From Curtobacterium aurantiacum (lineage in GTDB: Bacteria; Actinomycetota; Actinomycetes; Actinomycetales; Microbacteriaceae), in the NCBI RefSeq assembly GCF_018598555.1, contig NZ_JAHEWN010000006.1:1-64000 (forward strand): a stretch of 64,000 bases of DNA. The letters run 5' to 3'. How positions within the stretch are numbered: position 1 is the first letter of the stretch; every line of letters starts with the position of its first letter. A model generated the notes under the pieces. That model ran no database searches, was not told the DNA's origin, and saw only the letters and a program-made list of their open reading frames with translations. Positions 1-64,000 of this stretch are shown here, in pieces. The translations under genes and the position numbers were made by a program.

Positions 1-268
1 CGACCAGGCACGAGGTCAATCAATAAATTGGCATTGACAATGTGCACGCTGTTGAGTTCTCAAGGACCAGACGCACTCCCCGCTCGACCCACAAGGGGCT
101 CCGCCAGAGAGGCATTCGTCTTGTTCCACCCTCGGACACGTCGAATCACTTCGACTTCTTCAGGAGGACGTTGCCTGAGCGGGACCCCGTCCGGACTGCA
201 TCTCCAGGTGTTCAACCCGGTGATCGTCTCGGCCGTTCCGTTCTCCGCCTCAGCGGCAACGAGTGATT
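1..268 (-). promoter_or_regulatory. 5' leader of an rRNA operon (16S gene beyond left edge)
   Basis: No convincing protein gene. Read on the minus strand, the stretch at 69-38 carries the TTGAGAACTCAACAGCGTGC element that sits upstream of 16S rRNA in actinobacterial rrn operons (antitermination and RNase III processing leader). It includes the palindrome TTGAGTTCTCAA (52-63) and an inverted CATTG/CAATG pair (32-42). No 16S 3' end is seen, so this is a leader rather than a 16S-23S spacer, and the rRNA would start left of base 1. Small open frames here are taken as chance. Confidence 0.6.
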
Positions 269-298
269 ACTTTACGCAGAGGTGAACGGCAGCGCCAA
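269..298 (-). promoter_or_regulatory. Putative rRNA operon promoter
   Basis: On the minus strand a TTGGCG -35 (298-293) and TAAAGT -10 (274-269) are separated by 18 bases and lie just upstream of the rRNA leader. The match is reasonable for a sigma-70-type promoter, but it is only inspection of one sequence. Confidence 0.4.
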
Positions 299-360
299 GC
301 CGGCCCACATCCCGGGCGTGTCGCTTGCAGCGGCACCGGGAGCACTCGCGCCCGGCAACG

Positions 361-399
361 ACGAACGGCCCGCTCCCCACCGGGGAACGGGCCGTTCGT
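361..399 (-). terminator. Terminator of the serA-leuB-ilvE-FAH operon
   Basis: Perfect 12-bp stem acgaacggcccg (361-372) with cgggccgttcgt (388-399), extended by a cccc/gggg inner stem. It lies 9 bases beyond the stop of the hydrolase gene and separates it from the divergently placed rRNA promoter. Confidence 0.8.
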
Positions 400-407
400 G
401 GCCGCTG

Positions 408-1178
408 TCAGTGCCGGGCGATGACCGGGTTCTTGAGCGTGCCGATGCCGGAGATGGTGACCTCGACGATCTCGCCGTCCCGGATCTGCCCGACGCCGGC
501 CGGGGTCCCGGTCAGGATGACGTCGCCGGGCAGGAGGGTCCAGATCGAGGAGACGAACTCGACGAGCGACGGGATGTCGTGCACCATCTCGTTCGTCGAC
601 GCCGCCTGACGGAGGTCGCCGTCAACGCGCGTCTCGAGCCGGATGTCCGACGGGTCGATCTCCGTCTCGATCACGGGGCCGAGCGGGCAGAACGTGTCGA
701 AGCCCTTCGCCCGGGTCCACTGGCCGTCACGCGCCTGCAGGTCACGGGCCGTCACGTCGTTCGCGATCGTGTACCCGAGGATGACGCTCGCGAAGTCCTC
801 TCGCCGGACGTTCTTCGCGAGCGAGCCGATCACGATGGCGAGTTCGCCCTCGTGGTCGACGCGGCCGATGTCGGCGGGCAGCCGGATGGGTTCGTCGGGA
901 CCGATCACCGAGGTGTTCGGCTTGAGGAACACCACCGGGTCGTCGCCGGCGCGCTCGTCCATCTCGGAGGCGTGCTCGGAGTAGTTGAGCCCGACGCCGA
1001 TGACCTTCGAGCGCGGGATGACGGGGGCGAGGAGCTTGGCGTCAGCGAGTGCGACCCGCTCCCCCGTGGTCTCGAACCCCTGGTACATCGGGTCTCCGGC
1101 GAGCACCACCAGGTGCCGCTCGTCGAGGATGCCGTACCGGGGGTCTTCACCCTTGCTGCTGAACCGTGCGATCTTCAC
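408..1178 (-). CDS. Fumarylacetoacetate hydrolase family protein
   Basis: 256 aa, full length for the small FAH-domain family (acylpyruvases and related C-C bond hydrolases using a divalent metal). Family signatures visible: VGLNYSEHASEM near residue 62, FLKPNTSVIG, the metal-ligand region DHEGELAIVIG near 110, ANDVTARDLQ, and LTGTPAGVG near the C-terminus. It is the last gene of a serA-leuB-ilvE run, 30 bases after ilvE, so it may be co-transcribed with amino acid synthesis. The substrate cannot be told from sequence. ATG start. Confidence 0.88.
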   Translation of the reverse strand: MKIARFSSKGEDPRYGILDERHLVVLAGDPMYQGFETTGERVALADAKLLAPVIPRSKVIGVGLNYSEHASEMDERAGDDPVVFLKPNTSVIGPDEPIRLPADIGRVDHEGELAIVIGSLAKNVRREDFASVILGYTIANDVTARDLQARDGQWTRAKGFDTFCPLGPVIETEIDPSDIRLETRVDGDLRQAASTNEMVHDIPSLVEFVSSIWTLLPGDVILTGTPAGVGQIRDGEIVEVTISGIGTLKNPVIARH

Positions 1179-1208
1179 TGTTCGACCCTACCCACGCCCG
1201 CCGGTCGA

Positions 1209-2318
1209 TCAGGACGCGTCGGTCAGCTTGGTCATCCACCCGTGGGGGTCGGGAAGACGGCCGTACTGGATGTCGGTGAGCTCGTCGCGCAGGGACATCG
1301 TGAGCTCCCCCGCCCCCACGGTCGGCGAGCCGATGGTGAAGCCCTCGCCCCGGAGTTCGGCGATCGGGGTCACCACGGCGGCGGTCCCGCACGCGAAGGC
1401 CTCGGTGATCGAGCCGTCGGCGACACCGTCCCGCCACTCGTCGAGCGTCACCCGGCGCTTCTCGACGGTCAGCCCGCGGTCCTCCGCCAACTGCAGGATC
1501 GAGTCACGCGTGATGCCCTCGAGGATGGAGTCGGAGTCGGGCGTGACCAGGGTGCCGTCCGACTTGACGAGGACGACGTTCATGCCGCCGAGCTCTTCGA
1601 GGTACCTGCCCTCCACCGAGTCGAGGAACATCACCTGCTGGCAACCGTGCTCGTACGCCTCCTGCTGGGGCAGCAGCGACGAGGCGTAGTTGCCGCCGGT
1701 CTTCGCCGCACCGGTCCCGCCCTTGCCGGCACGGGCGTACTGCGTCGACAGCCAGATCGACACCGGTTTGGGGCCGGACGTGAAGTACGCACCGGCCGGG
1801 CTCGCGATGCAGTGGTACGCCACGGCCTGTGCGGCGCGGACCCCGAGGAACGACTCCGTCGCGATCATGAACGGCCGCAGGTACAGGCTGGTTTCGGGCG
1901 CCGAGGGCACCCAGTCGACGTCGGTCTGCACGAGCTGCCGGATCGACTCGACGAACGCCTCGACCGGGAGCTCCGGGAGCGCGAGCCGTCGGGCGGACCG
2001 CTGGAACCGCCGAGCGTTGGCGTCCGGTCGGAACGACCACACCGAGCCGTCGGCGTGCCGGTAGGCCTTGAGCCCCTCGAAGATCTCCTGGGCGTAGTGC
2101 AGGACGCTCGCGCTCGGGTCGAGGGACAGCGGCCCGTACGGGTGGATCGACGCGCTGTGCCAGCCGTCGTCGAGCGTCCACTCGACCGTGGCCATGTGGT
2201 CGGTGAAGTGCTTGCCGAAGCCCGGGTCGGCCAGGATCTGCTCGCGCTCCGCAGCGGCCCGGCGATCGGCTGAGGGGGTGTTGGCGAACTCGAGTCCGAA
2301 GGCGGTGTCGGTGCTCAT
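1209..2318 (-). CDS. ilvE: Branched-chain amino acid aminotransferase
   Basis: 369 aa class-IV PLP aminotransferase, the usual length for actinobacterial IlvE. It makes Leu, Ile and Val from the 2-oxo acids with glutamate. The Schiff-base lysine is K206 in GAAKTGGNYASS; LHYAQEIFEGLKAYR and the SLYLRPF segment are typical of BCAT. It follows leuB by 15 bases in the serA-leuB-ilvE operon, providing the last step of the pathway whose early steps (ilvDBNC) lie 5-10 kb to the right. Confidence 0.95.
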   Translation of the reverse strand: MSTDTAFGLEFANTPSADRRAAAEREQILADPGFGKHFTDHMATVEWTLDDGWHSASIHPYGPLSLDPSASVLHYAQEIFEGLKAYRHADGSVWSFRPDANARRFQRSARRLALPELPVEAFVESIRQLVQTDVDWVPSAPETSLYLRPFMIATESFLGVRAAQAVAYHCIASPAGAYFTSGPKPVSIWLSTQYARAGKGGTGAAKTGGNYASSLLPQQEAYEHGCQQVMFLDSVEGRYLEELGGMNVVLVKSDGTLVTPDSDSILEGITRDSILQLAEDRGLTVEKRRVTLDEWRDGVADGSITEAFACGTAAVVTPIAELRGEGFTIGSPTVGAGELTMSLRDELTDIQYGRLPDPHGWMTKLTDAS

Positions 2319-2333
2319 GGGGAGGGCTCCTTC

Positions 2334-3416
2334 TCAGGCGGTGGTGGTGCGTGCCGTGGCCGCGGCGGCGATCGCGTCGCCGATCTCGGCCGTGCGACGC
2401 GGAGTGGTGCCCCGATCGGCGAGGTCGGACTCCACTGCGCCGGTCACCGCCGCCGCCAGGTCACCGCGACCGAGGTGGTCGAGCAACAGGGCGACGGACA
2501 GGATCGCGGCAGTGGGATCGGCGAGCTGCTGACCTGCGATGTCCGGCGCGGAACCGTGGACCGGCTCGAACATGCTGGGGAAGGTGCCGTCCGGGTTGAT
2601 GTTGCCCGAGGCCGCCAGACCGATGCCGCCGCTGATCGCGCCGGCCAGGTCGGTGATGATGTCGCCGAACAGGTTGTCGGTGACGATGACGTCGAAACGA
2701 GCGGGGTCGCGGACCATGTGGATGGTGACCGCGTCCACGTGCTGGTAGTCGACCGTGACGTCCGGGTACTCGGCGCCGACGGCCGCGACGGTGCGCTGCC
2801 AGAGGGCCCCGGCGTGCACCAGGACGTTGCTCTTGTGCACGAGGGTGAGGTGCCGACGCGGGCGGCGGTGCGCCAGGTCGAACGCGTACCGCACGACCCG
2901 CTCCACGCCGAACGCGGTGTTCAGCGAGACCTCGGTCGCGATCTCCTGCGGAGTCCCGGTGCGGATGGCACCGCCGTTGCCGACGTACGGCCCCTCGGTG
3001 CCTTCACGCACGACGACGAAGTCGACCTCGCCTGGGTCGGCGAGCGGCGTCGCGACGGCCGGGTGGACCGTCGTCGGCCGCAGGTTCACGTAGTGGTCGA
3101 ACGCGAAACGGAGCTTCAGGAGCAGCCCGCGCTCGATGATGCCGCCCGCCAGGCGTGGGTCGCGCGGGTCGCCCCCCACCGCACCGAGCAGGATCGCGTC
3201 GTGCTCGGCGATGGCCGCCATGTCGTCGTCCGTGAGGATGTCGCCGGTCTCCAGGTACCGTGCGGCGCCGAGGGAGAACGGGGTCTCCTCGACCATGAGG
3301 TCGTCGGGCAGCACGGCGTGCAGCACCTTCAGTGCCTCGTCGACGACCTCGGGACCGATGCCGTCGCCGCGGATGACCGCGAGTCGGATCGTCTGCGCAC
3401 TGCTCATGTCCGCCAC
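2334..3416 (-). CDS. leuB: 3-isopropylmalate dehydrogenase
   Basis: 360 aa. Oxidatively decarboxylates 3-isopropylmalate with NAD in leucine synthesis. Visible motifs are [10 protein letters not shown] at the N-terminus, the substrate loop [27 protein letters not shown], the catalytic lysine in [10 protein letters not shown], the metal-binding [13 protein letters not shown], and [12 protein letters not shown] near the coenzyme site. It lies 4 bases after serA, clearly one transcript. Confidence 0.95.
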
Positions 3417-3420
3417 TCCC

Positions 3421-5010
3421 CTACAGCGTGATGTCGATCTCGCGGAGCGAGGAGGCGTCGATCGCGGAGCGGACGTGCTCGAGGATCTCGGCCGGGACGG
3501 GCGAGTCGACCGTCAGGACGCTGAGCGCCTGCCCGCCGGCGGCTTCGCGCGAGATCTGCATCGCGGCGATGTTGATGCCGGCCTGGCCGAACTCCTTGCC
3601 GTAGACCGCCACGATCCCCGGACGGTCGGTGTACTCCATCACGACGTGGTGCCGGTCGAGCGGCACCTCGACGTCGTGCCCGTTGATCTCGACGAGCTTC
3701 TCGACCTGCTTCGGGCCGGTGAGCGTGCCGGAGACGCTGATCGCCGGGCCGTCCGACTGGGCACCGCGGATCGTGAGCACGTTGCGGTACTCCGGGCTGT
3801 CGGTCTCGGTGATCAGGCGGACGGTGACCCCGCGCTGCTCCGCGATGAGCGGTGCGTTGACGTAGGAGACCTGGTCGCTGACGACGTCGGTGAAGACGCC
3901 CTTGAGCGCCGCGAGCTTGAGGACGCTGACGTCGTACTCGGCGAGCTCGCCGTGCACCTCGACGTCGATGCTCGTGACCGGCGACGTCGCGAGGGCGGTG
4001 AAGACCTGACCGAGCTTCTCGACGAGCGGGATCCCGGGGCGCACGTACGGGTCGATGACACCGCCCGCGACGTTCACGGCGTCGGGCACGAGCTCGCCGC
4101 CGAGGGCGAGACGGACCGACTTGGCGACCGAGACGCCCGCCTTCTCCTGCGCTTCGTCGGTGGAGGCACCGAGGTGCGGCGTCACCACGACGTTCGGGAG
4201 CGCCAGGAGCGGCGAGTCCTTCGGGGGCTCGGACACGAAGACGTCGAGGCCCGCTCCGGCGATGGTGTTCGAGGTCAGCGCCCGGTGCAGGGCGTCCTCG
4301 TCGATCAGGCCACCGCGAGCGACGTTGACGACGAACGCGGTCGGCTTCATGAGCGCGAACTGGGCGTCCGAGATCATGCCGAGGGTCTCCGGCGTCCTCG
4401 GCATGTGGATCGTGGTGAAGTCCGCCCGACGCAGCAGATCTTCGAGGGAGACGAGCTCGACCCCGAGCTGCTGCGCCCGCGCAGTGGTGACGTACGGGTC
4501 GTAGGCGATGACGGAGACCCCGAACGCCTGCAGCCGCTGGGTGATGAGCGCGCCGATGCGGCCGAGGCCGATGATGCCGACGGTCTTCTCGTAGAGCTCG
4601 ACACCGGTGTACGACGAGCGCTTCCACGCACCGGCGGCCAGCGAGGCGTGGGCGGCCGGGATGTGCCGCGCGAGCGACAGGATGTGCCCGACCGTGAGCT
4701 CCGCCGCCGAGATGATGTTCGAGGTCGGGGCGTTCACCACCATCACGCCGGCGGTCGTCGCCGCCTTGATGTCGACGTTGTCGAGGCCGACGCCGGCACG
4801 GGCGACGACCTTGAGGGCCGGCGCCGCGGCGATCGCCTCGGCGTCGATCTTGGTGGCGGACCGCACGAGGACGGCGTGCGCGTCGGACAGCGCCGCCAGG
4901 AGCGCCGGACGGTCGGTGCCGTCCACGTTCCGGATCTCGAAGTCGGGCCCGAGGGCGTCGACCGTTGCGGGCGAGAGTTCTTCGGCGATCAGGACGACCG
5001 GCTTCGACAC
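3421..5010 (-). CDS. serA: D-3-phosphoglycerate dehydrogenase, long ACT-containing form
   Basis: 529 aa, the long actinobacterial type: NAD-binding catalytic domain (about 1-315; [22 protein letters not shown] with the catalytic Arg, [12 protein letters not shown] with the catalytic His), an intervening domain (about 316-450), and a C-terminal ACT domain (about 455-529, [16 protein letters not shown]) that binds serine for feedback control in this family. First step of serine synthesis. First gene of the serA-leuB-ilvE-FAH operon; the promoter should lie in 5011-5109. Confidence 0.96.
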
Positions 5011-5109
5011 AGCAGCTGTTTCCTCACTCGAGACGGTTGGTATCCCACCATGCTATCGACGCAGGCCGGTGGTGACGACCGCGGGAGCGGTCCTGTGGAG
5101 AACCACACG

Positions 5110-5155
5110 ACGGCCGGGAGACACGGGGCGGGGCCGCACCGTGCCTCCTGGCCGT
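5110..5155 (-). terminator. Hairpin terminator after the 5168 gene
   Basis: 17-base arms (5110-5126 and 5139-5155) pair with two wobble positions. The hairpin lies 12 bases past the stop of the small membrane gene and before the serA promoter region. Confidence 0.6.
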
Positions 5156-5167
5156 CGGCGGGTCGCG

Positions 5168-5551
5168 TCAGAAGTCCAGCAGCGTCGGGACGTACAGCTG
5201 GAGGTCGAGCCAGAGGGCGCCGGCGCCCGCGAAGGCGACCACGAACACCGCGATCGTGACGGGCAGGCTCGCACGCCGGGTGATGGCGATCGCCGCGACG
5301 AACGCGACCGGCGCGATCAGGATGTCGAGCACGAGCCACAGCCACGGTGTGCTGGTCTGCAGCGAGTCGCCACCCGAGGTCGTCTCGAGGAACGCGTTGA
5401 AGGCGTCCACCCGCTGGGTGATCTGCGTCAGGTTGCCGACGGCCTGCACCGTCATGTAGGCGAACAGGACCGCGAACACGGCCCAGACCACGATCTTCGC
5501 GACGACGGGGGCGGTGTTCCGGCGGGTCGTCGCCGGCACGGCCCCGGTCAC
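5168..5551 (-). CDS. Small integral membrane protein
   Basis: 127 aa from the GTG at 5551, chosen because this codon overlaps the upstream gene's stop as GTGA and has a GGAG element 7 bases before it; a longer GTG start at 5581 is possible. Three hydrophobic segments (about residues 18-38, 73-94 and 97-117). No recognisable domain. It is translationally coupled to the next membrane protein, so the two may act together. Function unknown. Confidence 0.6.
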   Translation of the reverse strand: MTGAVPATTRRNTAPVVAKIVVWAVFAVLFAYMTVQAVGNLTQITQRVDAFNAFLETTSGGDSLQTSTPWLWLVLDILIAPVAFVAAIAITRRASLPVTIAVFVVAFAGAGALWLDLQLYVPTLLDF

Positions 5552-6012
5552 CCGAAGCTCCGGGTCAGGAGGAACGGCCACGGGAACAGCACGACGGCGC
5601 CGAGGAGCATCCAGAGCAGTCGGGTGCGGGTCCGGCTGCCGCGGGCTGCCCAGAGCACCACGGTGAACCAGAGGGCGGGCGCGAGGATCGCGAGGAAACG
5701 GAGCACCTCGACGAAGAGCGTGAGGACCGTGTCGACGCCGGAGACGTACGCGGTCGACGCGGTGAGGAGCCAGGCCACCGTGTAGAGCAGGTAGAGGCCG
5801 CCGAAGACGCCGAACCCGACGAGCGCGCCGGAGGTCTCGGGTGCCTCGGGGTCGCGCGCTCCGCGGTCACGCACCGCCACCGGGTTGTGCGCCGCGTCGA
5901 CGTGGGTGGCGTCGTCGGCGTCCCCCCAGCTGAGGGCGGCGTCGTCGGTGTCGACGGCGTTCGGCACGTCCGGGTCGGTCGACCCGTCTGGTGGGGATGC
6001 TGCCGTGGTCAT
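5548..6012 (-). CDS. Small integral membrane protein
   Basis: 154 aa. The N-terminal ~50 residues are acidic and hydrophilic (many Asp), followed by about three membrane segments (residues ~60-80, 92-118, 130-150). The C-terminus overlaps the start of the following membrane protein by 4 bases. No family recognised. ATG at 6012. Probably the first gene of a two-gene membrane unit. Confidence 0.65.
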   Translation of the reverse strand: MTTAASPPDGSTDPDVPNAVDTDDAALSWGDADDATHVDAAHNPVAVRDRGARDPEAPETSGALVGFGVFGGLYLLYTVAWLLTASTAYVSGVDTVLTLFVEVLRFLAILAPALWFTVVLWAARGSRTRTRLLWMLLGAVVLFPWPFLLTRSFG

Positions 6013-6085
6013 GCCCCCGATTCTACGAGGGACGAGCCTGCCGCGGGACCAACCGTCGTCGGCGAGGGGCCTGCTTCGGCGTTCG

Positions 6086-7276
6086 TCAGGCGTCGGCGGG
6101 CTGCGTCGCGAGGACCTCGGCGACGACGTCGCGGACGGCCGGGAAGAGCGGGTGGCTCTCCATCAGGCCGGTGAGGATCTCGGTGAGCGCGTGCGCGGTC
6201 GCACCGGAACGCAGGAGCGCGTGCAGCTCGATCGACTCCGGGTCGTTCTCGTCGTCGAAGGCGAGCGCCACGCGGACCGCGCCGAGCAGGTGCTCGACGG
6301 GCAGGCCCCGCTCGGCGAGCTGCGACGCCGGGCCGACGAAGCGCTCGCGCCGACCGAGTTTGCGGAGCGGGTTGCGCCCGACGCGTGCCGTGGAGTCCGG
6401 CAGGTGCGGGTTCGCGATGCGGGAGAGGTTCGCGGCGACGTAGCGCGCGTGGTCCGCAGGGTCGAACCCGTGCTTCGCGATCAGCAGCGCCGTCGTCTCG
6501 GCGAGGACGCCGTCGACCTCGGCGCGGACGGCGTCGTCCTCGAGTGCTTCACGGATGAGCCGGATGCCGCGCACGTACCCGTGGTAAGCGGCGGTCGCGT
6601 GCGCGGTGTTCACCGTGTAGAGCTTGCGCTCGACGAACGGCTGCAGGTCGTCGACCCAGGTGACGCCCTCGATCGTCGGCGGCTCGGCGTCGGACCCCAG
6701 GAACGGGGTGCGCTCGATGACCCACTCGTAGAACGGCTCGAGCACCACGTCGAGTCCACCGGACTGGCCGAGCACGCCGGACTGGTCCGGCACGATGCGG
6801 TCGATCGCGCAGTTCGCGAAGACGGCGGCGATGTCGCGGTCCTCGAGGATCGGGGCGCGGCGGATGCTGGCGTGCAGGGAGTCGGTCGCGTTGAAGGCGT
6901 TCTCGCAGGCGACGATCGTGACGTCGCCGCGCTCGAGCGGACGTGCCGCGAGCCCCTCGGCGATGAGCGGCGCGACCAGCGGGAGCGTGCGGGCGCCCAC
7001 CGCGGTGGTCACGACGTCGGCCGCGGCGATGGCCTGGACCACACGCTCTCGGTCGGTCTTGCTGTTCAGCGCACGGAACCCGTGGACGAGGTTCTCGACC
7101 GGCCTCTCGCCGACCTCGTGCACGACGAACCGGCCGGCTTCGTTGAGGGCGGAGACCACGCGCTCGTCGACGTCGACGAAGGTGAGCTCGTAGCCGCTCG
7201 CCACGAGGAACTGGCCCACGAACCCGCGCCCGATCTTGCCGGCGCCGATGTGGACCGCTCGCTTCGTCACCGCCAT
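6086..7276 (-). CDS. mtlD: Mannitol-1-phosphate 5-dehydrogenase
   Basis: 396 aa, typical for MtlD, which interconverts mannitol-1-phosphate and fructose-6-phosphate with NAD. The N-terminal Rossmann motif is VHIGAGKIGRGF; the catalytic K-x5-N-x2-H pattern of the polyol dehydrogenase family is in ERKLYTVNTAHA. No mannitol PTS gene lies next to it, unlike the usual mtl operon, so it stands alone here; its substrate supply must be encoded elsewhere. Confidence 0.9.
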   Translation of the reverse strand: MAVTKRAVHIGAGKIGRGFVGQFLVASGYELTFVDVDERVVSALNEAGRFVVHEVGERPVENLVHGFRALNSKTDRERVVQAIAAADVVTTAVGARTLPLVAPLIAEGLAARPLERGDVTIVACENAFNATDSLHASIRRAPILEDRDIAAVFANCAIDRIVPDQSGVLGQSGGLDVVLEPFYEWVIERTPFLGSDAEPPTIEGVTWVDDLQPFVERKLYTVNTAHATAAYHGYVRGIRLIREALEDDAVRAEVDGVLAETTALLIAKHGFDPADHARYVAANLSRIANPHLPDSTARVGRNPLRKLGRRERFVGPASQLAERGLPVEHLLGAVRVALAFDDENDPESIELHALLRSGATAHALTEILTGLMESHPLFPAVRDVVAEVLATQPADA

Positions 7277-7432
7277 CCGACGATCATCCCATGCTGGTCG
7301 GCGCGGTCCTGACCGCGGGTGCGCGGCACGGCCGACGCGTGTCGGGAATCGTCCGGGCGCACGGCGGAGGGACGCCTGTCCGCGGCGTCGGGGCTGGAGG
7401 AGAGCTGCTGCATAACGTTCGGGTCACATCGC

Positions 7433-7463
7433 GAGGCGGCGGTGCACAGTGCACCGCCGCCTC
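7433..7463 (-). terminator. Terminator after ilvC
   Basis: Near-perfect palindrome: arm gaggcggcggtgcac (7433-7447) and its complement at 7449-7463, functionally a 12-bp GC stem with a 7-base loop. It lies 23 bases past the ilvC stop. The rest of 7277-7486 holds no gene that I can support; it should contain the mtlD promoter. Confidence 0.75.
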
Positions 7464-7486
7464 GTCATCGAGTGGTTCTCGGAAGA

Positions 7487-8512
7487 CTACCGCGCGGCGG
7501 AGCCGTCCACGTAGTCGCCGTCGTTCTGCTTCCACGCGAAGAGCGCGCGGAGCTCACGGCCGGTGGCCTCGATCGGGTGGCCCTCGCCCTTGGCGCGGAG
7601 CGCCTTGAACTCGGGTGCGCCGGCGTCCTGGTCCTCGATGAAGCGCTTCGCGAAGGCACCGTTCTGGATGTCCGCGAGCACCGCCTTCATGTTCTCCTTG
7701 ACGTCCGGCGAGATCACGCGCGGGCCGGAGACGTAGTCACCGAACTCGGCGGTGTCGGAGATCGACCAGCGCTGCTTGGTGAGGCCGCCCTCCCAGATGA
7801 GGTCGACGATGAGCTTCAGCTCGTGCAGGACCTCGAAGTAGGCGATCTGCGGCTGGTAGCCCGCCTCGACCAGGGTCTCGAAGCCGTACTGGATGAGCTG
7901 CGACGTGCCACCGCAGAGGACGGCCTGCTCACCGAACAGGTCGGTCTCGGTCTCCTCGGTGAAGGTTGTCTTGATGCCGCCGGAGCGCAGGCCGCCGATG
8001 GCCTTCGAGTACGACCACGCGAGATCCCAGGCGGAACCGGAAGCGTCGACCTCGACCGCGACGATCACGGGGACGCCACGGCCGGCCTCGTACTCGCGGC
8101 GGACGGTGTGCCCCGGGCCCTTCGGCGCGACGAGCGACACGTCGACACCCTCGGGCGCCTCGATGTAGCCGAAGCGGATGTTGAAGCCGTGGCCGAAGAC
8201 GAGCGTCGCGCCCGGCTTGAGGTTCGGACGGATGTCCTCGGCGTAGACGATGCGCTGGACCTGGTCCGGCGCGAGGATGACGACGACGTCGGCCCACGCG
8301 GTGGCGTCGCCCGGCGTGTGGACCTCGAAGCCCGCCTCTTCGGCCTTCTGGCGGCTCTTCGAGCCCTCCTGCAGGCCGATCTTCACCTCGACACCCGAGT
8401 CACGGAGGTTGAGTGCGTGGGCGTGGCCCTGCGAGCCGTAGCCGATGACGGCGACCTTCTTGCCCTGGATGAGCGTCAGGTCGGCGTCGGCGTCGTACAC
8501 GATGTCAGTCAC
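7487..8512 (-). CDS. ilvC: Ketol-acid reductoisomerase, class I
   Basis: 341 aa, short class I form. Converts acetolactate and acetohydroxybutyrate with Mg and NADPH in valine and isoleucine synthesis. [19 protein letters not shown] is the nucleotide-binding site; [17 protein letters not shown] and the metal-binding [10 protein letters not shown] and SDTAEFGDY segments are present. GTG start at 8512 with GGAGAC upstream. It follows ilvN by 71 bases and is the last gene of ilvDBNC before a strong terminator. Confidence 0.95.
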
Positions 8513-8583
8513 GAGGGTGTGTCTCCTTGGTTCTGGGGTCGGTGCCGGGCACCATCGGCGCCCGGGAAGGGTGTGGCGGGTGC

Positions 8584-9084
8584 TCAGCGCACCCGGTCGG
8601 TGATGCTCTTCGGTCCGCGGCCCATGCCGAGGAGTCCCGCGCGGGCGAGCTCCTTGACGCCGTAGGGCTCGAGCACGCGGAGGATCGCCTGGATCTTGCC
8701 GGGGTCGCCGGTCACCTCGACGATCAGGGAGTCGGTCGCCACGTCGACGACCTGGGCACGGAACAGGTTCACTGCTTCGAGCACCGCCGAGCGCGTCTGG
8801 TTGTCGACGCGCACCTTCACGAGCATGTGCTCGCGCTGGACCGACTGCGAGAAGTCCAGTTCGACGATCTTGATGACGTTCACCAGCTTGTTGAGCTGCT
8901 TCGTCACCTGTTCCAGCGGGAGGTCCTCGACGTCGACGACGACCGTGATCCGGCTGAGGCCGTCCACCTCGGTGTTGCCGACGGCGAGCGACTCGATGTT
9001 GAACCCGCGCCGGGCGAACAGCCCGGCGACACGGGTCAGCAGACCGGGCTTGTCCTCCACGAGGAGGGAGAGGACGTGGCTCAT
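8584..9084 (-). CDS. ilvN: Acetolactate synthase regulatory (small) subunit
   Basis: 166 aa. N-terminal ACT domain (about 4-75; [31 protein letters not shown]) that binds valine in this family, followed by the C-terminal ALS small-subunit domain. The ATG overlaps the ilvB stop by 4 bases (ATGA), so the two subunits are translationally coupled. Also named ilvH in some genomes. Confidence 0.95.
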
Positions 9085-10904
9085 GCGGTTTCTCCCGTCA
9101 TGTCGGCGTCCTCGTCGTCCCAGGTGGGCGCGAGTGCCTGGGCGTACTCGATGGACGAGTTGCTGACGCCCTGCGGGACCATCGGCCAGACCATCGAGTC
9201 ACGGCTCACGACGAAGTCGATCACCACCGGGCGGTCGTTGGTCGCGAGGGCGAGCTCGATCGCGGCGTCGACCTCGTCGGCCTTCTCGACGCGGATGCCG
9301 AGGGCACCGTACGCGTCGGCCAGCTTCACGAAGTCCGGCACACGGCGCGAGGCGTGCCCCGTCTCGAGGTCGGTGAAGGAGTGCCGGCCGTCGTAGAACA
9401 GCGTCTGCCACTGCCGGACCATGCCGAGCGACGAGTTGTTGATGATCGCGACCTTGATCGGGATGTCGTTGATGACGCAGGTCGCGAGCTCCTGGTTCGT
9501 CATCTGGAAGCAGCCGTCGCCGTCGATCGCCCAGACCACACGGTCCGGCTGGGCGACCTTCGCACCCATCGCCGCGGGGACCGAGTAGCCCATCGTGCCG
9601 GCGCCACCGGAGTTGAGCCAGGCGTTGGGTCGCTCGTACTTGATGAACTGCGCAGACCACATCTGGTGCTGGCCGACACCGGAGGCGTAGACGGCCTCGG
9701 GACCGGAGAGCTCACCGATGCGCTTGATGATGCCCTGGGGCGCGAGGAGTCCGTCGGTCGGCTCGGCGTACCCGAGCGGGAAGTCGGTCTTGAGCTGGTG
9801 GAGCTTCGCCCACCACTCGTCGGTCGACGCTCGGTCCTCGACGGCGATGCCGCCCCAGGCGTCGAGCAGGTCGACCAGGACCTCGCGGGCGTCACCGACG
9901 ATCGGGACGTCGGCGAAGCGGATCTTCGAGATCTCGGCCGGGTCGATGTCGACGTGCACGACCTTGGCGTCCGGCGCGAACTCGTCCGCCTTGCCGGTCA
10001 CGCGGTCGTCGAAGCGGGCCCCGAGGGCGACGATGAGGTCGCTGTCCTGCAGGCCGAGCACCGCCGGCACCGTGCCGTGCATGCCGGGCATGCCGAGGTG
10101 CTGCGGGTGCGAGTCCGGGAACGCGCCGCGCGCCATCAGGGTCGTGACGACCGGCGCGCCCGTGGCCTCGGCGAAGCGGAGCAGCTCGGCGGTCGCACGG
10201 GAGCGGATGACGCCGCCGCCGACGTAGAGCACCGGACGCTTCGACTCGGACAGCAGCTGCGCGGCCGCGGTGATCTGCTTGCCGTGCGCCTTGGTGACCG
10301 GGCGGTAGCCGGGCAGGTCGATCTTGGGCGGCCACACGTAGGGCGCCGACTTCTGCTGGGCGTCCTTCGTGATGTCAACCAGCACGGGACCGGGCCTGCC
10401 GGTCGTCGCGATGAGGTGCGCCGCCGCGAGGGTCGCCGGCACGTCGGCCGGGTCGGTCACCAGGAACGAGTGCTTCGTGATCGGCATCGTGATGCCGACG
10501 ATGTCGGCTTCCTGGAACGCGTCGGTGCCCATCAGCGTCGAGAACACCTGGCCGGTGATCGCGATGAACGGCACCGAGTCCATGTAGGCGTCGGCGATGG
10601 CGGTCACGAGGTTCGTCGCGCCGGGGCCCGACGTGGCGATGGCGACGCCGACCTTGCCGGACGACGAGGCGTAGCCCTCGGCGGCGTGGCCGGCGCCCTG
10701 CTCGTGACGGACGAGGATGTGACGGATCGTGGTGGACGCCATCAGCTCGTCGTAGAACGGGATGATGGCTCCGCCCGGCAGGCCGAAGACGTCGGTGATC
10801 CCGAGGTGCTCGAGCGTCCGGAGGACGGCTCCCGAGCCGGTCAGGATCTCCGGCGACCGGCGTGCACCGGCGGCCGCGGACAACGGCGTTGCTTCCGTGG
10901 GCAT
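9081..10904 (-). CDS. ilvB: Acetolactate synthase catalytic (large) subunit
   Basis: 607 aa TPP enzyme, normal length. The catalytic Glu is in [15 protein letters not shown]; the TPP/Mg motif starts at [15 protein letters not shown] and ends at [19 protein letters not shown] is the typical N-terminus. Condenses pyruvate with pyruvate or 2-oxobutyrate, using FAD structurally. It lies 45 bases after ilvD and overlaps ilvN. No obvious peptide attenuator is seen in the 45-base gap. Confidence 0.96.
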
Positions 10905-10949
10905 GAGTGGTCCTTGCCTGAGTGGTGGCGGTGGTGCGGGTGTCGGACG

Positions 10950-12644
10950 CTAGCCCGTGACCGCGCCCTGGGCGGCGGACTTGACGAGCTTGGCGTACTT
11001 CGCGAGGACTCCGCGGGTGTAGCGCGGGGGCAGCGGGGCCCAGCCTTCTCGGCGGGCCTCCAGCTCGGCCGGGTCGACCAGTAGGTCGAGCGAGCGAGCC
11101 GCGATGTCGACACGGATGCGGTCGCCATCACGAACGAAAGCGACTGGACCTGCGTCCACTGCTTCCGGTGCGATGTGGCCGATGCACAGGCCGGTTGTGC
11201 CGCCTGAGAATCGACCGTCGGTCAAGAGTAGTACATCCTTGCCGAGGCCCGCGCCCTTGATGGCCGCGGTGATGGCGAGCATCTCGCGCATGCCCGGGCC
11301 GCCCTTGGGGCCCTCGTAGCGGATGACGACGACGTCGCCCTTCTGGATGCGTCCCTCGGTCAGGGCGTCCATCGCCGCACGTTCGCGGTCGAACACGCGG
11401 GCGGGGCCCTCGAAGACGGAGGCGTCGAAGCCCGCGGTCTTCACCACGGCGCCCTCGGGGGCGAAGGAGCCCTGCAGGACGGTCAGGCCTCCGGTGGTGT
11501 GGATCGGGTTGTCGAGCGTCCGGAAGACCTCGCCGTCGAGTGCCGGCGGGTCGATCTCGGCCAGGTTCTCGGCGACGGTCTTGCCCGTCACGGTCATGCA
11601 GTCGCCGTGCAGCAGGCCCGCGTCGAGCAGCGCCTTCATGATGACCGGGATGCCGCCGTTGCGGTCGACGTCGACCATGACGTACTTGCCGAAGGGCTTC
11701 ATGTCGGCGAGGTGCGGGACCTTCGAGCCGATGCGGTTGAAGTCGTCCAGCGACAGCTCGACCTCGGCCTCGTAGGCGATGGCGAGCAGGTGCAGGATGA
11801 CGTTGGTCGAGCCGCCGAGCGCCATCGCGACGGCGATCGCGTTCTCGAAGGCTTCCTTCGTGAGGATCTGACGCGCGGTGATGCCGTGCTCGAGCATGTT
11901 CACCACGGCCTCGCCGGAGCGGTGCGCGTAGTAGTCACGACGGCGGTCGGCACTCGGCGGGGCCGCGGAGCCCGGCAGCGACATGCCGAGGGCCTCGGCG
12001 ACCGAGGCCATCGTGTTCGCCGTGTACATGCCACCGCAGGCGCCCTCGCCCGGGACGATGGCGCACTCGATCTTCTTGAGCTCCTCCTCGCTCATGGTGC
12101 CGGCCTTGCAGGCGCCGACGCCCTCGAAGGAGTCGATGATCGTGACTTCCTTCATCGTGCCGTCGGCCTGCTTCACGTAGCCCGGCATGACCGAACCCGC
12201 GTAGAGGAAGACACTCGCCAGGTCGAGGCGCGCGGCGGCCATCAGCATGCCGGGGAGCGACTTGTCACAGCCGGCGAGCAGGACCGTGCCGTCGAGGCGC
12301 TCGGCGTTGACGACGGTCTCGACGCTGTCCGCGATGACCTCACGCGAGACGAGGGAGAAGTGCATGCCCTCGTGCCCCATCGAGATGCCGTCCGAGACGG
12401 AGATGGTGCCGAACTGCAGCGGGTAGCCGCCACCGGAGTGCACACCCTCCTTCGCACCCTGCGCGAGGCGGTCGAGCGAGAGGTTGCACGGCGTGATCTC
12501 GTTCCACGAGGACGCGATGCCGATCTGCGGCTTGCTCCAGTCCTCGTCTCCCATACCGACGGCCCGCAGCATGCCACGCGAGGTGGTTGCTTCGATCCCG
12601 TCGGTGACGACCCGGCTGCGCGGCTTGACGTCGATATCAGGCAT
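10950..12644 (-). CDS. ilvD: Dihydroxy-acid dehydratase
   Basis: 564 aa. Fe-S dependent dehydratase giving the 2-oxo acids for Val and Ile. Cluster cysteines lie in [11 protein letters not shown] and [34 protein letters not shown] and [12 protein letters not shown] are family signatures. It appears to be the first gene of ilvD-ilvB-ilvN-ilvC; upstream 12645-12714 is too short for a gene and should hold the promoter. Confidence 0.96.
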
Positions 12645-12714
12645 GGGATGAGTCTAGGACGCTTTGGGATACCAGCTGCGCACCCCCATGCATTCTCATG
12701 CTCGTGGCCCGTGT

Positions 12715-13494
12715 TCAGCGGGTGGCGCGGAGCCTCGCGAGCTGCTTCAGGACGCCGGTCAGGGCTGCGGGGTCGTCGATCCGGTAGCCGGCCCGCGTCT
12801 GGCCCGGACCGACCTTCACACCGACGTCGCCGTCACGGAGTACGCGGAAGCCGTCCTCGTCGGTGACGTCGTCACCGGCGAAGAAGACCGCGTCGGCGCC
12901 GTGCAGCTCGCGCAGCCGGGCGATGGCGTCCCCCTTCGTGACGTGCCGCACGGCGAACTCGACGATGTCCTTGCCGCCGCGCTCGAGCACCGCGGGGTCG
13001 GCATCGTGCGCCGCGCGGCTCGCCGCCGCGTTCGCCTCGGCCGCGACCTCGGCGGAGACCCGACGGGTGTGCACGCCGTGCCCGGCGGGCTTGTGCTCGA
13101 TGACGACACCGGGGTACCGCTCGCCGACCTCGTCGAGCGCCGCGCCGATGCGTGCGACGCGCTCGAGCTCGTCGGGGGTGAGCGCGGCCTCGGCGTGGCC
13201 GTCGACACGCCACTCGACGCCGTGCGAACCGACCAGCGCCATCTCGTCCGGCGCGTGCGTGACCGCGGCGAGGCTGCCGAGGGGGCGCCCGGAGACGAGC
13301 ACGACCTCGGTGTCCTTCGCGCGGTGCAGTGTCAGGACCGCGGCCCACGAGCCGGGCAGTGCCCCGACCTCTGACGGGTCGTCGGCGAAGGGTGCCAGCG
13401 TGCCGTCGAAGTCGAGCGCGACGATCAGTCGCGGCGCAGCCGCGAGCGTCTCGAGGGCCGCATCGAGGTCACCGGTCGTCGTCTCGTCACGCAT
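12715..13494 (-). CDS. otsB: Trehalose-6-phosphate phosphatase
   Basis: 259 aa HAD-superfamily phosphatase. The nucleophile motif is VALDFDGTLAP, followed by VLVSGRPL, the KGDAIARLRE lysine and the acidic motif FFAGDDVTDEDGF. Start taken at the ATG at 13494, which has GGGAGG six bases upstream and overlaps the otsA stop by 8 bases; a GTG at 13524 would add 10 residues. It removes phosphate from the OtsA product to give trehalose. Confidence 0.93.
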   Translation of the reverse strand: MRDETTTGDLDAALETLAAAPRLIVALDFDGTLAPFADDPSEVGALPGSWAAVLTLHRAKDTEVVLVSGRPLGSLAAVTHAPDEMALVGSHGVEWRVDGHAEAALTPDELERVARIGAALDEVGERYPGVVIEHKPAGHGVHTRRVSAEVAAEANAAASRAAHDADPAVLERGGKDIVEFAVRHVTKGDAIARLRELHGADAVFFAGDDVTDEDGFRVLRDGDVGVKVGPGQTRAGYRIDDPAALTGVLKQLARLRATR

Positions 13495-15079
13495 CACGGT
13501 CCTCCCGGGTGTCCTCGGCGGCACGCGCGGACTGGGCGTCCTGGTCGAAGATCGACATGTTGTCGGTCTGCGCTTCGCGGTGCGTCTCGCGGGGATCCGC
13601 TGCGGACGGGTCGATCTGGGCGTTCCGCGGCGCGTGGCGGTCGAGCGCCTCGAGGAACGAGCGCGACCAGCGCGCCACGTCGTTGTCCTTCACGCGCTTG
13701 CGGAGCGCGCGCATGCGCGTCGAGCGCTCACGGCGCGGCATCTCGATGGCGCGCTGGATGCTGTCCTTGAGCGCCCCGATGTCGTGTGGGTTGACGATCA
13801 CGGCCTGCTTGAGCTCGTCGGCGGCTCCGGCGAACTCGGACAGGATCAGCACGCCGTCGTTGTCGAAGCGGGCGGCGACGTACTCCTTCGCGACGAGGTT
13901 CATGCCGTCGCGCAGTGCCGTCACGAGCATGATGTCGGCGGCCAGGTACAGCGCCACCATCTCCTCGCGCGGGTAGCCGTGGTGCAGGTACGAGATCGGC
14001 TGGTGGCCGATGACACCGAGGTCGCCGTTGATGCGGCCGACGCTCAGCTCGATCTCGTCGCGGAGCGTGGCGTACGAGTCGACACGCTCGCGGCTCGGGC
14101 TGGCGACCTGGACGAGGGCGGCGTCCTCGACGGCGATCCGCCCGTCCTCGATGAGCTCACCGAACGCCTTGATGCGGTGCCGGATGCCCTTGGTGTAGTC
14201 GAGCCGGTCGACGCCGAGCAGGACGGTCTTCGGGTTGCCGAGGCTCTCGCGGATCTCCCGCGCGCGTTCCTGCACCTCGGGCTTGTGGGCGATCGCCTCG
14301 AAGCTCTCGGCGTCGATGGAGATCGGGAAGTGGCGGGCCTCGACGTGCCGGACCGTGATGCCCTTGCGGCTCCGCGGCGCTGCCGGGTCGTCCACCGGGA
14401 CGTCGATCGTGGTGCCCTTGGTCGTGTAGCCCTTGATGTGGCGGACCGCGCGGAGGAAGTCGCTCGCGTCGTCGTGCCGCTGGAAGCCGATCACGTCCGC
14501 ACCGAGCAGCCCGTCGAGGATCTGCGCACGCCACGGCAGCTGCGCGTAGATGCCGACCGGCGGGAACGGGATGTGGTTGAAGAAGCCGATGGTCAGGTCG
14601 GGACGCTTCGCACGGAGGAGCGCCGGCACGAGCTGCAGCTGGTAGTCCTGCACCCAGACGATGCCGTCCTGCTCGACGATCTCGGCGATCTGCTCGGCGA
14701 ACCGCTCGTTGACCCGCTTGTACGCGTTCCACCAGTCGCGGTGGTAGCTCGGGTGCTCGATGACGTCGTGGTACAGCGGCCAGAGGGTGTCGTTGCTGAA
14801 GCCCTCGTAGTACTCCTCGACGTCGTCGTCGGAGAGCGGCACGGGGACGATGTGGATGCCCTCGTTGTCGAACGGTTCCACCTCGACCTCGGGCTGCCCC
14901 ACCCAGCCGACCCAGGCTCCGTCGTTCGCGCGCATCACGGGTTCGAGGGCGGTGACGAGGCCACCGGGCGAGTGCCGCCAGCCCTCGTTGCCGTCCTGGT
15001 CGACGACGCGGTCCACCGGGAGGCGGTTGGAGGCGACGACGAACGAGTAGCGGGTCTGTTCGGTGCGGTCTGCAGGCAT
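13487..15079 (-). CDS. otsA: Alpha,alpha-trehalose-phosphate synthase (UDP/GDP-glucose forming)
   Basis: 530 aa family-20 glycosyltransferase. Visible motifs: VVASNRLPVDR, WVQDYQLQLVPALLR, FFNHIPFPP, VIGFQRHDDASDFL, the nucleotide-sugar loop LGVDRLDYTKGIRHRIKAFG and DGMNLVAKEYVA. The C-terminal 45 residues are extra and polar. Makes trehalose-6-phosphate; otsB overlaps its end, so the two enzymes form an osmoprotectant operon. The promoter lies in 15080-15315, shared divergently with the next gene; nothing else is recognisable in those 236 bases. Confidence 0.95.
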   Translation of the reverse strand: MPADRTEQTRYSFVVASNRLPVDRVVDQDGNEGWRHSPGGLVTALEPVMRANDGAWVGWVGQPEVEVEPFDNEGIHIVPVPLSDDDVEEYYEGFSNDTLWPLYHDVIEHPSYHRDWWNAYKRVNERFAEQIAEIVEQDGIVWVQDYQLQLVPALLRAKRPDLTIGFFNHIPFPPVGIYAQLPWRAQILDGLLGADVIGFQRHDDASDFLRAVRHIKGYTTKGTTIDVPVDDPAAPRSRKGITVRHVEARHFPISIDAESFEAIAHKPEVQERAREIRESLGNPKTVLLGVDRLDYTKGIRHRIKAFGELIEDGRIAVEDAALVQVASPSRERVDSYATLRDEIELSVGRINGDLGVIGHQPISYLHHGYPREEMVALYLAADIMLVTALRDGMNLVAKEYVAARFDNDGVLILSEFAGAADELKQAVIVNPHDIGALKDSIQRAIEMPRRERSTRMRALRKRVKDNDVARWSRSFLEALDRHAPRNAQIDPSAADPRETHREAQTDNMSIFDQDAQSARAAEDTREDRDA

Positions 15080-15315
15080 GGGGTGGTGTGATCTCCGTTC
15101 CGCCCGGCGGAGGCCGGGTGCGTCGGGTGCGCGGGTGCGTCGGTCCGTCGGGTGCGACGGCCGGCGTCGTGCGCCGGGTGCGGTGCCGAAGTTACCAGCG
15201 CGGGGACAGCGTATTCACGGCGGATCGGCGGTTCCGCTACGCTGCAGGCACGTGTCGGGGGGACACGGGTGCTGGAGCGCGGCGCCGGCCTCCCGGTCGG
15301 AGAGGACCCACAGCC

Positions 15316-18132
15316 GTGAGCGAGAACCCGCCGAACCCGCCCGTCCCGCTGTCGCAGCCCGGTCCGGGGCAGCCCGCCTGGAACGGTCAGCCCGGTCCCG
15401 GTCAGTCCGGTCCCGGTCAGCCCGGTCCCGGTCAGCCCGGTCCCGGTCAGCCCGGTCCCGGTCAGCCCGGTCTCGGGCAGCCCGCCTGGCAGCAGCAGCC
15501 TGGAGGCCCGCAACAGTGGTCGGGACAGCCCGCCCCCGCCGCGCAGTCGTCCGGTGCGTTCGGTCGCTTCCTGCGGTCCGTGTCCGGTCGCGACTGGCTG
15601 GCGGCCGTCCTCGCCGCCGTCGGCGGCTGGGTCGCGGCGTACGTCGTCGCGGCGCTCTCGCTGCTCATCACCGTGGCGCTGCTCGCGTCCGGCGGCAGCG
15701 GTTCGACGGGTCCGAGCACCGGCTCCGGCGCCGACCTCGGCGCGGGGTCGGCGCCCGACGTCGAGTCCCTGCTCTCCGGCGTCAGCGTCCTGCTCGGTGC
15801 ACCGGCACAGCTCGTCGCCCTCGCCGACCTCGGCCGCCTGCACCTGTCCGGGTCGATCGGGTTCCTCGGGTCCGGCTCGGGCTCCCTCGCCGTGGTCCCG
15901 GCACTGGTGCTCGTGGCACAGGTGATCCTGGCCGTCGTGCTCACGCGACGCATCCGGACTCGTGCCCTCGGCCGCACGCAGGTGCTCGTGACCGCGGTGG
16001 TGTCCGGGCTGGTGACGACGGTGCTCACGAACGTCGCGGCCGCCCTCTTCGCGATCCGGTTCCCGTCGGTGTCCGGAGCGGTCATCGAGCCGGTGCACGC
16101 CGTCGGTGTCGGCAGCGTCCTCGGCGCGTTCGTCATCGGCGCCCTGGCAGCGCTCCTCGCCCGGCCCTCCGTCCTCGCCGGTCGCAACGTCTTCGCCGCC
16201 CGTCTGCTCGGCACGCTCCGTGTCGCCGCGTCGCAGCTCACGGTCCTCGTCGTGCTGGTCGCCCTCGCCGTCATCGTCGTCGCCCTCATCGCCCAGCCGT
16301 CCTCCGGCTCCGCCCTGCCCCTGCTGCTCGGCAACGTCGCGGTCGGACTCACCGCGCTCGGCTTCCTCGGCGGCGTCGGGACGTCCGGCTTCGGGTCCGC
16401 CGGCGACACCGCCTCGGTGTTCGGCGGAGCCGGTGGCTGGACCTGGCTCGTCGTGCTGTTCGTCGTCGTCACCTCGGTCGTGGCCGGCCTCGCACTCGCC
16501 GTCCGCCGCAACGACCGGGTGCGGAGCACGCTCGACTGGGTCGTCACGCCGCTCGTGTGGTTCGCACTCGGGCTGCTGTTCTTCGTCCTCGGCACCGGGG
16601 TCGCCTCGTACCAGGTGAGCGGCACGAGCTCGGTGGACGGGTCGGGATCGATCGGCGTCGCACCGTGGACGCCGATCGTCTTCGCCCTGTGGGGTGGCGT
16701 GATCGAGGTCGTCGCCCGGTACCTCGCCCCGGTGCTCCTGCCCCGCCTCGGGGGTGCCGTGGTGCTCGGGACGTCGCGTCTGGTCGGCGCGGACCCCCGG
16801 CCCGTCGTGCCGCAGGCGTTCCCGGCCGGGCCCGCCGCCGGCACGGGTACCCCCGTCGTTCCCACCGCGTCCGTCGACCCGGCCGCGCCCGGTGCGCCTG
16901 CTGCTCCCGGTGCGCCTGCTGCTCCCGGTGCGCCTGCTGCTGCCGACGCTCCGGCTGCCGCCGCGTGGAACACTCCCCCGGGCGCCGGCCAGCAGGCGCC
17001 GTACCCGCCGTCGGGGTCTGCCCCGCAGTCCGCGTACGGCGCACAGCCGACGTCCGGCGCACAGCCGCCCTACGGCGCGCAGCCGGCGTACGGGGCGCAG
17101 CCGGCGTACGGGGCGCAGCCGGCCGACGGGTCGCAACCGTTCATCGGCGGTGGCGCGCCCGCACCCGCACCGATGTCCCCGCGGGCGAAGAAGATCCTGG
17201 TCCGCTCGCTCATCGCCGGTGGCGCCGTCGTGGTGGTCGTGATCGCCGGCGCCGTCACGACGAGCGTCCTCCGCGCGAACGTCTGGGGCCCGGCGCCCAC
17301 GGTCAAGTCCTACGTGCAGGCCATCGCCAGCGGGGACGCCGACACCGCCGCCGACCTCAGCGAGGTCCCCGACGACGCCGCCATGCTCGACTCGACGGTG
17401 CTGAAGAGCGCGGAGGACCGGCCGTCGGACATCCGCGTCGGCCGGGTCGCCCGGTCCGGAGACACCGCGATCGCCACCATCAGCTACACGCAGGACGACA
17501 AGAACCGTTCCGGCCAGGTGTCGCTCCGCCGCACCGGCACCTCGTTCCTGGTGAAGGACGAGTGGCGCATCACCCGGCCGCTCGCGCAGACGGTGACCCT
17601 GACGGCCTCCGACGTCCTCGAGGGCGCACCGGTGACCGTCGGCGGCGAGGAGGTCGGCACGATCGAGGACGGCAAGTTCACCTCGCTCGCCTACCCCGGC
17701 ACGTACGAGGTCGAGGTCGGCGGGACGAAGTACTTCACCGGCGGCACCGAGGAGCTCACCGTGGGTCCGGTCTCGTCGGGCTACGTCGACTTCGCACCGA
17801 AGGCCACCGAGGCGCTCGAGCAGGACGCCGAGCAGTACGTGTCCGACCTCATCGACGACTGCTCCGCGAAGACCGAGCTCCGGGCCCTGAGCGGCTGCCC
17901 CTGGTACGGGCCGTACGACGCCGACGGCGGCGTGCGGTACGACGTCACGTCGATGCCCGAGCTGCGGGTCGAGGCGTCCCGCTCCGGCACCGTGATGGTG
18001 ACGAGCACGAAGGACGGGAGCGTTTCGTACGAGTACACCTCCTACCTCGGCGACCAGAAGCGCGGCGAGGACTCGTTCGATGTGAACCAGTACCTGAAGG
18101 TGGAGGACGACAAGCTCGTCTCCGCCTACTGA
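15316..18132 (+). CDS. Large repeat-rich polytopic membrane protein with extracytoplasmic C-terminal domain
   Basis: 938 aa from GTG 15316 (GGAGAGGA upstream); longer in-frame starts exist but read through the promoter region. Residues 1-75 are Pro/Gly/Gln-rich with six QPGPG repeats. About 85-480 holds around eight hydrophobic segments. About 500-625 is a low-complexity linker with PGAPAA and YGAQP repeats. A further membrane segment (about 632-655) anchors a C-terminal domain (about 660-938) whose start resembles the NTF2-like DUF4878 fold. No known enzyme motif. Probably a surface or envelope protein; function unknown. Confidence 0.8.
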   Translation: MSENPPNPPVPLSQPGPGQPAWNGQPGPGQSGPGQPGPGQPGPGQPGPGQPGLGQPAWQQQPGGPQQWSGQPAPAAQSSGAFGRFLRSVSGRDWLAAVLAAVGGWVAAYVVAALSLLITVALLASGGSGSTGPSTGSGADLGAGSAPDVESLLSGVSVLLGAPAQLVALADLGRLHLSGSIGFLGSGSGSLAVVPALVLVAQVILAVVLTRRIRTRALGRTQVLVTAVVSGLVTTVLTNVAAALFAIRFPSVSGAVIEPVHAVGVGSVLGAFVIGALAALLARPSVLAGRNVFAARLLGTLRVAASQLTVLVVLVALAVIVVALIAQPSSGSALPLLLGNVAVGLTALGFLGGVGTSGFGSAGDTASVFGGAGGWTWLVVLFVVVTSVVAGLALAVRRNDRVRSTLDWVVTPLVWFALGLLFFVLGTGVASYQVSGTSSVDGSGSIGVAPWTPIVFALWGGVIEVVARYLAPVLLPRLGGAVVLGTSRLVGADPRPVVPQAFPAGPAAGTGTPVVPTASVDPAAPGAPAAPGAPAAPGAPAAADAPAAAAWNTPPGAGQQAPYPPSGSAPQSAYGAQPTSGAQPPYGAQPAYGAQPAYGAQPADGSQPFIGGGAPAPAPMSPRAKKILVRSLIAGGAVVVVVIAGAVTTSVLRANVWGPAPTVKSYVQAIASGDADTAADLSEVPDDAAMLDSTVLKSAEDRPSDIRVGRVARSGDTAIATISYTQDDKNRSGQVSLRRTGTSFLVKDEWRITRPLAQTVTLTASDVLEGAPVTVGGEEVGTIEDGKFTSLAYPGTYEVEVGGTKYFTGGTEELTVGPVSSGYVDFAPKATEALEQDAEQYVSDLIDDCSAKTELRALSGCPWYGPYDADGGVRYDVTSMPELRVEASRSGTVMVTSTKDGSVSYEYTSYLGDQKRGEDSFDVNQYLKVEDDKLVSAY
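15358..15490 (+). repeat. 15-bp tandem repeats encoding QPGPG
   Basis: At least six near-perfect copies of cagcccggtcccggt in frame within the 15316 gene, giving (QPGPG)n. Third-position identity between copies suggests recent slippage expansion. Confidence 0.85.
16888..17130 (+). repeat. Linker tandem repeats (PGAPAA, then YGAQP)
   Basis: Three copies of an 18-bp unit ggtgcgcctgctgctccc from about 16888 are followed by several 15-bp units encoding YGAQP from about 17035 to 17125, all in frame in the same membrane protein. Confidence 0.8.
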
Positions 18133-18199
18133 GCAGGAGCCTCCTGAGCAGGAGTCGGCTGAGCAGGAGTCGGCTGAGCAGGAGTCGGCTGAGCGGCTC
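18131..18199 (+). repeat. 15-bp tandem repeat at the stop codon of the 15316 gene
   Basis: Four units of gagcaggagtcggct (18131-18145 is a variant; then 18146, 18161 and 18176) with a partial fifth start directly on the stop codon. In the forward frame they are non-coding because of in-frame stops. They sit immediately before the terminator hairpin. Confidence 0.85.
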
Positions 18200-18210
18200 C
18201 GCAGCACCAC

Positions 18211-18243
18211 GACGGCCGACCCGGGATGACCGGGTCGGCCGTC
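18211..18243 (+). terminator. Terminator of the 15316 gene
   Basis: Perfect 14-bp stem gacggccgacccgg (18211-18224) with 18230-18243 and a 5-base loop, just before the corA start. Confidence 0.8.
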
Positions 18244-18260
18244 TCACTAGGCTGACGAGC

Positions 18261-19232
18261 ATGGTCAGGACACGGGCGTGGTGCAGGGGTGACTCCGTCG
18301 AGCGGGACTTCCCCGTCGACCGCATCTCCGAACTCGTCGCCGACCCGGACACCTTCGTCTGGATCGACTACACCGACCCGACGCCTGCCGACCTCGAGCA
18401 GGTCGAGGAGGAGCTCGGCATCCACGCGCTCGCGGTCGAGGACGCGGTCGAGCACGGCCAACGCCCGAAGCTCGACCGGTACCGCGACAGCCTTTTCCTG
18501 GTCGTCTACGACGTGGGCGGCACGGACGACGACGGTGACCTCGTCACGCACGAGGTGAAGGCCTTCGTCACGGAGCGCGCCCTCGTCACGATCCACGGTT
18601 CCGACGTCGACACCACGCCGATGGAGCGCCGCATCACCGCGAACTCCGACATGGCCGAGCACGGCGTGCCCTGGCTCGTCTGGGCGCTGCTCGACGCCGT
18701 CGTCGACCGGGCCACCGACACCGTCGAGGAGCTGGAGCGACAGCTCGACGCGCTCGAGGACGACCTGTTCGAGCCGGGCGACCCCCGCGAGCAGCAGATC
18801 CAGCGTCGCTCGTTCCGGCTCCGCAAGACCCTCGGTGTCCTCCGGCGGCTGGTCGTCCCGACCCGGGACAGCGTGGCCTCGCTGCTGCACGGCGACGCAG
18901 AGACGATCTCGAACGGCATCCGGCCGTACTTCCGCGACGTGGAGGACCACCTCGTCTCGATCGCCGACTCGGTCGAGCAGCTCCGCGACGCGGTCTCGAG
19001 CGTGCTGGACACCACCCTGAACCTGGCGTCGAACCGGCAGAACACCGTGATGAAGAAGGTGACGAGCTGGGCGGCGATCATCGCGATCCCGACCGGCGTG
19101 ACGAGCTTCTTCGGCCAGAACGTGAAGTTCCCGGGCGAGGGGGCCTGGAGCGGCCTCGGGGCGTCGCTCGCGATCATCATCGCATCGTCGCTCGTCCTCT
19201 ACCGCGTCTTCAAGACCCGCGACTGGCTCTGA
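18261..19232 (+). CDS. corA: CorA family magnesium/cobalt transporter with GQN motif
   Basis: 323 aa from ATG 18261. The N-terminal ~260 residues form the cytoplasmic funnel with a long helical region (VEELERQLDALEDDLFEPGD, LGVLRRLVVPTRDSVASLL). Two C-terminal membrane helices flank FFGQNVKFPG, in the position of the canonical YGMN signature, here GQN instead of GMN. The C-terminus RVFKTRDWL is basic as usual. The substitution affects the selectivity ring, so the ion carried could be Mg or another divalent metal. Confidence 0.88.
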   Translation: MVRTRAWCRGDSVERDFPVDRISELVADPDTFVWIDYTDPTPADLEQVEEELGIHALAVEDAVEHGQRPKLDRYRDSLFLVVYDVGGTDDDGDLVTHEVKAFVTERALVTIHGSDVDTTPMERRITANSDMAEHGVPWLVWALLDAVVDRATDTVEELERQLDALEDDLFEPGDPREQQIQRRSFRLRKTLGVLRRLVVPTRDSVASLLHGDAETISNGIRPYFRDVEDHLVSIADSVEQLRDAVSSVLDTTLNLASNRQNTVMKKVTSWAAIIAIPTGVTSFFGQNVKFPGEGAWSGLGASLAIIIASSLVLYRVFKTRDWL

Positions 19233-19250
19233 CCATGCGGCCCGCCCGCG

Positions 19251-20402
19251 TCAGAGCGCGAGTGCCAGGACCCCGGCGACGACGGTGAGCGGCGCCACGA
19301 TGCAGCCGAGCGCGATGTAGCGGCCCCACGACAGGTGCACGCCCTCGGCCGACAGGCGAGCGTGCCACAGCAGCGTCGCCAGCGAGGCCCACGGGGTGAT
19401 GAGACACCCGGCGTTCACACCGATGAGCAGGGCGGCGTACCGCAGCGCCTCGTGCCCGGCGGCCGGCTCGAGGACCAGGTACGCCGGCAGGTTGTCGATG
19501 CCGTTCGCCGCGACCGCCCCGGCTCCGCCGAGCAGCAGCAGCGAGCCCGTGCCGGTACCGCCCTGCAGCGCGTGCACGATCGGATCGGTGATGCCCGTCG
19601 TGTGCAGCGCCTCGACCACCACGAAGAGCCCGGCGGCGAAGAGCAGGGTCGACCACGGCACGCGGGACACCCGGAGGTCGGACGGCGACCGGAACGCCGC
19701 GACCACGACGAGCACGAGGGCTGCCGCGATCGCCGCGATCCAGACGGTCACGCCGGCGGTCAGCGCGACGACGAGGGCGACGAGCACCCCGGAGGCCGCC
19801 CAGAACGACACCGGGTCACTCGGCTTCCGCACCGACACGGGCGTGTAGCGACCGAACAGCCTGCCCCGGAACACCACGAGCAGCACCGCGCACGGCACGA
19901 CCACCCCGGCGACGGCGGGCCAGGCCATCAGCCCGGCGAACGGCAGCGGGCCGCCGAGCCCCATCCGGTCGACGGCGAGCAGGTTGGTCAGGTTCGACAC
20001 CGGCAGCAGCATCGAGGCGGTGTTCGCGAGCCAGACCGTGGTCAGGGCGAACGGCATCGGGGGCAGCCCCACCCGCCGCGCCAGCGAGATGACGATCGGG
20101 GTGAGGAGCACCGCCGTGGTGTCGATCGACAGGAAGACGGTGCAGAGCACGGCGAGGACGACGACCGCGCCCCAGAGACCGACGGTGCGACCGCCGCCGA
20201 TCCGAGCGGCGACGTCGGCGAGGCGGTCGAACACCCCGGCGTCGGCGGCGAGCTCGGCGACGATGGTGAGTCCGAGCACGAACCCCAGGACCGGCAGGAC
20301 CCGGTCTGCGAGCACGGCGAGGTCGTCGAGGGGCAGCAACCCGAACACGACGCAGACCGCGCCGACGACGAGCAGGGCCGCTCCGATGACCGCCTGACGC
20401 AC
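19251..20402 (-). CDS. ArsB/SLC13-type anion or ion permease
   Basis: 383 aa from GTG 20402, chosen because GGAGGA lies six bases upstream. About ten membrane segments. The two halves carry the ion-transporter-superfamily hairpins: SIDTTAVLLTPIV, LANTASMLLPVSNLTNLL and NAGCLITPWASLATLLWH. Arsenite, citrate/dicarboxylate or other substrates are possible; no arsR or arsC is next to it. Its upstream region was the phage insertion site: the putative attL lies 47 bases from the start codon. Confidence 0.75.
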   Translation of the reverse strand: MRQAVIGAALLVVGAVCVVFGLLPLDDLAVLADRVLPVLGFVLGLTIVAELAADAGVFDRLADVAARIGGGRTVGLWGAVVVLAVLCTVFLSIDTTAVLLTPIVISLARRVGLPPMPFALTTVWLANTASMLLPVSNLTNLLAVDRMGLGGPLPFAGLMAWPAVAGVVVPCAVLLVVFRGRLFGRYTPVSVRKPSDPVSFWAASGVLVALVVALTAGVTVWIAAIAAALVLVVVAAFRSPSDLRVSRVPWSTLLFAAGLFVVVEALHTTGITDPIVHALQGGTGTGSLLLLGGAGAVAANGIDNLPAYLVLEPAAGHEALRYAALLIGVNAGCLITPWASLATLLWHARLSAEGVHLSWGRYIALGCIVAPLTVVAGVLALAL

Positions 20403-20448
20403 GAACACTCCTCCAGCCGATGCCGCGGCAGGGTGACCGGCGGCGCTC

Positions 20449-20470
20449 CAATGTACGGGCCGATACATTG
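20449..20470 (+). other. Putative attL core region
   Basis: Perfect inverted repeat CAATGTA (20449-20455) and TACATTG (20464-20470) around cgggccga, the form expected of two integrase core-binding sites flanking a crossover region. The 9-mer TACGGGCCG (20454-20462) is repeated directly at 36922-36930. Left arm is host, right arm phage in this reading. Confidence 0.7.
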
Positions 20471-20501
20471 CACCGGTTCGCCACCTGAGCGCAGTCGCAG
20501 C

Positions 20502-20693
20502 ATGAGCGCGACCCCGCCGCACGTGCTGACGCCGCCCACGGGCGACGTCAAGACGATTCGCTGCTCATGCGGTGAGCGCTTCCGGGCGGTCTACCGCGCG
20601 TGCACCCACGCTGACGTCCTGAACCTCAACTGGCGCACTGAGACGGGCGAGGACGACCGCCCGGCGCGGCAAGCCGTCGTGCCGTACGAGTGA
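20502..20693 (+). CDS. Small phage protein with Cys cluster, between att and integrase
   Basis: 63 aa. CSCG, then a Cys-x-His 11 residues further (C21, C23, C34, H36), suggests a small metal-binding fold. In the integrated state it has no visible ribosome site. In the reconstructed excised circle its ATG overlaps the stop of the repressor gene as ATGA, which supports it as a real gene coupled to the repressor and lying before int. Function unknown; a role in integration or regulation is only inferred from position. Confidence 0.55.
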   Translation: MSATPPHVLTPPTGDVKTIRCSCGERFRAVYRACTHADVLNLNWRTETGEDDRPARQAVVPYE

Positions 20694-20709
20694 TCTGACA
20701 ACACGCCGT

Positions 20710-20718
20710 CATACCTAC
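20710..20718 (-). promoter_or_regulatory. Candidate repressor-binding motif before int
   Basis: CATACCTAC, the complement of GTAGGTATG, matches the element inside the repressor promoter at 36620-36628. A second AGGTATG overlaps the int start codon (20738-20744). Binding is inferred only from motif recurrence. Confidence 0.35.
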
Positions 20719-20741
20719 CGGTATTCGAGATAGTTGAAGGT

Positions 20742-21533
20742 ATGCACACGTTTGCCGCGTACGCGACCTACCTCGGTCGTCGGTACTCCCCCGCCACCGT
20801 CAGCACCCGCACCTACTGGCTGCGCCGACTCTCCGCCGTCGTCGACCCGCTCACCGCGACCGAGGACGACCTCTGGGACTTCCTCGACGCGGACGCCTCG
20901 TGGACGCCGAACACGCGCGCGACCGTCGTCGCCAGCTTCCGGACGTTCTACCGCTGGGCGGCGCGTCAGGGCCTCGTGAGCGTCAACCCGACCGAGGACA
21001 TGTCCCGGCCTCCCGTGCCCCGCACGGCGGCGAGGATCGCCAGCACGGACGTCCTGGTGCGCGCGCTCGACGAGGCGACGCCGTCCGAGCGCGTCATGCT
21101 GCTGCTCGGCGCGGAGTGCGGCCTCCGGGCGAGCGAGATCGCGGGGCTGCACGTCGACGACCGGCGCGGCGAGTGGCTCGCCGTGCGGGGCAAGGGCGGC
21201 AAGCTGCGTCACCTGCACACGTCGCCGGAGCTCGCCGCGGCGCTCGACGTCCTGGAGCGCGACCAGGTGCGCGCCGGCTACTACTTCCCCGGGCCCCGGG
21301 CGCCGCACGTCGAGCCCGCAACGATCTGGCGGCACGTGCGGAACCTCACGGGGCTCAACACGCACGCTCTGCGCCACCGTGCGGGCACGACGGTCTACCG
21401 GGGCACGGGGAACAACCTCCGGGTCGCCCAGGAGTTCCTCGGGCACGCGAAACCGACGACGACGGCGATCTACCTGCACGTCGAGCTCGACGACCTGGAG
21501 CGGGCGTCCGCCGCGACCCGGCTGGCGGCGTGA
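20742..21533 (+). CDS. int: Tyrosine-type site-specific integrase
   Basis: 263 aa, short for the family: SAM-like core-binding domain (about 1-90), catalytic domain (about 100-263), and no separate arm-binding domain. All catalytic residues are visible: R129 in GLRASEI, the beta-hairpin Lys at 151-154 (KGGK), H208-x-x-R211 in HALRHRAGT, H235 in FLGHA, and Tyr244 in TAIYLH. The last residues TRLAA resemble an ssrA-type degradation tag (ALAA). Catalyses integration at TACGGGCCG in this model, without a tRNA target. Confidence 0.95.
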   Translation: MHTFAAYATYLGRRYSPATVSTRTYWLRRLSAVVDPLTATEDDLWDFLDADASWTPNTRATVVASFRTFYRWAARQGLVSVNPTEDMSRPPVPRTAARIASTDVLVRALDEATPSERVMLLLGAECGLRASEIAGLHVDDRRGEWLAVRGKGGKLRHLHTSPELAAALDVLERDQVRAGYYFPGPRAPHVEPATIWRHVRNLTGLNTHALRHRAGTTVYRGTGNNLRVAQEFLGHAKPTTTAIYLHVELDDLERASAATRLAA

Positions 21534-21538
21534 CCCCC

Positions 21539-21571
21539 GGTCCGGGACCTGACCCGAACAGGCCCCGGACC
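21539..21571 (+). terminator. Hairpin after int
   Basis: 8-bp stem ggtccggg (21539-21546) with cccggacc (21564-21571), 6 bases past the int stop. Moderate strength. Confidence 0.4.
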
Positions 21572-21585
21572 GGTACCCTCCCCGC

Positions 21586-21816
21586 ATGGGGAAGTTGAAG
21601 TGGTGGATCGGCGTCGGCGCGTTCCTCGTGATCGTCGGTGTCGTCGCGTACGTCGGAGGCCAGTCATTGCGCTCCCACCCGAAGGACGCCGGAGACGCGC
21701 CAGTCCGAGCCTGCGTCGAGGCGTCCATGGAGAACGTCGACCCAGGCTCGGACCTGTACGCCCCGACCCTCAGCAAGGTCACCGAAGCGTGCGAGTCGCG
21801 CCTCGGTGACTCCTAG
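21586..21816 (+). CDS. Small phage membrane protein
   Basis: 76 aa. One N-terminal membrane segment (about 6-27), then a short exposed domain with two Cys (C45, C70). A TACCCT -10 element (21574-21579) ends six bases before the ATG, so it is probably transcribed as a leaderless message from its own promoter. Its end overlaps the convergent holin gene by 4 bases. A lysogen-expressed membrane protein (for example superinfection exclusion) is conceivable, but no similarity is recognised. Confidence 0.6.
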   Translation: MGKLKWWIGVGAFLVIVGVVAYVGGQSLRSHPKDAGDAPVRACVEASMENVDPGSDLYAPTLSKVTEACESRLGDS

Positions 21817-22082
21817 CCGAGCGCGTCCTCGGGCTCGGTCTTCAACCCGTCCGGGTAGCCGGCGCTGGTCACCTCCTCAGGCGGCGTCGCGTTCGGCACC
21901 GCGTACGTGGCGACGGTCGTCAGCACGGCCATGCCGAGGCCGACCCAGGGCTGCGCCTCGTCCGGGAGCGTGAACACCCCGGCGGTGAGCACGGACCCGA
22001 CGAGCGCGACGAGCGCCTTCGCGTAGCGCTGGACGGTGCCGATCGCGGAGGCGGTCGACGTGGTCTTCTCGTGGTCGCCCAT
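21813..22082 (-). CDS. Putative holin
   Basis: 89 aa from the ATG at 22082, which overlaps the endolysin stop (TGATG). Polar N-terminus MGDHEKTTSTASAIG, then two hydrophobic stretches (about 22-38 and 46-63) and an acidic hydrophilic tail. Size, topology and position directly downstream of the endolysin fit a phage holin, which permeabilises the membrane to release the lysin. Confidence 0.7.
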   Translation of the reverse strand: MGDHEKTTSTASAIGTVQRYAKALVALVGSVLTAGVFTLPDEAQPWVGLGMAVLTTVATYAVPNATPPEEVTSAGYPDGLKTEPEDALG

Positions 22083-22285
22083 CAGGCGATCCGCTCGAGG
22101 TAGCTGGCGACGATGTCGAGCTCGCGGGTGAGCATCGTGTCGGAGCCGTCGTTGTCGCGGTAGCGGACGAGGAGGTCCCGGTCCTCCGGGCTTTGGATCG
22201 GGACGCGCTTGCCGCTCGGGCCGCACACGTAGGCGGCGTTGGCCTTCTCGGTCGGCTTCTTGGTCACGGGGATGATGCTGTACAT
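22082..22285 (-). CDS. Nested small ORF with own ribosome site inside the endolysin frame
   Basis: 67 aa (MYSIIPVTKKPTEKANAAYV...) starting at ATG 22285, preceded by TAGGAGG with 6 bases spacing. This is one of the best ribosome sites in the prophage and is in frame with the endolysin. It probably was, or still is, an independent gene: a TAG in another frame lies in the ribosome site, so one indel upstream would restore separate genes. Function unknown. Confidence 0.5.
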   Translation of the reverse strand: MYSIIPVTKKPTEKANAAYVCGPSGKRVPIQSPEDRDLLVRYRDNDGSDTMLTRELDIVASYLERIA

Positions 22286-22765
22286 GCGGTGCCTCCTAGG
22301 GGCTGTGTGGCTGTTGGCGGGCTTGGACGGGGCGGGGATGGGTGCAGACGTCCACCGGGGGCGGAAACGGCCCTGGACGTACCGCAGGGGGCGCGTCCGG
22401 TAGCGGGCTTCGCGGCTGTCGGCTCCGTTGGCGCCGTAGGTGGTGACGTAGCCGTTGCCGAGATCCCCGACCATGAACTCGACGTGGTTGCCGACGCCGT
22501 TGCCCTCCCAGTCGAAGATCAGGACGTCCCACGGTTCGAGGTCGTCGGTGCCGGCGGCGTAGGTGCCGTCGCCCGCGGTCTTGAAGTTGTCGACCCAGAG
22601 GATCGGCCCGGGCTTGCCTCCCCAGAGGACGTGCGAGCAGAACGCCGCGCAGTCGTCCATCACGGGCGAGGCGGTCCACGGGACGGGCAGGCGGTCGCGA
22701 GTGCGACCAGCAAGGCCGAGCGCGTACGCCGAGGCGTCGGCGCGCGTGGTGCGGGTGAGGGTCAT
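22082..22765 (-). CDS. Endolysin (CHAP/NlpC-P60-like), C-terminally fused to a small ORF
   Basis: 227 aa. The catalytic Cys is probably in MDDCAAFCSHVLWGG near residue 38-42, and the catalytic His in GVGNHVEFMVGD near 93, as in CHAP-type amidases. The enzyme domain ends near 140, followed by a Pro-rich linker. From residue 161 the frame runs without a stop through what looks like an intergenic ribosome site (TAGGAGGCACCGC) into a second 67-aa unit. ATGA overlap with the upstream gene. Confidence 0.75.
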   Translation of the reverse strand: MTLTRTTRADASAYALGLAGRTRDRLPVPWTASPVMDDCAAFCSHVLWGGKPGPILWVDNFKTAGDGTYAAGTDDLEPWDVLIFDWEGNGVGNHVEFMVGDLGNGYVTTYGANGADSREARYRTRPLRYVQGRFRPRWTSAPIPAPSKPANSHTAPRRHRMYSIIPVTKKPTEKANAAYVCGPSGKRVPIQSPEDRDLLVRYRDNDGSDTMLTRELDIVASYLERIA

Positions 22766-23097
22766 CGTTCGGGTCTCCTGTCTCGGGTGCGTTCGAGGTC
22801 TTCGTCGATCTGGTCGAGTCGGAACTGGTGGACGCCCGCGGTGATCGCGAGGGCGTCGACCTTCTCCTCGATCCGGGCAAGCGCCCGGTAGTTCTGCGAG
22901 TGGCGGTCGTCGGCCTCCTCGCGGAGGTTCGTCTTGTGGTCGTTCTTGACCTCGTGCTTGACGAGGCCGAGGTCATCGGCGAGCTTGCGGAGCTTGACGA
23001 TGACGTAGAGGACGGCGAGCACGATCGCGCCGACGCCCGCGACGAGCGTCGTCCACCGAGTGATCGGGTCGTCGAGCACCGCGTCGGCCGCGGTCAC
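22762..23097 (-). CDS. Phage membrane-anchored coiled-coil protein (DUF2746-like)
   Basis: 111 aa from GTG 23097 (GTGA overlap with the tail gene). One N-terminal membrane segment (about 17-36) and a charged C-terminal part rich in heptad-like Leu/Ile positions (ALARIEEKVDALA, FRLDQIDEDLERTRD). Located with the lysis genes, it resembles the DUF2746 class of actinophage proteins and could be a second holin-like or lysis-accessory factor. Confidence 0.6.
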   Translation of the reverse strand: MTAADAVLDDPITRWTTLVAGVGAIVLAVLYVIVKLRKLADDLGLVKHEVKNDHKTNLREEADDRHSQNYRALARIEEKVDALAITAGVHQFRLDQIDEDLERTRDRRPER

Positions 23098-23720
23098 TGC
23101 TCGTCCACCCACAGCACCTCGAAGGTGAGCGAGGTCGAGCCCGCGTCGATCGCGGTGGACTGTCCGCCGTAGTTGCGCTGGTACCCGACGACGCGGAGCT
23201 TGTCGTTCGCGTTCAGGGACACGCACAGCCGAGATGCGGTGATCGACGGGGCAACGTTCGGGTCGTCGTTGAAGCCGCGCGGGCCGGGGTAGACGACCGC
23301 CCTGCAGACGGCGGCGCCGGCGTCTGCGGCGTCCTCGCTGTTCCGGGTCACCATGACGTACTGGGCGTAATAGTCCTCGGCGTTCAGCTTCAGCGTGGCC
23401 TGCACCATGTACATGCCGGCACGCGGGACCGTGAGTACGCCGCCGGACCAGGTGAACCCGCCGACGCGCTTCGTCGGGGCGGCCCACGCGGTGCCGGTGA
23501 CGATCCGAGCTTCGTCGTGGTTGAACGTCAGGCCCGTCGACGAGCGGGACACGCTGAACTTGGGCGTCGCGAGGATCGCCTTCTCGACCTTGCTCGTCCG
23601 TCCCATGACGGCGGCGAGCTCGTCGCCGCGCTGGTTGAGCCCGGTGTCGAGGTCAGTGACGAGCAGCGAGTCGTCGTAGACCTTGAGTCCCGCCGCACCT
23701 GCGGCGTCTCCTACAGCCAC
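23094..23720 (-). CDS. Tail-tip/receptor-binding type protein
   Basis: 208 aa. The N-terminal 60 residues look like a trimerising stem (LDTGLNQRGDELAAVMGRTSKVE). The C-terminal ~150 residues are predicted beta-rich with the C1q/TNF-like pattern seen in small phage tail proteins (VLTVPRAGMYMVQATLKLNAE..., LCVSLNANDKLRVVGYQRNYGG). Position between tail-tip and lysis genes agrees with a host-binding role. Confidence 0.65.
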   Translation of the reverse strand: MAVGDAAGAAGLKVYDDSLLVTDLDTGLNQRGDELAAVMGRTSKVEKAILATPKFSVSRSSTGLTFNHDEARIVTGTAWAAPTKRVGGFTWSGGVLTVPRAGMYMVQATLKLNAEDYYAQYVMVTRNSEDAADAGAAVCRAVVYPGPRGFNDDPNVAPSITASRLCVSLNANDKLRVVGYQRNYGGQSTAIDAGSTSLTFEVLWVDEQ

Positions 23721-23729
23721 GTGGGCCTC

Positions 23730-25460
23730 CTAGTTGGTGTAAGCAGCGATGGTTCCGGCCACGCTGCCGATGGTCTGGGTGATGGGTGCGTTCCCGATCG
23801 AGCCGGGCGGGGTGGTGACGAGGCCCTTCGTCGTGACGGTCATCGTCGCGGCGGAGAGGTCGAACACGAGGGCTTGCACGTAGCCCGTCGCGGTTGGTCG
23901 GTGCGGGAGCGACACGACCGCGGACATGCCCGGGCGAGCGGACCAGTCGGGTCGACCGACCGTGTCGATCTGCCGCTTCCGGGCGAGGAGCCGAGCGAGC
24001 AGGAACTTCGCCTGCCCGGGCCCTGGGTACGGGGTGTCGGTCTTCTCGAGCACGTAGGGGCGGCTGTACGTCGCGCCGGCCTTCGCAAAGTCCGTCGCGG
24101 TCCGCGCGCGGCCGAGGGCGTCGGTCCAGGCGTAGGTAACGATCACGGCGTCGGCGTTGAGCGGGAACCCGTCCTCACCGTCGTCGAGCACCGACGACGA
24201 CTCCTGGCCGCCGTAGAGCGTCGACCCGTGCTGCATGACGACCTGCCCGGGCACCTTGTACCCGTTGTCGGCGAGAACGAACGTGCCGGCCTCGTTCTGG
24301 AACAGGCGCATGCCGATCGATTCGAGGATCGGCCGCAGGAAGTCGTCCGCGACGTCGGTCTGCTTCCAGAGCAGCGACTCGGGTTCGCGATCGACGACCG
24401 GCGTGCGGGTCGACGACGAGTTGTTGGCTGCGCCGTCCCAGCCGTAGACGTAGCCGGTCGTGCCGGGGACCGAGTCGCCAGCGAACCACGTCATGAGCGA
24501 CGTGCCGTCGGTTTCGAGGCCGTCGCCCTCGGTGATCATCCACTTGCCTACGGCGATCGACGTCCGAGAGGAGCTCGACCCGCGGGCGACGAGCCGCACC
24601 GACGTGGCGCCCTCCGGGCAGGTGCCGGTGATGGACACCCTGTCGGTCTGCTGGTTGACGAGCACCTTCAGCAGACCGAGGCCCTTCGTGCTCTGCGAGA
24701 CGACAGTGCCCGCCTCGTTGGTGAACTGGAGGATCAGCGTCCCGGTCACGTTGCTGCCGCTGGTGGCGCGCATGAGCACGCTCGCGGTGTACGTGGTGCC
24801 GGGCGACGCGGAGACGGTGCCCTGGTTGAGGCCGACCTGGATCACGGTCACTTGCGACAGCCCTGTGGCGGCGGCGTAGTTCACGCCGTCGTAGGGCGTG
24901 AGGTCGAAGCTGAATTGCGCGGCCGGGGTCGACGAGCCCGCGTAGGTGTTCAGCGTCGTGACGTCGGGGTTGGGGATAAGGTTCTGCGCGGCGGCGTACG
25001 TGGTGAACGACTGGTCGGCGGTGCCAGCGGCGAGCTCGACCGCGGTGGCCCTACCGAGTGCGGTCGACACGACCTTCGCGGCGATCGCACGCGCCGATGC
25101 CTGGTAGCTCTTCGCGCGCAGGTCGACCGGGGTCGACGGCGCGTAGGTCAGGAGCGGGTACTCGTCCGAGACGAGCGTCAGCGCAACGGTGTCCGACTCC
25201 GGGGCGAACTCGCGGCCCTGCACGGTGAACCGCAGCGTCAGCGACGCAGGCGCGGCGAGTGTCAGGACGACCGGCGATCGCCGATCCGGTTCGAGCAGCG
25301 CCATGACGGCGTCCGATGGGCGGCGCACGGTGGCCTCGGCGGTCAGCCACGGGCTGTTGCCCTCGTCCATCGTGACGACCATGCGGTTCCCGACGGGGTC
25401 GAGCCGGGTGCCGGCGACGGTGAGCGTGAACGTCTGCGCGGTGAGGATCGCCACGGTCAC
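23730..25460 (-). CDS. Minor tail protein with carbohydrate-binding-like domain
   Basis: 576 aa from GTG 25460 (GTGA overlap with the previous gene's stop). The first ~120 residues are beta-rich with tail-hub character. The middle (about 160-310) has a jelly-roll-like pattern beginning NLIPNPDVTTLNTYAGSS, typical of carbohydrate-binding modules. About 330-560 (REPESLLWKQTDVADDFLRPIL..., LVTTPPG) resembles baseplate or tail-associated proteins. It probably forms the tail tip with the next gene and contacts the cell wall. Confidence 0.7.
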   Translation of the reverse strand: MTVAILTAQTFTLTVAGTRLDPVGNRMVVTMDEGNSPWLTAEATVRRPSDAVMALLEPDRRSPVVLTLAAPASLTLRFTVQGREFAPESDTVALTLVSDEYPLLTYAPSTPVDLRAKSYQASARAIAAKVVSTALGRATAVELAAGTADQSFTTYAAAQNLIPNPDVTTLNTYAGSSTPAAQFSFDLTPYDGVNYAAATGLSQVTVIQVGLNQGTVSASPGTTYTASVLMRATSGSNVTGTLILQFTNEAGTVVSQSTKGLGLLKVLVNQQTDRVSITGTCPEGATSVRLVARGSSSSRTSIAVGKWMITEGDGLETDGTSLMTWFAGDSVPGTTGYVYGWDGAANNSSSTRTPVVDREPESLLWKQTDVADDFLRPILESIGMRLFQNEAGTFVLADNGYKVPGQVVMQHGSTLYGGQESSSVLDDGEDGFPLNADAVIVTYAWTDALGRARTATDFAKAGATYSRPYVLEKTDTPYPGPGQAKFLLARLLARKRQIDTVGRPDWSARPGMSAVVSLPHRPTATGYVQALVFDLSAATMTVTTKGLVTTPPGSIGNAPITQTIGSVAGTIAAYTN

Positions 25461-26401
25461 ACTTCCTGGTACTCGACGCGAACGATCCAGTAGTCGCGCG
25501 TCTCGTCGTCGAGGGTGCGGCTGATCCGGCCGTCGACGACGTACGTCATGGCGACCGAGGGACGCTCGGAGTCGGTGATCGTGAACGTCGACGGGCGCTG
25601 GTGCATGGCGAACGCGAACGCCGCTTCGTCCTCGTCCTGGTACACGAGCTCGAACGCGCCCTGCCTCAGCGACGCTTCTTGCAGCGTCACGTCGATGCCG
25701 CCGCCGATGATCGGGTTGACGATGTTCCGGCCGGTGGCGCCCTCCTGCCACCCGTTCACCACGAGCGGCTGCGTGTTCTCGAACTCGACGTAGCTCGGCG
25801 TCGAGCCGTCGAAGAACGGGAGCTCGGCGCTGCCCGTCTCGATCAGCACGTCGTCGATGTACACGCTCTGGTCGAGGTAGCCGCCGGTGTACACGTTCGG
25901 GTCCCACAGCCAGATCGAGAATCCCGTGCGGCCCACGAGCGTCCGGTACGGGATCACCACGCGCTGCCACCCGGGGGTCGCGGCCTGCACGGTGACGGCG
26001 TTCGGCCCCTGCGTGCCGGAGTCGGTCACGGACAGGAGTACCGGGCGTGCCAGCTTGATCGGGACCGAGATCCACAGCGACACCATGTAGTCGGTGTCGT
26101 CGACGAGGCCGGTCACCGTGTGGGCTGCCCAGGACGCCTGTGCTGTCGGGGACTGCCAGCGGACTCGGAGCGACGACGACCCGGTGTGGGACACGGTCGT
26201 CGAGCGGGAGACGTCGACACCGGTCGTGCCGGCGGAGCCGCTCCAGGTAGACGTGTCGACCTCAAACCCGGGGTTGGGGTCGAGGTTGCGTCGGACCTCG
26301 ATGCCGTCGCGTGTGAGGGTCGAGACGGACTTCCCGGCGGTGCCGAGCCATGCGTAGGTGTTCTCGTGGCTGATCAGGTCGGAGGAGACGGTGGAGGGCA
26401 T
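25457..26401 (-). CDS. Distal-tail-like protein with CBM-like insert
   Basis: 314 aa. ATG 26401 overlaps the tape-measure stop (TGATG). A CBM-type segment begins at NLDPNPGFEVDTSTW near residue 37 and runs to about 185. The C-terminal part (GTGRNIVNPI..., RQGAFELVYQDEDEAAF, the MTYVVDGRISR region) looks like a tail-hub domain. Directly downstream of the tape measure, the standard place for the distal tail protein. Confidence 0.7.
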   Translation of the reverse strand: MPSTVSSDLISHENTYAWLGTAGKSVSTLTRDGIEVRRNLDPNPGFEVDTSTWSGSAGTTGVDVSRSTTVSHTGSSSLRVRWQSPTAQASWAAHTVTGLVDDTDYMVSLWISVPIKLARPVLLSVTDSGTQGPNAVTVQAATPGWQRVVIPYRTLVGRTGFSIWLWDPNVYTGGYLDQSVYIDDVLIETGSAELPFFDGSTPSYVEFENTQPLVVNGWQEGATGRNIVNPIIGGGIDVTLQEASLRQGAFELVYQDEDEAAFAFAMHQRPSTFTITDSERPSVAMTYVVDGRISRTLDDETRDYWIVRVEYQEV

Positions 26402-28125
26402 CAGGCGACTCGCTTTCCGATGCGCTGGTTGACGATCTGGGTGACGGGGTTGTTGGCGATCCGCCGGTTGACGTCGTCGAGCGCGGACGTGTCGGCCTTG
26501 TAGACGACGGTGGGGCCGTCGACCTTCTGGCCCTTCAGCTTCTTGATCGCGTCGTCGACGTCGCTCGTGTCGGCGCGGAGCTTGGACGTGGGGCCGGGGT
26601 TCTTCTCCTTGGCCTTCTGGTCGGTCTTCTTGTCGAGGTCGGACGTGTCGCCCTGGACCTTCGACGTCGGACCCTTCTTGGTCTCCTTGCCCTTCGCGTC
26701 GGTCGTCGCGTCGAGGTTGGACGTGTCCGCGGTGACCTGCGCGTCGATCGACCACCCGGCGCGGATTGCCTCCTGCTGCGCGGGCGTCGCGGACAGGTAC
26801 GTCGCGATCTCGCGGGAGAAGCCGGGACCCTGCTCGCGCACGAAGTTGAACAGGTCGGCGGGTAGTTGCTCACCGATCGCCTGGACGTTGGCCTTGTACT
26901 GGAGGGCGGCGTCGGTGCGTTCCTGGAGCCCGGTGAGGTACTTGTCGGTGTTGAGCATCCGGTTGTCGAGGGCCTCGGCGCTCGACTCGGCGGCGTCGGC
27001 GAGGGTCGTCGACAGGCTGTCGGCGAAAGCTTCGGTCGCTTCCTTGCTCCGGTTGGTCGCGTCGACGTACGCCTCGTACTGCTCGACCGTCATGCCGTTC
27101 GCTTTGGCGAGGGCCTCCTGTGCGGCAGCGGCGTTCTCGTTCGCCTCGATCTGCTGTTCGATCGCGGGGAGGACGTCCTTCCGGAGCCGCTCGGCGTTCT
27201 CGCCAGCGGCGCGGGCGCCCTCTCGGTGTGCGTTCGCGGTCGTGTCGAGGGTCGCCGCCTCGCGTCGAAGCTTCTCCTCCGACTCCTCGACCTGCTCCTG
27301 CATCCGGCGGAGCTCCTTCGTGGTGCCGCCCGCGATCGTGGTCGCGAGGTCGTCGAAGCCGACGTCGAGCAGCTTCGCGTCCTTGCGGAGGTCGACGAGG
27401 GACACCCCGTAGCGCTCGTTGTCGGACGCCCACTGGCGGAGCTTCTCGTCGATCGCGGACACGGCGTCGCCGGTGTCGGCGAACTCGTCGACGAGCTCCT
27501 GCGTCATGGTCTTGACGCGCTCCTTGAACGCCTCCTGGTCCTCACCGGCCTGCACGAACGCCTGCCCGATCAGACCGATCGCGGCGGCGCCGGCCGTGCC
27601 GGCTGCGAGGCCGAGGGGCCCGAGATCGGCGATCACGCCGCCGAGGGTGCCCTGCAACAGGTCGACGACGGACTGGGTGTCGCCGGTGAACGACGACGCG
27701 ACTTCGGAGAGGTTCGACTTCGCCTCGTCGCTGAAGGTCTGGACGGACTCGGAGGCTTCCGACATGCCCTGCTTGGTCGTCTTCGCGATCGACGGCCCCG
27801 GGCTCAGGTCGGTCCGCTTCGTGGCCTCGGCGAGCTCGCGGAACTTCCGCTCGAGCTGGTCGACGTCCTTCCCGGCTTCCTTCGTGCCGTCGCCGACGCC
27901 GTCAGCGAGGGCATCGCCGATCTTGTCGCCCTGCCGCTTAGCCTCGCGGGCGGTGCCGTCCATGCCGTCGGTGATGCCGTCGCCGAGCTCCTGCCCGGTG
28001 CGCTTGCCCTCGCGGGCGAGGTCGTCGAGGGCGTCGGCGACGTCGTCGAGTGCTCCCTCGGTTTCCTTCGCTCCGCGGACGACGTCGCGGACGTTGGACA
28101 GGAGACTGATGGTGATGCCGGCCAC
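26401..28125 (-). CDS. Tail tape measure protein (short)
   Basis: 574 aa from GTG 28125, overlapping the preceding stop (TAGTG). Mostly coiled coil, with one hydrophobic region (about 185-215, IADLGPLGLAAGTAG). Near the C-terminus (about 470-560) there are imperfect repeats TSNLDATTDAKGKETKKGP, TSDLDKKTDQKAKEKNPGP, TSDVDDAIKKLKGQKVDGP and TSALDD, as in many tape measure proteins. With about 0.15 nm of tail per residue, the usual rule, this predicts a short flexible tail near 85 nm. Confidence 0.85.
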   Translation of the reverse strand: MAGITISLLSNVRDVVRGAKETEGALDDVADALDDLAREGKRTGQELGDGITDGMDGTAREAKRQGDKIGDALADGVGDGTKEAGKDVDQLERKFRELAEATKRTDLSPGPSIAKTTKQGMSEASESVQTFSDEAKSNLSEVASSFTGDTQSVVDLLQGTLGGVIADLGPLGLAAGTAGAAAIGLIGQAFVQAGEDQEAFKERVKTMTQELVDEFADTGDAVSAIDEKLRQWASDNERYGVSLVDLRKDAKLLDVGFDDLATTIAGGTTKELRRMQEQVEESEEKLRREAATLDTTANAHREGARAAGENAERLRKDVLPAIEQQIEANENAAAAQEALAKANGMTVEQYEAYVDATNRSKEATEAFADSLSTTLADAAESSAEALDNRMLNTDKYLTGLQERTDAALQYKANVQAIGEQLPADLFNFVREQGPGFSREIATYLSATPAQQEAIRAGWSIDAQVTADTSNLDATTDAKGKETKKGPTSKVQGDTSDLDKKTDQKAKEKNPGPTSKLRADTSDVDDAIKKLKGQKVDGPTVVYKADTSALDDVNRRIANNPVTQIVNQRIGKRVA

Positions 28126-28628
28126 TAGGACGACCTCCCTTCTACGGCTTCGTGCATGGCTCGCACGGTGATCTGGACCCACAGCGACGCGTACCGGCCG
28201 ACGTTGCGCATGGCAACCGGGTAGGCGACGTGGCCGCGGGCACGGCGGGGCTTGAACTGCTTGTTGACGGTGCGGGTGTAGGAGTACCGCTTGCCCTTCG
28301 AGGACGTCGCGGTGATCTCCGCACGCCGCCAGGGGGCACCGAACTCGACGGCGTGGCCGATGTCGGCGGGGCTCGCGCCGCCTCGGAGCTTCCGCTTCGA
28401 GCTCGCGGCGACGAGCGTGATGCGGTCGGCCGACACGTCGGCGCGTGCGCCACGGAGCAGCACTTGCCGCTCAATGTCAGTGGTTGATGCAGAGGCGATT
28501 GCCTCTTTCCAGTCCGGCGCGATCGCCTGTCGGCTGTACCGGTAGATCTGCTTGCGCAGCGTGCGGTCCATCTGCCGAAGGGCGAGGATGACCGCCTGGA
28601 GCTCGTCGGAGCCTCGGACGTCGAGCAC
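28125..28628 (-). CDS. HK97 gp10-like/tail completion type protein
   Basis: 167 aa from GTG 28628 (GAGAGG upstream). Basic protein with an N-terminal helical region (ELQAVILALRQMDRTLRKQIYRYSR) and a C-terminal RARGHVAYPVAMRNVGRYASLWVQITVRAM segment, resembling gp10-like or minor capsid proteins. It occupies the place between tail tube and tape measure where most siphoviruses carry the frameshifted chaperone pair; no chaperone-like gene or second overlapping frame is evident. Confidence 0.6.
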   Translation of the reverse strand: MLDVRGSDELQAVILALRQMDRTLRKQIYRYSRQAIAPDWKEAIASASTTDIERQVLLRGARADVSADRITLVAASSKRKLRGGASPADIGHAVEFGAPWRRAEITATSSKGKRYSYTRTVNKQFKPRRARGHVAYPVAMRNVGRYASLWVQITVRAMHEAVEGRSS

Positions 28629-28642
28629 CAGGCGGCCTCTCG

Positions 28643-29116
28643 CTAGGACTGGATCGGGGTGGACGGGTCGTCGTCCGGTGCCGTCGGTGCGGTGCCTTCC
28701 GGCGACGGGAAGTGCGGCTCGGGCGGCGTGCAGCCGAGCGAGACGGTGGACTCGTTGTAGGCGTTCACCGCGCCGCCGATCTGCGGCGCGACGAGGGTCG
28801 CCTCCGTCTCGGTGTAGAACTCGCCGTCGTCGGCCGGGTAGAACCGCAGGGTCGCGGTCTTGCCCTGGTTGGCGAGCAGGTAGTTGCTCAGCGAGTTGGG
28901 GTTCTCCCAGTCCTGCACGACGTTCATGGTCGTGACCCACGTCGGGGCGGACGACGACGTGAGCGCGGCGGAGGGCTTCAGCCCCTGCCAGGTGATCTGC
29001 TGCGTGGTGGGGACCTGGGCGACGTTGGACACGTGCGCGCCGAAGTCGTTGCCTTCGAGCGACAGGACGATCGACTTCAGCGGTCGTGCGGTCACGGGGA
29101 TGATGGGGTCGGCCAT
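28643..29116 (-). CDS. Major tail tube protein
   Basis: 157 aa, beta-rich: KSIVLSLEGNDFGAHVSNVAQV, WVTTMNVVQDWENPNSLSNYLLANQG and KTATLRFYPADDGEFY fit the short major tail proteins of actinophages. The C-terminal ~20 residues are Pro/Asp-rich and flexible. Placed just after the connector genes and before the tape measure. Confidence 0.75.
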   Translation of the reverse strand: MADPIIPVTARPLKSIVLSLEGNDFGAHVSNVAQVPTTQQITWQGLKPSAALTSSSAPTWVTTMNVVQDWENPNSLSNYLLANQGKTATLRFYPADDGEFYTETEATLVAPQIGGAVNAYNESTVSLGCTPPEPHFPSPEGTAPTAPDDDPSTPIQS

Positions 29117-29120
29117 GGTG

Positions 29121-29510
29121 CTACTCCTTGATCTGGACGCTCGTGGCGAGCGTGAGGGTGATTCGGTAGGCGGGGTAGGTGTCGTTGCCGTCCTCGTTGC
29201 GGCCGTACGTCGATCGCTCGGCGTTCGTCCAGAGGAGTCGCTCGTCGCCGTCGATCAGCGCGAGCACCTCGTCGAGGTCGTCGTCGAGGGCGTCCTCGGC
29301 TCCCTCGAACTGCTTCGGCTGGATCACCCACACGGCGAACGTGTTGACGCGCACGCGGGCGCGGGGGCCCGGTTCGAGGCTGGTCCGGATCACGACGACG
29401 ACGGGCTCGCGGGCCTGCAGGGCGTCGAGCTCGCGCGGTTCGCCGACGACCTTGAATCGGGACGGAAGAATCGCGGCGAACACGTCGCCGAGTTGCGACG
29501 ACGCGCTCAC
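29121..29510 (-). CDS. Tail terminator / minor tail component
   Basis: 129 aa from GTG 29510 (GTGA overlap with the previous gene). Alternating beta strands and a helical acidic region (EGAEDALDDDLDEVLALIDGD) fit tail terminator or DUF3168-like proteins, which cap the tail tube and join it to the connector. The assignment rests mainly on gene order and size. Confidence 0.55.
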   Translation of the reverse strand: MSASSQLGDVFAAILPSRFKVVGEPRELDALQAREPVVVVIRTSLEPGPRARVRVNTFAVWVIQPKQFEGAEDALDDDLDEVLALIDGDERLLWTNAERSTYGRNEDGNDTYPAYRITLTLATSVQIKE

Positions 29511-30136
29511 CGGATCACCGGTAGAGCGCGCTTCGGGCGCAGCTGCGCCTTGACGGTCGCGTCGAGGGGGAACACGCGGACGGTGAAGCCGTCCGCGCCG
29601 ATCTGGTCGCCGGGGCCGGACTTGACGCTGTTCCACACCGACCGGGCCTGCATGAGTTGCGCGATCAGGTAGTTGGCCGGCGGGAGCTCGCCCTCGGCGA
29701 GGGCGGGCGCCCAGTTGATGCACGCGACCCGGGAGGCTTCGAGCACTTCGTAGAGGGTCACGTCGTCGTCGGGTGCGTCCGCCCAGCTGGTGCGAGCGCG
29801 GACGTCGTCGATCGTGAGCCAGCCGGTCGTGTAGTCCTCGACGACGAGCCGGAGCGTGCCGATGCGGACGCCGTTGCCTCGGACCACGACGCGGAGCACC
29901 CCGGCGACCGTGAGGGCCGGCATGTCCGGCCAGGTGATCGTCACGAGCTCCTCGGTCGCGCGGACTGCCACCGTGTAGCGGGCGGGCGCGCTGCCCGCGG
30001 TGACGAGCTCAGCCGTGAGCTCGTCGGCGGGAACGTCCGCGACGTCGCCCCGGTCGTCGACGAACTCGGCCTGGAACTCACCGATCGGCTGGTCGCCGAG
30101 CGCGAGGACGATGGGGTCGACGGGGATGATGTTCAC
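29507..30136 (-). CDS. Head-tail connector protein
   Basis: 209 aa. The N-terminal ~100 residues are beta-rich (VRVVVRGNGVRIGTLRLVVED near the end). The C-terminal half has the helical pattern of gp6/gp15-like connectors: TIDDVRARTSWADAPDD, LYEVLEASRVACINWAP, PANYLIAQLMQARSVWNS. The N-terminal beta domain is an extra element compared with minimal connectors. Located directly after the capsid gene. Confidence 0.65.
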   Translation of the reverse strand: MNIIPVDPIVLALGDQPIGEFQAEFVDDRGDVADVPADELTAELVTAGSAPARYTVAVRATEELVTITWPDMPALTVAGVLRVVVRGNGVRIGTLRLVVEDYTTGWLTIDDVRARTSWADAPDDDVTLYEVLEASRVACINWAPALAEGELPPANYLIAQLMQARSVWNSVKSGPGDQIGADGFTVRVFPLDATVKAQLRPKRALPVIR

Positions 30137-30153
30137 GGACGTTCCCTGCGCTC

Positions 30154-31230
30154 TCAGGAACCGGCGGGCGTGGTGGGCGCGCTGGACTCGACGGGCACGG
30201 TGGGGCCGTAGGGGTCCGAGAACGCGAACGCTGCGGGTGCGCTGGCGGGCTCGACGAGCGCGAGCGCGGCCTCGTCGTGGATGACGGTGCCCTGGTAGCC
30301 GAACAGGCCCGGGTCGATGCCACCCTTGACCATGTCGAGGCCCTCGACGCGGATCGGGACGCCGGGGAGTTCGTAGCTGGTCGCGGCCTCCTTCGCGCCG
30401 ACGAGCGCCGTGCCGGCGGTCATGTCCTTGTGCGGGATCACCTTGAACGTGGTGATCGTGCCCTCTTCGAGGCCCAACGCGGCGTTGAGGTACGCGAGGG
30501 TGTCGTCGTTGCGGGTGAGCAGGATGTCGCGGTAGAGATCCTTGGCGACGACGGCGTAGGACGGCAGGCCCTCGTCGAGGATCGCGAGCGCGCCGTCGAC
30601 GATCGACACCATGCCCGGGGAGACGTCGGTGGGGACGGTGCCGCGGGTGACCGGGGTCGCCGCCTCGAGCAGGTCGAGGAGCACGGCCTGGTCGACCTGG
30701 CGGTCGTAGGACTCGGTCATGCCGCGGAAGTAGCCGTCCCAGAACTCGGTGACGTTGAAGTCGCGGTACTCGCGGGCGACGTCGTGCGCGCCAGCGAACC
30801 GGCGAGCGGTGGTCTCGTAGGACTCGGTCGTCGGGGTGTTCGACGGCACGTTGGTCTTGTTACCTGCCCACGGCCCGACCTCGGGCTTCACAGCCCAGCG
30901 CCACCCGGCGATCTTGAAGCTCGTGAGCGACCCGGAGCCGACGAGCGGCGTGATGCGGCGCTGGAACGCGCGGCCGGAGTAGAGCTCGCCGAGCCACTGC
31001 GGGACGGCGGTGATCGCGTCGGCGGGCCCGCCGTCGTACTTGACGTCGTTGAGCGCGGCGAACAGGCTGGACGCGGCCTCCTCCTCCTTGGCGATCGCGG
31101 CGTACAGCGACTGCGAGCCGCTGCCCTTGGCCTCGGCGAGCTTGCGGGACAGACCGAGGAACGACAGGCCCTTCGGGGCGTCGCCGGCCTTGCGAGCGGT
31201 GAGCGTGTTCGGGACCTGTGCGTTCGGCAC
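30154..31230 (-). CDS. Nested major capsid ORF with internal ribosome site
   Basis: 358 aa beginning at GTG 31230 (VPNAQVPNTLTARK...), residue 223 of the fusion. GAAGGAG (31242-31236 on the minus strand) is spaced 5 bases from the GTG. If used, it would supply free capsid subunits in excess of the protease fusion. Inferred from sequence only. Confidence 0.5.
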   Translation of the reverse strand: MPNAQVPNTLTARKAGDAPKGLSFLGLSRKLAEAKGSGSQSLYAAIAKEEEAASSLFAALNDVKYDGGPADAITAVPQWLGELYSGRAFQRRITPLVGSGSLTSFKIAGWRWAVKPEVGPWAGNKTNVPSNTPTTESYETTARRFAGAHDVAREYRDFNVTEFWDGYFRGMTESYDRQVDQAVLLDLLEAATPVTRGTVPTDVSPGMVSIVDGALAILDEGLPSYAVVAKDLYRDILLTRNDDTLAYLNAALGLEEGTITTFKVIPHKDMTAGTALVGAKEAATSYELPGVPIRVEGLDMVKGGIDPGLFGYQGTVIHDEAALALVEPASAPAAFAFSDPYGPTVPVESSAPTTPAGS

Positions 31231-31896
31231 GGTGTCTCCTTCGGTGTTGGCCGGCGGCGCGGCGGGTTCGGTGGTGAGGGTGGTGACGGTCTTGACGGTG
31301 GTGGTGTTTCCCTCGGCGTCGGCCTCGGTCTTGGTCGACGTGGTGGTCTTCGTGACGGACCCGTCCGGGTTGGTCTTGGACTCCTCGGTCGTCTCGGCCT
31401 CGGGGTCATCGGGCGCGACGGGCTCGTTGCCCGGCTCCTCGCCGACGTCTGCGGCCATGAGGGTCGCGGAGGGGAACGCGCCGGCCTTCACGAACGCGCC
31501 GCCGAAGATGCGGCCCGAGATGGCCTTCCCGGCGCGCAGCACGACGTCGGCGACCTCGATCGACAGCGCCCGGCGCGCCTCGGTGTTGCTCGGGTCGTCG
31601 ATCTCGGCGAGCAGCTGGTCGCCCTGAGCGCCCTTCGCGACGCGCCACGACGCGACGATCCCAGCGGGCGTCTCGGTCGCGGTGAGCGCGGTCGCGACCG
31701 GGTGCTCGCGGTTGTGGTCGAGGTTTGCCAGGAGCGTGCTCGTGTCCTCGGGCATCTGGAACACGCCGGGGCCGGGGACGCTGAACTTCCCCAGGTTGGT
31801 GCGGCCGACCTCACCGAACGGGAGGAGCATGCCGGTTACGACACGCTCCTCGCGATTCGCGGTGAGGGTGCCGGCCTCGATCTGTACGTCGGTCAT
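30154..31896 (-). CDS. Fused prohead protease-major capsid protein (HK97 type)
   Basis: 580 aa from ATG 31896. Residues 1-150 are an HK97-family protease: catalytic His61 in LDHNREHPVA and Ser112 in RRALSIEVADVV. Residues 155-225 are a Thr/Glu-rich linker (NPDGSVTKTTTSTKTEA...). Residues about 230-560 are the major capsid protein, with a helical delta-like segment (LSRKLAEAKGSGSQSLYAAIA) and a coat domain (QRRITPLVGSGSLTSFKIAG ... VIHDEAAL). A GAAGGAG ribosome site and in-frame GTG (31230) lie at the junction. Fusions of these two genes are known in a few small actinophage groups. Confidence 0.88.
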   Translation of the reverse strand: MTDVQIEAGTLTANREERVVTGMLLPFGEVGRTNLGKFSVPGPGVFQMPEDTSTLLANLDHNREHPVATALTATETPAGIVASWRVAKGAQGDQLLAEIDDPSNTEARRALSIEVADVVLRAGKAISGRIFGGAFVKAGAFPSATLMAADVGEEPGNEPVAPDDPEAETTEESKTNPDGSVTKTTTSTKTEADAEGNTTTVKTVTTLTTEPAAPPANTEGDTVPNAQVPNTLTARKAGDAPKGLSFLGLSRKLAEAKGSGSQSLYAAIAKEEEAASSLFAALNDVKYDGGPADAITAVPQWLGELYSGRAFQRRITPLVGSGSLTSFKIAGWRWAVKPEVGPWAGNKTNVPSNTPTTESYETTARRFAGAHDVAREYRDFNVTEFWDGYFRGMTESYDRQVDQAVLLDLLEAATPVTRGTVPTDVSPGMVSIVDGALAILDEGLPSYAVVAKDLYRDILLTRNDDTLAYLNAALGLEEGTITTFKVIPHKDMTAGTALVGAKEAATSYELPGVPIRVEGLDMVKGGIDPGLFGYQGTVIHDEAALALVEPASAPAAFAFSDPYGPTVPVESSAPTTPAGS

Positions 31897-31900
31897 GTGG

Positions 31901-32965
31901 TCAGTCCTCCGTGTTCGGCCCGGACGGGCTCGCGGTCGGGGTGGTGATGCGCGTGAAGTCGAAGCGGATCGACACGCCCTCGTCGGACACGTCGTCCTGC
32001 GAGAGGCGGGCGGCGATCGGGTCGGACCAGTAGCGCAGCGGGTAGTCGAGCACCTCGTTGCGGGCGCCCTCCTTGGTCGAGTAGGTGAGCGACGCGGTCG
32101 ACACGGACCCGTCGAGCACCGATGCCGGGAGCATGAGGAAGTTGGCGACGTCGACCTTCGAGTAGTTCCGGGCGTCGGTCGCGACGTTGACGGCCTCGGT
32201 GCCGTGCGCGACGAGCTCGACGCCGAAGGGCGTGAGGACGACCGCGCCGTTCTCGTCCATGCGGGCGTCGATGTACGCCTGGACGAGCTCCTCGGCCTCC
32301 TCGGGCGTGAGCCCGTTGTCCTGCGTCTGGTTGAGCTCGGTGACGGGGATCGGGACGCGCATGCGCTTGACCCAGGACTCCTCGATCGACGCAGCACCGC
32401 GGAGGCTCCGCGTCGCGATCGAGAGGAGCCCGTCCTGAGGGCCGGGGAACAGGATCACGGACGAGTCGTCGACGGGCTCCTGCTTGCCGTCGCCGCTGTT
32501 CTGGACGAGGATTTCCCCGGACTGCGGGTCGATCTTCCACCACTCGATCGGGATGCGGTGCGCGTCGGTGATCTTGCCGTCGTCGCCGCGCTCGACGCCC
32601 CAGAGCGAGTAGCCGGAGAACAGCAGGTCGTCGATCGTCCAGGCCATGCGGTGCCAGGGGCCGAGGGCACCCTCGGTGTGGTGCAGCCACTCCGGCTGAT
32701 CGGAGACGAGCTCGGCGTCCTGCCAGGCGCGGAGCGGGGCCGGCGCGATCTGGGACACGATGATGCCGCGACCCTTGGTGACGGGCGGGATCGTCATGGC
32801 GTCCGCACGAGTGATGAGCTCGGCCTTGGTGCCGAAAATGTCGGACCAGACGATCTTCGTCGGCGCACCGGTCTGCCAGGGGCTGATGATGCCCGTTGCA
32901 GAGTCGCGGGACCGTTCGAGCGTGGTCGCGTCCTGCACGAGTCGAAGCGCCGTCCGGATTCCCAT
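31901..32965 (-). CDS. Phage portal protein
   Basis: 354 aa, small for a portal. DAMTIPPVTKGRGIIVSQIAPAPLRAW, WTIDDLLFSGYSLWGVERGDDG, IPIEWWKIDP, VILFPGPQDGLLS and NFLMLPASVLDGS follow the HK97/SPP1-like portal order. Forms the dodecameric DNA channel. The ATG at 32965 has no good ribosome site; a short promoter-like, operator-bearing gap lies upstream (32966-33025). Confidence 0.85.
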   Translation of the reverse strand: MGIRTALRLVQDATTLERSRDSATGIISPWQTGAPTKIVWSDIFGTKAELITRADAMTIPPVTKGRGIIVSQIAPAPLRAWQDAELVSDQPEWLHHTEGALGPWHRMAWTIDDLLFSGYSLWGVERGDDGKITDAHRIPIEWWKIDPQSGEILVQNSGDGKQEPVDDSSVILFPGPQDGLLSIATRSLRGAASIEESWVKRMRVPIPVTELNQTQDNGLTPEEAEELVQAYIDARMDENGAVVLTPFGVELVAHGTEAVNVATDARNYSKVDVANFLMLPASVLDGSVSTASLTYSTKEGARNEVLDYPLRYWSDPIAARLSQDDVSDEGVSIRFDFTRITTPTASPSGPNTED

Positions 32966-32988
32966 GGGAGGGACCGTAACGGCGCTTT

Positions 32989-33003
32989 GATAGCTATGGC
33001 TAC
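32989..33003. promoter_or_regulatory. Candidate repressor site in the portal leader
   Basis: GATAGCTATGGCTAC lies in the only sizeable gap inside the structural operon. It shares GATAGCTATG with 36554-36563 and TATGGCTAC with 36625-36633 in the immunity region. On the minus strand it overlaps a possible -10 region for a promoter reading into portal. It could be an operator for a late promoter or a stoperator-like site. Confidence 0.45.
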
Positions 33004-33025
33004 TTTGAATAGGTTTGCAGAGTGT

Positions 33026-33304
33026 CTACCAGAGCGGCACCTCGACGAAAGCCCGCGTCACGGGCCTCAGCTGGCACTCGTTCACCGAGTGGAGCCATGC
33101 CGATCGGTGGCACTGGCATGCGAGGTCGTCGCAGCGGACGCCGGCGAGCCTCCCGAACTCGGCCACAGACTCGCCGGGCCGTCGGCCGGTGAGCGCGTCG
33201 ACGTCGTAGTCGACCCGCTTCGGGAGCTCGACGACGATTCCGCTTCGCGGGGGCGACTCCAGGCCCCACTCGACTCGCTCGCCCGTGTGCGTGTTGCGGA
33301 TCAC
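33026..33304 (-). CDS. Small phage protein between terminase and portal
   Basis: 92 aa from GTG 33304, which overlaps the terminase stop (GTGA) and has GGAGG five bases upstream. The C-terminal part carries a Cys/His cluster (CDDLACQCHRSAWLHSVNEC), suggesting a small zinc site. No family recognised. Co-translated with terminase. Confidence 0.65.
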   Translation of the reverse strand: MIRNTHTGERVEWGLESPPRSGIVVELPKRVDYDVDALTGRRPGESVAEFGRLAGVRCDDLACQCHRSAWLHSVNECQLRPVTRAFVEVPLW

Positions 33305-34938
33305 GAGGCCCTCCTGAGGGATCGGCTTGACACGATCCGGCTGGACTCGCGTCGTGGGGTGGTGTCGTAGGTGCGGAGCGCGATCGTCGCGGCGACGAGC
33401 GGCGTGATGTCGGTGTCGCCGGACGCCTTCCGGCCCCAGCCCCAGGCGTTCTCGCCGAGCGGGCGCTTCGCCGCACCGGCCGCGGCGGCGTTGAGCTCGG
33501 GCTGGTCGAAGTGGTGGAGCTTGCCGGCCATGAGGTCTTTCATGAACGTCGCGCACGCGGCTCCGACGTCGCGGTAGACGATCGGCCGGGTCCGAGGCTT
33601 GGGCCGCTTCCGGCCGAGCGCCTCGGCCTCGGCGAGCACCGCGCCGACGGTGTCGTGGCCGACCGTGGTCCGGTACGTCGACGCGAGCCGGGTGAGCTCG
33701 GTGACGAGCCGGTCCGAGAGCGGCTCGTGCCAGACGATCTCGACGCGGGCCTCCCCCTCGACGCGCCACGCGGCGGCGATCGCCGCCGTCGTGCCCTCCG
33801 GAGCGACGTCGAACGCGAACACGACGTCGGCCGGACGGTCCTCGAAGTCGAGCCCAGCGTCGCGCCATGCCTTCGCATCGATCGCGGAGCGGCTGTAGTC
33901 CTCGGGCCAGACGCCGAGGTACTCGCGGAGGAACTGCGGCAGCGGCAGCTTCGCGAACCGCTCGCGCATCTTCGCGACCGTGGTGAGCGTCCCGACGCCC
34001 GGGTGCGCGGCCGTGACGAGCGGCTCGGCCTTCGACCAGTCCTTCTGGCCGTCCGTGAGCAGGTCCGGGGCGCTGATCTGGTCGGACGCGGCGTACTCGC
34101 AGATGCCGGTCGGCGACTCGGCCTCCTGTCCGGCGCGGATCGCCCGCACGCTGGTGCGGCCCTCCTCCAGGGTGTCCCAGAACAGGCCGGACCGGTGCTC
34201 GCCAGCGGTGCCGGCGACGACGAGCTGCGCGCCCGGGCGGGTGTCCATGACGGGCAGGATCGCGCCGAGCAGCTCGCCGGAGACCTCGGCGTCGTGCTCC
34301 TGCGCCTCGTCGAGGATGATCAGGTCGCCCTCGTCACCGCGGAACGATTCCTGCTTCGGCGGGACGACCTGCAGGAAGGATCCGTTGGTGAACTCGACGA
34401 CCTGGTGCCCGGCGCCCTTCAGGATTTTGAAGCCGCGCTCGGCCTCGTTGGGCCAGCGCCGCTCGAGCGTGCGGGCCATGGCCAGGAACCGGTCACGGGC
34501 CTTCGTGCCTGACTGCGCGGTGAACAGCACGACGTAGTTGGGCCGCTCGGCTGCGCGGCCGAGCGCGGTCGCGAGGAGCGTCGTCGTCTTGCCCGCTCGG
34601 CGAGGAACGCAGACCGCGGTCGTGCTGGCGAGGGGCTCGCCGTCGTCGTGGTGCGCGTTCAGGGCGTCGGCGAGGAGCCATTGCTGCGGCGTGGGGTCGA
34701 ATCCCATGAGGTCAGCCCCCCGGAGAAACTCGTGCTCCCACTCGTCGGCGCGATCGGACGGCGACACCCACAGCGGCGGGACTCCCCCGCCGCGCTTCGG
34801 CTCGGTCGGGGTGATCCGGACGCCCAGCGCCCCGGAGTGAGAGAAAGTTTTCGAGACGCCATGCGGGGGTTGATCTGCGATCTCAAAGAGTGCGCTCGTC
34901 TGCGTCGGCACGAGCTCGGACTTCGGCTTCGTCACCAT
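33301..34938 (-). CDS. terL: Terminase large subunit
   Basis: 545 aa from ATG 34938. ATPase: Walker A-type VPRRAGKT (about 111-118), Walker B LIILDEAQE (about 206-213), followed by a coupling region LVVAGTAGEHRS. Nuclease domain from about residue 330: first acidic motif VVFAFDVAPEG, then the later part with TVGHDTVGAVLAEAEA. Cuts and packages phage DNA. No small-subunit gene is evident; the upstream HNH endonuclease overlaps it by 7 bases. Confidence 0.93.
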   Translation of the reverse strand: MVTKPKSELVPTQTSALFEIADQPPHGVSKTFSHSGALGVRITPTEPKRGGGVPPLWVSPSDRADEWEHEFLRGADLMGFDPTPQQWLLADALNAHHDDGEPLASTTAVCVPRRAGKTTTLLATALGRAAERPNYVVLFTAQSGTKARDRFLAMARTLERRWPNEAERGFKILKGAGHQVVEFTNGSFLQVVPPKQESFRGDEGDLIILDEAQEHDAEVSGELLGAILPVMDTRPGAQLVVAGTAGEHRSGLFWDTLEEGRTSVRAIRAGQEAESPTGICEYAASDQISAPDLLTDGQKDWSKAEPLVTAAHPGVGTLTTVAKMRERFAKLPLPQFLREYLGVWPEDYSRSAIDAKAWRDAGLDFEDRPADVVFAFDVAPEGTTAAIAAAWRVEGEARVEIVWHEPLSDRLVTELTRLASTYRTTVGHDTVGAVLAEAEALGRKRPKPRTRPIVYRDVGAACATFMKDLMAGKLHHFDQPELNAAAAGAAKRPLGENAWGWGRKASGDTDITPLVAATIALRTYDTTPRRESSRIVSSRSLRRAS

Positions 34939-35237
34939 GGGCGCATCCTTCGGTTGGTCGTGCTCGTCGCGGCGCGGCGAGCGTTGGTGATCGCTGCGCC
35001 GAGCTTGCCGCCGTCGCGGCGGTTGCACTCGACGTGCGCGGGGCCGAGGTTGTCGAGGGCGTCGCTTCCGCCGGCACTCGCGTCGATGATGTGGCCGACG
35101 TCCCATGCCTGGTCGGGGAACACGAACCCACCGTGGCGGCAGGGCTGGTTGACGCACGCGGCGGGCAGCGTGGCGGCGATCCGCACGCGGGCCTTGCGCA
35201 GCGCGGTGCCCGTCGCGCCGCGGTGGTGTCTGCTCAC
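34932..35237 (-). CDS. HNH endonuclease (packaging associated)
   Basis: 101 aa from GTG 35237 (GTGA overlap). Zinc Cys pairs C29/C33 and a C71 partner, and the catalytic WDVGHIIDASAGGSDALDNLGPAH stretch in which H49, N63 and H68 give the H-N-H pattern. In many phages an HNH protein beside TerL is needed for cos-site cutting and packaging; here it may replace the missing small terminase function. Confidence 0.85.
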   Translation of the reverse strand: MSRHHRGATGTALRKARVRIAATLPAACVNQPCRHGGFVFPDQAWDVGHIIDASAGGSDALDNLGPAHVECNRRDGGKLGAAITNARRAATSTTNRRMRPW

Positions 35238-35596
35238 GTGGCCCGCCGCCGCTGCGCTCGGTCCTCGTGCACGGCCTCGATCGCTGCTGCTTCGAGCGCG
35301 GTGGCGATCGCGTGCGCCTCGTCGGGTTCGAGCCACCGGCTGACGTCCGCGATGTCGAGGCGGACGGCCACGCCGCCGGGGACGAACGATCCGACCGACA
35401 CGGCGATGCCGAGGTCTCGGAGGCTCGTGCCGATCTCGGTCACGCGATCTCTCGGTGCTGTCCCTGCGCCTTGCTCTGGACGCAAGGTGATGGTCAGGAC
35501 TGCACCGCAGCGTCGACATAGTCCCGCGTCGTCGGGATCGTGCGAGTCGTACCCAGCTGCGACACAGTCGGCGGGCTCGCGGATGCTTAGTGCCAC
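35234..35596 (-). CDS. Small phage protein with zinc-ribbon-like N-terminus
   Basis: 120 aa from GTG 35596 (GGAGG seven bases upstream). CVAAGYDSHDPDDAGLCRRCG suggests a small zinc ribbon; the rest is an alpha/beta segment (IGTSLRDLGIAVSVGSFV, WLEPDEAHAIATALEAAAIEA). No family recognised; position suggests an early or DNA-associated role. Confidence 0.6.
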   Translation of the reverse strand: MALSIREPADCVAAGYDSHDPDDAGLCRRCGAVLTITLRPEQGAGTAPRDRVTEIGTSLRDLGIAVSVGSFVPGGVAVRLDIADVSRWLEPDEAHAIATALEAAAIEAVHEDRAQRRRAT

Positions 35597-35733
35597 CGGT
35601 TCCTCCAACGGTTCTCGCGAGGGGCGTCGGTCTTCCGACGCCGAGGACGAGGGGCAGGGAGGCAGAGCATCACCCACGCTGCTGCTGCGAGTGCGAGCAG
35701 CACGTACGGGTCGTTGTGCATGTCGGGGGTCAT
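35587..35733 (-). CDS. Very small phage membrane peptide
   Basis: 48 aa. A single hydrophobic segment (PYVLLALAAAAWVMLCLPAP) and a highly basic C-terminus. ATG 35733 overlaps the upstream stop as ATGA, with GAGG before it, so it is likely translated. Function unknown. Confidence 0.5.
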   Translation of the reverse strand: MTPDMHNDPYVLLALAAAAWVMLCLPAPRPRRRKTDAPRENRWRNRWH

Positions 35734-36353
35734 CGTTCCTCGTCTCGTGCGCCGCAGGCGTTGAGGCACCAGCCGGTCGTGGGGTGGAAGTCGTGGAGTC
35801 CGGTGCGGGTCGTGCAAGTAGCTCCGCGCGCGGTCTGTGGTTGCTTTGGGTAGTGAGATAGATGTGTGGATGGTTCAGGGACGGTTTGGGTGGCGCTTGC
35901 GCCACCCCCCGGGGTGTCACCTGCGCCACCGGGTGGCGCGAACGCCACCCGGTTCGGGTGGCACTCGGCGCGGTGGCAGTAGAGGACCCTGAGGCGTCGC
36001 TCGCGGGGCCTGAGCGGCTTGCCGCACGTCACGCACGAGACGCGGTGGGCGGTCGTGCGGTCGCAGTTCACCGGGCAGGCGAGGGTGACGTGGTAGAGGT
36101 TCGGGCGGTCGAAGTCGGCCATGCCGCGGAGCCCGCCGGCCTGCAGGTCACGGCGGACCTCGCCGGACTTGATCAGCTGTTCGATCGCCCGCTGGACGCC
36201 TCGCTCGTCGACGTTCGCGTACGCGGCCAGGGTCGGCACGGACGGCCACGAGCCGCCGTCTCCGGCGTGGTTCGCGATGCCGAGGAGCACGATCTTCGCG
36301 GTGCCCTTCGCGTTGCTGTGGTGGAGCGCGAGGCTCATTGCCTCGACGCTCAC
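35730..36353 (-). CDS. Winged-helix DNA-binding phage protein
   Basis: 207 aa from GTG 36353 (GTGA overlap). The N-terminal ~75 residues form a helix-turn-helix resembling the replication-initiator/DnaD N-terminal type (GTAKIVLLGIANHAGDGG, WPSVPTLAAYANVDERGVQR, LIKSGEVRR). The middle has a Cys-rich zinc element (CVTCGKPLRPRERR, CHRAEC). Probably the only candidate replication or early regulatory protein in this phage. Confidence 0.65.
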   Translation of the reverse strand: MSVEAMSLALHHSNAKGTAKIVLLGIANHAGDGGSWPSVPTLAAYANVDERGVQRAIEQLIKSGEVRRDLQAGGLRGMADFDRPNLYHVTLACPVNCDRTTAHRVSCVTCGKPLRPRERRLRVLYCHRAECHPNRVAFAPPGGAGDTPGGGASATQTVPEPSTHLSHYPKQPQTARGATCTTRTGLHDFHPTTGWCLNACGARDEER

Positions 36354-36544
36354 GAGCGGCCTCCGGTGCGGATCGTCTCGACGTCGCGATCGCGGAACCG
36401 ACGCTGGTTCCCCGGCGTCCGGAACGCGGCGATCTTGCCGTCGCGCTCCCAACGCCGTACTGTCGCGATCGACACACCGAGACGGGTCGCAACGTCGCCG
36501 ATCGCGAGCACTTGCTCGTCGGTCTGGCTATTGCTATCGGTCAT
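36350..36544 (-). CDS. MerR/BldC-like HTH protein, putative excisionase or Cro-like regulator
   Basis: 64 aa from ATG 36544. VLAIGDVATRLGVSIATVRRWERDGKIAAFRTPGNQRRF is the winged-helix pattern shared by excisionases and BldC-like regulators. A promoter (TTGCAC at 36580-36575, TATCGT at 36557-36552) ends 7 bases before the ATG, implying a leaderless message. It is the first lytic gene, divergent from the repressor, so a Xis or Cro role is likely. Confidence 0.7.
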   Translation of the reverse strand: MTDSNSQTDEQVLAIGDVATRLGVSIATVRRWERDGKIAAFRTPGNQRRFRDRDVETIRTGGRS

Positions 36545-36551
36545 GACACGG

Positions 36552-36580
36552 ACGATAGCTATGTCTAGGTTCCAGTGCAA
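36552..36580 (-). promoter_or_regulatory. Early lytic promoter with overlapping operator
   Basis: Minus-strand -35 TTGCAC (36580-36575) and -10 TATCGT (36557-36552) with a 17-base spacer. The motif GATAGCTATGTCTAGGT (36554-36570 on plus) covers the -10 and spacer, where repressor binding would block transcription. Confidence 0.6.
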
Positions 36581-36606
36581 CTAGCTGGGTGGATTCTGCG
36601 TACCTA

Positions 36607-36636
36607 TTGACACGTCTGCGTAGGTATGGCTACGCT
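36607..36636 (+). promoter_or_regulatory. Repressor maintenance promoter with internal operator
   Basis: TTGACA (36607-36612) and TACGCT (36631-36636), 18-base spacer; transcription should start at or next to the ATG at 36644. CGTAGGTATGGCTAC (36619-36633) lies inside the promoter, as expected for autoregulation. Confidence 0.6.
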
Positions 36637-36643
36637 CGGCCCC

Positions 36644-36934
36644 ATGTCAAACGTGGTGCAGATGCGACACCGCTACCCGACCTTCTCGTTCGGTGAGCGC
36701 GTGCGGAAGGTCCGTCGAGAGAGCGGCATGACGCAGGCCGAGTTCGCCGAGCGGCTCGGTGTCGGACGTCAGGCGTATGCAGCCTGGGAGGTCGACAAGA
36801 ACCAGCCCCCGCGCATGGTCGAGGTCGCCGAGAAGCTCGAAGACCTCACCGGCGTCGCCCGGGAGTGGTTCCTCGGATGGGCCGACAACGGCTCACCGAC
36901 CTCTCCTGGGGGCATGGCAACTACGGGCCGGTAG
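36644..36934 (+). CDS. XRE-family phage repressor, truncated at attR
   Basis: 96 aa from ATG 36644, chosen because the -10 ends 7 bases upstream (leaderless); an in-frame ATG at 36626 lies inside the promoter. HTH_3 domain about residues 14-70 (FGERVRKVRRESGMTQAEF, RLGVGRQAYAAWEVDKNQPP). The att 9-mer covers codons for TTGR and the frame then stops at once in host DNA. Joined to the left prophage end, the frame continues 13 residues (YIAPVRHLSAVAA), giving a 109-aa viral form with an ssrA-like tail. Confidence 0.9.
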   Translation: MSNVVQMRHRYPTFSFGERVRKVRRESGMTQAEFAERLGVGRQAYAAWEVDKNQPPRMVEVAEKLEDLTGVAREWFLGWADNGSPTSPGGMATTGR

Positions 36935-36939
36935 CGTTG
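36918..36939 (+). other. Putative attR core region
   Basis: CAACTACGGGCCGGTAGCG followed by TTG: the 9-mer TACGGGCCG (36922-36930) repeats the left-end copy, with outer CAAC and GTTG inverted arms. It overlaps the last codons of the repressor gene. Confidence 0.65.
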
Positions 36940-36963
36940 TCAGCACGACGACAGGAGGCCTCT

Positions 36964-37152
36964 GTGCGCAAGTTCATGTTCAACGGTGCGGTGTGGAGTT
37001 CGCTCATCAGCGGCTACAGCGTGCTGCAGACCACCCGCCAAGGACCGCGTGACTGGCGGCTCGCGCTGACCTGGGTCGCGTGGATCGCCACGTCGATCGT
37101 GGCCATCGGCACGGTCGTCGAGGACGACCGCGCGGTCAAGGCGCGCCAGTAG
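36964..37152 (+). CDS. Small host membrane protein next to attR
   Basis: 62 aa from GTG 36964 (AGGAGG upstream). Begins RKFMFNGAVWSSLISGYSVL; one membrane segment (about 33-50, LALTWVAWIATSIVAIGTVV). In the reconstructed empty site it would sit about 86 bases from the divergent permease gene, so its own promoter was probably split by the phage and it may now be read from the repressor transcript. Function unknown. Confidence 0.6.
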   Translation: MRKFMFNGAVWSSLISGYSVLQTTRQGPRDWRLALTWVAWIATSIVAIGTVVEDDRAVKARQ

Positions 37153-37191
37153 GTCGAGACACGGCAGGCGGTCGTCGACGCGACCGGCCTG

Positions 37192-37237
37192 ACGAACGGG
37201 AGGCACGGTGCCAGCTGGCACCGTGCCTCCCGTTCGT
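37192..37237. terminator. Strong bidirectional terminator
   Basis: Perfect 22-base arms (37192-37213 and 37216-37237) form one of the longest GC-rich hairpins in the window, between the small membrane gene and the convergent MscS gene. Confidence 0.9.
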
Positions 37238-37276
37238 CGTCGTGGCCGTGCAGGGCACGCCGATCCCGTCACCGGA

Positions 37277-38452
37277 TCAGCGCTCCGACTCGGGGATGCC
37301 GGAGGTCTGGATCGGTCCGGTGAAGAGCGCACCGCGCTCGTCGTCGCCGAACAGCTGGGAGTCCCCCTCTGCCGGACGTCCGCGTCGGCGCGGTGCCGGG
37401 GCGGTCGGCTCGGTGAGCTGCACCCGCTGGACCGGCAGGGCATCCGGGTGGGTCCGCTGGATCCACTCGACCATCTCCTCGCGCACGTAGCAGCGCAGGT
37501 CGAAGAGCCCGCCGGCGTCCGGAGCGGTGACGAGGATGCGGACCCGGACCAGTCCCCCGACGGCGTCGGTGACCTGGAGCACCTTGACCCGGCGGTCCCA
37601 GATCGTCGACGTGTCGAGGATCCGGTCGAGCTCGGCGCGCATGTCGGCCGGGCTCACCCGCCAGTCGAGGTCGAACTCCACGGCGCCGAGGAGCTCGCTG
37701 CCGGTGCGCGTCCAGTTCTCGAACGGGGTGCTCGTGAAGTACGTCGACGGCAGGACGAACCGTCGGTCGTCCCACAGGTGCACGACGACGTAGGTGAGGG
37801 TGATCTCCTCGATCCGGCCCCACTGCTGCTCGACCACGACGACGTCGTCCACCCGGATCGAGCCGGAGAACGCCAGCTGCATGCCCGCGAACACGTTGCC
37901 GAGCGTGGACTGGGCGGCGAGGCCCGCGACCACCGAGATGAGCCCGGCGCTGGCGAGGACGCTCGCGCCGGCCGCCTCGACCCCGTCGAAGGTCAGCAGG
38001 ATCGCGCCGACGGCGATGATGACGAGCAGGGCGACGGTGAGCCGTCGGATGATGAGCACCTGCGTGCGGATGCGTCGTGCCTGGCGGTTGTCCGGCACGT
38101 CGATGCGGAAGCGGTGCAGCCCGAGGTCCTCGAGGAAGATCGCGACCTGGCACGCGAGCCAGCAACCCGCCGCGATCGTGACGATGAGGAAGGCGTGCAC
38201 GACCTCGTCGCGCCACGGGTACGCGTCGGCGTTCCTCGGGATGCTGGACGTGAACGCGATCCAGAGCAGCACCACCAGGAGCACCGTGCGGAAGGGGTGT
38301 TTGGTCCGGCGCGAGAGCACGCCGGCCCAGCGTTCCCGGCGCGCGATCGCCCGGAGGACCAGGTGCAGGACGAGGGCGACGACGGCGGTGACGAGCAGGG
38401 CGAACCCGATCGCGACGAGGAGTCGGAGGAGGATGTCCATCCCTCCATGCAA
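37277..38452 (-). CDS. MscS-family mechanosensitive channel
   Basis: 391 aa. About five membrane segments (residues 5-27, 57-75, 90-108, 139-158, 165-190). The pore/beta domain signature is [20 protein letters not shown] followed by [21 protein letters not shown] and FENWTR. The C-terminal ~60 residues are a polar tail. Opens under membrane tension to release solutes on hypo-osmotic shock. A second in-frame ATG (38440) is also possible; neither has an ideal ribosome site. Confidence 0.88.
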
Positions 38453-38578
38453 GCAACGGACGGCGACCGTCGTTCAGGAACCGGGGCCGATGACCTGTGC
38501 GGACGCTCAGTCGTCCAGATCGACTCGATCGTGGGTCCGAGTGACACCCCGGTCCGGTGCGCATGTAGGTTGTCGCGC

Positions 38579-40123
38579 ATGACAGCGCAGAACGACACGG
38601 GTGTGAACCGAGCGCCGGCGAACGACTTCTCGCACGAGCAGGAGGGCTACCAGCACGGTCTGAAGCCCCGGCAACTGCAGATGATCGCCATCGGCGGCGC
38701 GATCGGGACCGGCCTCTTCCTCGGAGCCGGCGGACGACTCCACACCGCTGGGCCCGCACTCGCGCTGACCTACCTGGTCGCCGGGATCTTCGCCTTCTTC
38801 ATCCTGCGGGCACTGGGCGAGCTGGTGCTCCACCGTCCGTCCTCGGGGTCGTTCATCTCGTACGCACGCGAGTTCTACGGTGAGAAGTTCGCGTACGCCG
38901 CCGGCTGGATGTACTTCCTGAACTGGGCGATGACCTCGATCGTCGACACGACCGCCGTCGCGATCTACCTGCAGTACTGGTCCGCCTTCACCGCGGCGCC
39001 GCAGTGGCTGCTGGCGCTGATCGCCCTGGTCGTCGTCCTCGCCGCGAACATGGTCGCGGTGAAGGTCTTCGGCGAGCTCGAGTTCTGGTTCGCCCTGATC
39101 AAGGTCGCCGCGCTCGTGGCGTTCCTGGTGGTCGCCATCGTGTGGCTCGTCTTCGCGTTCCCGGTCGAGGCCGGCGGCGAGGCCGTGCGCACCGGGTTCA
39201 CGATCTGGGGCGACAACGGCGGGCTGTTCCCGAACGGGCTGCTCCCCGCGGTCATCGTGATCCAGGGCGTCGTGTTCGCGTACGCGGCGATCGAGCTCGT
39301 CGGCACGGCCTCGGGTGAGACGCAGAACACCGAGAAGGTCATCCCTCGCGCGATCAACTCCGTCGTCTTCCGCATCGCGGTCTTCTACGTCGGCTCGATC
39401 ATCCTGCTCTCCCTGCTGCTGCCGTACACGGCGTACAAGGAGGGCGAGAGCCCGTTCGTGACGTTCTTCTCGTCGCTCGGCAACCCGCAGGTCGGTTCGA
39501 TCGTCGGCGGGATCATGAACTTCGTCGTGCTCACCGCCGCGCTGTCGTCGCTGAACGCCGGCCTCTACTCGACCGGTCGCGCGCTCCACTCGATGGGCAT
39601 GAACGGCTCGGCGCCGAAGTGGACCACGAAGATGTCGAAGGGCGGCGTGCCGTACGCCGGCATCCTGCTCACCGCGGCGTTCACCGTCGCGGGTGTGGTG
39701 CTGAACTACTTCGTGCCGAGTCAGGCGTTCGAGATCGCGCTGAACATCGCCAGCCTCGGCATCATCACGGCCTGGGGCACGATCATCCTGTGCCAGATGC
39801 GGCTCCGCCAGTGGGCCAAGCAGGGGCTCGCGAAGGAACCCACCTTCCGGCTGCCGGGTGCACCGGTCACGGCGTGGCTGACCCTGGCGTTCCTGGCGTC
39901 GGTCATCGTCCTGATGGCGATCGACTACCCCGTGGGCACGTACACGATCGCCTCGCTGGTCATCGTCATCCCGCTGCTCATCGTTGGCTGGTTCCTGCAG
40001 CGCGACCGCATCCTGCGCATCGCCGCCCTGCGCGAAGGCGTCACGGGTCCGTACCCGATCGGTGTCCGCAACCCCGCAGCCCAGGTCCGCCGCGACGGCG
40101 ACCGGGACGACGACGGGGCGTAG
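38579..40123 (+). CDS. ansP: L-asparagine permease, AAT family
   Basis: 514 aa, 12 membrane segments. [24 protein letters not shown] and [48 protein letters not shown] (split motif) match AnsP-type amino acid/polyamine/cation permeases of actinobacteria. A TAGGTT element ends 8 bases before the ATG, suggesting a leaderless message. Other amino acids of this family, such as GABA, cannot be excluded. Confidence 0.85.
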
Positions 40124-40167
40124 CCGCTCCGCTTGTCCCCGGAGCGCAAGGCCCGCAGGGCGAACAC

Positions 40168-40214
40168 GAACGGTCCGGCACCCGTCGCTACTATCGGCGG
40201 GTGCCGGACCGTTC
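40168..40214. terminator. Hairpin between ansP and the 40201 gene
   Basis: Perfect 17-bp stem (40168-40184 with 40198-40214), 13-base loop, followed by a T-rich stretch: a good terminator for ansP. Its right arm covers the GTG start of the next gene. Confidence 0.75.
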
Positions 40215-40500
40215 TGCTTCTCCCACCCTCGACCTGCAGCTCAGCTGGCGGGGTGCATTCGGGCGTCTCCGCGTGTTCGCGGACCGGCTCGAAGCCGAGA
40301 CCGACTACCAGCGCGAGGCCCGGACCGTGGTGCCGATGGAGCACGTGCAGGGGTGGCGGCTCGGCCCGTGTGACGAGGACGCCGTCTGCGTCGAGTTCGT
40401 CGCGGAGCAGGAGACGTACCGGGTGCTGCTCGACACCCCGGACGAGCAACTCGCCTCGTTGGCGATCCGGAAGGTGCTCGGGCCGCCGCTCGAGTCGTGA
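40201..40500 (+). CDS. Small conserved-looking hypothetical protein
   Basis: 99 aa. LDLQLSWRGAFGRLRVFADRLEA, then an alternating beta pattern (RTVVPMEHVQGWRLGPCDEDAVCVEFVAEQ) and a C-terminal helix. A TACTAT element (40189-40194) ends 6 bases before the GTG at 40201, suggesting a leaderless start placed in the loop of the upstream hairpin. Codon use is like the host. Function unknown. Confidence 0.6.
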   Translation: MPDRSASPTLDLQLSWRGAFGRLRVFADRLEAETDYQREARTVVPMEHVQGWRLGPCDEDAVCVEFVAEQETYRVLLDTPDEQLASLAIRKVLGPPLES

Positions 40501-40524
40501 GCGACAGCGGCCGACGCGTGCCGG

Positions 40525-41181
40525 TCAGTCGTCGGTGTCGACGCGGTCGGTGACGACGTCACCGGAGCCGGCGTCGATGCGCACGCTGTGCTTCGTGCCC
40601 GAGGAGTCGACCACGTCGCCCTCCCAGACGACCGTGCCGACGTGGTCGTCGAGACCGAGCTCGGTGACGGTGCCGGCGTGCAGGTCCTGGAAGGCGTCGA
40701 CGGCCTGCTTGACGCTGAGGTCCGCGGCGGCGGCGAAGCGCTCGTGCTCGGCCTGGTCGTCCGCGTCGGCGGCCTCGGTCTGCGGCGTGCCGGCGACCGC
40801 GGTGCCGTCGGCGTCGGTGTGCACCTCGTGCTCGGTGCCGTCCTTCGTCACGACGAGGACCTCGTAGGTGGAGGCGCCCTGCTCCTGCTCGACCGAGATG
40901 ACGGTGCCGGAGCCGACCTCGCCACGGGCGGTGGCGACGGCGGCGAGCAGCGCCTTGTTCGAGCCCGCGGAGGCCGCGGAGGACGACCCGGAGGTCGTCG
41001 AGCCGGAGGACGACGAGCCGGTGGCGGACGAGCCAACCGAGCCGGAGCCGGCCGAGCCCGTGTCGTCGTCGGAGTCGTCGCTGGCGCAGCCGGTGAGCGC
41101 GAGCGCCGCGGCGATCGGCAGGGCGGCGAACGCGGCGATGCGGCGGGCGGAGGGCTTCTGGTGCTGGGTGCGGAGGTTCAT
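40525..41181 (-). CDS. PepSY-domain lipoprotein
   Basis: 218 aa. Lipoprotein signal with lipobox LTGC (Cys32), then a Ser/Gly-rich spacer (about 34-75), then two PepSY-like repeats (KALLAAVATARGEVGSGTVISVEQ; LSVKQAVDAFQDLHAGTVTELGL ... DVVTDRV). Secreted and membrane-anchored. It is followed upstream by a two-component pair oriented the same way, so it may be part of the same response. A start at 41193 is also possible. Confidence 0.8.
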   Translation of the reverse strand: MNLRTQHQKPSARRIAAFAALPIAAALALTGCASDDSDDDTGSAGSGSVGSSATGSSSSGSTTSGSSSAASAGSNKALLAAVATARGEVGSGTVISVEQEQGASTYEVLVVTKDGTEHEVHTDADGTAVAGTPQTEAADADDQAEHERFAAAADLSVKQAVDAFQDLHAGTVTELGLDDHVGTVVWEGDVVDSSGTKHSVRIDAGSGDVVTDRVDTDD

Positions 41182-41230
41182 GTGGACGAGCATGTCGGCG
41201 GGGTGCTGAAGCAGCCCTGAAGCCGCCTGT

Positions 41231-42610
41231 TCAGCCGCCGAGTGCGATGCGGACGACGAAGCGTGCGCCACCGAGCGGGGACGCAACGACGGTCGCGTCA
41301 CCGCCGTGGGCACGGACGGCGTCGCGCACGATGGCGAGTCCGAGTCCCGCGCCACCGGCGTCCCGGCTGCGCGCCTCGTCGAGTCGCACGAACCGCTCGA
41401 AGACCCGCTCCCGCTCGTCCTCGGGCACCCCGGAACCGTCGTCGTCGACCGTGAGCACCGCAGACCCGTCGTGCTCGGCGAGCGAGACCGCGACGCGTGT
41501 GCTCGCGTGCCGGACGGCGTTGTCGACGAGGTTCCGGACCACCCCCGCCAGCACGCGCTCGTCGCCGAGGACCCGTGCCGCCGAGATCGCCGAGCCGTCC
41601 ACCCGGACCGCCGCGGCGACGCGGCTGTGCGCGGGCGCGGCACCGGCCGTGGAGCGTGCCCTCGCCCGCGCCACGGCGTCGAGTGCCAGGTCGTCGAGGT
41701 CGACGGGGCGCCGCGTCCGGATCCCGCCCTCGTCGAGGCGGGAGAGCTCGAGCAGCCCGGTGACGAGGTCCTGCAGGCGCACCGCCTCGGACCGGACGAC
41801 GTCGGCGAGGTCGGCCACCTCGGTCCGCTCCGGGTGCGCGACGGCGACCTCGGCGTGCTGCCGGATCGAGGCGATCGGTGACCGGAGTTCGTGGGAGGCG
41901 TCGGACACGAAACGCCGTTGGCTCTCGGCCGACCGCTCGAGTCGGTCGAGCATGGTGTTCATGGTGGTCGCGAGCCGAGCGACCTCGTCGCCGGTGTCCG
42001 GCACCTCCACCCGCGCGTCCGGACGGGCGGCGCGGATCGTCTCGACCTCGGCGCGCATGCGCTCCACCGGCCGCAGCGACCGCCCGGTGACGGTCCACGT
42101 GACGGCCACCAGCAGGAGCACGAGCACGGGGACGCCGACGGCGAGGAGGACGACGGCGGTGCGGACGGCGGTGTCGGCCTGGTCGAGCGTGGCGCCGTAG
42201 ACGAGCGTGGCCTCGCCACCGCCCGGCAGGTCCACGTCGTCCGCCACGAGCAGCCAGTGTTCCCCGTCGTGCGTCCACCGGGACTCGTCGCTGGTGGGCA
42301 GCGCGGCCCCGTCGGCGTCCTCGCCGTGCGCCAGGACCGTCCCGCCGTCGCCGACGACCTGCACCAGGACGTCCTCGTAGTCCGCCACGGCTGCCGCGCC
42401 GTCCGCCTCGACCCGGGAGGACACCTGCTCGAGCCCCGCCTCGGCCGAGGTGCGCACGCCGTCGAGCAAGACGAGCCGGAGCACGACGACGAACGCGACG
42501 GCACCGACGACCAGGGCGGCGAGCACGACGACCCCCGCGCCGAGGGTGGTGCGGGCCCGGACCGACCGGAACCGTCGCCGCCGGGTCGTCGCCCCGGCGC
42601 CGTCAGCCAC
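41231..42610 (-). CDS. Two-component sensor histidine kinase
   Basis: 459 aa from GTG 42610, overlapping the regulator stop by 8 bases (a start at 42661 would overlap by 59). Two membrane segments flank an extracytoplasmic sensor (about 45-150); HAMP follows; HisKA has the phospho-His in SDASHELRSPIASI; HATPase motifs LVDNAVRHAS, DDGSGVPEDERERVFERF and GGAGLGLAIV are intact. Partner of the adjacent OmpR-type regulator. Confidence 0.92.
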   Translation of the reverse strand: MADGAGATTRRRRFRSVRARTTLGAGVVVLAALVVGAVAFVVVLRLVLLDGVRTSAEAGLEQVSSRVEADGAAAVADYEDVLVQVVGDGGTVLAHGEDADGAALPTSDESRWTHDGEHWLLVADDVDLPGGGEATLVYGATLDQADTAVRTAVVLLAVGVPVLVLLLVAVTWTVTGRSLRPVERMRAEVETIRAARPDARVEVPDTGDEVARLATTMNTMLDRLERSAESQRRFVSDASHELRSPIASIRQHAEVAVAHPERTEVADLADVVRSEAVRLQDLVTGLLELSRLDEGGIRTRRPVDLDDLALDAVARARARSTAGAAPAHSRVAAAVRVDGSAISAARVLGDERVLAGVVRNLVDNAVRHASTRVAVSLAEHDGSAVLTVDDDGSGVPEDERERVFERFVRLDEARSRDAGGAGLGLAIVRDAVRAHGGDATVVASPLGGARFVVRIALGG

Positions 42611-43280
42611 CGTCGGCCGCCAGCCGGTAGCCGGCCCCGCGGACGGTCTCGATCGCGGCACGACCGAAGGGACGGTCGAGCTTCCGGCGGAGGTGTCCGA
42701 CGTAGACCTCGACGATGTTCGGGTCCCCCTCGAAGTCGACGTCCCAGACGTTCTCGATCACGTCGCGCTTGGACCGGACCTGTCCCGGGTGCCGCGCGAG
42801 GTACTCGAGCACGGCGAACTCGCGGCTGGTCAGCTCCACGGGTGTGGCACCGCGGGCGACGGTCCGGGCAGCGGGGTCGACCACCAGGTCACCGAGCGTC
42901 AGCACGGTGGGGCGTTCGCGCGCCCCCCGGCGGACGAGGGCCCGGAGCCGCGCGACGAGCACCGGGTGCGAGAACGGCTTCGTGACGTAGTCGTCGGCAC
43001 CGGCGTCGAGCGCCTCGACCTGGTCCCACTCGCCGTCCTTCGCGGTCAGCATCAGGACGGGGGTCCAGTCGCCGTCCGCCCGGAGCTGCGCGCACACGGC
43101 CCAGCCGCTCAGGCCCGGCATCATGAGGTCGAGCACGATCGCGTCGTACCGGAACTCGCGTGCGTGCCACAGGCCGTCCACGCCGTCGTTCGCGACGTCG
43201 ACCGCCCATCCCTCGGCCTCGAGGCCGCGGCGCACCCCGTCGGCGAGCCGGACCTCGTCGTCGACCACCAGCACACGCAT
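42603..43280 (-). CDS. OmpR-family response regulator
   Basis: 225 aa. Receiver domain with the acceptor Asp in YDAIVLDLMMPGLSGW (about 51), a T in LMLTAKDG and a K in GADDYVTKPF; the C-terminal winged helix ends VRGAGYRLAADGG. First gene of the regulator-kinase pair. Confidence 0.94.
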   Translation of the reverse strand: MRVLVVDDEVRLADGVRRGLEAEGWAVDVANDGVDGLWHAREFRYDAIVLDLMMPGLSGWAVCAQLRADGDWTPVLMLTAKDGEWDQVEALDAGADDYVTKPFSHPVLVARLRALVRRGARERPTVLTLGDLVVDPAARTVARGATPVELTSREFAVLEYLARHPGQVRSKRDVIENVWDVDFEGDPNIVEVYVGHLRRKLDRPFGRAAIETVRGAGYRLAADGG

Positions 43281-43357
43281 GCGGTCGATCCTGCCGTGGT
43301 CCGCTGAAGCGGGGCTGAAGCGGCCCGTGCGCGCGGCTCGCGATGGTGACCGAGGGC

Positions 43358-43399
43358 GGCCTGGAGGCCCGTGGCGGCGCCGCCACGGGCCTCCAGGCC
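43358..43399. terminator. Perfect 42-bp palindrome, terminator-like
   Basis: Self-complementary over all 42 bases, centred at 43378/43379. Its central 32 bases (GGAGGCCCGTGGCGGC plus complement) are identical to 50391-50422. Lies beyond the stop of the 43446 gene. Confidence 0.75.
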
Positions 43400-43445
43400 G
43401 GCGGGTGGTGCGGACCAGGGCCGCCCAGCGGCTGCTCGGACCGAC

Positions 43446-43658
43446 TCAGGCCAGCAGCAGGATGCCCGCGACGACCGAGGCGACGGCGATGGCGAGCGCG
43501 ATGAGCAGGAGCACGAGGTGCACCGTGTAGAACGTCGTCGGCTTGCCGGCGGCGTCACGGGCACGGGAGTCCTTCGCGACGCGCTGGAAGAAGCGCGGCC
43601 AGGTGATGACGTTGAAGACGGCACCGAGGAACAGGACGACTGCGGCGAAGACGAGCAC
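43446..43658 (-). CDS. SCO4848-like small membrane protein
   Basis: 70 aa with two membrane segments (about 2-20 and 46-69) and the central motif WPRFFQRVAKDSRARDAAGKP, characteristic of an actinobacterial small membrane family (SCO4848-like). Monocistronic. Function unknown. Confidence 0.75.
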   Translation of the reverse strand: MLVFAAVVLFLGAVFNVITWPRFFQRVAKDSRARDAAGKPTTFYTVHLVLLLIALAIAVASVVAGILLLA

Positions 43659-43809
43659 GGTCCGATCCTAGACAACGGTTCTCCCGCGCGGCGCCCGGGC
43701 GGGTGGTGCTCGGCCGCCCCCAACGCGGCCGAGTCCCGACCCCGGCAGGCCACAGGATCTGTAGCACTTGCTACAGACTGTACACGGCCCGCTCCGAAGC
43801 GTCGAGCGT

Positions 43810-44736
43810 CTACACGGTCTCGAGTGCGGCCTCGGCGTCGGCGAGCACGGCACGCTCGGTGTCCGTCAGCGACGCGCGTGCGGTCCGGACCCCGTCGTTG
43901 ATCTCGACGATGCGGCGGCTGAGCCGGGTGGCGGGGTCGTCGGTCGGCGGGTAGGCGTTGTCCACCCCGACCCGGTCGTGCAGCGGTGCCAGCCGGGCCA
44001 ACGCGTCCTCCACCCGTCGGGTCCGGCGTCGACGGGAGATCCGGTGTCCGAAGACGAGCAGGAGCATGCCGGACGCGACACAGAGCACCGCGCCGGGCGT
44101 GGTGACGTCGTACGGCAGCGAGAGCGCGTGCGTGCGGTCGAGGTCGCCCGTGACGTGTGCGACGTCCATCACGACGACCACGACCATCCGGACGACCCCG
44201 AGCACGCCGCCGAGGACGAGGACCCACAGCCCCACCAGGTCGGTCGTCGTCCGGGCCTCGCGGAGTCGGAGCACGCAGATGAACCCCATCGCGCCGAGGG
44301 CCACCCCGAGGTAGACGGTCTGCGCGATCGAGTAGACGGTGGCCGCCGGGTGCGAGCCCGCGTCCAGCATGAACGTCGTCGTGGAGGCGGGCTTGTCGAG
44401 CACCGTGAACGCGACGACGACCACGACGACGACCACCGCGAACGACACCAGGACGGCGTTCCGGAGCCACGGCCGTGCGGCGCCGACCGCCTTCGCGACA
44501 CCCCACAGCAGCGTGCTCGTGCCGGCCACCATGAGGCAGTCGCTGATGAGGGTCACGACGTTGAACCCGCCGAGCCGAGGGTCGAGCCACCGGTACAGGG
44601 GGTCGACGTTCGTGACGATCGTCGCCGCGAAGAGCAGGAACGTGAACGCGAGCGTTCGGTCCTGCCCGCGCTGCATGACCAACAGCACGATCGTCCCGAC
44701 GATGAGCAGCACCGCCTGGACGACGGCGATGATCAC
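43810..44736 (-). CDS. Polytopic membrane protein, MAB_1171c/DUF6545-like
   Basis: 308 aa from GTG 44736 (GTGA overlap with the peptidase gene). About seven membrane segments in residues 1-235, then a cytoplasmic C-terminal helical domain (RRTRRVEDALARLAPLHDRVG... DTERAVLADAEAALETV). The order XRE, ImmA/IrrE-type peptidase and membrane protein with overlaps is typical of the MAB_1171c/DUF6545 group. Probably a membrane partner of the peptidase-regulator pair; ligand unknown. Confidence 0.7.
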   Translation of the reverse strand: MIIAVVQAVLLIVGTIVLLVMQRGQDRTLAFTFLLFAATIVTNVDPLYRWLDPRLGGFNVVTLISDCLMVAGTSTLLWGVAKAVGAARPWLRNAVLVSFAVVVVVVVVAFTVLDKPASTTTFMLDAGSHPAATVYSIAQTVYLGVALGAMGFICVLRLREARTTTDLVGLWVLVLGGVLGVVRMVVVVVMDVAHVTGDLDRTHALSLPYDVTTPGAVLCVASGMLLLVFGHRISRRRRTRRVEDALARLAPLHDRVGVDNAYPPTDDPATRLSRRIVEINDGVRTARASLTDTERAVLADAEAALETV

Positions 44737-45194
44737 CCGAAGACCCCGCGGAAGGCGCTCGGGCGGCCGCGGTGCTGACGGATCAGGGTGGCGAGCCGGT
44801 CGGCGAAGACCTCGGCCTCGTGCTCGTACGTGTTGGAGAACATCCCGCGAGCCAGCGCCCGTTCGACCTTGTACTCCGGCAGGTCGGGGATGACGTCGCG
44901 GATGTACGCACTCTGCGGGGCGTGCTCCTGGTGGCGGTGCAGCACGTGCCCGAGCTCGTGCCCGATGACGAACGAGCGGAAGGTCGGCGACGCCGTGGGC
45001 GAGATCATCACGAGGTGCGCGTGCGCGAGCGTCGCCACGAAGCCACAGACCGGCTCGGCGGCGAGGAACGCCTCTTCGCGCACCACGATCGGCTTGTCGA
45101 CGACCGCTGCCGCGGCGGCGACGGCCTGGTCGACGTCGGACCACCCCTCGGCGGCGCCACGGGCCCAGAACGCCTCGACGAACGACTCGGTCAC
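44733..45194 (-). CDS. ImmA/IrrE-type metallopeptidase
   Basis: 153 aa. Zinc motif HELGH (79-83) with downstream acidic residues, the short peptidase fold that in ICEBs1 ImmA or Deinococcus IrrE cleaves a partner repressor. Its start overlaps the XRE gene stop (ATGA), suggesting that it acts on that regulator. Confidence 0.85.
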   Translation of the reverse strand: MTESFVEAFWARGAAEGWSDVDQAVAAAAAVVDKPIVVREEAFLAAEPVCGFVATLAHAHLVMISPTASPTFRSFVIGHELGHVLHRHQEHAPQSAYIRDVIPDLPEYKVERALARGMFSNTYEHEAEVFADRLATLIRQHRGRPSAFRGVFG

Positions 45195-45631
45195 AGGACG
45201 CTCCCCCGCTGCGATTCCTCCTCGAGCACCTCGGCGATGCGCCGCAACGCGTCGGGTGAGAGCTCACCGGGGAAGGTCCGAGCCGCGAAGCCGCTCACGC
45301 GGGCGGAACGCAGGGACCGGACGAGGGCGAGCTGGGCTCCGATCCGCTCAGGCACCTCGCTGTCCTCGAGCAGGAAGCGTTCGTCGACCTCGAAGAACCC
45401 GGCCAGCAGACGCAGGAGCTCGGTGTCGCGGTTGCGCCGCCCGTCGCCGGACAGCATGTACGTCCACTTCGCCCGTGACAGGGAGCCACCGTGCGCCGCG
45501 ACGTACTCCTCGATCGAGGCGAACGGCACCGGGGCGCCGCGCTGGGACTCCTCGAAGTCGAGGAGCAGGTTGAGGCGGCGCGCGAGCTCGGCGGCGTCGA
45601 GCGCCCCGCCCTTCAGATCACCCGTGTCCAT
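45191..45631 (-). CDS. XRE-like regulator paired with ImmA/IrrE peptidase
   Basis: 146 aa from ATG 45631 (GGAGGAG upstream). N-terminal DNA-binding part: ELARRLNLLLDFE, IEEYVAAHGGSLSRAKWTYMLSG, ELLRLLAGFFEVDERFLLED. C-terminal helical region up to the peptidase overlap. First gene of a three-gene unit with peptidase and membrane protein. Confidence 0.8.
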   Translation of the reverse strand: MDTGDLKGGALDAAELARRLNLLLDFEESQRGAPVPFASIEEYVAAHGGSLSRAKWTYMLSGDGRRNRDTELLRLLAGFFEVDERFLLEDSEVPERIGAQLALVRSLRSARVSGFAARTFPGELSPDALRRIAEVLEEESQRGSVL

Positions 45632-45731
45632 CTCGGACTCCTCCCCAGCCGTGTCCGCGCGACCTGTGGGTCCGGCGCGTGGACGCCATGCTAGCGCGGG
45701 CGCCCGACACCGCGCCGCTACCCTCGTGGGC

Positions 45732-46382
45732 ATGCCCCGCCGCTTCCCCGCCACCGTCGCGGCGCGCATCGAGCACGAGATCGTGATCACGAAGTCCCGC
45801 TTCATCACCACCGTGGCACCGGTCTCCGGGGTCGAGGACGCCGACCGGGTGATCGCCGAGGTCCGCCGGCGGTACTGGGACGCCCGGCACAACTGCACGG
45901 CGATGGTCACGGGCGTGCTCGGCGACCAGGCCCGTTCCTCGGACGACGGGGAGCCCTCGGGCACGGCTGGCGTCCCGATGCTCGAGGTCCTGCGACGCCG
46001 CGAGCTGACCGACGTCGTCGCGGTCGTCACGCGGTACTTCGGCGGGGTCAAGCTCGGTGCCGGCGGCCTGGTCCGCGCCTACTCGACCTCGGTGTCCGAG
46101 GCGCTCGACACCGCGGTCCTGGTCCGTCGCGAGGCGCTCACGCAGGTGCGCTTCGACGTCGAGCACGCCGAGGCCGGTCGGCTCGACAACGTGCTGCGCG
46201 ACTGGGTACGGCACCACCACGCGACGCTCGGGCCGACCGAGTACGGGCGGGCGGCGACCTTCGAGGTGTGGGTCCCCCGGGACGCACTCGGTGTCCTCAC
46301 CGCCGACCTCGCAGCGGCATCGGCGGGAGCGCTCGAACCGGTCGTCGGCGAGGAACGGATCGTCGACGTCCCCGCGGACTGA
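45732..46382 (+). CDS. YigZ/IMPACT family protein
   Basis: 216 aa. ITKSRFITTVAPV, ARHNCTAMV, DDGEPSGTAGVPMLEVL and VVTRYFGGVKLGAGGLVRAYS are the UPF0029/YigZ N-terminal signature; a short C-terminal ferredoxin-like domain (about 140-210) follows. Members are linked to translation-associated functions, but no reaction is established. A TACCCT element lies just before the ATG, so the message may be leaderless. Confidence 0.88.
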   Translation: MPRRFPATVAARIEHEIVITKSRFITTVAPVSGVEDADRVIAEVRRRYWDARHNCTAMVTGVLGDQARSSDDGEPSGTAGVPMLEVLRRRELTDVVAVVTRYFGGVKLGAGGLVRAYSTSVSEALDTAVLVRREALTQVRFDVEHAEAGRLDNVLRDWVRHHHATLGPTEYGRAATFEVWVPRDALGVLTADLAAASAGALEPVVGEERIVDVPAD

Positions 46383-46445
46383 ATTCCGCGGTTCGACGCA
46401 CCTCGGGCGTGTCCCCGCGTCGACGATCGAAGACCCCCGGAACGC

Positions 46446-46480
46446 ACGAACGCCCCGACTCGATGAGCCGGGGCGTTCGT
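46446..46480 (-). terminator. Terminator of tRNA-Lys
   Basis: 12-bp stem acgaacgccccg (46446-46457) with cggggcgttcgt (46469-46480), 8 bases beyond the tRNA 3' end on the minus strand. Confidence 0.8.
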
Positions 46481-46487
46481 CCTGCGG

Positions 46488-46560
<73 letters not shown>

Positions 46561-46655
46561 ATGTTCCGGCTTCCGTGCCGCAACGGGAATCAACAATAGC
46601 ATGGGTTTCGCGCGCCCACGACCACTCGTGAGCGCACGACGCGAACAGGAGCACC

Positions 46656-47126
46656 ATGACCGACCGTCTCGTCCCCGGCGACACCGCCCCCGACTTCACG
46701 CTGCCCGACCAGGACGGCGTCGAACACTCCCTGGCTGCCCTGCGCGGCAAGAAGGTCATCGTGTACTTCTACCCGGCGGCGTCCACCCCGGGCTGCACCA
46801 CCGAGGCCTGCGACTTCCGCGACAACATGTCTTCGCTGCAGGCCGCCGGCTACGAGGTCCTCGGCGTCTCGAAGGACGAGCAGGCGAAGCTCAAGACGTT
46901 CCAGCACGAGCAGGCGCTGACGTTCCCGCTGCTGAGCGACCCCGACCTCGCCGTGCACGAGGCGTACGCGGCCTGGGGCGAGAAGAACAACTACGGCAAG
47001 ATCGTCACCGGCACGATCCGGTCCACGATCGTGGTCGACGAGGACGGCAGCGTGCAGCTGCCGCTCTACAACGTCAAGGCCACCGGGCACGTGGCCAGCC
47101 TGCGGAAGAAGCTCGGCCTGGTCTGA
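46656..47126 (+). CDS. bcp: Thioredoxin-dependent thiol peroxidase (peroxiredoxin Q/BCP)
   Basis: 156 aa. Peroxidatic Cys47 in ASTPGCTTEACDF with resolving Cys52, as in the atypical 2-Cys BCP class; GDTAPDFTLPDQDG is the N-terminal signature. Reduces peroxides with thioredoxin. The start has AGGAGCACC upstream. Monocistronic, ended by the hairpin at 47137. Confidence 0.95.
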   Translation: MTDRLVPGDTAPDFTLPDQDGVEHSLAALRGKKVIVYFYPAASTPGCTTEACDFRDNMSSLQAAGYEVLGVSKDEQAKLKTFQHEQALTFPLLSDPDLAVHEAYAAWGEKNNYGKIVTGTIRSTIVVDEDGSVQLPLYNVKATGHVASLRKKLGLV

Positions 47127-47136
47127 CGGCCGGCCA

Positions 47137-47189
47137 CGCACTGGAGGCCCGGTGCCGGTTCCGAGAACCGGCACCGGGCCTCCAGTGCG
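47137..47189. terminator. Bidirectional terminator between bcp and 47206 gene
   Basis: Perfect 25-bp stem (47137-47161 with 47165-47189) with a 3-base loop, between convergent genes. Its stem contains the GGAGGCCCG element shared with the palindromes at 43358 and 50391. Confidence 0.9.
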
Positions 47190-47205
47190 TAGCGGACCAG
47201 ACCGT

Positions 47206-47637
47206 CTACTCGACCGGGCGCGCGAGCGCGGCCGTCACCGACCGCGACAGCACCAGCGTGATGCCGAGCAGCGCCGGGATGAGCAGGAGCCAGCCGACGG
47301 CGGCGACCCGGAACACACCCTGGAACGCCCCGATCGCGATCGCACCCTGCAGGACCTGCCAGACGATGATGCCGGAGCGCACCCAGGAGCGTCCCTGCCA
47401 CAGCCCGTTCACCAGGGCGCCGAGCCAGAGCGCGGCGATGGCGACGAGCACGGTGAGCGCGATGCCGGAGGCGATGCTCGCGGCCGGCGCGACGAGCAGT
47501 TCGACGACCAGCACGACGGTCACGACCACCAGTGCGAGGAACTCGAGGCCGACCACTGCGAGCAGCCCCAGCATCGCCGGCGACCGGCGCACGGCGGGAG
47601 CGGAGGGATCGATGTCGTTCGGGGTGTCGTCGTGCAC
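47206..47637 (-). CDS. Small integral membrane protein
   Basis: 143 aa from GTG 47637 (GGAGGA 5 bases upstream). Acidic N-terminus HDDTPNDIDPSAP, then four membrane segments (about 20-40, 45-65, 72-92, 100-130). No family recognised. Confidence 0.7.
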   Translation of the reverse strand: MHDDTPNDIDPSAPAVRRSPAMLGLLAVVGLEFLALVVVTVVLVVELLVAPAASIASGIALTVLVAIAALWLGALVNGLWQGRSWVRSGIIVWQVLQGAIAIGAFQGVFRVAAVGWLLLIPALLGITLVLSRSVTAALARPVE

Positions 47638-47899
47638 AGTGATCCTCCAGCATCGGAACCCTTGATTTGGCCCTACCAGTATGGAACGATATTGGAGGTC
47701 GTTTGGACGGCACGATGTGGTGTGCGTCTCCCGTGGTTCATCGCTCCTCCCCCGAGCGTCGCGCGGGCGTCAGACTCGCTTCCAGCGGACTCCTCCCCAC
47801 AGTTGTCCCCTTTCATGCCGCATGCATGTACAGCGTTCCGATCCCCCGAACCACGGCCCCGGCCTGCCGTTCGAGCATCGACATCAAGGAGCACCACAC

Positions 47900-48148
47900 A
47901 TGGACTGGCGTGACAAGGCTGCCTGCCTCACCGCAGACCCCGAGCTCTTCTTCCCCGTCGGGAACACCGGGCCCGCCGTCGACCAGATCGAGAAGGCCAA
48001 GTCGGTCTGTGCGCGTTGCACGGTCACCGAGATGTGCCTGCAGTACGCCCTCGAGAACAACCAGGACTCCGGTGTCTGGGGTGGTCTCAGCGAGGACGAG
48101 CGTCGTGCGCTGAAGCGTCGCGCCGCCCGGGCTCGCCGCGCGTCCTGA
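47900..48148 (+). CDS. whiB1: WhiB-family Fe-S transcription factor, WhiB1 type
   Basis: 82 aa. Four cluster cysteines C9, C37, C40 and C46; the G-V/I-W-G-G turn is in DSGVWGGLSEDERRALKRR, followed by a basic DNA-binding tail. Sequence and its neighbour pdtaS match the Mycobacterium whiB1 locus. WhiB1 binds a [4Fe-4S] cluster and the housekeeping sigma factor and responds to nitric oxide in mycobacteria. ATG with AAGGAG upstream; 47638-47899 is the promoter region with no other gene seen. Confidence 0.93.
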   Translation: MDWRDKAACLTADPELFFPVGNTGPAVDQIEKAKSVCARCTVTEMCLQYALENNQDSGVWGGLSEDERRALKRRAARARRAS

Positions 48149-48166
48149 CCCCGGTCGTCTGACACC

Positions 48167-48204
48167 ACGACGCCCGCCGTCCCCTCGGGGATGGCGGGCG
48201 TCGT
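48167..48204 (+). terminator. Terminator of whiB1
   Basis: 12-bp stem acgacgcccgcc (48167-48178) with 48193-48204, plus an inner cccc/gggg stem, 18 bases past the whiB1 stop. Confidence 0.8.
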
Positions 48205-48233
48205 CGTGCGCGCGGCGGGTGGGGTGCGCAAAG

Positions 48234-48293
48234 CACCGGTGTTCACGCGTCGAACACCGGAACGCGGGTGTTCGACCGGCGAACACCGGTGTC
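48234..48293. repeat. Cluster of GAACACC/GGTGTTC elements
   Basis: CACCGGTGTTC (48234-48244), GAACACCGG (48252-48260), GGGTGTTCGACC (48266-48277) and GAACACCGGTGTC (48281-48293) occur within 60 bases in a convergent intergenic gap, in alternating orientation. Each pair can form small hairpins. Confidence 0.7.
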
Positions 48294-48313
48294 TTGCGAG
48301 CTCGGATCGGGCG

Positions 48314-49813
48314 TCAGGCGGGGGCGGTGAGCCAGCGGAACGGGATGGTGATCGTCACCTCGGTGCCGCTGCCCGTCAGGGTGTGCCAGTCGATGGTGCC
48401 GCCGAGCTCGCCCTGGATGAGCGTGCGGACGATCTGCGTGCCGAGACCCGATCCGACCTTGCCCTCCGGGAGCCCGACGCCGTTGTCGCGGACCTCGATC
48501 TCCAGGTGGTCGTCGAAGCGGCGGGCGACGATCTCGACCTCGCCGTCGCGGCCGTCCAACCCGTGCTCGACGGCGTTCGTGACGAGTTCGGTGAGTCCGA
48601 GGGCGAGGGGCGTCGCGGCCTCGGAGGGCAGCACGCCGAACTCGCCGGTCTTCTTCGGGTGCACGGTGGTGTTGTGCGACGCGGCGACCTCGGTCACGAG
48701 CTTCAGCACCGAGTCGAACACCTCGTCGAAGTCGACGGTCTGGCTCAGGCCACTCGACAGGGTGTCGTGCACGACGGCGATGGCGGCGACGCGGCGCATG
48801 GCGTTCTGCAGCGAGGTCCGCGCCTCGTCCGAGTGTGTGCGACGCGCCTGGATGCGGAGCAGGGACGCCACCGTCTGCAGGTTGTTCTTCACGCGGTGGT
48901 GGATCTCGCGGATCGTGGCGTCCTTGGTGATGAGCTCGCGCTCCTGGTGCCGCAGCTCGGACACGTCGCGGCAGAGCACGATCGCGCCGATGCGCTCACC
49001 GTGGTCGCGGAGCGGGATCGAGCGGAGCGACACCGTCACGCCCTTCGACTCGATGTCCGCGCGCCACGGTGCGCGACCCGTGACGACGAGCGGCAGGGAC
49101 TCGTCGACGTCGAGCTGGGCGCCGATGAGCTCGGTGGTGACCTCGGCGAGGGACTTCCGCTCGAGTTCCCCCTCGAAGCCCATCCGGTTGAACGCGCTCA
49201 GGCCGTTCGGGCTCGCGAACGTGACGATGCCGGCGGTGTCGAGGCGCAACAGGCCGTCACTGGCACGCGGCGCACCACGACGCGGGCCGGCCGGCGCACC
49301 GAGGTCGGGGAAGTCGCCCGTCGCGATCATGCCGAACAGGTCGTTCGCGCTCGCGGTGAAGTTGAGCTCCTGGCGGCTCGGCGTCCGCATCTCGTCCTGG
49401 TTGGAGTGCCGGGTGACGACGGCGATCGGGCGCTCGGTGGTCTCGGCGCTCTTCGCGCTCAGACGACGGAGCACCGGGATGGCCCGGACGCGGGTGGGGG
49501 TGTCCTCGTACCAGTCCGGCTCGGCGGAGTCGACGACCCGTGACCCGGCGAAGCTCTCGGTCACCTGGCCACGCCACTCCTCGCGGATCTCCTGCCCGAC
49601 GATGTCCCGGTAGAACAGCGTCGCCGCCGAGCTCGGCCGGGCGTGCGCGACGGCCACGAAGGAGCCGTCCTCGGCGGTCGGGACCCAGAGCACCATGTCG
49701 GCGAAGGACAGGTCGGCGAGGAGCTGCCAGTCCCCCACGAGCAGGTGGAGCCACTCCACGTCTGCTTCCGAGGAACGGCCTTGCGCGAGGACGAGGTCAC
49801 TGAGGGTCGACAC
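48314..49813 (-). CDS. pdtaS: PdtaS-type sensor histidine kinase
   Basis: 499 aa. N-terminal GAF-like domain beginning MSTLSDLVLAQG with VGDWQLLADLSFADMVLWVP, a PAS domain (about 195-300, LRLDTAGIVTFASPNGLSAFNRMG), then HisKA_2 with the phospho-His in REIHHRVKNNLQTVASLLRIQ, and an HATPase (ELVTNAVEHGLDG, DNGVGLPEGKVGSGLG). Soluble. It matches mycobacterial PdtaS, which with PdtaR forms an RNA-binding antitermination two-component system; pdtaR is not in this window. Confidence 0.93.
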   Translation of the reverse strand: MSTLSDLVLAQGRSSEADVEWLHLLVGDWQLLADLSFADMVLWVPTAEDGSFVAVAHARPSSAATLFYRDIVGQEIREEWRGQVTESFAGSRVVDSAEPDWYEDTPTRVRAIPVLRRLSAKSAETTERPIAVVTRHSNQDEMRTPSRQELNFTASANDLFGMIATGDFPDLGAPAGPRRGAPRASDGLLRLDTAGIVTFASPNGLSAFNRMGFEGELERKSLAEVTTELIGAQLDVDESLPLVVTGRAPWRADIESKGVTVSLRSIPLRDHGERIGAIVLCRDVSELRHQERELITKDATIREIHHRVKNNLQTVASLLRIQARRTHSDEARTSLQNAMRRVAAIAVVHDTLSSGLSQTVDFDEVFDSVLKLVTEVAASHNTTVHPKKTGEFGVLPSEAATPLALGLTELVTNAVEHGLDGRDGEVEIVARRFDDHLEIEVRDNGVGLPEGKVGSGLGTQIVRTLIQGELGGTIDWHTLTGSGTEVTITIPFRWLTAPA

Positions 49814-49930
49814 CCGATCAGTCTAGGTGCGCCGCATTGTGGAGAACATCGTGCTGTCCACAGGCCAAGGCCGTGTGTATTTCGCATGTTGCACGCCCCA
49901 TACGCTCGCTCCACGACGGAAGGGGCAGGT

Positions 49931-50371
49931 GTGGCAGAGCAGGCACGCCGGATCGAGGACGCGACGACGACGGTGCACCCACCGCCGCTCCGGATCGTCG
50001 AACCGGACCCGGACCCCGTCGTGGAGACCGGCCCTCCGGATCCGGCGACGACGGCACGAGCGCTCGGACTCTGCGTCGCCGAGGTGCTGACCGGCGCGCG
50101 GGAGGTCGACAGCATCGCCCGGTGGATCAGCGACGACGTGCAGCGGCACCTGCAGCAGCGGGCCGCGGTGGCCGCGCAGGCCCGGGGCTCCAGTCGGCGG
50201 GCCCGCGGGCGTCCGGTGCTGCGGGTCGGCAGCGTCCTCGTCTGCCGACCGGCAGCCGGCGTCGCCGAGGCGACGGTGGTCGTGCACACGCGCAGCCACG
50301 CGCGGGCGGTCGCGATGCGGCTCGAAGAGCGGCACGGACGCTGGCAGGCGACCGCGATCGGAGTCCTGTAA
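49931..50371 (+). CDS. Rv3235/DUF6459-like protein
   Basis: 146 aa from GTG 49931 (AAGGGG upstream). Disordered N-terminus rich in Pro/Asp, then ALGLCVAEVLTGAREVDSIARWISDDV, RPVLRVGSVLVCRPAAGVAEATVVVHTRSHARAVAMRLEE (two parts) and a final WQATAIGVL strand, matching the small Rv3235-like family that neighbours secA in actinobacteria. Role unknown. Confidence 0.75.
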   Translation: MAEQARRIEDATTTVHPPPLRIVEPDPDPVVETGPPDPATTARALGLCVAEVLTGAREVDSIARWISDDVQRHLQQRAAVAAQARGSSRRARGRPVLRVGSVLVCRPAAGVAEATVVVHTRSHARAVAMRLEERHGRWQATAIGVL

Positions 50372-50382
50372 GGCGGGTGGCG

Positions 50383-50430
50383 GACGGACAGGAGGCCCGT
50401 GGCGGCGCCGCCACGGGCCTCCCGTCCGTC
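50383..50430. terminator. Palindromic terminator after the Rv3235-like gene
   Basis: 48-base hairpin with a single mismatch. Its central 32 bases are identical to 43363-43394. It lies 12 bases past the stop codon. Confidence 0.8.
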
Positions 50431-50444
50431 GGCGGTCACGCTTG

Positions 50445-50495
50445 GTGAGCAGGAACGGTCGGGTCCCGACGTGGGACCCGACCATTCCTGCTCAC
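50445..50495. terminator. Terminator after secA
   Basis: 23-base arms (50445-50467 with 50473-50495) with one wobble pair, between convergent genes, 21 bases beyond the secA stop. Confidence 0.85.
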
Positions 50496-50515
50496 GGTGC
50501 GCTCGCGCGCGGACG

Positions 50516-53296
<2,781 letters not shown>

Positions 53297-53469
53297 GTGA
53301 ACTCCTTACGAGGTCGTCGCGCGCGACCTGCGCGCCCGATCGACCAGTCATGCTAGCAACCCGCGAACGCACGGCGCTGTGAGCGGCGCAGCCGTGGCGG
53401 ACACGGGTGTGCGCGGCCCGCGAACGGACCGCGCACACGGTGCGGAACCTGCGTTCCGCGTGGAGGGGA

Positions 53470-54192
53470 TCAGGCGATGGCAGCGGCCCGCTCGGCCTCG
53501 GCGTCGGCGTCTGCCTGCGCGGAGGCCTGCGCCTGGGCGCCGGACACCTCGTCGATGCCGATCACGCCGTAGTCCCAGCCCTTGCGCCGGTACACGACGC
53601 TCGGACGACGGGTCTCGGCGTCGACGAACAGGTAGAAGTCGTGCCCGACGAGCTCCATGTAGTACAGGGCGTCGTCCACCGTCATCGGTGCGGCCTCGAA
53701 GACCTTGTGCCGGATGACGACGGGGCTGTAGACCTCGTCCTCTTCCTCGGTGCCCTGCTCGTCGACGACCGGGACGGCCCCGGTCGCGACGTCCTCGATG
53801 AGCTTGCCGTCGGCGGGGACGACTCCCATGCCGTCGAAGGCGCTGCCTGCGGCCTCGGCGACGGAGGTGGGGCGGTGCCGGCCGTGGTGCACCTTGCGGC
53901 GGTCACGCGCCCGACGGAGGCGCTCCATGATCCGCGCGAAGGCGAGGTCGAAGGCGGCGTACTTGTCGGACGCCGCAGACTCGGCCCGCACGAGCGGCCC
54001 CGGCCCGATCAGTGTGAGCTCCACGCGGTCCTCGCCCTGGCTGCCGCTCGACTTCTCGTGGTGGCGGCTGATGCGCACCTCGAACGCGAGGGCGCGGTCG
54101 GCGAGCACGTCGATCTTCTCGGACTTCTGTTCGACGTAGGTGCGGAATCGGTCGGTGACCCCGACGTTCCGGCCCGTGATCGTCACGTCCAT
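53470..54192 (-). CDS. hpf: Long ribosome hibernation promoting factor
   Basis: 240 aa, long HPF: N-terminal S30AE domain (about 1-105, MDVTITGRNVGVTDRFRTYVEQK) and C-terminal dimerisation domain (about 160-225, SPVVIRHKVFEAAPMTVDDA, DALYYMELVGHDFYLFVDAET) joined by an acidic linker. Pairs 70S ribosomes into 100S dimers in stationary phase. Next to secA and comF as in other actinobacteria. 54193-54352 is a promoter gap with no gene. Confidence 0.94.
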   Translation of the reverse strand: MDVTITGRNVGVTDRFRTYVEQKSEKIDVLADRALAFEVRISRHHEKSSGSQGEDRVELTLIGPGPLVRAESAASDKYAAFDLAFARIMERLRRARDRRKVHHGRHRPTSVAEAAGSAFDGMGVVPADGKLIEDVATGAVPVVDEQGTEEEDEVYSPVVIRHKVFEAAPMTVDDALYYMELVGHDFYLFVDAETRRPSVVYRRKGWDYGVIGIDEVSGAQAQASAQADADAEAERAAAIA

Positions 54193-54352
54193 GTGGCGGC
54201 TCCCATCCAGTGTCGGCGCGTCGCCTCCGTCCGGCGACCCGAACGCCTTGTCGTGAGGCTAGACCCGGCACCCTGTCGGCGTCACGGGCGGGCGGCGAGT
54301 CCGCCGGACACTCACCGGACGCACAGAGGACACCGGGTGTTCACGGAGACGT

Positions 54353-55021
54353 TCAGTCGTCGACGCTCGCGACGGCGACACAGCGCACGACCCGGCCGCC
54401 GGCGGCCCGCACCGCACGGACGCCCTCGGCCATCGTGACGCCCGTGGTGACGACGTCGTCGACGAGCACGACGACGCGGCCGTCGACGCCGGTCGCACGC
54501 AGGGTCCCGACGGTCGCGGCGACGCGTTCCACCGCTGACCGCTCCTTCTGCCCCGGTCCGGATCGCCGGCGTCCGGCCGGGGTGCGGACGAGCCGGCGGG
54601 TGTTCCGGACCCCGCCCCGGGCGAGCAGCAGCACCACCGGGTCGAAGCCGCGTCGGTGGGCACCCGTCCGCGACGGCGGGATCCGGAGCACCACGGCGCC
54701 GTCCGGGGCCTCGGCGAGCGCGCTGCGGACGAGGGCACCGAACCGGGCACCGAGCGGACGGGCGACGTCCACGCGGCCCCGGAGCTTCAGTTCGAGGACC
54801 AGGGTGCGGACCAGCCCCTCGTACTCGAAGGCCGCGTCGAGCCGGACGCCGGCGACGAGTCGGACCCGTCGGGGCCGCGCGGCGAGTGCGGCTCGACACG
54901 GCGGGCAGAGCGCGCGGTCCGGCTGGCCGCAGCCCAGGCACGCGACCGGCAGGAACAGGCCGAGCACGGCGAGCAGGGCGTCGCGCCAGGGGGTCGGGGC
55001 GTCGTCAGGGGGCACGGCCAC
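54353..55021 (-). CDS. comF: ComF family phosphoribosyltransferase-like protein
   Basis: 222 aa from GTG 55021 (a second GTG at 55015 is also plausible). Zinc ribbon CLGCGQPDRALCPPC near the N-terminus, LKLRGRVDVARPLGA, and the PRPP-binding motif VVVLVDDVVTTGVTM near the C-terminus. Related to DNA uptake in competent bacteria, but widespread in actinobacteria with no known reaction. Confidence 0.85.
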   Translation of the reverse strand: MAVPPDDAPTPWRDALLAVLGLFLPVACLGCGQPDRALCPPCRAALAARPRRVRLVAGVRLDAAFEYEGLVRTLVLELKLRGRVDVARPLGARFGALVRSALAEAPDGAVVLRIPPSRTGAHRRGFDPVVLLLARGGVRNTRRLVRTPAGRRRSGPGQKERSAVERVAATVGTLRATGVDGRVVVLVDDVVTTGVTMAEGVRAVRAAGGRVVRCVAVASVDD

Positions 55022-55112
55022 GAGTCTGGTGGCGACCGGACGACGGCGGTGGGCCGGTCCGCCGGGCGGTGGACGGGCCTCCAGGCCGGGCGGGCTGTTG
55101 AGGACCGTGCCG

Positions 55113-56795
55113 TCAGCGCTGGACGCCGAGCACGTCGGCGCTGACGCCCGTCGTGTCCCAGCCACCCCCCGTGGACTGCAGGACGTCGCCGCTCGACATC
55201 CGGAGGAGCAGTGCGCCGCCACTGCCGCCGCTGATGGCGGTCGCGCGGCCGTCGGGCTTCGGCAGGGTGCTCGACTTGCCGCCGATGGTCGTGCGCACGA
55301 TGTTCGGCCCGGTGCTGGTCTGCCCGACCGAGGCGACGTCGGTGTCGTTCACCCACGCGGCGCCGACGGCCGTGCCGCTCGCCGCCTGGACGCGGACGGG
55401 GGCGCCGAACGAGCTCGGTGACCGGTCGGAGCCGCGGATGATCGCCATCACGTACAGCCCCGGACCGTCGGAGGTCTCGATGAGGGCGAGTGCGCGGGTG
55501 GAGTCCCGGGACACCTGGAACGACACGAGGTCGCCGCGCGGCAGGGTGGTGCGGACCTGGTGGGGGTCGCCTCCGAGGCCGTACGCGGTGATGCGGCGGG
55601 TGTCGGACTGCTGTCCCACCCAGACGAAGCCGAGGTCGTCGACGACGGGGGCGACGAGGTCCTCGCGAGCGTCGACCCGCAGGCGGTCCTTGCCGCGCAC
55701 GACGACGGCGCCGTCGCGGTTGCCGACGGCGGCGGTGGTGCCGGACGCCGACAGCGCGATCGAGGTCGGGTCGAGGCGGGCGATCGCGGCACCGACGCCG
55801 CTGCCGAGTTCGGCGACCTTGCCGGTGCCCGATGCCGCGTAGCCGACGACGCCGTCCTCCTCGACCAGGGGCCGGGGGTCGACGTCCGGGTTCTGCTGCG
55901 CGTCGGCGCCACCGGAGTCCGGGACGGACAGGGTGGCGCCCTCGATGGTCATCGAGACGGACGAGATGGTGGCGACCGAGGCGAGCGACTTGCTGAGCTG
56001 TTCGCGCATCCGGACCTTGTCGACGGTGCTCGCGCGGAGGGCGTCGCTCGACAGGTCGACGAGGGCGGTCCCGCTGTCGATGGTCACGGCGTTGAGGGAC
56101 AGCTGGGTGCCCTCCGGGAACGACGAGACGACGGCACCCTTCAGCCAGTCCGCCGGACCGGCCAGCAGGGCACTCGCGATGCGGGTGCTCGTGGAGGACC
56201 GGGCGAGGAACCAGCGCTGGTCGGGCACGAGGAAGCGGTACGTCGGGTCGTAGAAGTAGAGCGCGTGCGGCTGGAACACCGACTCGAAGCCGACCGGCGA
56301 CAGGATGATGCCGTCCGGGGCGTACGCGATGCGCCACTCCCCGTCCTCGCGGACGAACTGGAACGTCAGGGTCGACGAGGTCGGCCGGACGGCCTGGGTG
56401 TACTCCCCCTCGGAGTCGACGGTCGCACTGGCCGTCATCGTGTACGTGAGTTCGCGGTCGTCGGCGCGCTCGACGGTGCCGCTGCCGTCGCGGATCGTGA
56501 CGCCCTGACGCGGGTTCCACCGCTGCGCGAAGTCGGCGGCCAGGAACTGCCGGGCGATCGCGTAGTTGTCCTGCGCACCGGTGGCGGCGGCGATGAACCC
56601 GCGGAGGATCGCGGTCTGGTCGGACCCGGTGATCGGCTTGTCCGGCCGGAAGTCGACGCCGGAGAGCGACTCGTCCTTGATCGTCTGCCCGGTGCGCACG
56701 GCGCCGTCGGTCGGGATGGCGGCGCAGGCGCTGACCGCGAGCAGGCTCACCGCGGCGAGCGCGACGGCGAGGACGTGGCGGATCCGGTGGCGCAT
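55113..56795 (-). CDS. lpqB: Lipoprotein LpqB
   Basis: 560 aa. Lipobox ending at Cys24 (LAVSAC), GerMN domain (about 205-325, STSTRIASALLAGPADWLKG) and a C-terminal beta-propeller (about 330-555). Modulates the MtrA-MtrB system in actinobacteria. The ATG directly overlaps the mtrB stop. Confidence 0.92.
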   Translation of the reverse strand: MRHRIRHVLAVALAAVSLLAVSACAAIPTDGAVRTGQTIKDESLSGVDFRPDKPITGSDQTAILRGFIAAATGAQDNYAIARQFLAADFAQRWNPRQGVTIRDGSGTVERADDRELTYTMTASATVDSEGEYTQAVRPTSSTLTFQFVREDGEWRIAYAPDGIILSPVGFESVFQPHALYFYDPTYRFLVPDQRWFLARSSTSTRIASALLAGPADWLKGAVVSSFPEGTQLSLNAVTIDSGTALVDLSSDALRASTVDKVRMREQLSKSLASVATISSVSMTIEGATLSVPDSGGADAQQNPDVDPRPLVEEDGVVGYAASGTGKVAELGSGVGAAIARLDPTSIALSASGTTAAVGNRDGAVVVRGKDRLRVDAREDLVAPVVDDLGFVWVGQQSDTRRITAYGLGGDPHQVRTTLPRGDLVSFQVSRDSTRALALIETSDGPGLYVMAIIRGSDRSPSSFGAPVRVQAASGTAVGAAWVNDTDVASVGQTSTGPNIVRTTIGGKSSTLPKPDGRATAISGGSGGALLLRMSSGDVLQSTGGGWDTTGVSADVLGVQR

Positions 56796-58531
56796 CAGGA
56801 CTCCTCTCGCACGGCTCGGGGGCCGTCGTACGACTCGTCGAGCTCGGGCAGCGGGATGGCCGAGGTGGCGGTGGTGCCCTGCTCGTTGCGGGGCAGGGTG
56901 AGCACGAACGTGGACCCCTCGCCCGGTCGGGACCAGACGTCGATCCGACCGCCGTGCAGCTTTGCGTCGCCGAGGCTGATCGCGAGCCCGAGCCCGGTCC
57001 CGCCGATGGTGCGCTTGCGGCTCGGGTCGGCTCGCCAGAAGCGGTCGAACACCCGTGCGGCGTCCTCCGGCGGCATCCCGACGCCCTGGTCGCGCACGGC
57101 GACGGCGACGGTGCGGGCGTCGCTGTCGACCACCACCTGCACGGGCTTCGCGTCGCCGTGCTCGATGGCGTTGCCGACGAGGTTGCGGAGGATGCGACGG
57201 ACGCGCTTGGCGTCGAGGCGCATCGTGGTGTGGCCGCCGGGCGTCGCGAGCTGTAGCTCGATGCCGGCGCGTTCGGCGAGCGGCCGGAACTCGTCGACGA
57301 TGTCCGCGGCGAGCGACGCCGGCACCACGGGCTCGGTGTCGAGCTGGACCGCCTGGGCGTCGTACCGGGAGATCTCGAGCAGATCGGCGAGGAGCAGCTC
57401 GAAGCGCTCCACCTGGGTGTGCAGGAGCTCGGCGGACCGGCCGACCGACGGTTCGAACGCGTGCCGGGAGTCGTAGAGCATGTCACCGGCGAGCCGGATG
57501 GTGGTGAGCGGGGTGCGGAGCTCGTGCGACACGTCGGAGACGAACCGCTGCTGCACGCGGGAGAGCTCGGCGAGCTGGGTGATCTGACGGCTGACCGCCT
57601 CGGCCATCCCGTTGAAGCTCCGCGCGAGGGTGGCCAGGTCGTCCTGACCGCGCACCGGGATGCGTTCGTCGAGACGCCCCGCGGCGATCTTCCGGCTCGT
57701 CTCGGCGGCGCCGCGGATCGGCACGACCACGAGCCGGACGACGAGCGAGGTGACCAGGGCGATGAGCACCATGAGCGCCACACCGCCGATGGACAGGGTC
57801 TGGGACACGAAGTCGAGGGTCTGCTGCGCGTCGGAGAGGTCGTAGACCAGGTAGAGCTCGTACTGGCCGGCGCTCGGGATCTGCAGGGTCGACCCGACCG
57901 CGAGCCCGGGCACGCGGCGGCCGTCGTCGTCGAGCTCGACGGGCTGCAGGCTGAGCCGGCCGGTGTTCTGCGCGACCTCCCGCCGGAGGGCGTCGGTGAT
58001 CACCGCGTCCGGGAAGTCCTGGCTGGCGATGGTCTGCAGCGTCTGCGGGGTGGACTGGTCCGGGCTCCGCTCGATCGCGATGCTCGTGCCGCCGGGGCTC
58101 GTCGTGTTCGACAGGATCGCCTGCTGTGCCTCGTTCTGCAGGGTCTCGAGCTCGGACTGGTTGTTGTCCTCGGCCGCGGTCGCGGCGTCGAAGATGCCCT
58201 GCGCGACGATGGTGGCCCGCGCCGACTCCGACTCGATCTGGTCGCGCCGCTGCGAGTAGACGTTGGTCGAGATGCTCACCATGACGGCGGTGCCGATGAT
58301 GGCGACCGCGAGCCCGGTCGTCATCACGGTGATGGCCACCGAGCGGAACATGAGCGAGCGCCGCCACAGGAACGCGATCGGACGCCAACCCCGTCGGAGC
58401 CAGCGCCGCATCCGGCGACGGCCGCGGCCGACCACGCCGATGGAGACGGTGGCACCGCCGCCGGCTCCGCTGCTGCCGGTGCCGCTCGCACCGCGCGACG
58501 GGCGCGACGGACGCGTCGAGGGCGGCGGCAC
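56795..58531 (-). CDS. mtrB: Sensor histidine kinase MtrB
   Basis: 578 aa from GTG 58531, 5 bases after mtrA. Basic N-terminus (GRRRMRRWLRRGWRPIAFLW), two membrane segments around an extracytoplasmic domain (about 75-250), HAMP, HisKA with phospho-His in VSDVSHELRTPLTTIRLAG, and an HATPase (LVGNAIEHGDA, DQGVGMPPEDAARVFDRFWR, GGTGLGLAISLG). Cell-wall and division-linked signalling with MtrA; a far longer frame extending to 61789 is an artefact. Confidence 0.93.
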   Translation of the reverse strand: MPPPSTRPSRPSRGASGTGSSGAGGGATVSIGVVGRGRRRMRRWLRRGWRPIAFLWRRSLMFRSVAITVMTTGLAVAIIGTAVMVSISTNVYSQRRDQIESESARATIVAQGIFDAATAAEDNNQSELETLQNEAQQAILSNTTSPGGTSIAIERSPDQSTPQTLQTIASQDFPDAVITDALRREVAQNTGRLSLQPVELDDDGRRVPGLAVGSTLQIPSAGQYELYLVYDLSDAQQTLDFVSQTLSIGGVALMVLIALVTSLVVRLVVVPIRGAAETSRKIAAGRLDERIPVRGQDDLATLARSFNGMAEAVSRQITQLAELSRVQQRFVSDVSHELRTPLTTIRLAGDMLYDSRHAFEPSVGRSAELLHTQVERFELLLADLLEISRYDAQAVQLDTEPVVPASLAADIVDEFRPLAERAGIELQLATPGGHTTMRLDAKRVRRILRNLVGNAIEHGDAKPVQVVVDSDARTVAVAVRDQGVGMPPEDAARVFDRFWRADPSRKRTIGGTGLGLAISLGDAKLHGGRIDVWSRPGEGSTFVLTLPRNEQGTTATSAIPLPELDESYDGPRAVREES

Positions 58532-58536
58532 GGTGC

Positions 58537-59211
58537 TCAGGCTCCTCCGGCGCGGTACCCGACGCCGCGGACCGTCGTGACGGTCTTCGGGTTGTCCGGG
58601 TCGTGCTCGATCTTCGCGCGGAGACGCTGCACGTGGACGTTCACCAGACGGGTGTCGGCCTTGTAGTGGTAGCCCCAGACCTGTTCGAGCAGCATCTCGC
58701 GGGTGAACACCTGGTTCGGCTTCTCGGCGAGCGCCCGGAGCAGGTCGAACTCGAGCGGGGTGAGCGCGATCACGGTGTCGCCGCGGCGGACCTCGTGCCC
58801 GGCGACGTCGACCGTGACGTCGCCGACGTGCAGGACGGTCGCGTCGGACGCGCTCGGCCGCAGGCGGGTGCGGATGCGCGCGACGAGCTCCTTCGGGTTG
58901 AAGGGCTTCACGACGTAGTCGTCGGCGCCGTTCTCGAGCCCGAGGACCACGTCCGCGGTGTCGCTCTTCGCGGTGAGCATGATGATGGGCGTGCCGCTCT
59001 CGGCACGGATGCGCTTGCACACCTCGATGCCGTCGATGCCGGGCAGCATGACGTCGAGCAGGACGAGGTCCGGCTTCGTGGCGTGGAACGCGTCGACGGC
59101 GTCGTTGCCGTCGGCGCTGAACTCCGGTTCGTACCCCTCGGAGCGCAGCACGATGCCGATCATCTCGGAGAGGGCCTGGTCGTCGTCGACGACGAGGATG
59201 CGCGGTGTCAT
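58537..59211 (-). CDS. mtrA: Response regulator MtrA
   Basis: 224 aa. MTPRILVVDDDQALSEMIG, acceptor Asp in PDLVLLDVMLPG, ADDYVVKPFNPKELVARIRTR, and OmpR-type winged helix ending RGVGYRAGGA. Essential regulator of cell-wall and division genes in mycobacteria. First gene of mtrA-mtrB-lpqB-comF. Confidence 0.96.
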   Translation of the reverse strand: MTPRILVVDDDQALSEMIGIVLRSEGYEPEFSADGNDAVDAFHATKPDLVLLDVMLPGIDGIEVCKRIRAESGTPIIMLTAKSDTADVVLGLENGADDYVVKPFNPKELVARIRTRLRPSASDATVLHVGDVTVDVAGHEVRRGDTVIALTPLEFDLLRALAEKPNQVFTREMLLEQVWGYHYKADTRLVNVHVQRLRAKIEHDPDNPKTVTTVRGVGYRAGGA

Positions 59212-59362
59212 GTGATCTGGACTCCGGGTGGCGTGCGTGGATGCCGTGGTCGGCACGTGTCCCCACACGATAGCCGAGGCCCCGCCGCGCCGGGTTTTCC
59301 GCCAGGATGGGGGTGGACCGCGCACCGCTGGCGCGGTCCGACACGACGAGGGGGCTGGAGTC

Positions 59363-60787
59363 ATGTCCGATTGGCACACACCGGGTGGTGGACAGCAGGG
59401 TGGGCAGACGCCGCCCGCGTCCGGACCGGCGCAGGGAGCGGGACCCCAGCCTGGAGGCCCGCCCCGCTTCTCCGTGCAGCCGCCGCCCGCCCCGGGGCCG
59501 GGTCCCGGTCCGGGTCGACCGGGTAGTCCGTCCGGCGGCTCGCGTCCGGTGATCCCGCTGCGCCCGCTGGGCCTCGGTGACGTCCTGGCCGGAGCGTTCA
59601 CGGTCTTCCGCCGGAACGCACGGGTGCTCCTCCTCTGGAGCGTGCTGCTGAGCGGTGTGCTCGGCCTGCTCTCGACGCTCGCCAGCACCCTGGGGCAGCA
59701 GGCACTGCAGTCGCGCATGTTCTCGGCCCTCGACGGCGGCAACGGTGCCGACTCGGTGCTCGCGGGCACGCTGACGCTCACGGCGCTGATCTCGGTCGTG
59801 CTGCCGTTCCTCGCCTACCTCGGTCGCGGGTTCCTCGTGGCCCCGGTCGCCGCGGACACCGGGCAGCGGGTGCTCGGACGCCGCGCCACGTTCCGCGGGT
59901 TGTGGGCGCTGCTCGCCGGTCGCCGGTGGTCCGTCGTCGCGTGGATGCTCGTGCAGGTCGGTGCCGGCGTCGTCATCGCGATCGTCGCGGGGCTCGTGTT
60001 CTTCGGGGTGTTCGCGGCGATGGGTGCCGCCGACTCCGGCACCGGGTGGTTCGTGCTGGCGCTCGTCCTGTTCGTGCTCGGACTCCTCGTGGTCGTCGTG
60101 TGGCTCGGGACCCGCTTCGTGCTCACCGTCCCGACGATCGCGCTCGAGGGCCGGTCGGTCTTCGCCGCTGCAGCCCAGTCGTGGCGCCTGACCCGCGGGG
60201 CCTTCTGGCGGACCTTCGGGATCCTGCTGCTCGTGCAGCTCATGTTCGGGTTCGCGGCGTCCATCGCGTCGATCCCGCTCACCATCGGCGCCGTGCTCAT
60301 CGGTGGCACGTTCGACCCGCTCGGGCAGACGGACGCCCCCTCCGGCGCCGGTGCCGGCGCGGTCATCGCGATCGCGATCGGGAGCCTCCTCGCGATCGCG
60401 GTGCAGTGCATCACCGACGTCCTGAGCGCGTCGATCACCACGTTCCTCGCCATCGACCGGCGGATCCGGACCGAGGCCCTCGACCAGCGGATCGCTTCGC
60501 ACCTCGACTCGGGGCAGCCGACCGACCCGTTCGCCCCGTCCGAGCCGGTCGCCCGTGGGCCGTGGCCGCCGCAGCAGCAGTGGGGTGGTCAGCAGTGGCA
60601 GGCACAGCAGCCGTGGCCGGGGCAGCAGCAGTGGCCCGGTCAGCAGCAGTGGCCGGGGCAGCAGCAGCCCGGCCAGCAGCAGCCCTGGCAGCCCACGCAG
60701 CAGCAGCAACAGCAGCCGCAGCCGCAGCCGCAGCAGCCTTCCTGGCAGCAGGGTCCGGGGCAGACGCCGCCGGACGGCACCGCGTGA
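59363..60787 (+). CDS. Polytopic membrane protein with Gln-rich C-terminal tail
   Basis: 474 aa from ATG 59363. Pro/Gly-rich N-terminus (about 1-65, PGPGPG runs), six or so membrane segments (about 80-375) of the DUF7847/glycerophosphodiester-phosphodiesterase-membrane-domain type (LGLGDVLAGAFTVFRRNARVLL), and a Gln/Trp/Pro-rich tail (about 398-474). GTGA overlap with the DUF4129 gene. A short hairpin (about 59317-59340) precedes it. Confidence 0.75.
   Translation: MSDWHTPGGGQQGGQTPPASGPAQGAGPQPGGPPRFSVQPPPAPGPGPGPGRPGSPSGGSRPVIPLRPLGLGDVLAGAFTVFRRNARVLLLWSVLLSGVLGLLSTLASTLGQQALQSRMFSALDGGNGADSVLAGTLTLTALISVVLPFLAYLGRGFLVAPVAADTGQRVLGRRATFRGLWALLAGRRWSVVAWMLVQVGAGVVIAIVAGLVFFGVFAAMGAADSGTGWFVLALVLFVLGLLVVVVWLGTRFVLTVPTIALEGRSVFAAAAQSWRLTRGAFWRTFGILLLVQLMFGFAASIASIPLTIGAVLIGGTFDPLGQTDAPSGAGAGAVIAIAIGSLLAIAVQCITDVLSASITTFLAIDRRIRTEALDQRIASHLDSGQPTDPFAPSEPVARGPWPPQQQWGGQQWQAQQPWPGQQQWPGQQQWPGQQQPGQQQPWQPTQQQQQQPQPQPQQPSWQQGPGQTPPDGTA
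60590..60755 (+). repeat. Gln-codon repeats (cagcagcag, cagcagtggcc)
   Basis: Low-complexity in-frame repeats of the unit ggccagcagcagtggcc and pure CAG runs, encoding QQQWPGQ-type tracts in the tail of the 59363 protein. Confidence 0.75.
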
Positions 60788-61425
60788 CGACGGTCGACCC
60801 GGACGAGGCGCGCCGCCTGCTCGAACGCGAACTCGACCGGTCCGCCTACGACGGCGCACAGGCGACGTGGTGGGACCGCGCCTCCCGCTCGTTCCTCGAC
60901 TGGCTCGGGTCGCTCCGCGCCGACGGCCTCGACTCCCCCGCCGCCGCCCGCACCGCCCTGGTGATCGCGATCGTCGTGCTCGTCGCGGTCGTCGTGCTCG
61001 TCGTCGTCGCGCGCGGACTCCCCCGTCGCCGCGCCCGGACCGGTGACGGCGACACCGGCGGGGTCTTCGACGCCGACGACCTGCGTTCCGCCCGTGCGCT
61101 CCTCGAGGCGGCCCAGGCCGCCGTCCGACGCGCCGACTGGACGGCAGCGGTGCTCGACGGGTTCCGCGCGGTCGCCCGGGGGCTCGGCGAGCGCGACCTG
61201 GTGCCGGACGTGCCCGGTGCCACCGCCCGCACGATCGCGGCGCGCGGTGCCGTGCCGTTCCCGGCGTCGGCCGAGGCCCTCCACGACGCGGCCACGACCT
61301 TCGACGCGGTCCGGTACCTCGGCGCCGACGCCGACGAGGCCGCTGCCCGCCGCGTGCTCGACACCGAGCGCGCCGTCCGGGAGGCGCGCCCCGCACGTCC
61401 CGACGGCCAGGTGGTGCCGGCATGA
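60784..61425 (+). CDS. DUF4129 domain membrane protein
   Basis: 213 aa from GTG 60784 (GTGA overlap). Short helical N-terminus (LLERELDRSAYDG, ATWWDRASRSFLDWLGSL), one membrane segment (about 62-80), and a C-terminal DUF4129 region (about 110-205; DWTAAVLDGFRAVARGLGERDLVPDVPGATA). Second gene of the MoxR-type operon. Confidence 0.85.
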   Translation: MTTVDPDEARRLLERELDRSAYDGAQATWWDRASRSFLDWLGSLRADGLDSPAAARTALVIAIVVLVAVVVLVVVARGLPRRRARTGDGDTGGVFDADDLRSARALLEAAQAAVRRADWTAAVLDGFRAVARGLGERDLVPDVPGATARTIAARGAVPFPASAEALHDAATTFDAVRYLGADADEAAARRVLDTERAVREARPARPDGQVVPA

Positions 61426-62645
61426 CGACCGACACCGCCACCAGTCCGGTCGCTGCCCCGGCCCCCGGCGTGCACGAGGGACGCCGGTTCCGCGTCGGGT
61501 TCTGGACCGTCATCGTCCTGGTCGGCGTCGTCCTCGCCGCCCTCACCGCGGTCGTGCAGGGCACCGACCCCCGTGCACCCCGCGCACTGGACCCGACCTC
61601 GACGACCGCCAGCGGATCGGCGGCGCTGGTGCGGGTGCTCGAACAGCGCGGCACCGCGGTCTCCGTCACGGACACCGCCGACGGCATCGACGGCGGCACG
61701 GTCTTCATCGACGACTCGGACGGCGTGCTCGACCCCGCGGTCGCGGAACGCATCGCCGGCACGGCCCGGCACGTCGTGATCGTCGCCACGAGCGGCGCCG
61801 GGCTCGAGTCGTTCGGGCTCGACGTCGACCCGGCCGTCCCGGTCGACGGCGACGCGACGGTCTCGACGGCCGCGTGCTCGATCCCGGCGGCGGCCGCCGC
61901 GGCCCGGGTGTCGACCGGCGGCTCCGGCTACACCGTGCAGGACGCCGGCGCCGAGCGGTGCGCCCCGACGGGGACGGGCGGCTCGCGCGTCTGGGGGCTG
62001 GTGCGCACCACCACCCCGGGCGGCGACGTCACCCTGCTCGGCACCACCTCGGCGTTCCGGAACGACACCATCGCCACCGCCGGGAACGCCGCGCTCGCCC
62101 TCGGCCTGCTCGGCGCCGACGAGCGACTGACCTGGTACACGCCGGCCGTCGGCACCCCCGACGCCGCACCGACCCTCGGCGAGCTCGCCCCACCGTGGGT
62201 ACCGAGCGCCCTCGTCCTGCTCGCCCTCGTCGCCGTGGCGGCGGGCGTCTGGCGGGGCCGACGACTCGGTCCGCTCGTCGTCGAGCGGTTGCCCGTGGTC
62301 GTCCGCGCTGCCGAGACCACCGAGGGCCGCGCCCGGATGTACGCCCGCACCCGAGACCGCACCCATGCGCTGGACACGCTGCGCGTCGCCGCCGTCCGTC
62401 GCATCGGGAGGATGCTCGGGCTCCCCCGCTCGGCGCACGTCGACGAGGTCGTCCGGGCCGCGGCCCAGGCCACCGGCATCCCGCGCACCCGCGTCGGCTC
62501 CGTGCTCGTCGGCGGGACCACCGACGACGACCGCGCCCTCGTCGACGGCGCCACCGCGCTCGACGACCTCGAACGCGCCGTCCGTCGCGCGACCTCGGGC
62601 GACCGACCCACCTCTGACCCCGACCGACCAGGAGCACGACCGTGA
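61422..62645 (+). CDS. DUF4350 domain membrane protein
   Basis: 407 aa. N-terminal membrane segment (about 22-45), an extracytoplasmic GATase-like DUF4350 domain (about 60-250; SGSAALVRVLEQRGTAVSVTD, VVIVATSGAGLESF), a second membrane segment (about 263-282), and a cytoplasmic C-terminal helical part. ATGA overlap with both neighbours. Confidence 0.85.
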   Translation: MTTDTATSPVAAPAPGVHEGRRFRVGFWTVIVLVGVVLAALTAVVQGTDPRAPRALDPTSTTASGSAALVRVLEQRGTAVSVTDTADGIDGGTVFIDDSDGVLDPAVAERIAGTARHVVIVATSGAGLESFGLDVDPAVPVDGDATVSTAACSIPAAAAAARVSTGGSGYTVQDAGAERCAPTGTGGSRVWGLVRTTTPGGDVTLLGTTSAFRNDTIATAGNAALALGLLGADERLTWYTPAVGTPDAAPTLGELAPPWVPSALVLLALVAVAAGVWRGRRLGPLVVERLPVVVRAAETTEGRARMYARTRDRTHALDTLRVAAVRRIGRMLGLPRSAHVDEVVRAAAQATGIPRTRVGSVLVGGTTDDDRALVDGATALDDLERAVRRATSGDRPTSDPDRPGARP

Positions 62646-63658
62646 CCGACCTGCCCCCTGCCACCACCGAGCACACCGCGCCGGAGCCCGACCACACGAA
62701 CCCGTCCGGCACCGACCTGCGCGACGCGTTCGGACGGGTCCGCACCGAGGTCGCCAAGGCCGTCGTGGGACAGGAGGGCGCGGTCTCCGGCATGATCGTC
62801 GGACTCCTCGCGCAGGGCCACGTGCTGCTCGAGGGTGTCCCCGGTGTCGCGAAGACCCTGCTCGTCCGCAGCCTCGCCGCCGCGATGACCCTCGACACGA
62901 AACGCATCCAGTTCACGCCCGACCTGATGCCCGGCGACGTCACCGGGTCGCTCGTCTACGACGCCTCGACCGGGACGTTCCCGTTCCGCGAGGGGCCCGT
63001 CTTCACGAACGTCCTGCTGGCCGACGAGGTCAACCGCACGCCCCCGAAGACGCAGTCGGCACTGCTCGAGGCGATGGAGGAACGCCAGGTGAGCGTCGAC
63101 GGCGACGCCCGGGCACTGCCCGACCCGTTCTTCGTCGCCGCGACGATGAACCCGATCGAGTTCGAGGGCACCTACACGCTGCCCGAGGCGCAGCTCGACC
63201 GGTTCCTGATGAAGCTGACGCTCGACATCCCGCCGCGCGACGTCGAGTGGCAGGTGCTCCGACGCCACGCCGACGGGTTCGTGCCGCGTGACGTGCGATC
63301 GGCCGGCATCACGCCGGTGGTCGGCGTCGACGAGGTCGTCCGCGCGCAGCGTGCCGTCCGCGCCGTCGGGGCCCGCGACGACGTGCTCGCGTACATCGTC
63401 GACCTCGCCCGAGCCACCCGCCAGGCGCCGTCCGTCCGTGTCGGGGTCAGCCCCCGCGGTGCGACCGCCCTGCTGGCCGCGGCCAAGGCCTGGGCCTGGC
63501 TCACCGGCTACGACGCGATCACCCCGGACCACGTGCAGGCCATGGCCCTGCCGGTCTGGCGGCACCGCCTCCGGGTGGCCGCGGACGCCGAGCTCGAGGG
63601 CGTCGGCGCCGACGGCGTGCTCCAGCAAGTGCTCGAGCAGGTGCGGGTGCCGATCTAG
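62642..63658 (+). CDS. moxR: MoxR-type AAA+ ATPase
   Basis: 338 aa. Walker A-like GVPGVAKTLLVRSLA (about 65-80), Walker B LLADEVNRTPPKTQSALLEAMEERQV, sensor FFVAATMNPIEFEGTYTLPEAQLDRF. MoxR proteins act as chaperone ATPases with VWA or DUF58 partners, here the next gene. ATGA overlap with DUF4350. Confidence 0.93.
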   Translation: MTDLPPATTEHTAPEPDHTNPSGTDLRDAFGRVRTEVAKAVVGQEGAVSGMIVGLLAQGHVLLEGVPGVAKTLLVRSLAAAMTLDTKRIQFTPDLMPGDVTGSLVYDASTGTFPFREGPVFTNVLLADEVNRTPPKTQSALLEAMEERQVSVDGDARALPDPFFVAATMNPIEFEGTYTLPEAQLDRFLMKLTLDIPPRDVEWQVLRRHADGFVPRDVRSAGITPVVGVDEVVRAQRAVRAVGARDDVLAYIVDLARATRQAPSVRVGVSPRGATALLAAAKAWAWLTGYDAITPDHVQAMALPVWRHRLRVAADAELEGVGADGVLQQVLEQVRVPI

Positions 63659-64000
63659 TGGCGGTCTCCGGCCGGTTCGTGGCGCTCCTCGCCGTCGCGA
63701 TCGTGCCCACCGTGCTGCTCGGCAGCGGGTGGGCCGGTGTCGCGTGGGTCGGGGTGGTGCTGCTCGCCGCGGTGCTCGACGTCCTGCTCGCCGCCGACCT
63801 GCGGCGGGTCCGCGTGGAGCGCCGGATGCCGCGGCTCGCTCGACGCGACAGCACCGCGGACGGCACCCTCGTGCTCGCCAACGACGGGTCCCGGACGGTG
63901 CGCGGTGTGGTCCGCGACATGTGGGAGCCCTCGGCGGGCCACCGACCCCGCCGGATCCGCATGACGGTGCCCGGAGGCGAACGACGCACGGCCCGGATGC
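63658..64000 (+). CDS. DUF58 domain protein (partial, runs off right edge)
   Basis: At least 114 aa from GTG 63658, which overlaps the moxR stop (TAGTG). Two N-terminal membrane segments (about 8-22 and 26-44), then RRVRVERRMPRLARRDS and the beginning of the exposed domain. Start pattern and position directly after moxR are typical of DUF58 (VWA-like) partners. The C-terminus lies beyond base 64000. Confidence 0.85.
   Translation, partial: MAVSGRFVALLAVAIVPTVLLGSGWAGVAWVGVVLLAAVLDVLLAADLRRVRVERRMPRLARRDSTADGTLVLANDGSRTVRGVVRDMWEPSAGHRPRRIRMTVPGGERRTARM

Follow-up and report, generated by a model that had tools for sequence, protein, structure and literature searches.

The window, the whole 64-kb stretch of DNA that was analysed (64,000 nucleotides), contains a prophage of 16,468 bp core to core (approximately 16.5 kb), located at 20454..36930 and flanked by two copies of the 9-mer TACGGGCCG. 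Its ends are set by these two cores and by empty sites in relatives, and PHROG and Pfam matches lie inside. PHROG matches were obtained for 9 of the 20 ORFs submitted, including the repressor and the integrase. ORFs on the minus strand match the major head protein, portal, terminase, HNH and replication-initiation families, and the endolysin family match, also on the minus strand, is weak (1.1e-4). At the right end, an XRE-family repressor gene occurs in its prophage form of 96 aa (36644..36934, plus strand; HTH_3, 4.5e-11; phrog_2328, transcriptional repressor, 5.3e-17), and a divergent MerR/excisionase-like HTH protein of 64 aa occupies the Cro-like position (36350..36544, minus strand; MerR, 1.1e-12; phrog_66, 4.5e-9). 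At the left end, the plus strand carries a segment encoding the tail of the viral repressor (20463..20505), a 63-aa ORF without Pfam or PHROG match (20502..20693) and a tyrosine integrase of 263 aa with the C-terminus ATRLAA (20742..21533; Phage_integrase, 2.1e-16).

A short intergenic attachment site

The cores of attL (20454..20462) and attR (36922..36930) lie on the plus strand. The direct repeat alone is weak evidence for the prophage ends, because TACGGGCCG has four matches in the window against 0.44 expected, with further copies at 17905 (plus) and 2130 (minus). The attachment site is established by relatives of the genus that show the empty site. The right flank is matched in 43 of 59 genomes (own included), namely 35 of the 36 of the genus and eight weak matches outside it. 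Both flanks are matched in all 29 relative loci retrieved, a set that omits five same-genus flank matches, and they are adjacent in 29/29, with alignment gaps of -12 to 64 bases. In three of these loci (L003, L004 and L008) a single TACGGGCCG is common to both flanks, giving a 9-base overlap that corresponds to the empty attB and defines the core boundary. A chance repeat or wrongly placed prophage ends are ruled out by these empty sites.

With its flanks, attL reads CAATGTA-CGGGCCGA-TACATTG, an inverted repeat about an 8-bp centre. An inverted-repeat core with a short centre is expected of a tyrosine recombinase site. The attB is situated between a CitMHS/ArsB-like gene and a small ORF. No tRNA was found at attB in L003, L004 or L008, and no relevant Rfam match in L003 or L004, the only Rfam hits being two below-threshold microRNA matches at 1750-1819 of L003, away from attB. 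With the tRNA and Rfam searches negative there, the possibility that attB conceals a gene for a tRNA or another RNA was rejected. The only tRNA of the window is an intact tRNA-Lys (ctt) at 46486-46560, and the prophage uses another site; six surveyed prophages (G146, G173, G432, G418, G121 and G039) are inserted in tRNA-Lys (ctt).

Read by eye, all 29 empty sites retain the left arm CAATGTA, and their cores are TACGGGCCG in three, TAGCGGCCG in eight, TACTGGCCG in five, TACTGACCG in four, TACCCACCG in four and other sequences in five. Of 66 genomes of the genus, counting that of the host itself, 5 contain the exact 20-mer, and 10 contain a form with one mismatch, in every case carrying TACTGGCCG. 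The surroundings of attB are conserved in the genus, with CAATGTA before and mostly GGTAGCG after the core, and the centre varies between species (L003-L031, at about position 1492 or in reverse). These conserved surroundings may represent a promoter or a binding site. The phage cores vary too, because P0001, the best protein match of the repressor, reads ATMGR for ATTGR, its core coding ATG where this phage has ACG and thus differing in one base or more; with up to one mismatch allowed, no attB core of the P0001 type was found in the 66 genomes.

Among related prophages, the att repeats overlap tRNA genes, by coordinates, in 14/14 resolved cases, a count biased to long cores because the repeat cut-off of at least 35 bp misses short non-tRNA cores. 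In the cited passages of a mycobacteriophage review (PMC9262239), all phages with integration-dependent immunity use tRNA sites; this shared trait is not one of the key features named in the cited passages of PMC9934374. Intergenic attB sites are listed for some Gordonia phages in the cited part of PMC5559632. The prophage is an exception to the tRNA rule, as its attB is not a tRNA gene, when set against those passages of PMC9262239 and the 14/14 of the survey (long cores only). The initial annotation of the locus overlooked this unusual feature, an attB that lies outside tRNA genes and has a core of 9 bp.

The repressor gene, the integrase and the control region

The core TACGGGCCG falls within the 3'-terminal part of the repressor coding sequence. 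The 96-aa repressor has the C-terminus ...MATTGR followed by TAG, and the comparison with empty sites attributes the bases G-TAG to host DNA on the right. The junction thus reads CGG-TAG, the host base completing CGG, the codon in which the core ends, and the stop following directly. A stop (TAG or TAA) at this position is present in 28/29 empty sites, read by eye, L019 being the one without. When the ends are joined as in the excised phage, the repressor gains YIAPVRHLSAVAA (13 residues) to give a form of 109 aa ending LSAVAA, with the TGA at 20503-20505, and attP is predicted by the in-silico join to read ...GGCAACTACGGGCCGATACATTG.... The initial annotation had described a repressor frame that crosses the direct repeat, stops at once in flanking DNA after 96 aa, and continues for 13 residues through the joined ends before a TGA. 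The core fixed by L003, L004 and L008 bears out the former, and the same YIAPVRHLSAVAA and TGA are recovered for the latter.

Queried with the 96-aa form, a collection of 5.8 billion proteins yielded eight matches. The best of these, P0001 (115 aa), shares 96% identity and comes from a 2.7-kb contig whose origin is not stated (source code lgn); its sequence is uninterrupted (...GGVATMGRYLAPVRHLSAVAA), its tail being identical in 12 of 13 residues; it starts at an upstream ATG that is found here at 36626. P0001 thus provides a natural, continuous counterpart of the repressor and the tail-encoding segment that now lies at attL. The initial annotation had proposed that the 13-residue extension be sought in related free phages. 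It is found nearly unchanged in the P0001 protein, and the exact attP 21-mer has no match in IMG/VR viral contigs. The excised attP is also absent from the assembly of the host itself (21-mer, up to two mismatches). A truncated or decayed repressor gene is excluded by the natural uninterrupted form P0001 and the conserved repressor body.

Taken from attL and attR, the viral gene order is rep-attP-int in the same direction, with the 63-aa ORF in between. The ATG of this ORF overlaps the viral repressor TGA (ATGA), and its coupling to the repressor stop is lost on integration. The ORF has Cys residues, and its ATGA overlap exists with the viral repressor form only. Small genes at the equivalent place in GMA5, Kiko, Cole, Obliviate and AGM1 look unrelated by eye.

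The solved-structure matches of the integrase include XerC/XerD-like enzymes and 5vfz, named 'Gp33'. In the alignments, residue 14 of the integrase falls on residue 34 of 5vfz and its residue 5 on residue 14 of the XerC-like recombinase 4a8e; this appears to leave little room for an arm-binding domain. We take 5vfz to be the Brujita integrase. The latter is called a simple recombinase in the cited part of PMC8138268, and is cited there in a title as arm-less.

Around the candidate repressor promoter, a motif pair of inverted half-sites, CGTACCTAT / GTAGGTATG, forms a candidate operator (36599..36628), conserved with one mismatch in the prophage of Curtobacterium sp. MCBD17_032 (L127, also surveyed as G472). 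A second half-site pair, CATACCTAC / GAAGGTATG, overlaps the integrase start (20710..20744) and is absent from the searched ends of the G472 prophage. Exactly two inverted pairs of the CATACCTAC / GTAGGTATG kind exist in the 64 kb, compared with a mean of 0.03 and a maximum of 1 over 30 block shuffles, for a motif chosen post hoc, after the data had been seen. The half-site alone, at one mismatch, has four window matches against 1.5 expected, a number reached by 9/100 shuffles and not significant. GTAGGTA is also present at 24132. The candidate repressor promoter (TTGACA at 36607 and TACGCT at 36631, with the ATG at 36644, the spacing of a leaderless start) was read by eye, because a promoter scan of the repressor and integrase control regions did not score a repressor promoter.

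C-terminal ends of repressors and integrases

An open frame of 13 codons is unremarkable in this DNA, and the AA end is remarkable. Over all six frames the window has 1148 open stretches of at least 13 codons, of which 25 end in AA and 2 in [LV]AA. The host tmRNA tag ANSKRTDFALAA ends ALAA. Among phage records, the repressor ends in AA in 11/16, the five without being those of Barebow (RAS), AGM1 (DAK), Tarzan (AVA), UmaThurman (IPA) and Sneeze (KAS). The 16 phages were picked from similarity hits (plus Barebow), with Paito and Sneeze (Gclasvirinae by record) used in place of BPs, and several are close kin, so they are not all independent.

In a survey of 30 integrase loci (27 from one search, two from another, plus G472), att repeats of at least 35 bp are present in 14 and none that long in 16. 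A repressor-like ORF runs into attR in 12 of the 14 resolved prophages, and G066 and G311 have no ORF of at least 50 codons there. After joining, the repressors of 5/12 other prophages end in AA and 7/12 do not (G243 and G472, VAS; G432, LVA; G333, LGA; G422, VNR; G146, RRC; G121, VLS). With the window included, AA ends occur in 6/13 repressor frames against 0/15 readable other frames (Fisher p = 0.005). The number of readable frames results from 11 of 26 other frames stopping within the core, and second open frames in G333 (frame 0) and G173 (frame 1) were dropped as not HTH-like by eye. A Pfam HTH domain is present at E < 0.001 in 8/9 joined ORFs tested, with G093 at 0.029; the HTH of G418 and G048 was judged by eye, and G472 stood outside this test.

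Among the eight close proteins, the ends are VAA (P0001), VAS (P0003), KAA (P0004), AAA (P0005 and P0006), HYE (P0007) and KVA (P0008), and P0002 is a truncated form of the MCBD17_032 repressor. Two virus contigs (L104 and L105) carry repressors 59% and 57% identical, with an integrase downstream and the ends RKAA and TLAAA, respectively. In one further locus (L177, G334b) an orphan repressor tail, ...YTPRDLNPEPTDSGSVIAGPWLLELETAA, lies at a tRNA-like core, ends in AA and precedes an integrase with the end ALAAA; because the contig stops before the other side, this locus was left out of the counts.

The closest repressor with known context is that of the MCBD17_032 prophage (G472), whose body is 83% identical. 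This prophage occupies a tRNA-Val site with a 45-bp core and has a different integrase (37% identical, a value taken from G454, the IMG/VR record for this prophage). On joining, the G472 repressor acquires a tail ending RVRELAVAS, and the natural uninterrupted relative P0003 ends RMRELAVAS. Closely similar repressor bodies are combined with two different att-integrase-tail modules, and both tails end AVA[AS]. As the tails differ and the C-terminus is of the same kind, the end can be argued to be selected, which favours a tail maintained by selection for its function. In the integrase, an AA end is present in 101 of 119 relatives among the matches listed (172 found, 120 listed; own excluded), including 45 LAA and 25 IAA. 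As a control, no offset between 3 and 20 residues from the C-terminus shows AA in more than 34 of the 119. Distant integrases are mixed, with an AA end in 13/30 surveyed loci and 8/16 phages.

The proposed switch, its alternatives and known systems

The sequences establish the attachment site, the truncation, the occurrence of a tailed form in nature and conserved tags, and the locus very probably encodes a BPs-type switch of integration-dependent immunity, for which we infer proteolysis of the long form, a difference in stability and immunity conferred by the short form. The initial annotation had read the layout in this way, and the attP within the repressor, the tagged viral form and the tagged integrase downstream support that reading. 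In the excised or infecting phage, the repressor and integrase genes would lie in that order and in one direction, with attP within the last codons of the repressor. The 109-aa viral repressor carries an ssrA-like tail, -LSAVAA, and the integrase ends -LAA, and host proteases of the ClpXP type probably keep both proteins scarce, favouring lytic growth. Enough surviving integrase would recombine attP with the intergenic attB via the 7-8 bp centre of TACGGGCCG. Integration would shift the tail to attL, and at attR a single host base completes CGG and is followed by the host codon TAG. The untagged 96-aa repressor would then be stable, repress the divergent lytic promoter and confer immunity. More tentatively, the stable repressor may also silence the integrase in the lysogen, as the second candidate operator overlaps the integrase start. 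Speaking against the BPs-type reading are the relatives of like layout whose repressors lack an AA end, the mixed ends of distant integrases, an attB outside tRNA genes in contrast to the cases described, and the negative searches for an excised attP in IMG/VR (exact 21-mer) and in the host assembly.

A wider reading is possible, though we regard it as doubtful. The switch would be freed from tRNA genes and use an intergenic site that is conserved in the genus but has a 9-bp core varying from one host species to the next, with a different core in the repressor ORF of a phage relative (P0001); lysogeny and immunity would then be allele-specific, since only hosts with the matching core could activate the repressor. 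The small third gene, the 63-aa ORF, would be uncoupled from the repressor message, with the integrase perhaps under the stable repressor.

Three other explanations deserve weighing against the BPs-type switch. Transcription alone might set immunity, and the non-AA ends in 5/16 phages, in 7/12 other joined prophages and in P0007 and P0008 are in keeping with this; however, AA lies far above the background of 25/1148 in repressor tails and in close integrases (101/119 listed), and a like repressor body with two unrelated att-integrase modules keeps the AVA[AS] end twice, which makes transcription alone improbable. The lower chance still is given to a tail that alters activity and not stability, the long form, for example, activating the repressor promoter and the short form repressing it. 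A stabilised long BPs repressor appeared to raise its own promoter modestly in the cited part of PMC4557955, but in that same part both BPs forms bind DNA alike, and the tail here is short and conserved at the very C-terminus, as expected of a protease tag.

The least credible of the three takes the XRE protein for a regulator with another task, perhaps an accessory one, and not for the immunity repressor; its truncation would then be irrelevant to immunity. Proteins of the XRE family do have many roles, but this one faces a divergent HTH gene and matches a repressor PHROG, and its relatives at the equivalent position are named immunity repressor in GenBank records.

The original description of integration-dependent immunity in BPs is reportedly that of Broussard 2013, and the BPs genome is approximately 42 kb. 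The present phage differs in its 16.5 kb and in a host of another family. The BPs system is described with the repressor forms gp33-103 and gp33-136 (PMC4557955; also PMC9262239 and PMC9934374). As far as the cited passages extend, the two systems share an attP in the repressor ORF, a longer tagged viral form, a short prophage form and a divergent Cro-like gene, together with a repressor upstream of the integrase and a tagged integrase. They differ in the 13 extra residues here against 33 in BPs, and in the intergenic attB with a 9-bp core against a tRNA gene with a 35-bp core (PMC9262239). BPs-type systems operate without a recombination directionality factor; the divergent 64-aa gene here resembles both MerR and excisionase families.

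In the cited part of PMC5559632, the same arrangement is predicted for the small Gordonia phages that make up cluster CW, with genomes of 17 kb (GMA5, GRU3, McGonagall and Jeanie). Cluster CW shares the gene order and provides the best named phage integrase matches (approximately 37-40% identical), and its repressors end AAA (GMA5), TAA (GRU3) and VAA (McGonagall). However, by the account cited, the attB of these phages is tRNA-Lys with a 37-bp core, the tail sequence is unrelated, and the integrases of GMA5, GRU3 and McGonagall end IVA or AVA, not AA. In the case of the Bifidobacterium breve prophages Bb423phi2 and 689b-1, as given in the cited section of PMC6109161, the repressor is truncated at attR and gains 18 residues, including an ssrA-like tag, when the ends are joined in silico. 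The inference drawn for that 18-kb prophage is the same as the present one; the attB, tRNA-Met, and the host family are different. An Arthrobacter phage has a reminiscent layout, with attP outside the repressor (PMC5513430).

Curtobacterium phage Barebow (PQ868957, 18.3 kb), from the same genus, is 77% identical in DNA around the endolysin (4% of the prophage). It likewise has an HTH gene before the integrase (L065 2596-3904), with a tRNA-like stretch (KGLEPPTFC) inside this HTH gene or repressor; the Barebow attP was inferred by eye. Unlike those of the present phage, its repressor and integrase end RAS and IAS, without AA.

The literature search, which lay outside most subscription journals, found no description of integration-dependent immunity for Microbacteriaceae or Curtobacterium. 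The principle is not new, because it is described in mycobacteriophages and predicted in Gordonia phages and a Bifidobacterium prophage, and the initial annotation overrated the novelty of a small phage with this logic, the arrangement being already reported, in the passages cited, from Gordonia phages of 17 kb (PMC5559632) and a Bifidobacterium prophage of 18 kb (PMC6109161). Very probably, the mechanism is the one already known. The locus extends the integration-activated lysis-lysogeny switch to a Curtobacterium phage, suggests that the switch is independent of tRNA attachment sites, and offers a compact test bed rather than a new principle. Compared with the known systems, what is new here is the host group, the very short non-tRNA core that is polymorphic between host species, and the occurrence of closely similar repressor bodies with two att-integrase modules.
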